In this document: piece after piece, positions 1 through 64,000 of the stretch | How positions within the stretch are numbered: position 1 is the stretch's first letter | How the letters are laid out: every line of letters begins with the position of its first letter | Assembly: GCF_947623445.1 (NCBI RefSeq) | Contig: NC_135245.1 | Location: 20,033,501-20,097,500 of the forward strand | DNA length: 64,000 bases | From: Clavelina lepadiformis | Lineage: Eukaryota > Chordata > Ascidiacea > Aplousobranchia > Clavelinidae | Direction of reading: 5' to 3' | Notes under the pieces: model-generated | The model's input: the letters and a program-made list of their open reading frames with translations, nothing else | Databases searched by the model: none | Told to the model about the DNA's origin: nothing | Made by a program: the position numbers and the translations under genes

Positions 1-833
1 CTGTCTTGGAAGATGTGGAAGACAGAGCAAACTCACACCCCGCAAAGTGTGCCATTCACCATTTGTACAGAATTTAGTGGGAACGCCCGACGCCGGTTGA
101 TTTTACCGCCCCGTGGCCGTCTTGGGCGACACAAGTTCGGTGTTAAGTCCATCGGGGGTGAGGGTGCAAAGTCTGGCGGGGTTGTGCTGCCGCTGCTCAC
201 TCCGTTCATCGCGACGACCAAGACGACGCGCACCAATGCCTGAGCATTGAGCTTATTCGAACAGTTAATGGTGCGGTAGAGACGAAAGATTGTTTTGATA
301 CTTCGTCATCAGTCGTCGTTTGTTTGCTGAAGCAACAACTTTGAGTGGAACTGACGGAGTAGCCCCTTCCGTTGGCATGTGCTATGCAGTGAATGAGTGG
401 CTCCGTCGCGACGAAGCGAAGGATTTTGAATGCGCGAAAGGTTCAGAAAAATATCCAATTGCATGGGGTGTAGATATCCAGTTGCAGCACACAAGGCACT
501 GTTTATGACAATGTTGATCTGAAAGGTGTGTAGCTGCAACATAAAGGGGCATAATTGGGAAGCAAGAAGTTGGGAAGAGCAAGCTTGTCTGCTAAAGTGC
601 AGTGGGCTTCTTGGAAGTGAATGAGCGATGCTCAATAACAGTGAACTTGCTAGAAATAATGACTTCAATGTTCCGCCACAGTAATGTTGAAAAATTTTGT
701 TTCGTCTTAATGACGGCGGTTTTCTTTTTGCTTGAAACTGAACTTGCATTCAGAAGTATTATTGATTGCAATTTGATTGAATATGACAATTATGTGTTAA
801 ATTTTTCAAAACAAACAATTCTTCTGTTGACAG
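1..833. other. No gene recognised; GC-richer 5' segment, then AT-rich intron-like DNA
   Basis: The first ~300 bases are richer in G and C than the rest of the window and carry short open frames on both strands that match no family I know. From ~500 to 833 the sequence is AT-rich and ends in a clear splice acceptor before the exon at 834. A C8 exon would be expected upstream of that exon, as in all other cassettes, but none is present here. The expected exon must lie before the window, or it has been lost or replaced by an insertion. Short C8-exon to next-exon introns (about 120-320 bases) are normal in the other units. Confidence 0.4.
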
Positions 834-1353
834 GCTATAAAAAGTTTCATTGATGTCTGCCAAGAAATGGAGAGACATTTGTGCAATTGGAGACAAGACC
901 TTGGCAGGTCGAGCTTGGAATGTCCAGCTAACAGCCGATACCAAGGATGTGCCTCCCCCTGTCCTAACAGTTGCGCCAATCCTTCAGCTTCAACAAAGTA
1001 AAATAATTTTAAAACAAAATATGATTACATGTAAAGGTAATATGGTAATGGTCTAGAAATAACTAATGTTGGCCCTAATGGTTTAGAATTGATGAGAAAA
1101 ACGATAAAAAAGTCTTAATAAGACTTTAAACACGTTTCCATTCACCACATACCGGTACCTAGAACTGTGCATTTGTTTTTATATTTTATTTTCCAAGTAA
1201 TAATTGTGGCATGGTTTCGTTTTTTGTTTAGTTGTCCTATCCCTGGAACAGTTGAAGATTGTGTTTGCAACGAAGGTTTCATCAAAGATTGCAACCGCTG
1301 CATCCCAGCCAGTGAATGTGGAAGTGTTGTCAATGGAGCCTACGTCAGCAATG
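834..1353 (+). repeat. V1 cassette 0, 3' half only (C8 end + TIL)
   Basis: Exons 834-997 (164 bases) and 1232-1353 (122 bases), the same lengths as in all other units. The protein begins AIKSFIDVCQEMERHLCNW, which is more diverged than the other units, then runs into the common TIL sequence. The VWD and first C8 exons of this unit are not in the window. Confidence 0.8.
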
Positions 1354-4300
1354 GTGAGAGATTTTTTGAAGAATGTTTTTGTCCAATTAAAAGTAACTTG
1401 GTTTTAACTGTTTGTTTAAATTTACATTTTTTTCAGATTGCACATTTGGCGATGCTACAATTATGCCACCCACAGAACCACCAACTGAACCACCAACTGA
1501 CCCACCAACTGACCCACCCACAGAACCACCAACTGAACCACCAACTGACCCACCAACTGACCCACCAACTGACCCACCAACTGACCCACCAACTGACCCA
1601 CCAACTGACCCACCAACTGCTCCCCCAACTGACCCACCAACTGATCCACCAACTGACCCACCAACTGACTCACCAACTGATCCACCAACTGATCCACCTC
1701 CTCAACCTCCAAGTAGGAATGAATTTTGTTGAAAAATTTCTTATTGTGTTTGCACGATTTCTTATTGATTTTATCCTTTCTTCGTACAGTATCTGAGACC
1801 TTCTACCCATTCTAAAATATCTGAGAAATTCTACCGTTTTTAACACACTTTGTGTTTACTTTTAGGTGTCGGTGTTTGCCGCGCTTATGGCGATCCCCAC
1901 TATATCACACCCGATGGTAGAAAGTACGACTTCATGGGAAGTTGTGTCTATAATTTTGCGACAACAAACTCCCTTGAGCCGACTGATTCGAGATACTTTT
2001 CTATTGAAACTGCAAACGAACACAGACGAGGACACACCAGGGTGTCCTATTTGAGCAACGTCACAATCACGCTTGGAAGTGGTGACGTAATATTCATTGG
2101 AAAGGACGGTTACGCAACAGTGAGTAATTTAGAAGCAAATTGTTACTTTGCTTTCATGAATTTATGTGAATTTGTGAATAATAGATTGTTTTAAATAAAA
2201 AATTCAGTTAAATGGAAAAGAAGTTCAAGGTTATGAATCAGACAACTTCAATCTTGCTCCATCCGGCAATGGGATGGTCCTTACAACAAAATTCGGTCTC
2301 ACAGTTGATTTCAACGGAAACCGAATAATTGTGAGATTGCCAAGCACCTACAAAGAAATGGTAATGATCATCTCAAGTGTTATTTTTATCTCATTAGTTT
2401 TCTTGCTACAATCTTCAATAATTCTTTTGTTATAATTTGAATTTAGATCAACGGTTTATGCGGCAATTACAACGATGACGAAAGTGATGATCTTGAGAAA
2501 TCTGATGGAACCACAACAGATGATGTGAATGAGTTTGGTGATAGTCACCAGGTTGGAGATTGCGGAGATGAAACTCCAGATCCAATTGCTTGCTCTCCCG
2601 AGGATAGAGAGAAATGGTGAGAGTAACTAATTGTTTAACTTGGTTTAATTATCTTATAATTGAACAACTTTTTATGTTTAAATAATTTATTCTTGATTTA
2701 ATTTGTTTTCGTTCAGGAATCGACCGGAATTCTGCGGGTCCATGGAGCGATTGGACGTTTCATGCAAAGATGTTGTTGATTTTGATCTTTACAAAGAATC
2801 TTGTTTGTTCGATGCTTGTGCTACTGATGGAAACGAGGAAGTTATTACACAGGTTTGCGTTTGCCACAATGAAAACTAGTTACCGACCTTATTGTTTATA
2901 TTATCACTCTCAAAGCTTAACCATGGCTTTAAGAATTGTTTCAACATTATTTTTCTTTGATTTTTGAAGTGCCAGTTGTGGATAGGTAATTGGGTGTTTT
3001 TGTAACTATTTGCACTTTTATGAAGTGATTTTGTTGTATTTACCGATTGCGATTGATTATTATTTGCAAATTACTTAACTCTGCACTTACTGTAATTGCA
3101 TAAGTAACCTTCAAATTGGGGTTTTGTATTTTGTTTGGTCGACTTTCTTCTATACGTTTGAAGGCGATCGAAAGTTTGGTAAAAGATTGTCAAGAAAAAG
3201 GCGCCAACACCTGCAACTGGAGACAAGACCTTGGCAGGCCGACCTTAAAATGTCCAGCTAACAGCCATTACCAAGGATGTGCCTCCCCCTGTCCTGACAG
3301 TTGCGCCAATCCTTCAGCTTCAGTAAAGTAAGTTAGAGAGTGGAATGTGTTATTTTGAAAGCGGATATTGTTTATTGTTAACATTTACTTTGACATGTTT
3401 ATTTTATGTAGTTGCCAAATCCCTGGAACAATAGAAGATTGTGTTTGCAACGAAGGTTTCATCAAAGATTGCAACCGCTGCATCCCAGCCAGTGAATGTG
3501 GAAGTGTTGTCAATGGAGCCTACGTCAGCAACGGTGAGAGAGTTTTTGAAGAATGTTTTTGTCAAATTAAAAGTAACTTGGTTTAACTGTATGTTTTAAA
3601 TTTACATTTTTTTCAGACTGCACATTTGTCGATGCTACAATTATGCCACCCACAGAACCCCCAACTGACCCACCAACAGACCCACCAACTGACCCACCAA
3701 CTGATCCACCAACTGATCCACCAACTGAACCACCAACAGACCCACCAACAGACACACCAACTGACCCACCAACTGACCCACCAACTGATCCACCAACTGA
3801 TCCCCCAACTGACCCACCAACTGACCCACCAACTGACCCGCCAACAGACCCACCAACTGATCCACCAACTGATCCACCAACTGACCCGCCAACTGACCCA
3901 CCAACTGATCCACCTCCTCAACCTCCAAGTAGGAATGAATTTTGTTGAAAAGTTTCTTATTGTGTTTGCACAATTTCTTATTGATTTTATCCTTTCTTCG
4001 TACAGTATCTGAGACATTCTACCCATTCTAAAATATCTGAGAAATTCTACCGTTTTAACACACTTTGTGTTTACTTTTAGGTGTCGGTGTTTGCCGCGCT
4101 TATGGCGATCCCCACTATATCACACCCGATGGTAGAAAGTACGACTTCATGGGAAGTTGTGTCTATAATTTTGCGACAACAAACTCCCTTGAACCGACTG
4201 ATCCGAGATATTTTTCTATTGAAACTGCAAACGAACACAGACGAGGACACACCAGGGTGTCCTATTTGAGCAACGTCACAATCACGCTTGGAAGTGGTGA

Positions 4301-7300
4301 CGTAATATTCATTGGAAAGGACGGTTACGCAACAGTGAGTTCTTTAGAAGCAAATTGTTTCTTTGCTTTCATGAAATTATCACAATTTGTGATTGATTTA
4401 TTGTTTTTAATAAAAAATTCAGTTAAATGGAAAAGAAGTTCAAGGTTATGAATCAGACAACTTCAATCTTGCTCCATCCGGCAATGGGATGGTCCTTACA
4501 ACAAAATTCGGTCTCACAGTTGATTTCAACGGAAACCGAATAATTGTGAGATTGCCAAGCACCTACAAAGAAATGGTAATGATCATCTCAAGTGTTATTT
4601 TTATCTCATCAGTTTTCTTGCTACAATCTTCAATAATTCTTTTGTTATAATTTGAATTTAGATCAACGGTTTATGCGGCAATTACAACGATGACGAAAGT
4701 GATGATCTTGAGAAATCTGATGGAACCACAACAAATGATGTGAATGAGTTTGGTGATAGTCACCAGGCTGGAGATTGCGGAGATGAAACTCCAGATCCGA
4801 TTGTTTGCTCTCCTGAGGATAGAGAGAAATGGTAGGAGCAGCTAAATTCATGTTGTTAAGGTCTCGTAAATTAGTTGCTTTGTTAGTAAACTGGTTTTAC
4901 TTCAGGAATCGACCGGAATTCTGCGGGGCCATGGAAAGATATCGATACAATTGTGGAGATTTGGTTGATTTTGATCTTTACAAAGAATCTTGTTTGTTCG
5001 ATGCTTGTGCTACTGACGGAAACGAGGAAGTTATAACACAAGTAAGTTTTCGATTAGTTTTGTATCATTTTCACTTGCGTTAGTTTCCTGAATTCGTTTG
5101 TTTCATTCATTTCTGTATTAAACATATATTAAAGAAACCTTTTATAATGTTTACAAGATGAGTTTTACTTTTGCAGGCGATGCTTGGTTTTGTTGCTGAA
5201 TGCCAAGAAAAAGGCCGACAATTGTGCAACTGGAGACAAAATCTTGGCAGGCCGAGCTTGGAGTGTCCAGCTAACAGCCATTACCAAGGATGTGCCTCCC
5301 CCTGTCCTAACAGTTGCGCCAAACCTTCAGCTTCAACAAGGTGGGTCGTATTCATTTATCTGCTAGAGTACTGGTATTTTATAATTTTGAAACTCAAATA
5401 TGCGTAAACTTTCTGTTAAAGTATGCCAATTAGTTACCGCTGGATTAATCCTTAAAACAACTTTTATTTCAATCATCATTTCATTAGAAGTGTTACAAGA
5501 TTTCAAATTTATGTTAATGTACTGTTTGCTGTAACTGTAAACGGGTACAGCCAAAGCTAAACTAAGCATTCATTCAGAACATCATTATCAAGCAGCTATA
5601 TTGTAGCAGCATTGAATGCGTTTCCATATTCGTCATCTTGTTTATTTGAAATGTTTCAGTTGCCCGATCCCTGGAACAGTAGAAGATTGTGTTTGCAACG
5701 AAGGTTTCATCAAAGATTGCAACCGCTGCATCCCAGCCAGTGAATGTGGAAGTGTTGTCAATGGAGCCTACGTCAGCAACGGTGAGAGATTTTTTGAAGA
5801 ATGTTTTTGTAAAATTAAAAGTAACTTGGTTTTAACTGTTTGTTTAAATTTACATTTTTTTCAGATTGCACATTTGGCGATGCTACAATTATGCCACCCA
5901 CAGAACCGCCAACTGAACCACCAACTGACCCACCAACTGATCCACCAACTGAACCCCCAACTGAACCACCAACTGATCCACCAACTAACCCACCAACAGA
6001 CCCACCAACTGACCCACCAACTGACCCACCAACTGTCCCACCAACTGATCCACCAACTGATCCCCCAACTGACCCACCAACTGACCCACCAACTGACCCG
6101 CCAACAGACCCACCAACTGACCCACCAACTGAACCACCAACTGATCCACCAACTGATCCACCAACTGACCCACCAACTGAACCACCAACTGAGCCACCAA
6201 CTGATCCACCAACTGACCCGCCAACTGACCCACCAACTGATCCACCAACTGACCCACCTCCTCAACCTCCAAGTAAGAATGAATTTTGTTGGAAACTTTC
6301 TTACTGTGTTTGCACAATTTCCTATTGATTTTATCCTCTCTTCGTACAGTATCTGAGAAATTCTACCGTTTTTAACACACTTTGTGTTTACTTTTAGGTG
6401 TCGGTGTTTGCCGCGCTTATGGCGATCCCCACTATATCACACCCGATGGTAGAAAGTACGACTTCATGGGAAGTTGTGTCTATAATTTTGCGACAACCAA
6501 CTCCCTTGAACCGACTGATTCGAGATACTTTTCTATTGAAACTGCAAACGAACACAGACGAGGACACACCAGGGTGTCCTATTTGAGCAACGTCATAATC
6601 ACGCTTGGAAGTGGTGACGTAATATTCATTGGAAAGGACGGTTACGCAACAGTGAGTAATTTAGAAGCAAATTTTTACTTTGCTTTCATGAAATTATCAT
6701 AATTTGTGAATAATAGATTGTTTTAAATAAAAAATTCAGTTAAATGGAAAAGAAGTTCAAGGTTATGAATCAGACAACTTCAATCTTGCTCCATCCGGCA
6801 ATGGGATGGTCCTTACAACAAAATTCGGTCTCACAGTTGATTTCAACGGAAACCGAATAATTGTGAGATTGCCAAGCACCTACAAAGAAATGGTAATGAT
6901 CATCTCAAGTGTTATTTTTATCTCATCAGTTTTCTTGCTGCAATCTTCAATAATTCTTTTGTTATAATTTGAATTTAGATCAACGGTTTATGCGGCAATT
7001 ACAACGATGACGAAAGTGATGATCTTGAGAAATCTGATGGAACCACAACAGATGATGTGAATGAGTTTGGTGATAGTCACCAGGTTGGAGATTGCGGAGA
7101 TGAAACTCCAGATCCGATTGTTTGCTCTCCCGAGGATAGAGAGAAATGGTGAGAGTAACTAATTGTTTAACTTAGTTTAATTATCTTATAATTGAACGAC
7201 TTTTTTTGTTTAAATAATTTATTCTTGATTTAATTTGTTTTCGTTCAGGAATCGACCGGAATTCTGCGGGTCCATGGAGCGATTGGACGTTTCATGCAAA

Positions 7301-10300
7301 GATGTTGTTGATTTTGATCTTTACAAAGAATCTTGTTTGTTCGATGCTTGTGCTACTGATGGAAACGAGGAAGTTATTACACAGGTTTGCGCTTGCCACA
7401 ATGAAAACTAGTTACCGACCTTATTGTTTATATTATCACTCTCAAAGCTTAACCATGGCTTTAAGAATTGTTTCAACATTATTTTTCTTTGATTTTTGAA
7501 GTGCCAGTTGTGGATAGGTAATTGGGTGTTTTTGTAACTATTTGCACTTTTATGAAGTGATTTTGTTGTATTTACCGATTGCGATTGATTATTATTTGCA
7601 AATTACTTAACTCTGCACTTACTGTAATTGCATAAGTAACTTTCAAATAGGGGTTTTGTATTTTGTTTGCTCGACTTTCTTCTATACGTTTGAAGGCGAT
7701 CGAAAGTTTGGTAAAAGATTGTCAAGAAAAAGGTGCCAACACCTGCAACTGGAGACAAGACCTTGGCAGGCCGATCTTAAAATGTCCAGCTAACAGTCAT
7801 TACCAAGGATGTGCCTCCCCCTGTCCTGACAGTTGCGCCAATCCTTCAGCTTCAGTAAAGTGAGTTAGAGAGTGGAATGTTTTATATTGAAAGCGGATAT
7901 TGTTTATTGTTAACATTTACTTTGACATGTTTATTTTATGTAGTTGCCAAATCCCTGGAACAATAGAAGATTGTGTTTGCAACGAAGGTTTCATCAAAGA
8001 TTGCAACCGCTGCATCCCAGCCAGTGAATGTGGAAGTGTTGTCAATGGAGCCTACGTCAGCAACGGTGAGAGAGTTTTTGAAGAATGTTTTTGTCAAATT
8101 AAAAGTAACTTGGTTTAACTGTATGTTTTAAATTTACATTTTTTTCAGATTGCACATTTGGCGATGCTACAATTATGCCACCCACAGAACCCCCAACTGA
8201 CCCACCAACAGACCCACCAACTGACCCACCAACTGATCCACCAACTGATCCACCAACTGAACCACCAACTGACCCACCAACAGACCCACCAACTGACCCA
8301 CCAACTGACCCACCAACTGATCCACCAACTGATCCTCCAACTGACCCGCCAACAGACCCACCAACTGATCCACCAACTGATCCACCAACTGAACCGCCAA
8401 CTGACCCACCAACTGATCCACCTCCTCAACCTCCAAGTAGGAATGAATTTTGTTGAAAAGTTTCTTATTGTGTTTGCACATTTTCTTATTGATTTTATCC
8501 TTTCTTCGTACAGTATCTGAGACCTTCTACCCATTCTAAAATATCTGAGAAATTCTACCGTTTTAACACACTTTGTGTTTACTTTTAGGTGTCGGTGTTT
8601 GCCGCGCTTATGGCGATCCCCACTATATCACACCCGATGGTAGAAAGTACGACTTCATGGGAAGTTGTGTCTATAATTTTGCGACAACAAACTCCCTTGA
8701 ACCGACTGATTCGAGATATTTTTCTATTGAAACTGCAAACGAACACAGACGAGGACACACCAGGGTGTCCTATTTGAGCAACGTCACAATCACGCTTGGA
8801 AGTGGTGACGTAATATTCATTGGAAAGGACGGTTACGCAACCGTGAGTTCTTTAGAAGCAAATTGTTTCTTTGCTTTCATGAAATTATCACAATTTGTGA
8901 TTGATTTATTGTTTTTAATAAAAAATTCAGTTAAATGGAAAAGAAGTTCAAGGTTATGAATCAGACAACTTCAATCTTGCTCCATCCGGCAATGGGATGG
9001 TCCTTACAACAAAATTCGGTCTCACAGTTGATTTCAACGGAAACCGAATAATTGTGAGATTGCCAAGCACCTACAAAGAAATGGTAATGATCATCTCAAG
9101 TGTTATTTTTATCTCATCAGTTTTCTTGCTACAATCTTCAATAATTCTTTTGTTATAATTTGAATTTAGATCAACGGTTTATGCGGCAATTACAACGATG
9201 ACGAAAGTGATGATCTTGAGAAATCTGATGGAACCACAACAGATGATGTGAATGAGTTTGGTGATAGTCACCAGGTTGGAGATTGCGGAGATGAAACTCC
9301 AGATCCGATTGTTTGCTCTCCTGAGGATAGAGAGAAATGGTAGGAGCAGCTAAATTCATGTTGTTAAGGTCTCGTAAATTAGTTGCTTTGTTAGTAAACT
9401 GGTTTTACTTCAGGAATCGACCGGAATTCTGCGGGGCCATGGAAAGATATCGATACAATTGTGGAGATTTGGTTGATTTTGATCTTTACAAAGAATCTTG
9501 TTTGTTCGATGCTTGTGCTACTGACGGAAACGAGGAAGTTATAACACAAGTAAGTTTTCGATTAGTTTTGTATCATTTTCACTTGCGTTAGTTTCCTGAA
9601 TTCGTTTGTTTCATTCATTTCTGTATTAAACATATATTAAAGAAACCTTTTATAATGTTTACAAGATGAGTTTTACTTTTGCAGGCGATGCTTGGTTTTG
9701 TTGCTGAATGCCAAGAAAAAGGCCGACAATTGTGCAACTGGAGACAAGATCTTGGCAGGCCGAGCTTGGAGTGTCCAGCTAACAGCCATTACCAAGGATG
9801 TGCCTCCCCCTGTCCTAACAGTTGCGCCAAACCTTCAGCTTCAACAAGGTGGGTCGTATTCATTTATCTGCTAGAGTATTGGTATTTTATAATTTTGAAA
9901 CTCAAATATGCGTAAACTTTCTGTTAAAGTATGCCAATTAGTTACCGCTGGATTAATCCTTAAAACAACTTTTATTTCAATCATCATTTCATTAGAAGTG
10001 TTACAAGATTTCAAATTTATGTTAATGTACTGTTTGCTGTAACTGTAAACGGGTACAGCCAAAGCTAAACTAAGCATTCATTCAGAACATCATTATCAGG
10101 CAGCTATATTGTAGCAGCATTGAATGCGTTTCCATATTCGTCATCTTGTTTATTTGAAATGTTTCAGTTGCCCGATCCCTGGAACAGTAGAAGATTGTGT
10201 TTGCAACGAAGGTTTCATCAAAGATTGCAACCGCTGCATCCCAGCCAGTGAATGTGGAAGTGTTGTCAATGGAGCCTACGTCAGCAACGGTGAGAGATTT

Positions 10301-13300
10301 TTTGAAGGATGTTTTTGAAAAATTAAAAGTAACTTGGTTTTAACTGTTTGTTTAAATTTACATTTTTTTCAGATTGCACATTTGGCGATGCTACAATTAT
10401 GCCACCCACAGAACCGCCAACTGAACCACCAACTGACCCACCAACTGATCCACCAACTGAACCACCAACTGAACCACCAACTGATCCACCAACTAACCCA
10501 CCAACAGACCCACCAACTGACCCACCAACTGACCCACCAACTGTCCCACCAACTGACCCACCAACTGACCCGCCAACAGACCCACCAACAGACCCACCAA
10601 CTGAACCACCCACTGATCCACCAACTGATCCACCAACTGACCCACCAACTGAACCACCAACTGAGCCACCAACTGATCCACCAACTGACCCGCCAACTGA
10701 CCCACCAACTGATCCACCAACTGTTCCACCAACTGACCCACCAACTGACCCACCAACAGACCCACCAACAGACCCACCAACTGAACCACCCACTGATCCA
10801 CCAACAGACCCACCAACTGACCCACCAACTGACCCACCAACTGTCCCACCAACTGACCCACCAACTGACCCGCCAACAGACCCACCAACAGACCCACCAA
10901 CTGAACCACCCACTGATCCACCAACTGATCCACCAACTGACCCACCAACTGAACCACCAACTGAGCCACCAACTGATCCACCAACTGACCCGCCAACTGA
11001 CCCACCAACTGATCCACCAACTGACCCACCTCCTCAACCTCCAAGTAAGAATGAATTTTGTTGGAAACTTTCTTACTGTGTTTGCACAATTTCCTATTGA
11101 TTTTATCCTTTCTTCGTACAGTATCTGAGAAATTCTACCGTTTTTAACACACTTTGTGTTTACTTTTAGGTGTCGGTGTTTGCCGCGCTTATGGCGATCC
11201 CCACTATATCACACCCGATGGTAGAAAGTACGACTTCATGGGAAGTTGTGTCTATAATTTTGCGACAACAAACTCCCTTGAACCGACTGATTCGAGATAC
11301 TTTTCTATTGAAACTGCAAACGAACACAGACGAGGACACACCAGGGTGTCCTATTTGAGCAACGTCACAATCACGCTTGGAAGTGGTGACGTAATATTCA
11401 TTGGAAAGGACGGTTACGCAACAGTGAGTAATTTAGAAGCAAATTGTTACTTTGCTGTCATGAATTTATGTGAATTTGTGAATAATAGATTGTTTTAAAT
11501 AAAAAATTCAGTTAAATGGAAAAGAAGTTCAAGGTTATGAATCAGACAACTTCAATCTTGCTCCATCCGGGAATGGGATGGTCCTTACAACAAAATTCGG
11601 TCTCACAGTTGATTTCAACGGAAACCGAATAATTGTGAGATTGCCAAGCACCTACAAAGAAATGGTAATGATCATCTCAAGTGTTATTTTTATCTCATCA
11701 GTTTTCTTGCTGCAATCTTCAATAATTCTTTTGTTATAATTTGAATTTAGATCAACGGTTTATGCGGCAATTACAACGATGACGAAAGTGATGATCTTGA
11801 GAAATCTGATGGAACCACAACAGATGATGTGAATGAGTTTGGTGATAGTCACCAGGTTGGAGATTGCGGAGATGAAACTCCAGATCCGATTGTTTGCTCT
11901 CCCGAGGATAGAGAGAAATGGTGAGAGTAACTAATTGTTTAACTTAGTTTAATTATCTTATAATTGAACGACTTTTTTTGTTTAAATAATTTATTCTTGA
12001 TTTAATTTGTTTTCGTTCAGGAATCGACCGGAATTCTGCGGGTCCATGGAGCGATTGGACGTTTCATGCAAAGATGTTGTTGATTTTTACACTTACAAAG
12101 AATCTTGTTTGTTTGATGCTTGTGCTACTGATGGAAACGAGGAAGTTATTACACAGGTTTGCGTTTGCCACAATGAACACTAGTTACCGACCTTATTGTT
12201 TATACTATCACTCTCAAATCTTAACCATGGCTTTAAGAATTGTTTCAAAATTTTTTTTTTTTCGATTTTTGAAGTGCCCGTTTTGGTTAGGTAATTGACT
12301 GTTTTTGTTATTATTTTCACTTTTATGAAGTGATTTTGTTGTATTTACCAATTACGATTGATTATTATTCGCAAATTACATAACTCTGCACTTACTGTAA
12401 TTGCATTAGTAACTTTCAAAATGGGTTTTGAATTTTGTTTGTTCGACTTTGTTCTCTACGTTTGAAGGCGATCGAAAGTTTGGTCAAAGATTGTCAAGAA
12501 AAAGGCGCCAACACATGCAACTGGAGACAAGACCTTGGCAGGCCGATCTTAAAATGTCCAGCTAACAGCCATTACCAAGGATGTGCCTCCCCCTGTCCTG
12601 ACAGTTGCGCCAATCCTTCAGCTTCAGTAAAGTAAGTTAGAGAGTGGAATGTTTTATATTGAAAGCGGATATTGTTTATTGTTAACATTTACTTTGACAT
12701 ATATATTTTATGTAGTTGCCCAATCCCTGGAACAGTAGAAGATTGTGTTTGCAACGAAGGTTTCATCAAAGATTGCAACCGCTGCATCCCAGTCAGTGAA
12801 TGTGGAAGTGTTGTTGATGGAGCCTACGTCAGCAAAGGTGAAAAGATGTGTTTATTGTATCTGTGGTTTACTATATTAAGTTGTCCATTCATTTACGTAC
12901 AATTTGATCGTATTTACTTGATGGTATGACACAATTTCGACCTTTGTGTTCATTAGATTATTCGCAAAGTTTAATGGCGATTTATTTTAGATTGTCGTCG
13001 ACGTGGTAGGAAAGAACCGAAAGTGGACTCGGTCTTGTATCAGTGTGTGGAAGTTGGGAAGAAGAGCGAAGTCTTGTTCGGTTGTTCTTCATCATCGTCG
13101 ACGTCCAGATTATCTTGCGGGAGATGTGAGTTATCTCCTTGTTCTCTCCTTGCATAATTCCCTCAATATCCTACAGACTCAGTCGTCATCTTCAATCTCT
13201 ACTCACATTGCAGAAGTTAACCCTTTGGTTTCTTTACCAGATTGTCATCCCCCTCCGACCCATAAGAGCGTCTCCTACCGACCAGTTAAGGACCTGTATC

Positions 13301-14483
13301 GAGTTGGTGACGTCATCATTTACAGCTGCATGGGAGGTGAAAACAACCCCATACCGTCATCTAACGAGTGCCTTCCCGGAAGCGTCTGGAGCAACCCAGA
13401 AACTCCCGTGTGTGCAGGTAGGTGCATATGATTTCAATGGCAGGGGAGGTCGTTTTTCAAACCTCAAATTGACTCATCAATCACAGGTTGTTTGAAGCCA
13501 TCGATCCACAAAGGACAGTTCCTTCCCGACAAACCGCTCTACGCTGAAGATGAAAGAATCTGTATTCGATGCGCGGTTGGAACCAGGATAGGTAGAATTT
13601 CATCTCGTATCGCGACTTGTAAGGCGAACGGAAAGCTTGTCGCGCGAAGACGTATTGACGACTCTTCATGCGAAGGTGTTTATTAAACTCTTATCAGCGT
13701 TTTTGCATGAATTTTCAGTTGATCATGAGTTCAGTTCATTGCTCGTGAGTTGGTGGTTTAATGGATGAAGATTCGCGAAATAAAAACGAAGAACTTATTA
13801 TTTTGTAAATCCACAACAACCTTCTTGACGATACTTGTCTGGTTTTTAACCTACTTTTTATCTTGCCCGTTCCAGAAGCTCCATGTTTCTTTGAACATAA
13901 AGCAAGGACCGGATTGTTCCGTTCAAACCGAGCGGGGAATTTGTACAACAAGTGTCGGTCAACTTGCAGGACATTCACCGCCCCCGTTGGAATGGTCGGT
14001 TCGATTTTATCGTTACTGGGACTTGTTTCATCACGATCGAAAACATATTTTTAGTGTCGCCCCGGCCGCTGTATCTTGACTTTTTCTTTGTATTTCAGGT
14101 CATCAAGTTGAAATTTGTCACGTTTGAGCTAGAAGGATCGACAGGAAGTCCGATCCTCCAGCCAGGAGACAAATGTGAGCGCGACTGGCTGCAAATCAAA
14201 GATGGAGACAAGATGGTGATCATTTTTAATAATTGAGTTTTTATATCCCGTTTCCTGCTTCACAAGACTTTTATCTTTCATCCTTCAGTCATCTTGGTTT
14301 TGCCGCATTGACCTCCTACGTAACTTCTTGTTCTCATCTCAGAGCAAAAGATATTGCGGAAATGACCTACCTCACGACTACATATCGACTAGCAACTCCG
14401 TGACTGTATACTTCACTTCCGACAACGAACATCAGTATAAAGGATTCTTCCTTCGGTCTCTCCACCAATCAGCGGGCGTATAA
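834..14483 (+). CDS. Secreted multidomain VWD-C8-TIL protein with PPTD stalks and sushi/CUB tail (V1, 5' end outside window)
   Basis: A large extracellular glycoprotein of the von Willebrand D family (zonadhesin/mucin/tectorin-like assemblies). The window holds 2,704 codons plus stop in 43 exons, all joining in frame: half a cassette (834-997, 1232-1353), five full stalk+VWD+C8+TIL units, then a tail of Cys-rich exon, sushi, sushi-like and CUB exons ending in TAA at 14481-14483. VWD exons show GDPHYITPDGRKYDFMG and GLCGNYND; C8 exons show EFCG and CLFDACATDG; TIL exons show the ten-Cys pattern ending in CIPASECG. Every splice site is GT-AG. An ATTAAA hexamer lies at 14545-14550. The signal peptide and first cassettes are outside the window. 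Likely secreted and O-glycosylated on stalk Thr; its function (egg coat, tunic, mucus, adhesion) cannot be read from sequence. Introns, not just exons, are nearly identical between units, so recent duplication or gene conversion is likely. Confidence 0.85.
1437..1712 (+). repeat. V1 stalk exon 1 (PPTD/PPTE repeats)
   Basis: 276 bases = 23 x 12, phase 1-1. It encodes DCTFGDATIM followed by tandem Pro-Pro-Thr-Asp/Glu tetrapeptides ending in PPPQPPS. Probably an extended polyproline-type, acidic, O-glycosylated spacer. The CCA-CCA-ACT-GAY codon pattern makes a 12-base DNA minisatellite. Confidence 0.9.
1866..3533 (+). repeat. V1 cassette 1 (VWD-C8-TIL, type A)
   Basis: VWD exons 1866-2119, 2208-2360, 2447-2616; C8 exon 2717-2852; C8-end/TIL exon 3164-3327; TIL exon 3412-3533. 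The exons sum to 999 bases. The type A signature in C8 is MERLDVSCKDVVDF. The introns and exons are almost the same as cassette 3. Confidence 0.9.
3617..3928 (+). repeat. V1 stalk exon 2
   Basis: 312 bases = 26 x 12, phase 1-1, PPTD/PPTE repeats. The opening reads DCTFVDAT instead of the usual DCTFGDAT. Confidence 0.9.
4081..5781 (+). repeat. V1 cassette 2 (VWD-C8-TIL, type B)
   Basis: Exons 4081-4334, 4423-4575, 4662-4831, 4906-5041, 5177-5340, 5660-5781. The type B C8 signature is MERYRYNCGDLVDF, with a shorter intron before C8 and a longer one before the last TIL exon than in type A. Nearly identical to cassette 4, 4,508 bases downstream. Confidence 0.9.
5865..6272 (+). repeat. V1 stalk exon 3
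   Basis: 408 bases = 34 x 12, phase 1-1, PPTD/PPTE with single PPTN and PPTV variants. These variants recur in stalk 5, marking a shared origin. Confidence 0.9.
6398..8065 (+). repeat. V1 cassette 3 (type A)
   Basis: Exons 6398-6651, 6740-6892, 6979-7148, 7249-7384, 7696-7859, 7944-8065; 999 coding bases. Intron sequences are shared partly with cassette 1 (after C8) and partly with cassette 5 (before C8), a mosaic that suggests conversion or unequal exchange. Confidence 0.9.
8149..8436 (+). repeat. V1 stalk exon 4
   Basis: 288 bases = 24 x 12, phase 1-1. The flanks and order of variant repeats match stalk 2, with two fewer repeats. Confidence 0.9.
8589..10289 (+). repeat. V1 cassette 4 (type B)
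   Basis: Exons 8589-8842, 8931-9083, 9170-9339, 9414-9549, 9685-9848, 10168-10289; 999 coding bases. Almost a copy of cassette 2 including introns. Confidence 0.9.
10373..11044 (+). repeat. V1 stalk exon 5 (internally duplicated)
   Basis: 672 bases = 56 x 12, phase 1-1. The block 10501-10724 recurs at 10801-11024 (offset 300 = 25 repeats) with the same variant units in the same order, so the stalk grew by a recent internal duplication. Confidence 0.9.
11170..12837 (+). repeat. V1 cassette 5 (type A, last)
   Basis: Exons 11170-11423, 11512-11664, 11751-11920, 12021-12156, 12468-12631, 12716-12837; 999 coding bases. C8 reads DFYTYKES instead of DFDLYKES. The final TIL exon reads CIPVSECGSVVDGAYVSK, shifting toward the gene V2 form. 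Confidence 0.9.
12991..14483 (+). other. V1 C-terminal tail: Cys-rich exon, sushi, sushi-like, CUB
   Basis: Exons 12991-13125 (Cys-rich, ...VDSVLYQCVEVGKK...), 13241-13417 (sushi/CCP, CHPPPT...VWSNPETPVC), 13487-13675 (sushi-like, GCLKPS...CIRCAVGTRIG), and 13876-13994, 14099-14215 and 14343-14483 (three-exon CUB-like domain, DWLQIKDGDKM, RYCGND, VTVYFTSDNE). The first three exons are phase 1-1. The donor after 13994 is gtcggt, the same unusual site as in gene V2. The last codons are FFLRSLHQSAGV then TAA. No transmembrane segment or GPI signal follows, so the protein is secreted. Confidence 0.8.
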
Positions 14484-14544
14484 ATGACGGGAAAGTTTTT
14501 AGTGCTTATGTCGATTATAAAAATGGTCATAACTTCTTTGTTTG

Positions 14545-14550
14545 ATTAAA
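14545..14550 (+). terminator. Likely poly(A) signal (ATTAAA) of V1
   Basis: ATTAAA lies 62 bases after the V1 stop. A canonical AATAAA occurs only much further down (~15114), so this variant is the best nearby candidate. Confidence 0.4.
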
Positions 14551-17500
14551 AACTTGAATTGTTATGTTGATTGATAGCAGCTGTACAGAGAAGACGTCTT
14601 GCAGATTAATCCACAGTTGAGCTTCAAAAACATCTTTTTTTAACACAATCAGCTTTAGTGCTGGGATTTAGTTGCAAACAAAAGTTTTTAAGTTGATATA
14701 AAATTTCGAATCGTGGCTTAGACATGGACCAGGCTGCGATCAAACAACAACTGACACCGTTACAACGATTTTACGGTTAGATTCCGTAAACGAGTAAAAC
14801 CACAGACAAACAGAAATTTACGGAAAGGAAGGTTGGTTGTTAATTCTCTTCAAAATATTGAGAATCACAGTAACAAATGCAGCGAAGTGATTGGACTCAT
14901 GCTTACTTCCTTCAACTGAAGTTTAAATATCTCCCAAAAAAAAGAATAATTTCATAAGTTTTAAAAAATTGCTTTGACATAAATCGTGCAAAGCTAATGA
15001 AATTCAGATCAAAGCAAATAACCGGTGAAAAAAAATTTGCTGGATATAATTGCCCGATGTCACAACTTAATGTAATATGTTGGACTTGTTGTTTCTAAAC
15101 AACCATTTTTAACAATAAACCAACCACCATTGTATATCATATAAATATGATCTGAAAATTTTACTCAAATTGAAAGTTATATTGCAATTACCATGTTTCA
15201 ACTTTTGAAAGTTTGCAAAACTTCATTTCTTGATGTTTTCCTTAATTTTTATTGAAGAATTTATTTAAAATAATATATAGCAGGGTTGTTGTTGTTGAAA
15301 TATTTTGGAATTAGGTTATGTTTTCTCATAGCCATATGTCCAACATAGTATGCATAGACAAAGTTTTTATTTTACTCTGCTGTCTATAGCTCGGCGCCCT
15401 ATAAAAAAGATAAAAAACGCCTTAATTGCAAGATGACGTCATTAAGACATTTCTTGGGCCGAATGAATTCAATCACTTCACAGTTTCTCCTTCAAGCAAG
15501 ATAATTGACGTATTACATCGCTTGAAGGTGTGTCAAGTGGTTTTTTTAGTTTTAAATCCGCTTCTTGCCACGATCAAGATCGGAAGCGTAGAAAAAAGTA
15601 AATCCACTGCTTCATACATTCATAAACAAACAACTGCAAGTAACATCAAAATAGTCGACAAGGAGTAGTTTGCAATTTGCGGTAGATGCAATGCCGGCTT
15701 TTCACACATAAGAAGTAGCAATATTGCCACCAACGCCAACTTTATATTTTGAAAAGTGAGAATGAGACAAATGACAAATGCTCATGGAACAGATCAATCA
15801 ATCTGTTTGAGTTCTTCCGCTGCACCGTGACACGGCAATAAACCAAGTTCGGTCGAGGGTAGCTGGCGATTAATTTATGAAATCTTTGTTACGGTATACG
15901 ACCGCAAGTACGACGTCAGCATTCGTCAACATTTTATTTTAGATCATTGCAAAGTATTTCTTCCGATCTCGCCACCAATTACCAGATGCATAACACAGCG
16001 AGATCAGTTTAAATAAAGTTATTTTCCGCGTATGTGTGAAATTGCTCTATGAAACGCTGCATCACTGCAATAAAAGTTGCTTACCACAAATCGTAATTAT
16101 TTAAGCAAAACGCTTCTGCAAACTGCTTTCCGATCGTGGTGGAAATTTTCAATCTCTTTTTGACATGACAAGTTGCACTTCGAGGGTTTTAGTGCAAACT
16201 AAAATTTGCGTCAATATACTTCAACTTCTCACAAGCCATAAGGCTACGACCATGAGGCTTTGGCGTTGCACGCTGAATACTGATCGGGTCTTGTCTAATC
16301 TAGGCTATGCAGATTGATTCTACGTTGGCGCTTAGCCAACAAAGAGGATACCGTCACAGCAGGAATACCTGAGTCAAATATTTTAGGGTGACAGTCTTTC
16401 TATGAGTTGAGTTGTTTTGCCAGTTCTACAGTAGTGCCTTGTTATGGTTTTGACGACGAGCGCATTCCAGCATCTTCATTTCTTCCCGTAGCCGGAGTAG
16501 CTGTAACCTGTAGCTACTTGTATTATGTGACTCTAACAATGCTCGTATTCGATGAATTGACCTTACACTTTACGGTAGACAAGTTTCCCTTTGTTTGCTC
16601 CCGTACGAACTTTTGACAACTATTCTGCCCTGTCTAGTATTTGGCCACAAGTATTCTATATGTTATGTTTTGAGTAGAAAGGTTACATTTTTCAAACTTT
16701 AGGTCACTTGGATTCTTAATTAAGTTGTTTTTTGCTCTTTTGATCTTATATTGTTTCTGGTGGATTACACGATTGTGCTTTGTTCTACAGGTTCGAAACT
16801 CGGTAGGACGTTGTAGGATCTCTAAAGGATGTCGGAAAGCATTTTTTTTTAATTTTTTCTGAATTTGAAACCCTCGTCACGTTTGTTACTTGCGTGTCTC
16901 TTTGTACTCGATCGCTTTCTAGTGGTGAAAAACAAAGGTTTATGTCACGCCGTGTTTTTAAACTGTGTGCTTCGTTGTGTATGATTGAGTTTGGAAACTT
17001 TAAAGACGTAAACACATTGACGTGTGCCATCACATCAAGATAATCTTAAACAAAAAATCTTGTTATTTCATGTTTTCATGGCGAAAACAAGTGTAACGAA
17101 ATTATGTCACGCGTTATTCACAGTATTTTGTATTTTACCGTCTTTGTGAGTTTGTTCTCTAGTGCGTTGATTGGTTGCAATTACCGTTTTTTGTCTCACG
17201 TTTTGTGCACTTTTATCTTATCACTAATTTGGCGCCTTGCCTTTTGTACCCTATAAATGCCGTTCGTTAAGTGATTTGAACAGGTCGGTTTTGGTTTTGG
17301 GTCGTAGAGGCTGTTGAATAAAATGAGTTGATTTCTTGGGTTTTACTGGTGGTGTCGCGGTTCACCGTGAATGTGGAAATTGAGCCTGGCTACACGAAAG
17401 AAAAAGTTCTGTTACACAAGTATTGTTAAAGGTATTAAAAATTATAGGTAAATAATTTTAAAACGTCTGTTTTAAAATGTCGCAAAGAGTAAGTTAGTGG

Positions 17501-18870
17501 TCTTGCCTATACATGTCTTGTCCCCGCACTAATGTATACTATATAGCCCACACTGATGTATATAGCTACTGTACAGTAGCTTTGTGCAGTATGTATGAAA
17601 GTACGCACTTTATTGCTTCCAGGTGTCACCAAAAGGGACCATGAGGTAACAATTTAACACGCTTGTGTTTGACTTCCTCGAACACACGTGGGAAGATTCA
17701 TCAACTCATCTGAATTTGATCAACCCATACAACATCTACAATCGCAGTTATAGCATTTGTGGTATCGTGATGAAGAAGCAGATAATTTTTGTGACATAAC
17801 TACAGTTCACTAAGTGTAATAGTAAATTTTAATAAGCCTAATAAAGTTAGGTCTAATAAAATCAAATATTTTTGTTATGCACTTAAGTAAGCCTACGTTT
17901 AATAAACTATACCTGCTGTTTATCGACCACACAAAGCGTTTTATTTGCGACCATAAGCTGTCAAGCATATTGACTTCAGACGCCTTACAAGTAGCCGGTT
18001 CGTAATATAACTTGTTTGAACACTAAACGAAGTAACTTCACGGAAACCAAGCTAAATGGAGCAACCGATTGTGACGTAAAAACCGTGTTTTGTTCGTCTT
18101 TTGTGCTTTTGCATTTTCATGGGCACCTTCGTTGTTTACTGCATTGTCTTTTAGTGGCTTAAAGAACCCTTTGTTCATCTCATCATCATCACGCTTCATC
18201 TCATCTCTTCGTTCATCTCATCATCATCATCACGCCTCATCTCATCTCTTTGTTCATCTCATCATCATCATCACGCTTCATCTCATCTCTTCGTTCATCT
18301 CATCATCTCACACCTAACCCCGGTGATTCGCATCTCACAGCATTATAGAACCAATCAATGGGCAACACGCACCTACGGCATTTATGACAATTTTTCACAG
18401 AATAAACTTGCGGTTTTCAATTCAAACTGCCTCCTCCTTAATCTCTTATGGCAGTTAGCCGCTGTAAGGTGAGAAAAGTACAAATTCTGCTTTTATCTGC
18501 TTTTAAGAATCCTGCATTAGTCAGACACATTATTTCATGTTCGCAAGGTTCATTTTTTGTTTGTTCTAAGGAAAATAGGCACTTGTTGAAGTAAGCGGTC
18601 CGGGATACTTGTCATGGATGTCATGAAAATTACCGCGAGAGAGTTGTTTTCAACTGACTTCGTTCAGAGTCATATTTATTCACGGTTATGACTAGCAATT
18701 GTGGTGTTGGATGATTGCCTGACTATGCTTGGTGTAACTTGTCTGCCATGTTGTTGTTTATAGCAATGATACTATAGCGTTTATAATATGTCAAACTCAC
18801 TGGAAAAACACATTCGTCACAAACCTCATTTTGCGGTCCAAGCTAGAAAAACCTGATATGGCGACAATCA
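14551..18870. other. Intergenic region between V1 and V2; no gene seen
   Basis: AT-rich DNA without convincing coding frames or splice-linked exons. It includes the short tandem repeat at 18173-18310. Around 17252-17350 there is a TATAAA, an AATAAA and a TGG-starting stretch that recalls an LTR edge, but no partner repeat is visible. Confidence 0.5.
18173..18310. repeat. ~41-base tandem repeat, TCATCATCATC-rich
   Basis: Three and a part copies of a unit starting GTTCATCTCATCATC. Copy starts are at 18173, 18211, 18252 and 18293, i.e. spacings of 38, 41 and 41. Minisatellite in the V1-V2 intergenic region. Confidence 0.85.
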
Positions 18871-18875
18871 ATTGC

Positions 18876-18882
18876 TATAAAA
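18876..18882 (+). promoter_or_regulatory. Candidate TATA box of V2
   Basis: TATAAAA 78 bases upstream of the V2 start codon, in an AT-rich stretch. The position allows a transcription start ~30 bases downstream and a short 5' UTR. Confidence 0.4.
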
Positions 18883-18959
18883 CGCGTCTGATGCTTTGAA
18901 AATTGTTATTTGAAATTTGAAAAGGTTTTCTTTTGAAGTGCTGGAGTCTGGGATATATT

Positions 18960-21900
18960 ATGACCGGACAATTTGTTCCGTTTCTAGTTCTAGTTTTTCT
19001 GTTGAAGTTAGGAAGTAAGTAGAAGGTTGAGGTGACTTTATTTAGATATGTTTATTACATTTAAACAATCGTTCACGTATTTACAGCTATTTAATTAATT
19101 AACTAATTATTTATTTAACAGGTTAACATTTTCTACAGCGCTTAAAAATATAAAACATTTATGCAACAAATTATGAATTAGCAAAGTTAAACAAGGTAGA
19201 AAGTAAATAGAATTACAAAAATTATACAACAAAAAAGTTTTCACAAAAAAACGTAAATAACATTTTTTCTGTTATGTCAGCAAAAGTTTGTTGGTTTTGT
19301 GTAAATTTTGTCATATTTTGTCGTGAAAATTAAAATGTTTCCTAAGTTAAACCAACATTGAAAAAGAAATTTTTGTCTAGTCTGCACTCAACTCTCCGAA
19401 AGAGAAGTAAAGGATGGATTGGTCTTGTATCAATGCGTCGAAGTTGGTAAGAAAGTCGAAGAATTAATTGGTTGTTCACCATCGTCGCCATCATCCATGC
19501 ACTCATGCAAAAAATGTGAGTACCCTTTGCGAGCGTTTATTTTCACTTTTTTTTCAATTCCAAGTTACACTTCCCAACGCATCCCTTTTGCTACATTTTA
19601 CTGATATCCTGGAAAATTATTAACTTTAGTTGTTTGTTTTTTAACCAGACTGTCGACCTCCTCCAACCAATGATGCTGTCATCTACCAACCAGTTAACGA
19701 TCTGTATCGGGTTGGTGACGTAATCACGTACAGCTGTATAGGTAAAGAAACCACCCGCATTCCGCCATCTAACGAATGTCTTCCTGGAAGTGTTTGGAGC
19801 AACCCGGAATTCTCTGTGTGTGAAGGTGTGCGTGACTGTTCATAGATTACTTATCTGTGCTTTAAACTGTATATATTCAAAATTTTGGCTTGTTGTTCTT
19901 TCTAAGATAAACCTACTGAGCAGCCCTCTGGAGAAGTAACTGAGCATCCAGTCGATAAACCAACTGAGCAAACAATGCAAAAGCCTACTGAGGAAGCAAC
20001 GGAACAACCAGTTGAAAAACCAACTGAACTAACATCTCACCCAACAACAAAACAATCAATCAAACCTCTCAGTAATATTTCATGATTTATGGAATAAACA
20101 TTTTCTCAAGTTTTTACTACAGTTTTATTTTGTTTTCAGTTACCAAGTTAATTGTAATTTTTTTATACAATTCAAGGATTAGCTGTTTGCCGCTCTTATG
20201 GCGATCCCCACTACATCACACCCGATGGTAGAAAGTACGACTTCATGGGAAGTTGTGTCTATAATTTTGCGACAACAAACTCCCTTGAACCGACTGATCC
20301 GAGATACTTTTCTATTAAAACTGCAAACGAACACAGACGAGGACACACCAGGGTGTCCTATTTGAGCAACGTCACAATCACGCTTGGAAGTGGTGACGTA
20401 ATATTCATTGGGAAGGACGGTTACGCAACAGTGAGTACTTTAGAAGCAAATTACTTCTTTACTTTCATGAAATTATATGAATTTGTGAATGATTGATTGT
20501 TTTTAATAAAAAATTCAGTTAAATGGAGAAGAAGTTCAAGGTTATGAATCAGACAAATTCAATCTTGCTCCATCCGGGAACGGGATGGTTCTCACAACAA
20601 AATTCGGTCTCACAGTTGATTTCAACGGAAACCGAATAATTGTGAGATTGCCAAGCACCTACAAAAAAACGGTACTGACCATCTCAAGTGTTATTTTCAA
20701 GTCATCAGTTTTCTTGCTACAATCTTCAATTATTCTTTTACTATAATTTGAATTTAGATCAACGGCTTATGCGGCAATTACAACGATGACGAAAGTGATG
20801 ATCTTGAGAAATCTGATGGAACCACAACAGATGATGTGAATGAGTTTGGTGATAGTCACCAGGTTGGAGATTGCGGAGATGAAACTCCAGATCCGATTGT
20901 TTGCTCTCCCGAGGATAAAAAGAAATGGTGGGAGCTGCTAAATTCATGTTGTTAAGCTCACGTAATGTTGTTGCGTACTCAGTAAGTGTGTTTTAATTCA
21001 GGAATCGACCAGAATTCTGCGGGGCCATGGAAAGATATCGATACAATTGTGGAGATTTGGTTGATTTTGATCTTTACAAAGAATCTTGTTTGTTCGATGC
21101 TTGTGCTACTGATGGAAACGAGGAAGTTATTACACAGGTAAATTTTTGATTAACTTTAGTATCATTTTCACTTGCGTTATTTTCTTGAATCCGTTTGTTT
21201 GATTCATTTCTGATTTAAACTTATATCAATGAAACCATTTATAATGCTAACGGCATCAGTTTTGTTCTGCAGGCGATGCTTAGTTTTGTTGCTGAATGCC
21301 AAGAAAAAGGCCGACAATTGTGCAACTGGAGACAAGACCTTGGCAGGCCGATTTTGGAATGTCCAGCTAACAGCCATTACCAAGGATGTGCCTCCCCCTG
21401 TCCTGACAGTTGCGCCAATTCTTCAGCTTCAACAAGGTGGGTCGGTTTTCTTTATCTGCTAAAGTATTGGTATTTTATAATTTTGAAACTCAACTGTGTG
21501 TAAACTTTCTGTTAAAGTATTTCAATTTGTTTCCGCTGGATTAATCCTCAAAACAACTTTTATTTCAATCATCATTTCATTAGAAGTATTACAAGTTTCC
21601 AAGTTTATGTTAATGTACTGTTTGCTGTAACTGTAAACGGGCATAGCCAAAAGTATACTAAGCATTAATTCAGATAATCGTTATCAGGCAGCTATACTGT
21701 AACAGCATTGAATTCGTTTCCATATTCCTAATCTTGTTTGTTTGAAATGTTTCAGTTGCCCAATCCCTGGAACAGTAGAAGATTGTATTTGCAACGAAGG
21801 TTTCATCAAAGATTGCAACCGCTGCATCCCAGCCAGTGAATGTGGAAGTGTTGTTGATGGAGCCTACGTCAGCAACGGTGAACGATTTTGTGAAGAATGT

Positions 21901-24900
21901 TGTTCTCCAATTAAAAGTGAAATGGTTTTAACTGTTTGTATTAAACTGTTTGTACTGTTTGCAACGGTGAAAGATTTTGTGAAGGATGTTTTTGTCAAAT
22001 TAAAAGTGACTTGGTTTAACTGTATGTTTTTGTTTTAAATTTACGTCTTTTCAGATTGCACATTTGGCGATGCAACATTTATGCCACCTACAAGACCGCC
22101 AACTGACCCACCAACTGAACCACAAACAGACCCGCCAACTGACCCACCAACTGACCCACCAGCTGAGCAACCAACTGACCCGCCAATTGAACCACCAATT
22201 GACCAACCAACTGATCCACCAACTGACCCACCAACTGATCCATCAACTGAACCACCAACAGACCCGCCAACTGATCCACCAACTGACCCACCCACTGACC
22301 CACCAACTGATCCACCAACTGACCCACCCACTGACCCACCAACTGATCCACCCACTGACCCGCCAACTGACCCACCAACTGATCCACCAACTGACCCACC
22401 AACAGACCCACCCACTGATCCACCAACTGACCCACCAACTGACCCACCAACAGACCCACCCACTGACCCACCAACTGACACACCCACTGACCCACAAACT
22501 GATCCACCAACTGATCCACCCACTGACCCACCAACTGACCCACCCACTGACCCACCAACTGATCCACCAACTGATCCACCAACTGATCCACCCACTGACC
22601 CGCCAACTGACCCACCAACTGATCCACCAACTGACCCACCAACAGACCCACCCACTGATCCACCAACTGACCCACCAACTGACCCACCAACAGACCCACC
22701 CACTGACAAACCAACTGATCCACCAACTGACCCACAAACTGATCCACCAACTGATCCACCCACTGACCCACCAACTGACCCACCCACTGACCCACCCACT
22801 GACCCACCAACTGATCCACCAACTGATCCACCAACTGATCCATCAACTGAACCACCAACAGACCCGCCAACTGATCCACCAACTGACCCACCCACTGACC
22901 CACCAACTGATCCACCAACTGACCCACCCACTGACCCCCAACTGACCCACCAACTGATCCACCAACTGATCCACCAACTGACCCACCAACTGACCCACCC
23001 ACTGACCCACCCACTGACCCACTAACTGATCCACCAACTGACCCACCTCCTCAACTTCCAAGTAGGAATGAATTTTGTTGGAAACTTTATTATTGTGTTT
23101 GCACAATTTCCTATTGATCTTATCCTTTCGTTCTACACTATCTGAAAAATTCTACAGTTTTTAAAACACTTTGTGTTTACTTTTAGGTGTCGGTGTTTGC
23201 CGCGCCTATGGCGATCCCCACTACATTACACCCGATGGTAGAAAGTACGACTTCATGGGAAGTTGTGTCTATAACTTTGCGACAACAAATTCCCTTGAAC
23301 CGACTGATGAGAGATACTTTTCGATTGAAACTGCAAACGAACACAGACGAGGACACACCAGGGTGTCCTATTTGAGCAACGTCACAATCACGCTTGGAAG
23401 TGGTGACGTAATATTCATTGGAAAGGGCGGTTACGCAACGGTGAGTTCTTTAGCTGCAAATCATTTCTTTGCGTTCATTAATTTATGTCAATTTGTGAAT
23501 GATAGATTGTTTTTAATAAAAAATTCAGTTAAATGAAAACGAAGTTCAAGGTTATGAATCAGACAACTTCAATCTTTCTCCATCCGGGAATGGGATGGTC
23601 CTCACAACAAAATTTGGTCTCACAGTTGAGTTCAACGGAAACCGAATAATTGTGAGATTGCCAAGCACCTACAAAGAAATGGTAATGATCATCTCAAATG
23701 TCAACACTTCATGTCATCGGTTTTCTTGCTACAATCTTCAATTATTCTTTTGACGTAATCTGAATTTAGATCAACGGGTTATGCGGCAATTACAACGATG
23801 ACGAAAGTGATGATCTTGAGAAATCTGATGGAACCAAAACAGATGATGTGAATGAGTTTGGTGATAGTCACCAGGTTGGAGATTGCGGAGATGAAACTCC
23901 AGATCCGATTACTTGCTCTCCTGAGGATAGAGTGAAGTGGTGAGAGTAACTAATTGTTTAATTTGGTATAACTATCTTATGATTGAACAACTTTTTAGTT
24001 TAAATAATTTGTTCTTAATTTAATTTGTATCATTTCAGGAATCGACCAGAATTCTGCGGGTCCATGGAGCGATTGGACGGTTCATGTAAAGATGTGGTTG
24101 ATTTTGATCTTTACAAAGAATCTTGTTTGTTCGATGCTTGTGCTACTGATGGAAACGAGGAAGTTATTACACAGGTTTACGTTTGTCACAATAAAAACTA
24201 GTTACCGACCTTATTGTTTATACTATCACTCTCAAATCTTAACCATGGCTTTAAGAATTGTTTCAAAATTATTTATCTTCGATTTTTGAAGTGCCAGTTG
24301 TGATAGATAATTGATTGCTTCTGTTATTATTTGCACTTTTATGAAGTGATTTTGTTGTATTTACCAATTGCGATTGAAGTATTATTCGCAAATTACTTAA
24401 CTCTGCACTTACTGTAATTGCACAAGTATTTTTCAAATTGGAGTTTTGTATTTTATTTGTTTAACACTGTTCTCTACCTATAAAGGCGATCGAAAGTTTG
24501 GTGAAAGATTGTCAAGAAAAAGGCGCCAACACCTGCAACTGGAGACAAGACCTTGGCAAGCCGATCTTAAAATGTCCAGCTAACAGCCATTACCAAGGAT
24601 GTGCCTCCCCCTGTCCTGACAGTTGCGCCAATCCTTCAGCTTCAGTAAAGTAAGTTAGAGAGTGAAATGTTTTATATTGAAAGTGGATATTGTTTATTGT
24701 TAACTTTTACTTTGACATATTTATTTGATGTAGTTGCCCAATCCCTGGAACAGTAGAAGATTGTGTTTGCAACGAAGGTTTCATCAAAGATTGCAACCGC
24801 TGCATCCCAGCCAGTGAATGTGGAAGTGTTGTTGATGGAGCCTACGTCAGCAACGGTGAAAGATATTGTGAAGAATGTTTTTGTCAAATTAAAAGAGACT

Positions 24901-27900
24901 TGGTTTTAAATGTTAGTTTTAAATTTACGTCTTTTTCAGATTGCACATTTGGCGATGCTACATTTATGCCACCCACAGAACCACCAACTGTCCCACCAAC
25001 TGACCCACCAACAGACCCGCCAACTGACCCACCAACTGATCCACCAACTGACCCTCCAACTGACCCACCAACAGACCCACAAACAGACCCACCAACAGAC
25101 CCACCAACTGACCCACCAACTGACCCACCAACTGATTCACCAACTGACCCACCAACAGACCCACCAACTGACCCACCAACTGACCCACCAACTGACCCAC
25201 AAACAGACCCACCAACTGACCCACCAACTGACCCACCAACTGACCCACCAACTGATTCACCAACTGACCCACCAACTGAACCACCAACTGATCCACCAAC
25301 TGACCCACCAACTGATCCACCTACTGATCCACCAACTGACCCACACCCTCAACCTCCAAGTAGGAATGAATTTTGTTGGAAACTTTATTATTGTGTTTGC
25401 ACAATTTCCTATTGATCTTATCCTTTCGTTCTATAGTATCTGAGAAATTCTACCCTTTTTAAAACACTTTGTACTTACTTTCAGGTGTCGGTGTTTGCCG
25501 CGCCTATGGCGATCCCCACTACATCACACCCGATGGCAGAAAGTACGACTTCATGGGAAGTTGTGTCTATAACTTTGCGACAACAAATTCCCTTGAACCG
25601 ACTGATGAGAGATACTTTTCCATTGAAACTGCAAACGAACACAGACGAGGACACACCAGGGTGTCCTATTTGAGCAATGTCACAATCACGCTTGGAAGTG
25701 GTGAAGTAATATTTATAGGAAAGGACGGTTACGCAACAGTGAGTTGTTTAATAAAGATTTCAGTTTAGCATTTTTTGTGCATCGTAATCTATTCAATATT
25801 AAGATATCTTTTCACAAAACTGTTTCAATTTTGAATTAAAGTAATTTTTTTCATTTATTTAGTTAAATGGGAAATACCTCCAAGGTTATGAATCAGACAA
25901 CTTCAATCTTGCTCCATCTGGGAATGGAATGGTCTTCTCGACAAAATTTGGTCTCACAGTTGATTCAAACGGAAACCGAATAATTGTGAGATTACCAAGC
26001 ACCTACAAAGAAATGGTAACTTTTTGATTTCTCAATCAACCTTGGAGTGGTTTTGTAAGTTCAAGGAAACTTCACTCGGCTAAGTTTTAAAATCAAGATG
26101 CTTTAAATTATTAAATTATTCTCATGCAACTTCGTGGCATCATAATTTCAGAAAATTATTTCTTTTTTTAACTACGTTTGCAGATCAACGGATTATGCGG
26201 CAATTACAACGATGACGAAAGTGATGATCTTGAGAAATCTGATGCAACCACAACAGATGATGTGAATGAGTTTGGTGATAGTCACCAGGTTGGAGATTGC
26301 GGAGATGAAACTCCAGATCCGATTGTTTGCTCTCCTGAGGATAAGGAGAAATGGTGAGAATATTGTTTTATTGCCAATATCTATGAACTGTATTCTACGT
26401 TTATATTTTCTTTTATTTTTTTTCCTTATTGCCAAGTGATTTACTTTTTCTAGTATAAATATGCCCGGTACTACAAGGCAAGATATTTCTGTTATGCATT
26501 TAAGTATGTTAAACTATATCTGTTTTTTGTTGTGGCCTACTAGGGACGTCCTATTCATATATAATCAAAGTGATCACATTGTGACGTCATAATTTTCACC
26601 ACGTATGTCATAAATAACAGCAAATACTTACTGACAACTCTTTCTTGGCTTAAGGTCAACTTGTGTTAGTAATTGCCCTTCAGTTTAACGACTTTTTTCA
26701 ATCCAGGAATCGATTGAATTTTTGTGGAGCCATGGATTTACTGGATGATTCTTGCAAAAATTCCGTTGATTTTGACACTTACAAAGAATCTTGTTTGTTC
26801 GACGCTTGTGCTACTGATGGAAACGAGGAAGTTATTACACAGGTTTGCTTTCTTTAAAGTTTAGATTAAGATGTTAACACTTTCTTAAATTTTTACCTGT
26901 CTCACTTCACAAAACTTGTTTTTCGGTCTGTTTTTGTTGGTTATTCAATTATTATTGTTACTCACTTTACCTTTTTTAATAAATTCATAAACCATTTTTG
27001 AACCTTGCCTCTCCTGATAATAACTTTTGTAACTTACAGATTTTTGAACTATTCCATTTATTTTTGCTTCAGATAATTGAAAGTTTAATCAAAGAATGCC
27101 AGGAACACGACGTTAAAGTCTGCAATTGGCGTCAAATTCTGAACAGACCGGGCATGGAATGTCTGTCCAACAGTCATTATGAAGGCTGCGCCTCTCCCTG
27201 TACTGATACCTGCGCCAATCCTACAGCTTCGTCAGAGTGAGTTAAGATGGTACAAAATAAACCAGCAATGGCAATTACTGTAAATATCTGAAAATTAACG
27301 TTTCTGTAGTTGCTCAATCCCTGGAACAGTAGAAGATTGTGTTTGCAACGAAGGTTTCATCAAAGATTGCAACCGCTGCATCCCAACCAGTGAATGTGGA
27401 AGTGTTGTTGATGGAACCTACGTCAGCAATGGTGAAAATATGTTTTTATGATTTGAGGAAAGCCTTGAATAAAGATAAATTAACTTTATTTTTCTGATTT
27501 GATTGCAGTTTGTCCTACTGGTGTGCCCAATCCAGTGATTCCGACAGAACCTCCAATCATGGGTTGCCTGAAACCTTATTTGCCAAGGAGAACTTTCGAC
27601 CCAGACAAACCAGTATACGACGAAGGCGATACCATTTGCGTTCGATGCGAGATTGGAACCAGGATAGCAAGAGTTGCCTCGACAACAGCGATGTGCAGAG
27701 CGGACGGGAATCTCAAGGCTCGAAAGAAGCTTAGTAGCGGCCAATGCGAAGGTTTCTCTTTTGTTACTTAACAATTTGCTGCTGCTTTATTTCGGGAATG
27801 TGATTTCTGGAGGGTGTCGGTTGTTTAATGCACAGAAAAAGACACTGACTCTGCGACAGCTTATACTGACTCAGCCAACTTTGCTGTCTTACTGATCGTT

Positions 27901-28545
27901 AATAGGAAAATTGCTTTTTCACCAAAATCATCCAGCTTCTCCCAACCTTTTGTTCTTTCTGTTACCAGAACTTCCATGTCTTTTTGAGATGAAGTCTCGA
28001 ATCGCATTTTACCGAACGAACAGACCAAGAACTCTGTACAGCAGATGCCAATCATCTTGCCGGACATTCACCGCCCACGTTGCAAAGGTCGGTTTTACGA
28101 CATTCGTAGAAATTATTTTCAATCTTCGTCTTTAAACAGAAACCGGTGAAATTAAATCTGTAAAACTTCCAGTTCATCAAACTCCAATTCATCTTTTTTG
28201 AGCTTGAAGGATCCACAGGAAGTCCGATTCTCCAGCCAGGAGACAAATGCGAGCACGACTGGATGCAGATCAAAGATGGCGACAAGCTGGTGATAATTTT
28301 AATCGGTTTATTATTTCTTTGTTTTCTTCCTGTCAGCGCGCAAAGGCTTTTTTCAAAGTCCTCATACACGTAATTTCCTGTTCTCATCACAGAGCGAGAG
28401 ATTTTGCGGAAGTGACGTGCCAAGTGACTACATATCGACAAACAATTCGGTAACAATCTTTTTCACCTCTGACAACGAACACGAATTCAAAGGTTTTCTT
28501 GTCCGGTCTCGCCATTTGGACTGGTTTGACTATGTGGCTGAGTGA
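18960..28545 (+). CDS. Secreted VWD-C8-TIL protein with sushi and CUB domains (V2, tandem paralogue of V1)
   Basis: Complete-looking 27-exon paralogue. Exon 1 (18960-19014) starts ATG and encodes a signal peptide, TGQFVPFLVLVFLLKLG. Then: Cys-rich exon 19381-19515; sushi exon 19649-19825; PTEQP-rich linker 19907-20071; three VWD-C8-TIL cassettes with two PPTD stalks; sushi-like exon 27509-27751; CUB exons 27969-28087, 28173-28289, 28393-28545 ending in TGA. The start is supported by the hydrophobic leader, an upstream TATA box and a strong donor. Order differs from V1: the Cys-rich+sushi pair is N-terminal here and lies after the array in V1. The first PPTD stalk is one base short of a 12-base multiple, so conceptual translation stops at 23023-23025 (833 aa). 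If that is an assembly error or a rare allele, the frame closes at 28545 as a ~1,862 aa protein. AATAAA at 28838-28843. Confidence 0.82.
20177..21877 (+). repeat. V2 cassette 1 (type B)
   Basis: Exons 20177-20430, 20519-20671, 20758-20927, 21002-21137, 21273-21436, 21756-21877; 999 coding bases. The C8 signature MERYRYNCGD matches V1 cassettes 2 and 4. The first exon opens LAVCRSYGDPH rather than VGVCRAYGDPH. Confidence 0.9.
22055..23061 (+). repeat. V2 stalk exon 1: longest PPTD array, frame-disrupted
   Basis: 1,007 bases, one short of 84 x 12. Entry and exit reading phases disagree by one base. The local fault is at about 22937, where a base is missing from one repeat (CTGACCC then CCAACTG). 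Internal duplications are visible at offsets of 240 (22381 vs 22621) and 600 bases (22237 vs 22837). The downstream reading before the TAA is a HQLTHQLI repeat. Confidence 0.9.
23187..24855 (+). repeat. V2 cassette 2 (type A)
   Basis: Exons 23187-23440, 23529-23681, 23770-23939, 24039-24174, 24486-24649, 24734-24855; 999 coding bases. C8 reads MERLDGSCKDVVDF. Lies downstream of the frame fault but is itself intact and still highly conserved. Confidence 0.9.
24940..25359 (+). repeat. V2 stalk exon 2
   Basis: 420 bases = 35 x 12, phase 1-1, PPTD with PPTV, PQTD and SPTD variants, ending PHPQPPS. A block containing the PQTD and SPTD variants is duplicated within it. Confidence 0.9.
25485..27431 (+). 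repeat. V2 cassette 3 (diverged)
   Basis: Exons 25485-25738, 25863-26015, 26184-26353, 26707-26842, 27073-27236, 27310-27431. It has the same exon lengths (999), but its introns are unrelated to the A/B types and its C8/TIL is most diverged (MDLLDDSCKNSVDF, MECLSNSHYEGC). The sequence around its last TIL exon is near-identical to other units. Confidence 0.88.
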
Positions 28546-28837
28546 CTTTTACAAATGACTGGACTGATCTGACCTCACAAACAGGATCCATAAAATGGAA
28601 GGACGACAACTCATAGCTGCCTGTATAGTACATTGCTGTATAAAACTGCTGCATCGCCGCAACGTCGTAACGGCTGATTAAGTTAACGAATGTTCACTAA
28701 ATTGGGGTTTGCTTGTCAGGGCCTGGATGCAACTGAACAGCTTTTGTTGATGCTGTAAGTTTCGACTTGAAGACTTCAATGAAAAGTAATATGTTATTCT
28801 ATAGAAATCTTAAAATCGCGAATCAAGAAATTGGCTC

Positions 28838-28843
28838 AATAAA
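28838..28843 (+). terminator. Poly(A) signal of V2
   Basis: AATAAA 293 bases after the V2 stop codon, the first canonical hexamer downstream. Confidence 0.5.
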
Positions 28844-31055
28844 TTGCTTGTAGTTTGCTATGCAAGTTCTATCGCACTACGTCAAGATCAACCATCCATA
28901 GCTGAGCAAATACTACACAACGCAAAATTTCTGTCGTCACCTTCAATCAAACTTATAACCTTCTACATATTTACCGATGTCTGCTTCGCCATTACTGCCC
29001 ATCTCTTAGCAAATATGGTGCAGTTTTCAAGTGTCCTGCAAACCGAGTTTAATTAGAAAAGCGACCTATGACGTTTCACAATACGAGTTTATTGGTATAG
29101 CTTCTACATGTCTAGACACCACTTAAACACATTTCGACCACAAGTTATCCATTTGTTTGGCCAATACCTTTATTACGACGTATGGCCATTACGACAAAAG
29201 AATCCAACTCAAAAGCAAAGAATAGAAACTTCAATTTAATGAGAAGTTTGCTGTTGTCTTTTTGATATCATACGTGTTAAACGTGGTTATATTGACGTTT
29301 CTGCAAGGCGAAGTACAGAGTTGACTTCCACACGATATCTTTGTTTGGTCTTGATGAGAGATAACGATGAAAAACTTTTTTCAGGTTTCATTGAATCGTT
29401 TGAAAGTATTTTCGCGCAGACTAAGCACATGGGCAGCGGTACTTTTTCACTGCTAGGAGCAATAGTGGAATCGAGCTCTTAAGAATTTACTGTCATACTA
29501 CCTTATGAAGTCTCATTTTGACTTTTTGCTTGTTTCTGCGTAATCAATATCAGCATTGCATGATCGTTTCAAGCCATGTTGTAAATCTGAAGCAGTAGTT
29601 TCTTCCTCTGTCCTGTTAAAACCACTAACTTTATTTTCACTGTTGGGTTTCTTTTGCCGTTAAATTTTGTTTAAAAGTCTTCTTAGCTTTCACATACAAC
29701 TTGTCTTAAACGCATTGTAGAATACTTTTAAACAGTTGGACACAACACTTGCAGCATTGTGACGTACGATAAAGTCCAAATTAGACCATAAACTCAATGT
29801 AACATCAGAGAGCTGCAAATTACGGAACTGCCGAAGCACTAAATCGGTTTAAAATTTGATGTTTTATTTCTTTAATCAATGAACAAGCCTTCAACATCTT
29901 GGATTTTGCAATTGAGATATAAAATTGTAATATATTTGGCGGACCGGTAGTAAAGTTGACGCGGGCCGGCACCGGTCCACGGACCGGCGGTTGAGAACCA
30001 TTGCTGTAGAGTGTAGACTATACTTCATTCAATTTTATCACATTGAAGGCTTTTTATGCGCAATATAAATGCAGTTACTGTACATTTTTATTGAAGCTCA
30101 CCGAAAAGGTTTCCAGTTGCTTGGTCGTAAAATTCTATCTTAAAAGTTTTCCGTTGACTCCATTAAAAAACACTGAAAGGAATTTTAATGAAGACTTTAA
30201 ACTCCTAAAGGCGATATTTATTCTCCATTGTCACAGAGGATTTTACAACTTGTTCTTAGCTTTTATTGTTTCGGTCAACTTCTAAATTACTTAGACTACC
30301 ACTGAAAATAAATGAAATTTCCTGGGTGTGGTTCATTTGAAATACCACAACCACCTGAACACACGACCACTTTGCTCATTTCCATGGCAACATTTCAGAT
30401 GGTTGGATTTCATTTTGAATGACATCACTGTGCTCACGGACCCTCTTGAATTGTTTAAATATTTCTGAATCTGACAAACGTTTCTTTAGGAGAAGTGTCT
30501 CCTGTATATAACGATTTTAAGCCCACTGAGCACGTAGCCCAATATACGTGTCTTCTATTTTTTGTCATTTTACATTCCGCTATGAACTAAGAATAAACTG
30601 GCAGTGGCTATTGTGCAGGTCTAAGTTTAACTAACTAACTTGGCAGTGAATGCGGGTTACAATGGGAAAGATTCAGCATTTCTACCATGTGTATAAGATG
30701 AGCGGCACCAATAAGAGGACTCATAAGAGACTTTTACTCAAAAATTTGTTTTTCACTTCCATGGTTTTTTTATTCCCATTATAAGGTTAAAGCGCGTCGT
30801 AGACCGCATTTTATGGCTGGGAAACAGCATACAAGGAGATCGCGAAAGATAGATTCTTAGCATTCGAATGACGCAAGAAAGGAAATAACTCCGGAAAACT
30901 TAAAATTTAATGCTCGAAATGATATCTTCGTAATTTTGAATTTGTATTTTATCGAAATTTTTTTGTCCAATTTAATCCCGCTAATTTTGGAACTTTATAC
31001 CCTGTGCAGTAAACATATGAACAAAAATAACCAATATGCTGAAGAAAAAGCAAAT
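28844..31055. other. Intergenic; no gene seen
   Basis: No convincing coding frames. A GC-rich palindromic patch at ~29938-30003 (GGACCGGTAG ... ACCGGCGGTTGAGAACCATTG) resembles the end of a hAT-type MITE. The rest is AT-rich and featureless to my eye. Confidence 0.45.
29938..30003. mobile_element. Possible hAT-like MITE end (fragment)
   Basis: Ends in GGTTGAGAACCATTG, a variant of the CAGTGGTTCTCAACC-type hAT terminal repeat, next to GC-rich GGACCGG inverted motifs. The other end was not identified, so this may be a fragment. Confidence 0.35.
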
Positions 31056-31061
31056 TTTATT
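31056..31061 (-). terminator. Poly(A) signal of the SUEL lectin gene
   Basis: AATAAA on the minus strand (TTTATT on plus), ~100 bases after the lectin stop codon. Confidence 0.55.
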
Positions 31062-31161
31062 TCAATTAATGCAAAATATACTGATCGATATCGAGCAAAA
31101 TTACTCAGAAATTACTAAACAGTCGCTTTAGGATTCTACAAAGCTCGCACAATCGCGGCAC

Positions 31162-32679
31162 TTAAGCACAGAAATATGTCATCTTGATGTATTTGTAAGT
31201 GCCACGACAGGGATCCCCGAACACAGAATTGCTCGGTTTCAGGACGCAATTGTTCTTGTTGTCACAAGTCGACTTCACCAAACCGTAAGATTTTGTTGCC
31301 TTGCAGTCTGTAGTTTTGATTGAAGAATGCGGGCAGCTGGTACAAAAATAATAATGAATTAATAGGACATAGGTTGGGAGATTTTATAGTCAGTTACGCG
31401 TTACTTACGTGCTGGAGTCGTCTCTCCCGTAAAAAGCGCCCCGAACCAAGATCACCTGACCGGAAGGACAAGAAACTTTGAGGTTTTTGTTCTCACATGC
31501 GATGGCAGTCTTTATCTGGTACATAACTGAAAATCGAAAAGTTGGAAAATTAACGTTTGCGAAATCCAAGTCTAAGAAACGTAGGTTTACGCAAAAATGA
31601 AACGAAGAGTAAACAAGTTCGAACTTTGTGGAACGCAGACGTATTCGAGCTCAATATATTTCCTCACTCCCTTGCAGGGATCACCATACACCGAGTTTGA
31701 AGGGTTCAAGAGGCAGGAGAACTTGTTGTGACATTGCTCCTCCAGCATGCCGGTGGACTGTGGCGCCTCACATTTCGTGTTCTTATTGCCTCCACACCTA
31801 TACAAGAAGAGTTGAAATTAATTGCTGCGTTGTAAAGAGAGTATTTCCCATATTCTGTTCGTTTTTGGCGACATGATTACAAGCATCGCAGCATTGCGAA
31901 GCTGCGAATCAAACTGAGTTCACTTACAGATTTTCATCCGATCTTCCGTATGAGCCATAGCCTACCATCATCACTTCTCCGTCGTTGCATCCAGCCAAGA
32001 CCGGGTCCTCATGCTCACATGCAATGGTTTTTCTCAATTTATAAGAAGCTGAATAAGAACAAAAGGAAATGATTTAAAACTAAAACCTCTTTAAAGATCG
32101 AGACGAAGAGAGCTTGAAAGATAAGAGTTCAAACGGCTTCACACCCACCAACTTGAACGCAGTGATAAGTGATCTTGATGAACTTGACCACTCCTTTGCA
32201 AGGATCGCCGAACACGCCGTTTTCCGCGCGCAAGACGCAGGAATTCTTATTCTGGCAATTTTTCACCAGAGTACTGAGTGATCCTTCGGCTCTGCATTGG
32301 TCGTTTGAGTTTGTTCCGCACCTGACGTAAATCTTGTTTTTGTCACTTCATAATACTCTGGTTGTTTCTTAAGCAATGTTTACCTGCTTGTTTCTTTTCT
32401 TCCGTAATAACCCCCGGTCACCAAAATTACTTCGTTGGCAGGACAGGAAATTTCAACAGGATCCTGGTGTTCACAGGCGTACTTTGTATTCTCCTGGTAC
32501 GCACCTGGAGGAGAATTAAGCTCGTATTGTCACAAAGAAAGGAACTTTTTTGTATTTACATCATTCAAACAGCAATTGTGGTTTCTATAGCGCAGATGCC
32601 GATGAATTTTGAAACAATACCCACCTAATGTGCAGCTACACATAACCAGAATAAGAACGACGACTGTCAGTTGATTCAT
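31162..32679 (-). CDS. SUEL-type (rhamnose-binding) lectin, three domains
   Basis: Secreted lectin of the sea-urchin-egg-lectin/rhamnose-binding family: 311 aa from seven exons (32679-32625, 32504-32384, 32321-32149, 32048-31928, 31797-31625, 31526-31409, 31336-31162). Exon 1 is a signal peptide, MNQLTVVVLILVMCSCTLG. Each carbohydrate-binding domain is encoded by two exons and keeps the family YGR motif (YYGR, SYGR, FYGR) and the GDPC motif (GDPCKG, GDPCKG, GDPCRG) with the conserved Cys framework. The end of exon 5 uses a weak donor (CAAA|gttcga); reading on instead gives a 15-codon tail and a stop, so a two-domain isoform is conceivable. Family members bind L-rhamnose/galactose and act in innate recognition or egg-coat functions; the role here is inferred. 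A TATA box lies just upstream. Confidence 0.9.
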
Positions 32680-32708
32680 CTTCTCTGCACTTCTACACTA
32701 TATGGTAC

Positions 32709-32718
32709 TTTATATAAG
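32709..32718 (-). promoter_or_regulatory. TATA box of the lectin gene
   Basis: CTTATATAAA on the minus strand, ~30 bases before the start codon region, which implies a very short 5' UTR. Confidence 0.55.
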
Positions 32719-32729
32719 CGACAAAACGC

Positions 32730-33678
32730 AACTCTCTAGCTAAACACAAAAATCGAACTACAAAGTATCCTTCAAGAAAGTCAAAATAAGGTTTTCAGCG
32801 TTAAATTTTACCGAAACACATTAAAGGTTTAAACACGCTCGTTACCTGCCGTGACTTTAATCAAAGTGACTTTATCAGTGCCTTGACGTTTTTATTTGAA
32901 AAGGCGTAGACCAGACGGACATAAAGCTGGAAGAAAGTTTGCGCAAATATTTGCCAATCTCTTTCACTTTTAACGAACCTCTTAAAACTTTATTTCAAAT
33001 TGGGCGTCAGATTAAAGCAACCTTATACTTCGGTGCGTCGACCTTTCGACTTATCTTTGGAAAAGGAAGGTTTTACTACTTTTTGTGGCATATATTGGGC
33101 AATTTACCTTAAAAATGGTTTTGGCAAGAATTGAAATTTAAATAAATTACCTACAGCCAGTCTGTCCTAAAGGCCGAGTTATGAAATCTACTTAGTAAGC
33201 AAACACACGGTTACGGTTCTAATTCTAATAGTTCTAATAACTGGTTTAAATGGTTCCCCGTCTCTGTTCCTTGCTTCAGGCAAAGTCGATTTGATATCTT
33301 CCTGAGCTTCATGCGTTGCAGGTTTTTCAAGCTTCTTGTCCTCAGCGGAGAGGTTGATCAAAACTGGGATCGAAAATCTTTTTTAATTCATGTTCGGCTG
33401 AAAACGCAACGAAGTACACAACAAAGCAACGAGGAATGAGTGGTAAAAGACGCTCAACACACAAGCTGGTTTGAATCATTGACTAGTTTAAATTGATATG
33501 TTTTGCAAAGTTTATGGAAAAGTCTAAATATTGTAGCAGGCAGAAAAAATGGTAAAACAAACAACAATTTAAAACCAAGACGATGTTGTTCGCGAACAAA
33601 GCGCTGTGTTTTGTGAGGCAAGGTTACGACAGATATAGTTTTCAAGAAAAACCTGGTAGAAACATTTCTGAGATGAAG
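32730..33678. other. Lectin-calmodulin intergenic region
   Basis: No confirmed gene. On the minus strand 33363-33188 is an open, hydrophilic coding-like stretch after a possible acceptor (LINLSAEDKKLEKPATHEAQ...), without a start codon or recognised homology. Confidence 0.35.
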
Positions 33679-35714
<2,036 letters not shown>

Positions 35715-35739
35715 TATGCCTCTTAACACTTTTCGTTGA

Positions 35740-38070
35740 CCAGAAGTAACCTTAGCTAAAAGATAAAAACTGCAAATTAAAAAGAAACAACGCTCAGTCA
35801 CAACAAGGATTAAGAACGAGCTAGCTGTTATTTTTACATCTGTCTCATAGGAAAATAGGTACATCAGAGGCCAAGCAACTGTTAATTTTTGTTAAGTTAT
35901 GTTATTTATTTATTAATTGAATGGCAACAATAAATTATCTCTCACTCACACGTACTACTGGGCTAAGGGTACCCGTCTCATAATATATCTTTCTGTATAA
36001 TTTGTAACCGCACTTGCCTAACCCACATCCCTTTACTCACCGCATGCTGTAACAGGAAGTTCTACGTAGTTCCTTATTAGAGTAGAATCAAACCGTAGAA
36101 GCCATGCAATATGTTGGCTGCTGCTTGGGAAGCTGCTATTGGTCGAGCTCTGCCTGCATTGCGGAGGAAACGTTTTATGACGCAACAAAATTTATGCTAA
36201 GACGCGGTGCAAAATGTCTTTGGATGCTCAATATTTGCTAAAATTGTCCAGAAAAATCGCGATTTTTACTATGTCTTGTGCGAAGCGATGCTCGATTTTC
36301 ACAAACTAAGTAAAAATACTGCGGCCTTAAACACTCAAAAGTATAAAGCTTCGACTTTAAATATTTTGGTGCACATGCGAGACACTAGAACACGCCAAGT
36401 TGACAAAAGTTTGCTTTATTTATTCGAAGCATAAAAATTTATTTTAACTTAAAACATTCCACGTGCGGACAAATTATGATCCACTGTGTTGCTATAGGCC
36501 GCCCCGTCTGAAAAATTGTGCAAATTGACGTCTCGCCTGTTTAGTTATAGCTCAGAATTTTAAGCGGCTTGTGTTTGTGAGTGCAGCATATTATGAATGA
36601 TGTATTCGTTATATTTATATTGTTTGCATTGCAGTATGCAGTATACAGTATATATATAATATATATAGTAGTACATATATTCAGTATGCAGCAATACTTG
36701 ACCATTGACTAGTTACCTATATGAGGGCCCGAGGATATCTTTGCAATTTCTGTTGTCAATTATATTTATATGAAGTCTTCGAAATATTTTCCCATTATTT
36801 AATGGCAACAAAATACTCCTTGAAAAATAGTTAAGTTTTACGTAAGTTGTGGCGGACGCTGTTGGGCTGATTTCAGAAGCATTCACACAATGTTTGTCTT
36901 CGAAGGATGACTAAAGTAAACATTGAAGGAACAAAGGGTCTCAGTTTTGACTGGGTTTTGTTTATGACGTACTCGGTAGTTTTTTTTTTATCTCAAAGTT
37001 AATGTTTCTGTGGCGGTTTATAAATGATACGAAGCCGAAGAAGGCCAAAGAACTATTTTGTAAAATGTCGCATTTTCGTAGCGTGCTTTGATTTTCTGTC
37101 GTTATCGTTTACCGGGCAATGTCTAAGTTATTCGAGCTCTTTTTTCTAACACGCCGAGTCAAGAACATTTATAATTGAAAGAACTAAAAAGATAGACACG
37201 TGTTTTATTGTTTGATTATGGTTATAAACAGGGTACTCGTTGTATTCACTGTAATACCGAGGAAATGTAAAATAGAGCCATTATTGCATGTGAGTGAGTT
37301 AATAGTTACTTATATGCACAAAACCACCGTGTCACCCTAGCGTCAATAAAATGTATTAATACACTGTTTTCGGAGTTTGTGTTTGAATCTCCGGAAAACG
37401 AATCTGCTAGTTTAGGGTGGCTATCTCGAGTTCAGTGATAAGCTGTCACTGCTGGAGGTCTTATGAGGTTCGTACACTTATTTAACACAGCCATGTTAGG
37501 TCATCGACATGTTAAAGAAAACCCGTTGCAATCACTTGAACGTGTTTTTCGTGGATGATTGCGTGACAGTAATTGTGGCAGTACAATGAAGCTTCACTTG
37601 AAAAACGACTAGTTATCTAGACTCTAGAGTGATATACTGATATATAGACACAAGGCATGGCCGGCAATTGTCTACTGGAACTTTTAGCGGTGTAGAACTT
37701 GTGAGACCATTTCCCGCGGTTTTCAACAGTTATTTGATTTTAAATATTTAAATTTTTGATAACGTTTGCCGAAGATTCATTCCACAGTTTACACGAAATT
37801 TCATATGTAGATTCTTTCTGATGACTTGCGTGCCATCACAGTAGGCTGGCTGGCTTCCTAAGCGTAAACAAAGTATTGTTGGTGTTTGGATATGCGAAAT
37901 CAGAAAACGGTATCTTGATAGCTCTCCAGTTATTTACAATAACAATTTTAACGCGTTTTGTACATTTGACGTGTCAGCTAGAATTACTTTATTTCATACG
38001 TAATTTTACTTATTTACTGTTTGTTTAAGAAGCCGGATTTCATCTTTTTAACTTCAATTTGTTTTAGGAA
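35740..38070. other. Intergenic between calmodulin and PDI; divergent promoters expected
   Basis: Calmodulin (minus) and PDI (plus) point away from each other, so both promoters lie here. AT-rich microsatellite-like DNA at ~36640-36690 (TATACAGTATATATAT...). A TATAAAA at 38071 is the nearest TATA-like box to PDI. No gene recognised. Confidence 0.45.
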
Positions 38071-38115
38071 TATAAAACTAGCGAAGCGTTTCGATGACGA
38101 AGCAAAGCTTTAAAC

Positions 38116-38135
38116 CAATAGAAATAAGCCAACGT
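38116..38135 (+). promoter_or_regulatory. ERSE-like site upstream of PDI (weak)
   Basis: CCAAT, then exactly nine bases, then CCAACG, ~185 bases before the PDI start codon. The mammalian ER stress element is CCAAT-N9-CCACG, so the second half matches only in part. Confidence 0.25.
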
Positions 38136-38318
38136 GAGACCGTGGGAAAACACGTCGAGTTAGTTAACATTGGTTCCGGGTTTACATGCTGTTCAGTTGA
38201 CTGCGTTATCCAACACTGCAGAATTGCAGATCCAGGACCTGTTGAGTGGTGTTGTTTTGACAGTTTGCGTTTGCATTGATTAATAGGTGTTTCTTTTAGG
38301 TTGTTTAATTTTGGTACA

Positions 38319-41300
38319 ATGAAGCATTTTCTTGTCGTGTTGTTTGCCGTATTCGCGTCGACCTCGAAAGCGAGTGACGTTTTGGAATTTGATGATTCGA
38401 ATTTTGGAACAGAAATCACTAAATATGACCTAATTTTGGTTGAATTCTTTGCACCTTGGTAAGTAGGCTAAAACTGTTATGCTAAAATTTATGTTGTTAT
38501 GCTGAAGCTGCGTGTGGATGAAATACGAAATTAAGATCGGTCAGTGAAGTCTATTTATTCGTTATTAATTGGCGCACAGACAAAAATGTTCGGCGTGAAC
38601 GTTGATAAATCTCGTGCGTGCAGGTACCACACTTTCTACTGCGGCTAACAACCTAAAATGACAAGTGCAGGTGCAGAATTAGGTTCCAGTATACAAATGC
38701 ACAACCACAGAACGCCTTTGTATACTAGAACCCAGCTACTCAAATTGTGACGTCATCTGGTCGTGCACTTGTATGAGTTATAGGCAACATCATACCATCA
38801 CATTCCGTATTTTATCGTGCATAACAACCTGTTTTTAAACTGCGACGTATAGTTTTAGTTTAATAATTTTACAAAGAATTGTGAATTTGCCGCCGCACTA
38901 CTTGGCTCCAAAGAATAATAACAACTAATTAACACAAAGCACAAGTTTATTTCACAATTTGTTCTCGAAAGAAAATATTTTGGTGAAAATATATCACAGT
39001 CCAAAGTGTTGATGAGAGCTGTTTCGCAAAGAATTTGTATTTGATTTACATTATTAATTATTATTCTATACATTACAAGTAATTTAAAATCGGTAATACT
39101 GAGGGGGCTCTCTTCTAATGATTTACGCAGAAGTTTTGTCCAAGTTTTAGTTTTTGACATAAACAACATAAAGCCTTGTGGCACAATCGATCGTTAGAAA
39201 AATGGTCTGACAACTTGAACCTAATAGGCTAAAACAATTGTGCTTATTTTATTCCAAATTAGGCTCTTTACAGTTTATTTCCTATGTAAGTTTATTACCA
39301 GACACTGTTGTACCTAGAACTATGGTTTGAGTGGAATGTTGTGGTTCATGTTATTTGTGTGTCGCGGTTTTAAGATGAATTATTTCAGGTGTGGACATTG
39401 CAAGAAACTTGCCCCTGAATATGAAATCGCAGCCACGGCATTGAAAAGGGAAGACCCTCCAATTTCTCTGGCAAAGGTAACGAACCATGACTGCATGTTT
39501 AAGCCTTAGTAGTGCACTACCGAGTGCATGTGACTTTTGCGGGATTGGTCGTAATCTAATTTGCTTTGTGCTTCTGTACTCTTGGCCAATGGTTTAAACC
39601 TGTCCTCATTGAATTCAAATTGTGACCTTACAAAGGTTGATTGTACACGCAGTCGAAAAACTTGTGCCCAGCAAGATATCCGAGGCTACCCTAATTTAAA
39701 GATATATAGGTCAGGCCACTCGTCCAAATATCGGGGGCCAAGAAGAGCAGGTATTCTAGAATGTGCATGTTGTTAGGTTGATTGTGCATCCAGTCCTGAA
39801 CTTTGCAAAAATCTTAACATCTTGGGTTTTCCGAGTTTGAAAATTTTCCAGCGGGGCGAGGAGAGTAGCAATTATAAGGGACGAAGGACTGCAGGTGGAC
39901 GTAGAGCTCACCCTTCAAAAAATAATGCTTCAGTGTTTTGTTTCTTGGCCACATGAGCAAAGATTTAATTTTGCTTGCATTGGCAGCCACCGGTGAATTC
40001 ATCTGAATTCCAAAGCAAATTATGTCTCATAAATCAGACCAAATTTCTTAAAGACAGATGAAACTCTGTTACTTTACATGCTTTAAGTTTGTGGAAATGA
40101 AATTTCGTCGGGTGATTTTATAATTTTGGCCAATATTTTATGCTGTAATATTTTAACTTGAACCTAAACTGAAGTGTTATTTTATTTCATTTTTACTAGT
40201 CATTAGAATACATGGTGATGGGCTTAGCAGCAATTCTGTGTTTTGGTGTTAGGTTGACTGCACTGCTAATAGCGATACTTGCTCAAAATTTGGTGTTAGT
40301 GGTTATCCCACTTTGAAAATCTTTCGTGGTGGAGAATTTAACCAAGATTACAATGGCGGTCGGTCAGCAGGTATAGAAATATCAGTAGAAAATGGTAACG
40401 ATCATAGCTTAATTAGATCGTAATGTAGTTGGACTTAAACTTGTGAGTAACTTACAGATGGAATTATAAGCACGTTAAAAAAAATGAATGGACCTGCCTC
40501 CAGAGTATTAGATGATGCCGAAAAACTGAAGAAGTTCCTAGAAAATGCTGACCCAGTCATTATTGGTGGGTTTTCATTGCACTTCGCACCTGAATGTCGA
40601 TAATTGCCGGCACAAGGAGTTGAAATTGTAAATGTGGTGAATACTTTACAGGTTACTTTGAAGAGGGAAATGACGGTATAAAAGAATTTGAAAACATCGC
40701 AAGCGCTCTGCGTGAAGATTATAAATTCGGTCACACCAGCTTAGCTGATGCCCTTACCGAAGCAGGAACTAAGTAAGTGCTTAGATCGCCTTAGTTACCG
40801 CATCACAACACCCTCTGATGGACTTCTTTTGCCACAGTGTTGTGAAGCTTCATCGACCGAAGCGTCTTAAGAGCATTTTTGAAGACCAAGTATTAACTTT
40901 TGAAGGGAAACTAAACTTGAACAATCTCCGCAATTTCTTGAAGGATAACATGTAAGATTGTGATTGCTGGGTGATAACTGATAAGCGTTATGAGCGTGAG
41001 GGCATTGGTAACTAAATAACCTTATTTGCCTAAACCTATTATTAAACCTAAATAACTTAATATTTTATTTTATTACTTATCTTATTTGCAGCTTTGGTCT
41101 GTGCGGACACGCTGTATCTACTAACTTTGAAAAATTCAAACGTCCATTGGCAGTGGCCTTGGATGCAAATGTGGATTACGTCAAAAATCCAAAAGGTTCA
41201 AACTATTGGAGGAACAGGTTTGACATGATAACCCCAGCTCTGTTGTTTTAATTGAACTTTTACTTATAAAGGTCATCTTCCTGTTTTAGAGTCATGAAAG

Positions 41301-42346
41301 TCGGCAAAGACTTCGCAGACCAGATGAACTTTGCAATTGCAAATCCAGCAGACTTAGGTCAATTTCTCCCTGATTCTGGTCTCCCTGAGAATGATAAGAG
41401 CGCCAAGCCACAGAAGCCAGCAGTCGTAATCTACGGTTCAGACGACAGGAAATACATCATGCCTGATCTGTTCAGGTGAAATTTGATCTAGTTCTGGGGT
41501 CGGTATACCACCTACTTCCAATGCTTTACTGTTACTCTTCTTTCAGCCTCGATGGATTTAAGGAGTTTCTTGAGAAGTTTTTGAACGGAGAAATATCAGC
41601 GCACATTAAATCAGCGCCCATTCCCGAAGCCAACGATGATCCGGTCACCGTCGTTGTCGGAAAGACGTTCGATGAAATTGTAATGGATGAGAGCAAGGAC
41701 GTGCTCATTGAATTCTATGCCCCCTGGTGCGGTCATTGCAAATCTCTGGAGCCGAAATGGAACGAATTGGGAGAGAAGGTATTTGACATACTGTGAGTCT
41801 GTGACATCATATACACTGCTTTGTGCTCACGTTTTAATCGTTTTGTAAACGTCACAGATGAAAGACAATGAAGATGTTGTGATCGCCAAAATGGACGCGA
41901 CCGCCAACGAGACACCTAAGGAATATGCTGTGTCAGGTTACCCCACCATTTACTGGGCGCCGAAAGACAGCAAAAAGAATCCAAGGAAATACCAGGTTTG
42001 TTTAATGTTAAAATGAAAACTGCCACTTTCGAAGGTTTATTTTCCAAGTTAAATGTCATAACATAATTACCTAAGTTGTCCTTCCAATCTAAATATAGCT
42101 TTAGCTAAACCTAAAATAGCCAATATCAACTTGAACACTCATTCTCCTAGCAGCACATCTATGGCAACAGGCTGCGTGACATAGTTTCGGTGAAATTGCC
42201 AATCTGTAAAATACATTATTTCCCTACCAGGGTGCGAATAACTTCGTTATTTCAATTTCCTTTCTTTCCAGGGTGGACGCGAAGTTGCCGATCTGGTCAA
42301 GTTTCTGAAGGACAACGCCTCGTCCAAAATCAAGACCGAGCTCTAG
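38319..42346 (+). CDS. PDIA3: Protein disulfide isomerase A3 / ERp57-like
   Basis: ER thiol-disulfide oxidoreductase that forms and rearranges disulfides in secretory glycoproteins. Eleven exons, 481 aa with the third exon-3 copy: 38319-38458, 39389-39476, (39636-39750 | 39778-39895 | 40253-40370), 40458-40565, 40652-40772, 40838-40951, 41092-41217, 41290-41475, 41547-41778, 41858-41995, 42272-42346. Signal peptide [18 protein letters not shown]; two active sites WCGHCK (split by intron 1 in domain a; exon 9 in domain a'); ERp57 landmarks [52 protein letters not shown]-terminus KTEL, an ER-retrieval variant. Exon 3 exists in three phase-compatible versions, so three isoforms differing around the cis-Pro loop of domain a are predicted. 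AATAAA at 42536-42541. It may serve the disulfide-rich secreted proteins in this window, as a general folding enzyme. Confidence 0.93.
39636..39750 (+). CDS. PDIA3: PDI alternative exon 3, copy 1
   Basis: 115 bases, entering in phase 0 and leaving in phase 1 like copies 2 and 3. Encodes [20 protein letters not shown] followed by [18 protein letters not shown]. One codon shorter than the others. Keeps the VDC, the second Cys and GYP; more basic than copy 3. Flanked by AG and GT sites. Confidence 0.75.
39778..39895 (+). CDS. PDIA3: PDI alternative exon 3, copy 2
   Basis: 118 bases. Encodes [20 protein letters not shown] then [19 protein letters not shown]. Only 27 bases separate it from copy 1, too short for a normal intron, so copies 1 and 2 cannot be spliced together. 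Reading frame intact. Confidence 0.75.
40253..40370 (+). CDS. PDIA3: PDI alternative exon 3, copy 3 (canonical)
   Basis: 118 bases. Encodes [20 protein letters not shown] then [19 protein letters not shown], closest to vertebrate ERp57 ([20 protein letters not shown]). The default exon by homology. Confidence 0.9.
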
Positions 42347-42535
42347 TACAATCCCGTCGATTACATGCCTGTGCAGTACTTAGAAGCACTTCTTCATCGG
42401 TTGTACACATTATTATGTCATAGAAAAGTACTATGACCGCAAAATATGCCGCTGTGTAGTTCTGTGTCCTTTGTGTTTTGGTCTTGGATGAAATATTTCA
42501 ACAGTGTGCTATAAAAGAAATTCCACAAAGTGTCA

Positions 42536-42541
42536 AATAAA
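42536..42541 (+). terminator. Poly(A) signal of PDI
   Basis: AATAAA 190 bases after the PDI stop codon. Confidence 0.65.
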
Positions 42542-42794
42542 ATTCAAGTTAAAAAAGTTTTTTTTTTCTCCGTTGACGTCTCGCGAACAAGGTCGAACAG
42601 GAAATTTTATGTATCTTTTTATTTACTCTCCGGCCGAAGTGAATTTGATAAGATATTAACAACGGTTAATGCGGCACCCAGACTAAGTTGACGCTCAATG
42701 TACCAGAGGTCTTTGGTGACCTGCATTCTGCTTTTCTTGCGAGATACTTTGCTGATAAAGTTTGGCTGCGTAAAAGCGAACAACAACAACTTTG

Positions 42795-42905
42795 CAAAAA
42801 TGGCGCAGTGGGAAAATCGCAGGACGACAATAGACAGGTTGTGAGTTCAAACCAGCGCGCCCACAACTGCTAACCCTCTCCAAGAGGATTAAATGCCGCA
42901 AAGAG
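42795..42905 (+). mobile_element. tRNA-derived SINE-like sequence
   Basis: A-box-like TGGCGCAGTGG at 42801 and B-box-like GAGTTCAAACC at 42843, spaced as in a tRNA but without a foldable full cloverleaf. Confidence 0.45.
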
Positions 42906-42984
42906 GCCGGTCGATTAATCGAGTTAATCACCATTTATTCAAACATTTTTTTTCCAGATTTAATTGCAGATGCATGTACTTGGT

Positions 42985-43345
42985 CATATTTGCTACACCA
43001 CATCGTTTACATGAGTTATTTCGTAGCTCGTGTGACTCGACTCTGCACTCGGTTTGATTGGTTCCCGGTTCGATTCCCGGCCTGCCCGTCGCTCTTTCGT
43101 GAAGCAGCGTAAGCAGCCTGGTCCACGATCACATGTATAAAGTAAACAGTCTTGATCACAATCTCTGGAACTGAGGCGCCTGCCAGATCAGGGACACAGG
43201 CCATGGAGTAAAGTAGTGGCGAGCGGTCAAATTCAGACCTTCTCTTCCAAAGCATAAAAATTTGAAAATTGAAGCGAAGTGAAAACATATTTTTAACACG
43301 ATCGTATAAGCTTAGCTTTCTCACATCAAGACATAATCTGTGTAT
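42985..43345 (+). mobile_element. Dispersed tRNA-like repeat, copy 1
   Basis: Starts GGTCATATTTGCTACACCAC, carries TAGCTCGTGTGACTCG (A-box-like) and CGGTTCGATTCCCGG (B-box-like). The same order is found in the copy at 43976. Likely a tRNA-derived SINE. Confidence 0.5.
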
Positions 43346-43399
43346 TTGTTGCATACATACCTTTAACGTTATGATTTATCTTGCTACAGCGTTTGTCAA

Positions 43400-43480
43400 C
43401 GTCTTCATGGCTCAGGAGGAGCGCGTCTGAATCTAGATCAAAAGTTGTCGTGTTCAAATCACGTTGGAGTCATTTATCCT
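43400..43480 (+). mobile_element. tRNA-derived fragment
   Basis: TGGCTCAGGAGG at 43408 and GTGTTCAAATCAC at 43450 resemble A and B boxes. No complete tRNA. Confidence 0.4.
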
Positions 43481-43975
43481 TTTATGTTGGTGTTATGATA
43501 CTGTTGAACGGATTCAGGTCAATTCAATTTCTGGACAGTCGAGGAAGATACTTCTAGAGCAATTAAGCTCAGGATGACCCAACCAACATCTTTGGAATGA
43601 ACAATCCTTGGTTTCATCGTAGGTTGGTAAATTTCCAGAGTTGAATCGACCGTGAGCTGAAATGAATGTTACCCTGAAGAACAAAGGGTTATACGCAGAG
43701 CAGGAGCAAGGCATACTTCACAGAAATGGTGTCGTCTTCCATCATTGATATCGGTGCAAAGGTTCTGGCTTTGATTCCTCACAAACTTCAACTTCTTTTT
43801 TTAAACTGATGTGATGATGGTATCTGTGCTAACAAATGTCGTTCAGGCCAGACGCGTTGTAGCTTGCGACGTTTACAACAGAAATCGGAGCAAAAGTTAC
43901 CGAGTTCAGGTCTCTGTGCAGTCATATGACCTGTGTCTTACATCTTTTTCAAAATTTAACTGATGTATCATCGTT

Positions 43976-44335
43976 GGTTATATTTGTTACACCACATCCT
44001 ATACGTGTGCAACTTCATAGCTCGTGTGCTTGGACACTGCACTCGGTGCTAGAGGTTCCGGGTTCGATCCCCGGCCATGGAGCAAAAGGGCAGTCCATGA
44101 ACGTAGACAACTGGTCCAATGACCGAAAACCACCAAACAGGTGGTAGAACCGACGGGGAAAAATGATAATTCGGAATACGCACTGGCAGCAGCATTTTTT
44201 TTTATTTGGATAATTTTGAAAGATATATATTTGAAATTCAATGCAAAGTGAATCCCGGTGAATAGCCACTTTGGATAAAATTTGCTTGCTGACCTGGAGG
44301 TATCGGGTGCGATTCCTAGCCAGTGCAGCAGATGC
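43976..44335 (+). mobile_element. Dispersed tRNA-like repeat, copy 2
   Basis: GTTATATTTGTTACACCACA, then TAGCTCGTGTGCTTGG and GGGTTCGATCCCCGG, colinear with copy 1 ~1 kb upstream but diverged. Not a functional tRNA gene. Confidence 0.5.
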
Positions 44336-44776
44336 GGTACAAACATTTATGGCGCCATTTAACAAAATATCCCACCCGTCCTCCTAGGCGACCTTGGTCT
44401 GAATGTCGCTGAACTGCTTGGGTTAGCATGACTATGCTTCCTTTCTTAAACAAGACCAAGACAGATCCTGCCAGTTTCTATTGATATGGCCGCGAGCTTA
44501 ATTCAAGACGTCAGCTTAAATTATCACGCCTGTAGGCTACCTGTCTCTGAACCTATCTTGACTGCCGACACTGCTTTTTCTCCTCGATCTATTTTATGTC
44601 TATGCATCAGCCCTCCAAGCCCGATAAAAAAGTACAAGTTGTTGACTGCCTAAACTCTAAAGCCTCAGCTGGATCATAGAAAACTTACAACCGCTCCAAG
44701 CTGCCATCGATAGCAAGACAACTGCACATTAACATCTATAAAAGAGGAGTAGGCGAAGCATCGAGAAAACAAACGA

Positions 44777-45540
44777 ATGCCTGAGCACGGCAAGAAACCC
44801 GCAAAGGTGTCACGTTGTTTTGCAAATAACTACTGGGATGAAACCGAATATAAATCGAACACTGGCGATTTAAAAGCTATCTCTCTGAGCCTTAAAAAGC
44901 AAAATACTGTATTTGCGTCTCTCAGACAGATCATCAAAAAGGTGCCGGGCAATACATTAAAATTTTCCACTGATGCACGAGCTTGGAAATTGCCAACTCT
45001 CGAGGAGCTGAAAAATGGCATCAACATCTTTTGAAAAAGCTCCTGGTTTGGATAAAATTCCGATACATCTCCTGAAATGGGTCAAAAACGTCGTTAGCCT
45101 TTACTGGGTCCTGTGTTAGAGCACCGAAGCATGAGAGACGCCGAGATCGTATCAAATAAAACAATGCTAAAGGTGATTGTATAACAACTGTAGAGATTTC
45201 TCTTTGCTCAGTGTTGTTGGCCAAGTTATTGCCAGAGTACACAGTTTGCGTGTTTATGAATCCAAGCAAACTGTTTTTATCCCGAATCACAAGGCGGCAA
45301 AATAGAAACAGCATGTCATCAATTGACCGACTAACCCAGAAAATATCGACAACAACGGCGGTCCATCGTACTCATCAGATCATAAATTGACGGCGCGGAA
45401 GTTGGTGAACAACTAAAGGATCTTTTCAGAGAACTTTGCCTTGATCAATGGCCTTCAGAAACTGATTAATGATTTTGCAAACGAATGCGGGAGGTTCAAT
45501 GGTTATCAGCACCGATACTCAGCATCTGCCACGAAATCGT
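44777..45540 (+). mobile_element. LINE relic (reverse transcriptase fragments)
   Basis: Broken non-LTR retrotransposon. LPTLEELKNG (near 44990) and, in another frame, FEKAPGLDKIPIHLLKWVK (45030-45090) match the start of the LINE RT domain (KAPGPDGIP-type block). Further on, ALINGLQKLINDFANECG (~45440-45490) matches the RT region before the catalytic block. Frames are interrupted by stops and shifts; no FADD-type motif was seen, so this is an old fragment. Clade undetermined. Confidence 0.55.
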
Positions 45541-45787
45541 AATGAAAGCAAACAATTTATAATTTTGGACTAACTTGCGCAATCTGCTAGGGTAATCCCG
45601 GTTTAAAATTTCACCAATAGCCCACTGGCATCTGTCTTACAAACTTATCGTAAGGCAATACTGAAACGTCCCAACATTTTTATGGAACTTGCAAAATTTA
45701 AGTATGTTCGGGTCCTCAACATTGGATCGAAGCAGAACTTGAACCCCCGAATGCACAATTTACAGCGGAAATAGTCAGTAAAAAGCT

Positions 45788-45793
45788 TTTATT
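45788..45793 (-). terminator. Poly(A) signal of RPLP2
   Basis: AATAAA on the minus strand, 16 bases after the stop codon, implying a very short 3' UTR as is common for ribosomal protein genes. Confidence 0.55.
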
Positions 45794-45808
45794 ATTTCAG
45801 AGAGGTTT

Positions 45809-46851
45809 CTAATCAAAGAGTCCGAAGCCCATGTCGTCATCCGACTCATCTTCTGATTCCTCCTTCTTCTCTTCTTTCTTTTCTGCTCAAAATAAATTCT
45901 TGCTGAAATCAGAGTCTTAGTTCACGAAATAAGAGGTAATACATGGACCTCGTGTTAACTTTGGATTGAACGAAATTGAAATCTCCATAAATTATGAGTT
46001 ATTGTTCTAATTACAAGGCCTGCATTATTCTGGCAAGAACTGGCCGATACAATTTAGTTGCTATTATCAGCAACTTGTAATCTTCACTTTGTGTTTTATC
46101 CAACTGGCATCGAATAAAATAACAAAATGAAGAAAGACTTTCTCTCCCTCTCAGTAAATGCAGCAAATGCTTGAAGCACATTCGCTGGGTAAGAATCGGA
46201 GAGGTTTGTTAACATAGACAACACATTTACCTTCGGCAGCCGGTGCAGCATCTCCGCCACCACCAGATGTCGCTGCAACAGCACCCCCAGATGGCACACT
46301 GGCAAGTTTTTCTGAACCTACAACATAAAAATAGTGTATTAAATTATTTGAATGTGCAATTAAATGAAAATCCAAACCAGACCATTTAGGACATCGACAT
46401 CTATGTAAAATATATTCTTTGTCCATGCCTCAGGTCAAAGTGAAGAAAACATCACAAAACCATATCAGTCGAAAGATGGTGAAAATTTATCATCATCGGC
46501 ATGAATAATATAAGGTGTTTATTATGGCGTAACATAGACATCTTAACTTAAACTAGTTATCGGTTATTTTTACACAACAACTTACAATTTGGGGTTTATA
46601 ATAAAATTTGATAGAACAAAATGGCCAAATACAATCACAAATTGAATAAAAACAGTTTCATCTGAAAGTTGCAACAAACCTGCAGCAATGACTTCATTGA
46701 TGTCTTTCCCTTTCAACTCCGACATGACTTTGTCGAGCTTTTCATCGTCGCAGTCAATGCCGACACTGCCAAGGATAGCTTTGATGTCAGCCTCAGAAGG
46801 ATCGGAGTTTCCACCGAGAGTGGCGAGCACATACGCAGCTACGTAACGCAT
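45809..46851 (-). CDS. RPLP2: 60S acidic ribosomal protein P2
   Basis: Stalk protein of the large ribosomal subunit, binding elongation factors through its acidic C-tail. Coding exons 46851-46680, 46317-46231 and 45885-45809; 111 aa (110 aa if the second AG of the GAGCAG acceptor is used). Starts MRYVAAYVLATLGGN and has the conserved SVGIDCDDEKLDKVMSELKG helix region, an Ala/Gly hinge, and the invariant end SDDDMGFGLFD. The ATG follows an acceptor (TTTCAG|A) directly, so the 5' UTR is spliced on, in cis or from a spliced leader. Two box C/D snoRNAs lie on the same strand, one in the second coding intron and one upstream of the ATG exon. Ribosomal protein introns are common snoRNA hosts. Confidence 0.95.
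46424..46503 (-). ncRNA. Box C/D snoRNA, copy A, in an RPLP2 intron
   Basis: Minus-strand RNA with terminal stem CAUGCC/GGCAUG, C box AUGAUGA, D' box CUGA, C'-like GUGAUGU, and D box CUGA. The guide before D' contains ACCATCTTTCG, complementary to the conserved 28S segment CGAAAGATGGT. The guide before D contains TTCTTCACTTTGAC, complementary to the conserved 28S segment GTCAAAGTGAAGAA. By the D+5 rule both predict 2'-O-methylation of an A, at sites served elsewhere by U32/U51-type and U36/snR47-type snoRNAs (from memory). No other gene overlaps it. Confidence 0.82.
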
Positions 46852-46923
46852 TCTGAAATAAAGTGTCAAATTAAAGCATTTTGTTTTAACTAATCCATTC
46901 TAACTGGTTATAAGCTTGCCAAC

Positions 46924-47001
46924 AATGCCTCAGTTCAAAGTGAAGAAAAACATCACTAACAATCAGTCGAAAGATGGTGAAGTTTGATCATCATCGACAT
47001 G
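46924..47001 (-). ncRNA. Box C/D snoRNA, copy B, 5' of the RPLP2 ATG exon
   Basis: Clear paralogue of copy A: C box AUGAUGA, the same D' guide (ACCATCTTTCG then ACTGA), C'-like GUGAUGU, D guide TTCTTCACTTTGA and CUGA, with a weaker terminal stem (CAUGUC/GGCAUU). It lies upstream of the first coding exon, so it sits in a 5' UTR intron or an outron. One base next to the D box differs from copy A. Confidence 0.75.
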
Positions 47002-47352
47002 TTGACAATATTTTTGCATGTTAGTTGCGCTTTCTACAACTTCATTGGCGGAAAGTGGCACAAAAACCACATTTACCGTGCAAATATTGAAAAACACAAT
47101 TGAGATTAGTAACGTACTAAACTTATGACCATGGGTACAGATTGATCAGTATTGAGAATTGAAATGCCACATTTTTTTGATTTAACCGAGTTTCCATTCA
47201 GTCTTCAAAACTTTTCTGTACATTGCAGCTTTAAAGAAATTTTTTTTTCAACAGAAAGGAGTTGTTTGTATTAGAAAGATTGGCATATTTACGTTCACTG
47301 CAATATAAAAGTGGCAAAGTTTTTATCACTTTGCTATAGCCTCTATCTAAAC

Positions 47353-47588
47353 CAGTGGTTTTCAACCTTTTTCATTCAGCGACCCATTTTGCAACCCCAT
47401 AGAATCAGACGACCCCCTTCCAAAAATTTCCAGCTAAACATATGTAATGTTGTTGTGCATTCACAAAAGCAAAATATAAACGAGTGAATGATAGTGCTGT
47501 TAAACAAAATTCATGTATTAACTTTCTACTCATTGAAAGCTCTCCTGACCCCTAAAAAAGGCTAATGACCCCAGGTTGAAAACCACTG
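47353..47588. mobile_element. hAT-like MITE with 8-bp target duplication
   Basis: 236 bp with perfect 16-bp terminal inverted repeats, CAGTGGTTTTCAACCT ... AGGTTGAAAACCACTG, flanked by the direct repeat ATCTAAAC (47345-47352 and 47589-47596). Eight-base duplications and this TIR type are hAT hallmarks. Non-coding and non-autonomous. The intact duplication suggests it is fairly young. Confidence 0.88.
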
Positions 47589-47599
47589 ATCTAAACCCA

Positions 47600-48719
47600 T
47601 AGTGAATAGTGTGACAGCTGCACACCAGATTAGATAATTTGCTACAGGCGTGAGAGATTTATTGCGCTTGTAATGGCAAACTGTTTCATGTTTTGCGTGG
47701 AGGATTTCTCATACAAAAAACAGCAAACTTCTCGATCTGGTCAGCACGTGCAAGGTTCGTCAACTTGCACGCCGAACATTTTTCATCTTCACGCCATTTA
47801 ATAATAAATAAACAAAGAATTGAGGCTTCAGTGCACGCCAAAATTTGTCTCTTTGCACAAGTTCTCATTGAAATACTTGAAGCAAAGTGACTATTTCCCC
47901 GGTGTCTGTTTACTGAAGTCGCTCAATTACAATAGTGAATGGGTATATTACTCTCATTTTAGACGAGGGAATAAAGCATCAAGGTGGTGTAGTGGTTAAC
48001 CATGGTGCTCATACGCTAAAAATCTTGGGTTTCATTTTTTTAATGTTTGACTTTTTTTTGTAAAAGATAGTTTGGGGAGGGATTTGTTTCAAATAAACTT
48101 TAACTTTGAGGAAAAGATGTAATTTTAAGTTGAAAAAAGCGTTTATTTAGCAATTGCGTAACCGGCTAACCGTTTATTGAAGTAGCTTTTCCAAAAATCG
48201 GTAACCGGAAAAATAGACGCTGCCTAGGCCTACTTAAAGACTGTTGTATTTTTCAGTTGGGTGCTAGGCTAGCTTACTGTTAAATTTTCCACTAAAATAC
48301 ACTTGAAAGAATAATTTAACAAGATCTACAAAATGGTGGAACTAAAAATTCTGCGCAATACGGCTTCACTTGTTTACGCTATATTAATTGGGTAGCAGCC
48401 AACTTCACAAAGTCAGTTAGACAAGCTTTTTCAAAATCAGGCCTATCGTTTCAATAAAATACAGTTAGTTTGTCATACAAACGCAAAACTTAACAGAATA
48501 AAACATAATTTATTAATTGTAATATCAACCAAAACATACTTTTAAGTCTTCTGACACGAAACGTACAACCACGTCGAGAATATTTTCGAAAGAACTTTTC
48601 ATCGAACGTGGTCGCCTAATGAAAGAATTTATCCGCTTGATGCGCAAGTGATTTTTGAAGAGCCCTAGTTTCCAAACAGATTTCTATTTTAATACATTGT
48701 TCCACACTAAGCTATGTTA
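47600..48719. other. Intergenic; no gene seen
   Basis: AT-rich. A short tRNA-like stretch at ~47984-48035 (GGTGGTGTAGTGGTTAACC ... CTTGGGTTTCAT) may be a SINE fragment. Otherwise nothing recognisable. Confidence 0.4.
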
Positions 48720-48727
48720 GCCTAAAG

Positions 48728-49010
48728 TAGTGTTTCTTAACCTTTTTTGGATCACGAACCCCTAAAATATTTTTTGAAAAGCTATGGACTCCTTTGCAAG
48801 AAACACATTGCAAATGTCGAAATTAGATTTTAATCAACATAGTGATGTTCGAAACACTTGCACGCACGTACAACAGCTAAGCCCAGAGCGAAACTTTTTT
48901 CAATAATAATTTTAGAATTTTTAGCCACATTCCGGAGACCCGGTTTCGCTGTCTGCTGGTCGTTTCTCAGACCCCTCGGGGATTCATGGACCCCAGGTTA
49001 AGAACCCCTG
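48728..49010. mobile_element. Second hAT-like MITE
   Basis: ~283 bp, ends TAGTGTTTCTTAACC and GGTTAAGAACCCCTG (imperfect inverted repeats), flanked by GCCTAAAG and GTCTAAAG (7 of 8 bases match). Internal CGAACCCCTAAAA/GACCCCTCGGGG patches as in other hAT MITEs. More decayed than the element at 47353. Confidence 0.75.
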
Positions 49011-49019
49011 GTCTAAAGA

Positions 49020-50351
49020 GTACATTTCCTTTATACTCTTTGGTTGGTCCATTTCACCTCCATTACCTAAAGTGATGAGTCGAAAAACTTTGACTTGTCT
49101 GATCTGCATTCGCAAAATAATCCGATTAATATTCGTAAAGTTTCAAATATGCACACTATCTCTGTAATTTTAACGTGAATGTATCTTGAAAATGTGACGA
49201 ACTCTGCGCTGAAGTGACATAAATAAGGTCAATAGTGGTTACACCGTGTCAACTTAACTCAATATGTCATAAAATAGATAAGTTTATAGTAGCACTCTAC
49301 GGGTAAGTTTTAAAGTTGTGGCCTACACTCGCATGTAAAGACTTCCGTGTATGTCAACAAATAAACAGAGTCGGATGCATGGAGCAAATGTGTTGTACAG
49401 TCCTCTTAAACAAGAAGACTTCCATTACGTGTTTTCGATGCATGAAGTGATATAACATCTTTCATGTAATGTCGCAGTTTTACTATTCCCGACCCACTGA
49501 CGCTTTGTTTAATGCAAGAACCTAAATTAACGGTATTTCTATACTTTTCAGAAATTCTTCTATTATTGCAAATACTTTCAATAATGAAAATCAATCAATT
49601 TCACACGACATTTAGAAGAATAAATTGTATCATATGTTACAAGATATTGCACTAAATCTTCTATGATTTAAACAAACTAATCGTGCATGAGGCAAAGAGT
49701 AGATGGAAAAAGCGCTTATTATCTAACAACCAAATAATGTCCAGAGGAAGACGGTAGAGTGCAACGGTTGTTTTTACCGAAGTGGGTAACTATCTGTAAT
49801 CGCAATTCATTCTAATTCTACTAAACATTAAAAAACAATCAAGGGTGGAAGCATGCGTAACGTTCTGACTGCTTCAGTCAGTAGGAACAATAAATGAACG
49901 CTTATGCTTACACTGTTAGCTAGAACAGGAAACTGCGTTTGTACGAAAGAATTACCAGTGAAATTGACAAACTGCAAACAAAACTCGCGACCACACAAAA
50001 TGTGACAGATTCCTTTCTTTGAGCCATAGATGTTTTTGAAGCAATTTTTGTCATGATTTCAATGCGGCTTTTGAAAAATTATATTGCAAATAGAGTACAA
50101 TGTAGCATATATACTTTAACAGACCAGGAACAAAAAAATGGCGGCTGTTGTAACCTCAACAATATTTCCACCAAATTAATGCATAAACAACAATAAATTT
50201 CAAGAGGAAAGTTCCGATAATAAACACAAAGTGCAACGTATCCATCGACTCAATCCGACAAAACTTATTCACAAAAACACAAAACATTTCGGTTGACATT
50301 TGTTGCTAGACACTAACTAATGGCTGCCGGATAAGAAAATTGAAGAAAGAT
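49020..50351. other. Intergenic; no gene seen
   Basis: AT-rich DNA with no supported coding frame, upstream-facing towards the NUDT7 3' end. Confidence 0.4.
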
Positions 50352-52540
50352 TTATAATTTGGATGTTTCTGTAATTTCCAGCACATGCAGAATTTTCTTC
50401 TGTAGATATTTCTTCTGTTCATTCAAAAATTGAGATATTTCAAAAATATTTCCTCCGAATTCAATGGATTTATTCCAAAAAAAGACAGCCACTAACAAAG
50501 CCATTTGTGCTGTGAGGCCATAAATAATGAAATGAGAATGTTCACCACAACCAAACACAGTTTGAAGAAAGTTGTTTTCAAGAAATGTTGGCACGGATGG
50601 AACAAACCAATTGTACACGTGCAACATTACGTCATCAAGTTTGCTTTTTACAAATCTGTGGTTTGAGTTACTCAGAAAAAAGTCAAGTGGACATGCAAAT
50701 ACGGCGTCAACTTCATCCCGGTTGATGGTCAGTCGTATCTGATCCAAATTTTTAAGACGACAAATAATTGGAAACACGAGAAGCTTGGTATATGAAAAGA
50801 ATGGAATCATGGAACCCAAGACATGGACATGCTCACTCTTCAGACCAACTTCTTCTTCAGCTTCTCTGAGTGCAGTTTGGATGAGAGAAGCGTCATCCTC
50901 ATCCTGTTTACCACCCGGGAAGCAAACATCACCCGAATGTGAAGTCAATTTGTCTGAACGCTTCGTTAGCAAAACGTAAACCTTCCCATCGAAATGGAAT
51001 AGTGGAACTAGGACAGATGCCCTACAACAAGAAATTATTATTGAAATGTAAAAATTAATTTAGGCATGTACAGTATATACAATATAGAATATATACATGC
51101 ATATTTCTATGCATAAATAGGTTGTTGCTGTCTAAAATTGAAAAATGCAACTGTAGTACAAAAAAACAAATGATCTGGAAAGGCAACAAACATAAAATTT
51201 TGGATCACTTTAAATTTTATGTGTATACCTCAGCAAACACGCAATTATATAAGTGAACAAATAATGCACTCTAATGGAGTGAGCAAAACTCAGACAACAT
51301 GCTATCTATGTTTAGAGAATATCTAATTCACCTAAATTGCTGGTTTTGGTTTGTTTATTTAACTCAAAACACCGATTTCATGCAAAAATACTAAGAATGG
51401 CTTTTATGGAACAGCAGCTACAGAGATAACCACTTACAAGCACATTGGAGCACGTATTTACATTTGCTTCAATTGCATTTAAAAGTTGCGCAACACAGAA
51501 ACTGCAATTTTCGTGTTGCATAATTGATTAAAATGATGAGGTTAAAAATTAAACCGTGAAGTCTAGCGCTGGTCCATTAATGCAAGCAAACCAAACTGAC
51601 AATTTGAATGGCTACAGTGGAAGTTATGGAATTTGCATACATAAGACTTGACAGTGTGCACACCTAAATTTTTCACGTTAATGGATGTTGTCCCATCAAA
51701 GTTGTATCTCTGCATGCATCTTAGAGAATACAAAGAAATTTGTTTTGTTTGTTTATTATAAATTGGTTGGGAAGAAGTTCAGTATGCACACTGATGAAAC
51801 TGATGTGTGCATTTGCCACACTTTCCAGAAAAGTTTGCATACATAATTTTTGTTAAAAACTGTCATACTTTCCACTCTGGCTTTCTGTGAAGAGGTTATA
51901 ACAACATAACACTCTCTTAACAACCAGCTTGGAAAGTTTGCTGTTCTTGGGTGAGAAATCCTCCGTTCAACAAGCTGAAAAAATAACAATTATGCAATCC
52001 GCAAAATAATGGTTGACCATTCTAAGTTACACCACTGCTAGAATTGCTCCATACGTTTTGGAACAAATCGTAATTCGAAAGTGTCAGAAAAATTTAGTTT
52101 TAGCTTATATGCATATGCTTTATATGCGCAAATAAGTGTGTGGATTTCAATTCCTCGAGCACTTAGCAAACTTCCCAATCTGGGTGTTACACTATATTCA
52201 TATATATATATATATATATATATAACACTCGATCCTGGTATTTACATGATTAGGTGAATTAGACGCTAATTTAAAGCAGTTCTGTCAAAATCGAAACTAG
52301 GTCTATAAAGTAAATCAGTCATTCAAAGTTTTCTTTCACAGTTTGCACCGTAGGCTATCAATGGTACCATAAAGCAAACAGGCGAAATTAATCTTAGACC
52401 AACAATATTTAACATTATTTACCATCTATCGTAATGTCAAGTTACCTTCTTTTAGGCCAATATATCTTAATTTTTTCAAGAAAAGGTAGATTTTGTATTT
52501 CCAGTTGAGCCAGCCTTGCTTCTATTCCCGCCCAGTCCAT
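50352..52540 (-). CDS. NUDT7: Peroxisomal CoA diphosphatase, NUDT7-like Nudix hydrolase
   Basis: Hydrolyses CoA and acyl-CoA to 3'-phospho-AMP and (acyl-)phosphopantetheine, controlling the peroxisomal CoA pool. Two exons, 52540-52446 and 51021-50352, 254 aa. The exon junction restores ...YWPKRRASVLVPLF. The NudL/UPF0035 signature is complete: LLTKRSDKLTSHSG, VCFPGGKQDEDD, ALREAEEEVGL. The C-terminus is TETSKL, a textbook type-1 peroxisomal targeting signal, and the length fits the family. The intron is 1.4 kb and contains a TA microsatellite. Start chosen by conservation and by the CAG acceptor-like site two bases before ATG, which could receive a spliced leader. Confidence 0.9.
52201..52224. 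repeat. (TA)n microsatellite
   Basis: About 12 TA units inside the NUDT7-like intron. Confidence 0.95.
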
Positions 52541-52559
52541 GCTGAAAGTTGTAGCTTAA

Positions 52560-53604
52560 GCTGATTTCTGAAAATGTTTTTGCCCTCCAGTCCTTGTCAC
52601 ATTTGCCAGTGCAATTTGTGGAAATTTTTGTCATTAACTGCTAATATGTATGTGACTACCTGCGTCAGCACAATTTTTCGTCCCCCACATTAAGGAGGAA
52701 AATAAAATGAATGATGTGCGCGTTATTTAATTACCACAGATGGTCTCTTTGGTGCCAGACTGTCATAAATAGCCTAAAATTTTTGCAGAAGTTTTTTAAC
52801 AACTTGAAAGAATTCGATTTGTTTACTTTTGAAGGTCATAGACATCTCACTACCTTGCATATAGTCATAGACATCGCATCATACGCAGGCATGAAGGCAA
52901 CTCTGATGAAGTTTGTTAAAGTCGAATGAACTTTGCATGATTTAAAATCTACACTGGATTATTTTATTCATTTCCCAGAAAGTAACAAGTTAAAAAGTAG
53001 CAGTATTACTACAAACGCAAATATAGAAAATAAATAAATTAACTTCTTCTGAATAACATCGACGCAAAAAGTAACAAGCGCAAGCTTCGAGTTTTTCAAA
53101 AATATCGCGTCATAATGACCTTTAGCGGCTGGAAAATTATAATTTTGGTCAACTTCGCCACGAGAAATTGCACATAAGAAACAAACGCAAAAGTAAGGTT
53201 TTGAAAGTGTCTTTTGTTTTTCACGCCTTCCTATCAGTCTTTTCAGGCGGCCCAACGGGATAGATAACAATCTTGAAACAAAAACAATTTTTTTGAGATA
53301 TATTTCCCGGTTCCATGCCAAACATTTCAAGGGACTCTGCTTTCTTCTTTGGTCACACTAAATCAATCGTACTTAAACGGTTAAGCTAGCGCCATCTCGT
53401 GGTCATCATCGAAAATACACTTGTCCACTACAAGACGCTACGACATTTTAAGTAAATTTGAAGTGTCTTGGGGATTCTTTCCTTCGAGCGGTTTGTTTTA
53501 ATAAACCTGCGAAAAAAAGTTAAGAGAAAGTTAATGGCGCCTAAAAAGAGCGTGTCTAATCTCTCCGATCTAATCAGTTGTGCTTCTTAAGTCCAAAAAC
53601 AATC
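52560..53604. other. Intergenic; no gene seen
   Basis: A minus-strand frame at 52968-53330 of 120 codons contains a hydrophobic end, but no family, splice context or partner exon supports it. Otherwise nothing recognised. Confidence 0.4.
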
Positions 53605-56592
53605 TTAAACAGGAGGCAGGCCCCTTCTTATGATTACAACCCCACCTTTCTCAAATCTCTGCTTGACATCGGATTCAGAATGTGTGTTGATATACTCCGG
53701 ACTTCCTGATTCAACCTCCTTTAACAACATTTTCGGATCATCAAGATCAGGAGATCTGTGTGACATCACAATGCATTATATTTATATCACAATAACCTAA
53801 CAAGCATGTACGGTAAATCTCCGAGCCTTCATATAGAATACAGTACCAGCTTTGAGCCTACTCAAATAGAAAGCAAATGGCTGCCTAAGCAAGTCTAGAC
53901 GTAAGAACTTTCGAAATTGATTTACAAAAGGGATTTTGCTGCACACGCACTTTTGTAGAAAAATAAGTGCGGGTGCTTTACGTTGTAAGAAACTTAAAAG
54001 AAATTCAAAGTTCAAACGACTCAGCTATTTTACTGAGGCTGTAGCTAACAAACCACGTTTTATCTTATGATTGTGACGTCATGAAGTATCGCGTGAAACG
54101 AGTTTGAGAACTTTGTACAGATGACTCGCAAAATCTTGACTTACACTTTCGCAATGCGAGGTTTCACCATCAACGTCACAGATTCCGGAGAATTTTTGAC
54201 GACATGGGAAAGCATCTCCACGCTCGTTACTCGGATCCCATTGGCTGATATGATCTGATCACGTGGCTGTATGATACCCAATCGCATGGCAGGGCCGCCT
54301 TCTAAAACTCGGTTGACCACAACGCGGCCATCTTGAAGAGGAATCACTGTGAGACCGATTCCTATAAATTAAACAATCGCGTTTAGTCGACGTTACGTCA
54401 CTAAAGGCGTCTAAGGTAATTTTCTTGCGCCACCTACCGATCCCACTACTTCTGTGGTTGGGAAGAGTGACGCTTCTGTATTCCTTTGACGTCATCTTTC
54501 GGCGACACACCTCTTTTGTGACGTCATTGTTGTTTGGTGCATTGCAGCATAATCTCTGAAGCGCGCTTTCCGCGACCGCCATGCTCTGGTTGAGCTGCTT
54601 GTATCTTAAGATGTCTTGACGATTCTGAAAATGTTAATAAAATGCCAATTAAATCATTACTGAGCGTCATAAAGTAACTATGACCGAACAAAACCAACTG
54701 CTCGAATTAGAAACAGACACTGCGTAAGAACTCGGCTGGTCCAAACCAAACAAACCCAAAATAAGTTAACAAGCTGCGTAAAAATCTTTTACCATAATTC
54801 AAAAGCAGTGTTGGTACGACTCATACTCGGAGTGAATACTAAAACCCAAAAAATTGAAAACATATTTTACCGGAACATTTGTGCCCAAATATAAGAAACA
54901 AACAACTAATTCAAAGCGTAAATGGAAAAAAAAACAGTGAAAAATACGACGTTGATTTTTGACGAAAATGCAACAAAAAAGAGCAGAAGGAAGATTTTTT
55001 TCTGCACAACTGAACGCTCTTAATCAAGTCACGCTAGCAATTGTGACGTCATAGTAAATTCTTGCCACACTACTTAAGGCGTGGACGATTCCCAGAAAGA
55101 CAATAATCGCTGCTGCGTTGGTTTGATCAGAAGCGAACTTTGGACTCAAATTTGGGAAGTTGGAAGCGATAAACTCGATTTCATATGAAACGGCGAAAAT
55201 TCTCGCTAGCTTCCAAATAAAAAGTGATTATTTATGACTTGGCGATTATGACGTATTACAATATTTTGTGACATCACAACGTATGGTAACAGGTGTTTTC
55301 GAAATGTTGTTTCGGTTGAAAGCAAAAAGTGTGATGTGGTTATCACAGTATTAATAAATGTCTCGATCTGCATCACCTGCACTATATAAAACTATGAACA
55401 CGTCCGAAGCGAAGGTAAGCCAAGATTAATAGAAATCTGTCAGCAATTATCGTCCAATGGAGTGACGTCAGCGAATAGAAACTTACAAAGCTTTAAAACC
55501 AAGGCTCAGTAACGAGTTATTGTGGCCGACACGGTCCCGCAATGCTTGTCTCAGACACTGGTCTCAACTTTACAAATTACGACTGCATTATTACGTCACA
55601 AAAAGCCGCTCCAGGCTTCACGACTTACGGCTGAGATGACACATGGACTAGCCTATTACACGTCAAAGCACAAAATGACAGGCTAGCCGTACATCAAGTT
55701 AACAACTATAGTTTATTTGACGTCACAAACCAAGTTTTCGTGCCTACATCAAAGATAACAGCGTCATAGCAATTAACAAAAACTGGAAAAAGGAGTCGAT
55801 TTCAGTCCAGCTTTCGACACGTGGTCGCGTGATTAACGATGCGAGTTTCCGTTTGTGACGAAACATGAAACCGGACAATTCATTTTAACAAACCGTACAA
55901 AGAACTCGCGCGGCCTTTCCACAGAATTTTCTGTACAATCTAGAAGGAATTTGTCGTCATTCTAACGGTTTTAACAGTCCCGGACCAAACACACTCCATG
56001 CCCTACAGTCAAGCAACAAAACTTTGATCACAATTTAAGCAACACCGTGACTTATGCTTTGCATTCAAAGTGTACAGAGGCCAGACTTGCAAAGGTTCGC
56101 CTCAGTTTAAACTGCAGGCTCAGACCCAATGTTGATACAGTTACAACTTACAAGCATAATTAAGCAAACATGTCATTAACATGTGAGCTATGACGCACGC
56201 TGGATTAATTGCAGGCTGGCAGTAAATGTCATGATCCTAACCCTCACCTTATAATGGATGAGCTGTATCTGTATCTGGGCCACCCAACCGACGTCTGACT
56301 TCGTTCGAAATGTCAAAACTTCTCCTTGTTCGGTGAGGATGGTAAAATAATTCATGTTCGTGTCTCTTTCATCTTCAAGTCTTTTCACTTTCTTGATGTG
56401 ACAAAGCGGTATTGTCCGTAACGGTCGGTCACCTGCACTGAACTTGACCTTGCTTCGGTACAAGCGTATGGCCTCTGAGTTCAGGGCGCAGTGCTTCTTC
56501 TTCCAAATTGGACCGATTGGAAATCTTCGCTTGTCCACTTTCTTTTCAACTAAACTCTGGCAGACAACTTCTGTTTCGGGCTGGGCTCCCAT
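53605..56592 (-). CDS. PH-PDZ domain scaffold protein
   Basis: Four joined exons, 56592-56248, 54624-54438, 54361-54145 and 53755-53605, give 299 aa. Residues ~25-115: PH-like domain (KKKHCALNSEAIRLYRSKVK ... YFTILTEQGEVLTFRTKS ... WVAQIQIQLIHYK), with the final Trp expected in PH domains. Then a helix (NRQDILRYKQLNQSMAVAES). Residues ~175-250: PDZ (GIGLTVIPLQDGRVVVNRVL, GGPAMRLGIIQPRDQIISANG). Ends KGGVVIIRRGLPPV. PH domains bind phosphoinositides or proteins and PDZ domains bind C-terminal tails, so a membrane-associated adaptor is inferred. The domain pair recalls syntrophins but the order and length do not fit, so no orthologue is claimed. The ATG at 56592 has a good context (GAAATGG). 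The frame stays open upstream to ~56735 (CCCAG acceptor), so the true start may be in an earlier exon. Confidence 0.78.
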
Positions 56593-57544
56593 TTCCACGC
56601 TTTCACTACTGTTTCGTCTTCCTTTGGTCCAGGCTCGTTTCCAGCAACAAACTAAACATCCACCGCTGCTTGTCAGTGGGGTTTGATCCAATGGCGCAAT
56701 AGAAGCCACTTTGTTAGCAAATAATTTCTTCCTGGGTTTCAATCATTCCAATCCAATCCAGAAGTTCGCTTCACTTCTGTGTGTCGAACTGCATTGACCC
56801 TAGGCCTATACGCATAAGAAGAACGAAAGAACGACATTAATTATTTTCATTTCAAATTGTTATCAAATTATTAAAAAAAAACTTAACTGAAGATTCCTTA
56901 CTTTCCTTTCTCCCTCTGGTGTTACGTCATAAAACGATAATAAAGAAACAAGGGTCACTTAAAGGCTTTTGAAAACGCTTTTGACAAGTCCACTTACAAG
57001 GCTAGGCATATCTTACCAAACTATGGATAGGACTGTTCGACTCAAACTAAAGCTAAATTTACTGTTACATAGCTATGATCCAATAATCCAGTAGTATAAA
57101 TCACAATAAACTGTTTTCAATATAAATTCTAGCTTCTGCGAGACATTCTTCGCTTATTCTTAACCAATTTATTTGGTGCCTTGACCATGCGCATAGCAAC
57201 AATATTTTGGCGACGGGACGCTTTGTCGTCTTATCATGAATGGCATTTCTCCTTACCATAACACAGAGCCCTCTTCGTCAACGACGATCTATTCCCTTTT
57301 TTTCGCGACAGATGAGCCGTGCGCTTGGCAAATAACAGGCTCGGTGGGTTAGCGAAATTGCTGGTAATATCAGTTATTACGTTTAACATACCGCTAAGCT
57401 CCGTTAAACTTGTAAAGGCACCACCTGGCCCACACCAAGCTCCCAACTCAATGCACCTCAAACACCTACACAACACCAATGTTGTCGAAGCGATGTCAAG
57501 TAGATATTACAGAGCGATCACTTACTGGAGTGTTAAGCATAAGT

Positions 57545-57859
57545 CAGCCATGTCCAAGAAGCCGGCCGCACAGTTTAAAAAAGTGTCTGAAGCCTATGCC
57601 TATGATTCTAGCATCGGCGTAAACGACAAAATCCTCTCCCTTCGTCACAACCAAGCGTGTATGGCGAGACAAGGCACTTAGTAGCGATGGTGCTAGGGCA
57701 TATACAACGAAAAACAGAACCACAAACTCGTTAAGGAGAACTCCTTTCTCAAAAAAGGCGATTGGACCAGCCTGTTGCTGTGGAACGCTGCGGTTAAGTT
57801 GGTGCTCATTGGAGAAAGGTTTCGACAACATTTCTAAGTCGATACCAGATTTGCTCTTC
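57545..57859 (-). CDS. Hypothetical single-pass membrane protein exon
   Basis: Open frame after a good acceptor (TTGTCTTTTCAG, minus strand) running ~104 codons to TGA. One long hydrophobic segment (LLNEFVVLFFVVYALAPSLL) follows a polar N-part, with a basic C-part ending CGRLLGHG. No upstream exon or family recognised. An overlapping plus-strand frame (57319-57681) is equally unproven, so this is a tentative call. Confidence 0.25.
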
Positions 57860-57879
57860 TGAAAAGACAATTGCTATAA

Positions 57880-60800
57880 TGACGTCACAAACAAAAAAGA
57901 CAAGTGATTCATCGAAGCAAATCCGGGTAATCGCGATGTTATCGCTGTGTTCAAAGTAATTTATATCTCCACGATTTAAATTGTTGTGCAAATTTTGAAA
58001 GGACAAACTTTACTTAGAAATAAAAGTTTCAAGTCGAACCGCAAAGTTTTCCGAACTGAGTGAGACGATTATTGACAACAATTATAATGAATTGTTACGA
58101 AACAAAACACATAAATGATTTAAACCTCGCAAAAATAATCTTGTTTCAGCAAATACTTAAAAGACAACTCAAGTCAATAAATTCTAAACGCAGTATGAGT
58201 CGGTGCCAAGTACCAAACAACAACTACGACAAGCCCAAGTCTAAAAACCTAACGCTTTCTATTCCCAACTGACGATTGACAAAATCTGCTGATGAAATAC
58301 AGAAAATCTCAAAATGTTCCGGCCTATCCTTAACCATTCAGTCCCGGTTTGAAATAAAGGATTACACTGAGGCGTGTATGCTGCCCTTTCTAAGGCCAAC
58401 TTAACCAATTGTGACGTAACACTTCTTCAAACAAAACCGCATAGTTTAAACCGGACGTCATAATTTAGTGAAACGTGGATTGTTTGGGTTCGAGGGTGCG
58501 GCGACGGCACATATCCAGGTTAATACAGTCAGCAAGCCTGTGAGATACTTTGTACATTTAGATGTGAAGCGTCCAGTTCGGTCTTCAATTAATGAACATT
58601 CTTCCTTCTACAGTTACAGCGGTTGCAATAGGTTTCGTTCCAATTTTGCTTTTCAACAAAACTTAAAATGGAAATCGATGAGATGAAACGAATGACATTC
58701 TCCCGCCCACTCATTGTTACTCATTTATCACGTAATAGGTAACTTTTGTGATGTGGTAATCCGAACTGGATCTTCGAACGTTCGCTTTTCCTTAAATTCA
58801 ATTTGTGATACGATTTTATTACTAAGTAACAGATCTTATTATTACGTAAATTGTAACATGAAAGTGAAAATAACCAAAGCATGGATCTTACCAATTTTAC
58901 CCAGTCGTAAAGGTGACGTCTGACAGCACAAACACGCTCGAATAAATCTTTAACTTTGAAAAGTTAAACTTAAACTTGCGGCGCGGCAACTTCGCGGTCA
59001 TCACAATATACGTGACGTCGCCATTTTTGGCGGAACTGCAGCGAAATTGCAGCAAAATGGCGAATTTTCGCAAAAAACTCTTTCGCAAAAACTGCAATGG
59101 GCGTCTCTACCTTGGAAATATTTTTAATTTCCTCCGCTCAAGACAAGATAATTGTCAGCTTTCAATCTCAACACGTTATAAGGCTCCTAAGAAGTTCAAA
59201 CCTTGTCATTACCGATTGCTATGGCGGACGAATTTCCTCCAAAAAACTAACCCAGAAAATGAACGCATTACGTCACGATTGAGGTCATCCTTACGCAGTG
59301 ATTATGATGGCACATATGGGTTATGTTGAAGATTTTGCAGTAAACAATTCGCCTCTGGTCTGCCCAACCATGCTGCACATCGAAAGCGTTCTGATGTCTT
59401 TAAATTTAAAATTTCATCGCACGAAATTGTTAAGAAAGAAAATTTCTTTAAAACCCTGTTTCAATGCTTCAGAATTTACTCCTTGACGTATAACCTCTTG
59501 CTGCTCTTTAAGCTACTGACAGGATGAAATCTTTCGATTGAGCCCAAACCCTGATTTAAATTATGGCGCGCATGTCATTGTAGCATAAGCAAACGGTTTA
59601 AATCGAGTTAAAGCTTGATTCAATTCTTAGCGAACAAAGGCAGGAAATAATTTAGGAAGGCAAAGCTAGAATCAAATGAAGCCCCACCGCATTTCATGCG
59701 CCAATATTCATTTAATTCCAGCAAACCGGAGAGGAATAATTGAGGGATTATGACAAAACAAAGGCCCAATTATGCGGTAAACAAGTTGTTTGTGCCCGCA
59801 GTTTATTAATCATAAGGTGTCGGTAATTGTTATTAACGACAATTAGTTGTATGCCGCCCATAGAAATCCCAGCTGTAGCCCGTAATGTAACACGTACCTA
59901 CTAAACAAATATCAAGTAAATATTTTTGCAGCTTCTGGAAAAGATCGTGCTTTTGTTAAAAACAGGAAACTTTGCGATCTGAAGCACCAACTGCAAAACA
60001 TTTCACTGCAATAAAATAGACATCACATAATTATAGCAAATTTTCGTTTTACGATTACACCTAATCTTGAGCCATCATTGTCAATAACAATTACAAAATT
60101 ATTTCCACATAATCGTAATTTCCTCGTCATAATTATGACGCGACAATGAATCATTTCATTGCAAAAAAAATAAATAATTGAGCAAAATTAAATGCCGTCA
60201 TTTACGCGTCTATGTCTGAACCGAAGCAGCCTCTTTACACCGCGCCCTTCCCACCACTAATGAGTGTAAAATTGAACGGTGGGACAACCGTCGCTTGGCT
60301 GCCAATTTGGGAGAAAAACAGAACTGGGATTTTCTCACAACTCACAACAAGCCAGGTGATGCGATGAGGTCGAGGCATAAATCACTGTAAAGAGTTGTTC
60401 ATTGTGGTTCGATTACAATAATTTGACAATGATCATTTAAATTATTATGCTTTAGCTCTTTAACGAACAAGACTATGTCAATAATTGAGTTGATGGTGAA
60501 TTGAAGCGAAAGCGTTACTTAAACTGGTAATAAATAACAGTTCGATGCTTAGCTTCCTCAAGGCTGACTGGTAACTGTGGAATGCAGGTCCATGAAACAC
60601 AACATAACCTTCGCGCTTACTTCGGCGAAACCAGGTAAGTATTAGCAGGATTCATATAATCGGTTTGTTGTACAAATAAATATATAGCTTACTAAATCAT
60701 ATAATCGCATTTGCTCGCGTGAGTTTACTAAACAAACTTTCAAAGACCAAACCCACCCTTAGTTATGCATTTTTTCTACATATTTTCAGCAAAATTTATA

Positions 60801-63410
60801 AAAACTTTTTCATTCAATGGAATGCCATGGATTGTTTAATCTCGTTAGCCTGAACTTATTTTGATCTTGATGAAAAAATAAGACATTAAGACATTTTTAA
60901 CGTGAAAATTAACTTACACAGCACAACGAAATCTAGCGTTTTGGAACAAATTGTTGTAAAATGTTTCAAAACGGCGGAATCAACGAGTATGTCCAATTAG
61001 AACGAGCAAATTTCTCATCAAATTGGAGAATAGTTAGCGATCACTGTTAAGAAACGATGCTTTCTGATAGGTTGACAATAAATGTGCACTGTTTCATAAA
61101 CTGCCTGATCACTGTAAACTATCTGCACACTTTATCATAAAGGAATATATTTGTCCTTTCTGACTCACTTTAAGTGCGATTAAACGTCGCCTTTCTGTAA
61201 TACAGTAATTCTAAAACTGTTGTGAAGGGTGAAGGACGAGCCTTAGGCTTTAGGTTAGGAGAAATTGCAAGCGAAGACAGCTTTCTTCTGTTTATGCTCA
61301 TGGACCGATTTACATTTTTCTCTATTCTTAGCAACGCGTGTGATGATATTTATAGGGTATTTAGTTACATGAATACACAGCATCTTTAACTGCAAGTTTT
61401 GTAGGAAAATACAGTATCAAATTGAAAGCACTTTGAATGCCGGTTTGCAATTAGAAATACAACACCATAGTTGTCACGGAACTCCACATCACAAAGATTT
61501 ATCCGACAAAATAAGCAAAATCCTAAATCTGCAGCAAGAACGCGCTGCATGCTTCTGGATTGTTTAGTTTTTATTGATGAAATTAAAAAAAAATACGCGT
61601 AGTCAAGCAGGACCGTTGCAGAATAAAGTCATCGATTTCAGCGATTGAAAGAAATGATTTAAAATCGGTAAAGAGAATTGCATTGGCATCAATTTTCAAG
61701 TCTTCAATCACATCTAATCAATAAAACAAATCTCAAACACAGAGCAAAACAAACTTTGACAACAGTGATGAAATCCATCAGATTTTATCGCCGCCTTCTG
61801 CGCAAGCACAGGAGAAGGGCTCTTAAACGCAGAGATACGACTCGATAGGCTTGTGATGGTAAGCTCGCTATGAGCTATTTCTCCTACAGCAGGGCCACTG
61901 ACAAATTTCAAACGTATGCCGCAAAATTTCAAATTTTCAAATTGAAATCTGCGACCTTTTCAAAGTTTTTTTGCAAAAGTGGTAAAATATCAGTATAAAA
62001 TTTTTGCATTTAAGTTGGGTATATCAGTATCGCAGATATAAAGTATAAACGATAACAGATAAATAATCCTAATTAAAGCAACTTGGCTTGTTTAAAAAAC
62101 ATTTTGCATTTCACTTCAGACCTGCGCTAAGTTGCTCTGGCACGACATCCACCGACATGAAGAATTATGCCGAAAACTGATGAAAATTAACATGACTTTA
62201 AATCACAACATAGTAGAGTCTCTATTCATCAATACACACAGTAAATAAAGACCATGGTATAAGTATAGTGTTGGTATTCAGCTAGTTCGCGCGAATCATT
62301 TACTGACATTAGTGAACCGGTTGCTAAACTTTTGAGAGTGTACAGAACCAATTGTTGCTGAGTTGTTTCAACAAAAAGAATACGTATGGTATGATAATGT
62401 TTATCCTCGGACTGAGGAAAGTCTTTGCGCGACTTAAAACCGGCGATGAATCATCATCGCTCGAGCCCCAGTTACCGAGCTATCTTTAGTGCAAGTTACG
62501 ATTGTCACACATTTTTTTCTTCGTTTTGCATTTTTTTATAAGGTATTGCGCGAATACATAACTGTCTACCAGGTCCACTGAACAGGAGCAAGTGTCGTGT
62601 CGAACACAAGCCACATTTGTTGGGATGCCAGCTCTCTAACCACTTGGCAACCGAGCCGACCGAGGTAAATAAAAAGTGCCCGCCAATCAGTTTTTGCACA
62701 AAGCTACGGATCGTCAAATCAAACAACTTATACGGATTGACGAGTTTAATTCGTGCAAAGGCTTTGCTCATTCTAAGGATAAAGATTATGTTACTGTAGG
62801 CTACTATTTATAAAAATCCACGTTTTATTCTTCTTGCGGAATTTACTCTGTGTGTATCCTGTCTTTAATTTACCCACAATTCCGCAAAGTTTGTTCTCCT
62901 TTCTTCTGACCTTAACCACTCAAACCGCGACGTCATCCGGTTATGTGCTTTCCAAATTCCAAAAAGTTGGAATCGGGAGGTCGAACATTTTGAGAGTAGT
63001 ATAATTCGCTTGTATCCAGTCAATGTATTATTTTGAAAATAAATGAATAACCTTTCCTATAGCAGAGAGGATTTTTTGTGCTATAATTCCGCTTATTTCG
63101 TTGTGGTTAGTTTGAAGTTTGTACCTGAAGAAAATACGGTACGATTGCAATGATGCTGTGATGATATTTTAATATACAGATTGTATACAATATAGAATTT
63201 TCGTTTTTAAGCATCGAATTAGCGAAGCATTGCATTGCGTTACGTAATCGATTACTTCCTGCTTATCGTTTTAAGTCATAAATCATAATATAAATACTGT
63301 GGTTGCCTGTTCTACGTGCATTATGAGTTATTCAATCTTGCTGTTACAATCAACGCTGTGACATGGAGGTTTTTATGCTGTTGCTGTGCCAATGTTCTGT
63401 TAAAATGTAA
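57880..63410. other. Long gene-poor region
   Basis: AT-rich. Several frames of 60-117 codons occur on both strands but none shows a domain, splice chain or signal peptide. One candidate 5' exon (ATG at 60592, MKHNITFALTSAKP, donor GTAAGT after 60634) could start a gene extending out of the window. A SINE-like fragment is at 62550-62656. Nothing else is recognised. Confidence 0.4.
62550..62656 (-). mobile_element. tRNA-derived SINE-like fragment
   Basis: On the minus strand, GGTTGCCAAGTGGTTAGAGA (A-box region) and TGTGTTCGACACG (B-box region) with tRNA-like spacing. No mature tRNA fold or terminator, so a SINE remnant is more likely than a tRNA gene. Confidence 0.45.
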
Positions 63411-63417
63411 TCGTTCA

Positions 63418-63873
63418 ACCCTATCCTAACCAGGCTCGCGACTTTACTATTTTAACTAGGTGTGGCCGACCCCGCACACACATTTTCAATCGTTAATTAC
63501 TAGAAAAGTGAATTTAGTGTAAATTAAGTATTTCTAAAAGTGACACATTTCTAGAAATTTTCTTGTTACGCCGCGCCCCCGTTGTGCGAAAAACCAGCTG
63601 ACCGCGAGAAGAGAACCCAAGAGAATAGTTAGTCGAGTTATTGGTGCGTAAATGAGTAATACGCTTCAATGCGGAGAGAGAGCAAAATTATGAAAATATC
63701 ACAATATCTCAAAAATTACAAAATCCAACTTTATCAAACAAACATGGACAGATAGCTGAACATTTTTTAGGAAAAGTCACCAAATTTCAAGTTTCTACAG
63801 CAAACAATGCAACTGTACGCGACGTTTTGCTATGACTGTGTGCGGGAGAAGCCAAGCCTAGTTAGAATAGGGT
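63418..63873. mobile_element. Inverted-repeat DNA element (MITE-like)
   Basis: Left end ACCCTATCCTAACCAGGCT (63418-63436). The right end is its imperfect complement AGCCTAGTTAGAATAGGGT (63855-63873). Second inner pair CCCCGCACACA / TGTGCGGGAG. ~456 bp, no coding frame. Target duplication not clear, so superfamily unknown. Confidence 0.5.
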
Positions 63874-64000
63874 CAAAGAAGGTTCAATATAATCAGTATA
63901 TGCAGTTGTCATTTCCAGCTAATTTGCCAGTGCCAGTGCATTGCCAGCTAATTTGCCAACCGGGGCCGGGTTAAAGTTGAGCGAAGACTGTCCTCAGTCC

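Follow-up and report, generated by a model that had tools for sequence, protein, structure and literature searches.

The question raised by this locus is whether three similar segments between two exons of a tunicate PDIA3/ERp57 gene are alternative versions of one exon and, if they are, what the exchange of that exon would mean for the enzyme. The segments, which we call c1, c2 and c3, lie in a stretch of 64 kb (the window) that occupies positions 20,033,501-20,097,500 of contig C6 within the 209-Mb genome of Clavelina lepadiformis. An earlier note on this DNA had read them as mutually exclusive exons, a reading that fits both the layout of the locus and its evolutionary signal, and is supported. 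Judged from sequence, it is highly probable that c1, c2 and c3 are a working cluster of three tandem-duplicated, mutually exclusive exons at position 3 of the gene, one of which would enter each mRNA.

The PDIA3 gene and the segments at its third exon position

The gene has 11 exon positions, the third of them in three versions, with GT-AG at all introns and a stop codon at 42344-42346 (Table 1). Its assignment to PDIA3/ERp57 follows from PDIA3 being the best full-length similarity, from the two CGHC sites and from the length of an a-b-b'-a' chain. The best PDB matches of the product are PDIA3 chains (E about 1e-134), which we take to be human, and the isoform with c1 scores 451 bits against PDIA3 over residues 8-473, the next-best PDI reaching 264 bits. 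It differs from human PDIA3 in its C-terminus, which is KTEL, a variant that we assume works as a retention signal of the endoplasmic reticulum (ER) like KDEL, and in the three versions of the exon 3 stretch, of which human PDIA3 presumably has one. The N-terminus encoded by exon 1 is presumably a signal peptide. Compared with PDIA3/ERp57 in PDB entries 3f8u and 6eny, the product shares the a-b-b'-a' chain by full-length match, the two CGHC sites and, in the c3 exon, 27 of 39 residues.

Table 1. Positions in the window of the PDIA3/ERp57 gene, its exons and the versions of exon 3
Feature	Position	Strand	Basis
PDIA3/ERp57 gene, ATG to stop	38319..42346	+	gene model and ORF
Exon 1: N-terminus and start of domain a (...APW)	38319..38458	+	gene model
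Exon 2: CGHC active site, ...LAK, ends in phase 0	39389..39476	+	gene model
Exon 3, version c1: 115 nt, 38 codons, pI 10.6	39636..39750	+	
Gap between c1 donor and c2 acceptor: 26 nt, in frame ends in TAG	39751..39776	+	
Exon 3, version c2: 118 nt, 39 codons, pI 8.8	39777..39894	+	
Exon 3, version c3: 118 nt, 39 codons, pI 6.1	40253..40370	+	
Exon 4: enters in phase 1, completes D of ADGI...	40458..40565	+	
Exons 5-11	40652..42346	+	ORF
Exons 5-8	40652-40772, 40838-40951, 41092-41217, 41290-41475	+	
Exon 9, second CGHC	41547-41778	+	
Exon 10	41858-41995	+	
Exon 11, ending KTEL	42272-42346	+	

The three segments are homologous, exon-like and placed between exons 2 and 4, and each has an AG acceptor, an end in CAG/GT, an entry in phase 0, an exit in phase 1 and no in-frame stop. 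The description of the segments in the earlier note thus holds for all three, except that c2 lies one base to the left of where it had been put, with the consequence that the gap between c1 and c2 is 26 nt and not 27. All three encode the motif VDC...C...G(Y/F)P.LKI, as had been claimed, and their peptides, taken as the codons of each version together with the residue pair DG that exon 4 completes (40-41 aa), score 26.1 (c1), 29.1 (c2) and 36.8 bits (c3) against the Pfam Thioredoxin family, all above its gathering score of 23.5. With c3 as the query, tblastn of the 64-kb window returned c2 at E = 5e-10 and c1 at E = 2e-8; c1 and c2 did not retrieve each other in the window, and their peptides find each other in searches of the genome (E = 5e-4 and 0.002).

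The effect of these segments on the reading frame follows a simple rule. Any single version joins exons 2 and 4 in frame, as had been expected, and gives a full open reading frame of 480 (c1) or 481 codons' worth of protein (c2 and c3 alike), while all five other combinations run into an early stop, at residue 79 when no version is included, at 115 with c1 and c2, with c1 and c3 or with all three, and at 116 with c2 and c3. The ten introns of the path through c3 measure 65-930 nt, and the gap between c1 and c2 is so far below the shortest of them that joint splicing of this pair is not plausible, which bears out the earlier view that the two are too close together. We also considered a read-through exon made of c1, the gap and c2, which at 259 nt (1 mod 3) would be in frame by its length, and rejected it, because it stops at residue 122, at the very TAG that forms the acceptor of c2. 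In excerpts of a survey of human clusters (PMC5740500), mutually exclusive exons are recognised by homology, frame, similar length, GT-AG borders and freedom from stops, and further by a distance from donor to branch point under 50 and by a frame shift upon joint inclusion. The exons described here are adjacent and homologous, share their phase, have lengths of 115, 118 and 118 nt, which differ little and by a multiple of 3, lack stops and have GT-AG borders; as regards exclusion, we find the 26-nt gap between c1 and c2 and a shift of frame for any joint inclusion.

Our searches of the genome covered 209.06 Mb in 95 contigs, the published assembly kaClaLepa1.1 being given in the excerpted genome paper as 210.1 Mb in 102 scaffolds (PMC10884593); the same source names a public polyA RNA-seq run for Clavelina, ERR10908613. 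Among the best candidates scored, the search with the c3 isoform gave 13 matches in the PDIA3 gene and 27 on other contigs, the latter at 29-63% identity, which makes 40 in all at E up to 1, and hence no second PDIA3 or processed copy was seen among them. The c1 peptide had nine matches at E up to 10, namely c1, c2, c3 and stretches on contigs C1, C2, C4 and C7, and the c2 peptide had six, namely c2, c1, c3 and stretches on C2 and C7 (again among the best candidates scored). A fourth copy of exon 3 was found neither in the 64-kb window nor among the best candidates scored in the genome.

That the copies could be an artefact of assembly, in which haplotypes were collapsed or paralogues misjoined, has a negligible chance of being true. 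Nothing in the one haplotype examined speaks for it, and against it stand three points: in alignment the copies share no more than 56-64 of 114-117 bases, far under allelic similarity; the 981-nt region, used as a DNA query, matched one place in the genome, itself; and the published assembly was built from HiFi reads with a QV of 67.4, according to the excerpted genome paper (PMC10884593).

Elsewhere in the window, five near-identical open reading frames lie on the plus strand (1850-2194, 4065-4451, 8573-8959, 11154-11498 and 23171-23536; CRAYGDPHYITPDGRKYDFMGSCVYNF...), separated by long in-frame repeats of PTDPP type. The one that was tested has a VWD domain (Pfam E=6e-12), and the five appear to be tandem copies, either of a gene for a VWF/mucin-like secreted protein or of exons of such a gene. 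The minus strand carries a reading frame with a NUDIX domain (50352-50972, Pfam E=3e-11) and another with a PH domain (56188-56742, Pfam E=1e-6). Downstream of the PDIA3 gene, two tRNA-like B-box words, GGTTCGATTCCCGG (43068-43081) and GGTTCGATCCCCGG (44061-44074), lie on the plus strand in similar surroundings and are suggestive of what we take to be tRNA-derived SINE copies; ARAGORN found no tRNA genes in the 64-kb window.

Splice sites and routes to exclusion

Three routes to mutual exclusion are named in the excerpts of the human survey: incompatible splice sites, a distance from donor to branch point under 50, and a frame shift followed by nonsense-mediated decay (PMC5740500). The steric route fits c1 and c2, and the frame-shift route fits every pair. 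We propose that c1 and c2 would exclude each other in that the splicing machinery could not occupy the c1 donor and the c2 acceptor simultaneously, and that transcripts with c1 and c3, or with c2 and c3, would be removed by nonsense-mediated decay. Such decay could also serve as a means of control in addition to protein diversity.

The acceptors of the three versions differ in predicted strength. Scored with a small position weight matrix built on the gene's nine remaining (constitutive) acceptors, they reach 5.5 bits for c3, -0.6 for c2 and -5.7 for c1, and no other acceptor of the gene is as weak as that of c1. The donors, at 5.2 (c1), 4.3 (c2) and 6.9 (c3), are ordinary, since the comparison donors range from 2.7 to 8.1. 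Because c3 combines the highest acceptor score among the versions with an ancestral-like sequence, and c1 and c2 have weaker acceptors, we predict c3 to be the default and c1 and c2 to be regulated, with activation specific to cell type or stage being needed for their use. A similar division is described in the excerpted survey, where clusters consist mainly of one ubiquitous exon and others that are regulated (PMC5740500).

A further route, which only some clusters have, is the competition between RNA pairings of the docking and selector kind (PMC6071210, in excerpt). The earlier note had suggested looking for pairing motifs in the introns; they were sought in this locus, and nothing significant emerged. 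RNAduplex applied to the four introns gave one of six pairs at z=-2.7 against plain shuffles (intron 2 paired with the one that precedes exon 4). When contiguous helices in 10 region pairs were compared with dinucleotide shuffles, the lowest value was p=0.045 uncorrected, for the pair that joins the end of c1, GGCCAAGAAG, to 39941-39950, and the next best, intron 2 with the end of c1, had p=0.085. With no significant competing pairing in this locus, RNA pairing as the switch is unsupported. Introns around the versions contain the word TTGGCCA at 39582, 39945 and 40126, and its complement, GGCCAAGA, lies at the 3' end of c1 (39736-39743), which is not significant; nor is the word enriched in the window, which has 11 matches where 9.3 are expected.

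Divergence and constraint among the versions

The three versions have diverged far from each other. Amino-acid identity is 17/38 between c1 and c2, 18/38 between c1 and c3 and 16/39 between c2 and c3; for the same pairs pS is 0.71, 0.97 and 0.79, that is, saturated, and pN is 0.37, 0.37 and 0.36. The saturation of synonymous sites indicates that the duplications are old, and relatives should share them.

Another reading would have c1 and c2 as dead tandem copies, no longer spliced, with only c3 in use, and the evidence makes this distinctly improbable. In a codon model (our own script, three sequences, a star tree), in which several branch lengths stand at their upper bound because synonymous sites are saturated, a single omega over the three copies is 0.07, and neutrality of all branches is rejected against the free model (2dlnL 40.8, p=7e-9). 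Neutrality is likewise rejected for c1 and c2 together (p=2e-4) and for c1 alone (p=0.005), and the c1-c2 pair without c3 has an omega of 0.094 (p=0.002). The substitutions do not reject neutrality for c2 alone (p=0.47) or for c3 alone (p=0.08), and the compatibility of c2 with omega=1 is one of the points in favour of dead copies; others are that c3 is nearest PDIA3 (27/39 identical residues to PDIA3 of the PDB, against 19/38 for c1 and 18/39 for c2) and exceeds c1 and c2 in acceptor score, and that the acceptor of c1 is so weak.

Since codon models are blind to stops, indels and splice sites, we simulated neutral decay from the c3 exon in 5000 runs, assuming 0.1 indels per substitution. With 0.31 substitutions per site, the value fitted when c2 is taken as neutral, a frame free of stops and shifts survives together with the two splice dinucleotides in 0.46% of runs, an outcome that leans on the indel term, the product of freedom from stops (0.33) and retained splice sites (0.32) being about 0.1; survival is 0.06% at 0.5 substitutions per site and nil at 0.7 and 1.0. 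With that indel rate, then, neutral copies would keep all these features in at most 0.46% of runs, and yet c1 and c2 have intact frames, lengths in keeping with c3 and their splice dinucleotides despite saturated synonymous divergence.

The residues that have been kept point the same way. Fourteen positions are invariant in c1-c3 (V1, D2, C3, C10, G17, P19, L21, K22, I23, G27, Y33, G35, R37 and A39), including the two CX6C cysteines and the loop proline, and at all 14 the residue is that of PDIA3 in the PDB, which argues against dead copies. We asked further, by permutation, whether c1 and c2 preferentially keep residues common to seven other PDI-family stretches (three of TXNDC5, two of PDIA4 and two PDIA4-like ones of Clavelina; the DNAJC10 domains, the a' domain of PDIA3 and stretches L026, L027, L029 and L030 were left out). 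Over the 27 positions at which c3 equals PDIA3, p=0.04 for c1 and p=0.10 for c2. We rely on this test because changes on the c3 branch confound two others, which were set aside: a Fisher test that set the residues kept in c1 and c2 against those common to c3 and PDIA3 (p=1.4e-4 and 3.5e-4), and a rank test that took in all positions (p=1.6e-4 and 0.006).

The earlier note had said that copies 1 and 2 decaying with stops and neutral rates would speak against it, and what we find is intact frames and a rejection of neutrality for the two together, c2 by itself being the one with p=0.47. Decay of both c1 and c2 is untenable, and for c2 singly there is a good case that it is functional, which rests on its intact frame, length and splice sites. 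The exon cluster is real and well built, and it is very likely to be functional.

A functional cluster might also act without adding to protein diversity, if the segments were poison exons, whose double inclusion lowers the output of ERp57 through nonsense-mediated decay and thereby controls its expression. We hold this to be very improbable as a replacement for mutually exclusive, translated exons. It accounts for the stops, at residues 79-116, in all five combinations with none or several of the versions; however, poison exons need no conserved thioredoxin frame, and the selection on c1 (p=0.005), together with the retained core, points to a translated protein.

The origin of the exon can be followed some way into the family. 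Six of the paralogous stretches that the c1 and c2 peptides matched in the genome are thioredoxin-like, with the GYP motif, one of them (L027) having an upstream stop. In two others, which resemble PDIA4 (L028, contig C2 at 4.56 Mb) and TXNDC5 (L029, contig C1 at 14.07 Mb), labels given by resemblance, without gene models, the exon begins at an AG just before VDxT, as it does here, and for this reason the left boundary may be old in part of the family. A left boundary common to all paralogues was considered and rejected, since L023, L026 and L030 run on without an AG and L027 is ambiguous. Unlike PDIA3, the PDIA4-like and TXNDC5-like genes have no tandem second version among the best candidates scored in the genome searches. 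We also asked whether intron flanks had been duplicated along with the exon. Intron 2 resembles the intron between c2 and c3 when judged by plain shuffles (0/500; reverse strand p=0.002), but dinucleotide shuffles give p=0.066 (reverse p=0.036) and 876 real stretches of the window give p=0.063, and after these controls the resemblance was rejected as evidence.

An exchangeable cis-proline loop

Alignment to PDIA3 places the CGHC site in exon 2, where it is common to all isoforms, and the start of exon 3 at VDC. The exon 3 stretch corresponds, as we take it, to helix alpha-3, the cis-Pro loop (G-Y/F-P) and strands beta-4 and beta-5 of domain a, and these would be exchanged while CGHC stays. The loop of c3 is SGYPT, as in PDIA3, that of c1 is RGYPN and that of c2 is LGFPS. 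The loop proline is followed by T in c3, in PDIA3 and in all seven comparison stretches, by N in c1 and by S in c2. Among the stretches left out of that comparison, L026, L029, L030 and the PDIA3 a' domain have T at this position, L027 has S, and the five DNAJC10 domains with an alignment there have S, S, T, E and S; N was found in none of these stretches. The R three residues before the loop proline in c1 is also present in the three TXNDC5 domains. The calculated pI of the exon peptide is 10.6 for c1, 8.8 for c2 and 6.1 for c3, with net charges of +8, +2 and 0. Both CX6C cysteines, which presumably form a structural disulphide in ERp57, are kept in all three versions.

According to excerpts of a DsbA study from 2026, backbone hydrogen bonds let the cis-proline loop clamp the substrate cysteine, and the engagement of substrate is tuned by parts of the loop and its surroundings (PMC13269488). 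By analogy with these findings, a specificity switch in this ERp57 is plausible, in which altered loop residues and charge would change the preference of domain a for clients and partners. We suggest tentatively, as a possibility somewhat short of an even chance, that the client range of ERp57 may be set here by splicing, which would produce three enzymes with the same CGHC, different cis-Pro loops and charge, and cell-specific use.

It could be that the exons are mutually exclusive and translated, and that the three proteins are equivalent, the switch between them being incidental. We think this unlikely, though several observations agree with it: the core residues of the fold and the CX6C pair are kept in the three versions, pN is nearly equal across the pairs (0.36-0.37) with no acceleration, and some of the loop changes have precedents in other PDI-family domains (DNAJC10, L027, TXNDC5). 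Equivalence sits poorly, however, with the strong differences in charge between the exons, and with the N of c1 and the S of c2 at a position where c3, PDIA3 and the seven comparison stretches have T.

The cluster proposed here, of three mutually exclusive exons, has analogues in its form. Like the human tandem clusters, as described in excerpts of their survey (PMC5740500), it consists of adjacent, homologous internal exons of matching phase and similar length, and like known clusters it shifts the frame upon joint inclusion and has two members that are sterically close. It is unlike them in that its host is an ER oxidoreductase and in that no docking/selector pairing was found. Examples in Drosophila include CadN, Mhc, 14-3-3zeta and srp (PMC9013439, in excerpt). 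The earlier note knew of no such description in ERp57, which agrees with our search of the open-access literature: among the matches listed, none described mutually exclusive exons for PDIA3, for any other gene of the PDI family or for ERp57 of an ascidian. The Ensembl annotation of this genome may list the isoforms already. We know of no earlier case of mutually exclusive splicing of a substrate-contact loop in a thioredoxin-fold enzyme. The mechanism, tandem mutually exclusive exons, is thus well known, and the host protein and the site appear to be new.

Oxidoreductases of the ER usually diversify by gene duplication, while here a single gene seems to use alternative exons to vary one substrate-contact segment, with the catalytic site held constant. 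If this is true, nature would supply three matched enzymes whose differences are confined to the surroundings of the cis-Pro loop, and with them a direct test of the role of that loop and a natural experiment on how it sets specificity. Tunicates, to our knowledge, are believed to be without the MHC class I system that ERp57 serves in vertebrates, and the locus raises the question of which tunicate cells need a different ERp57.
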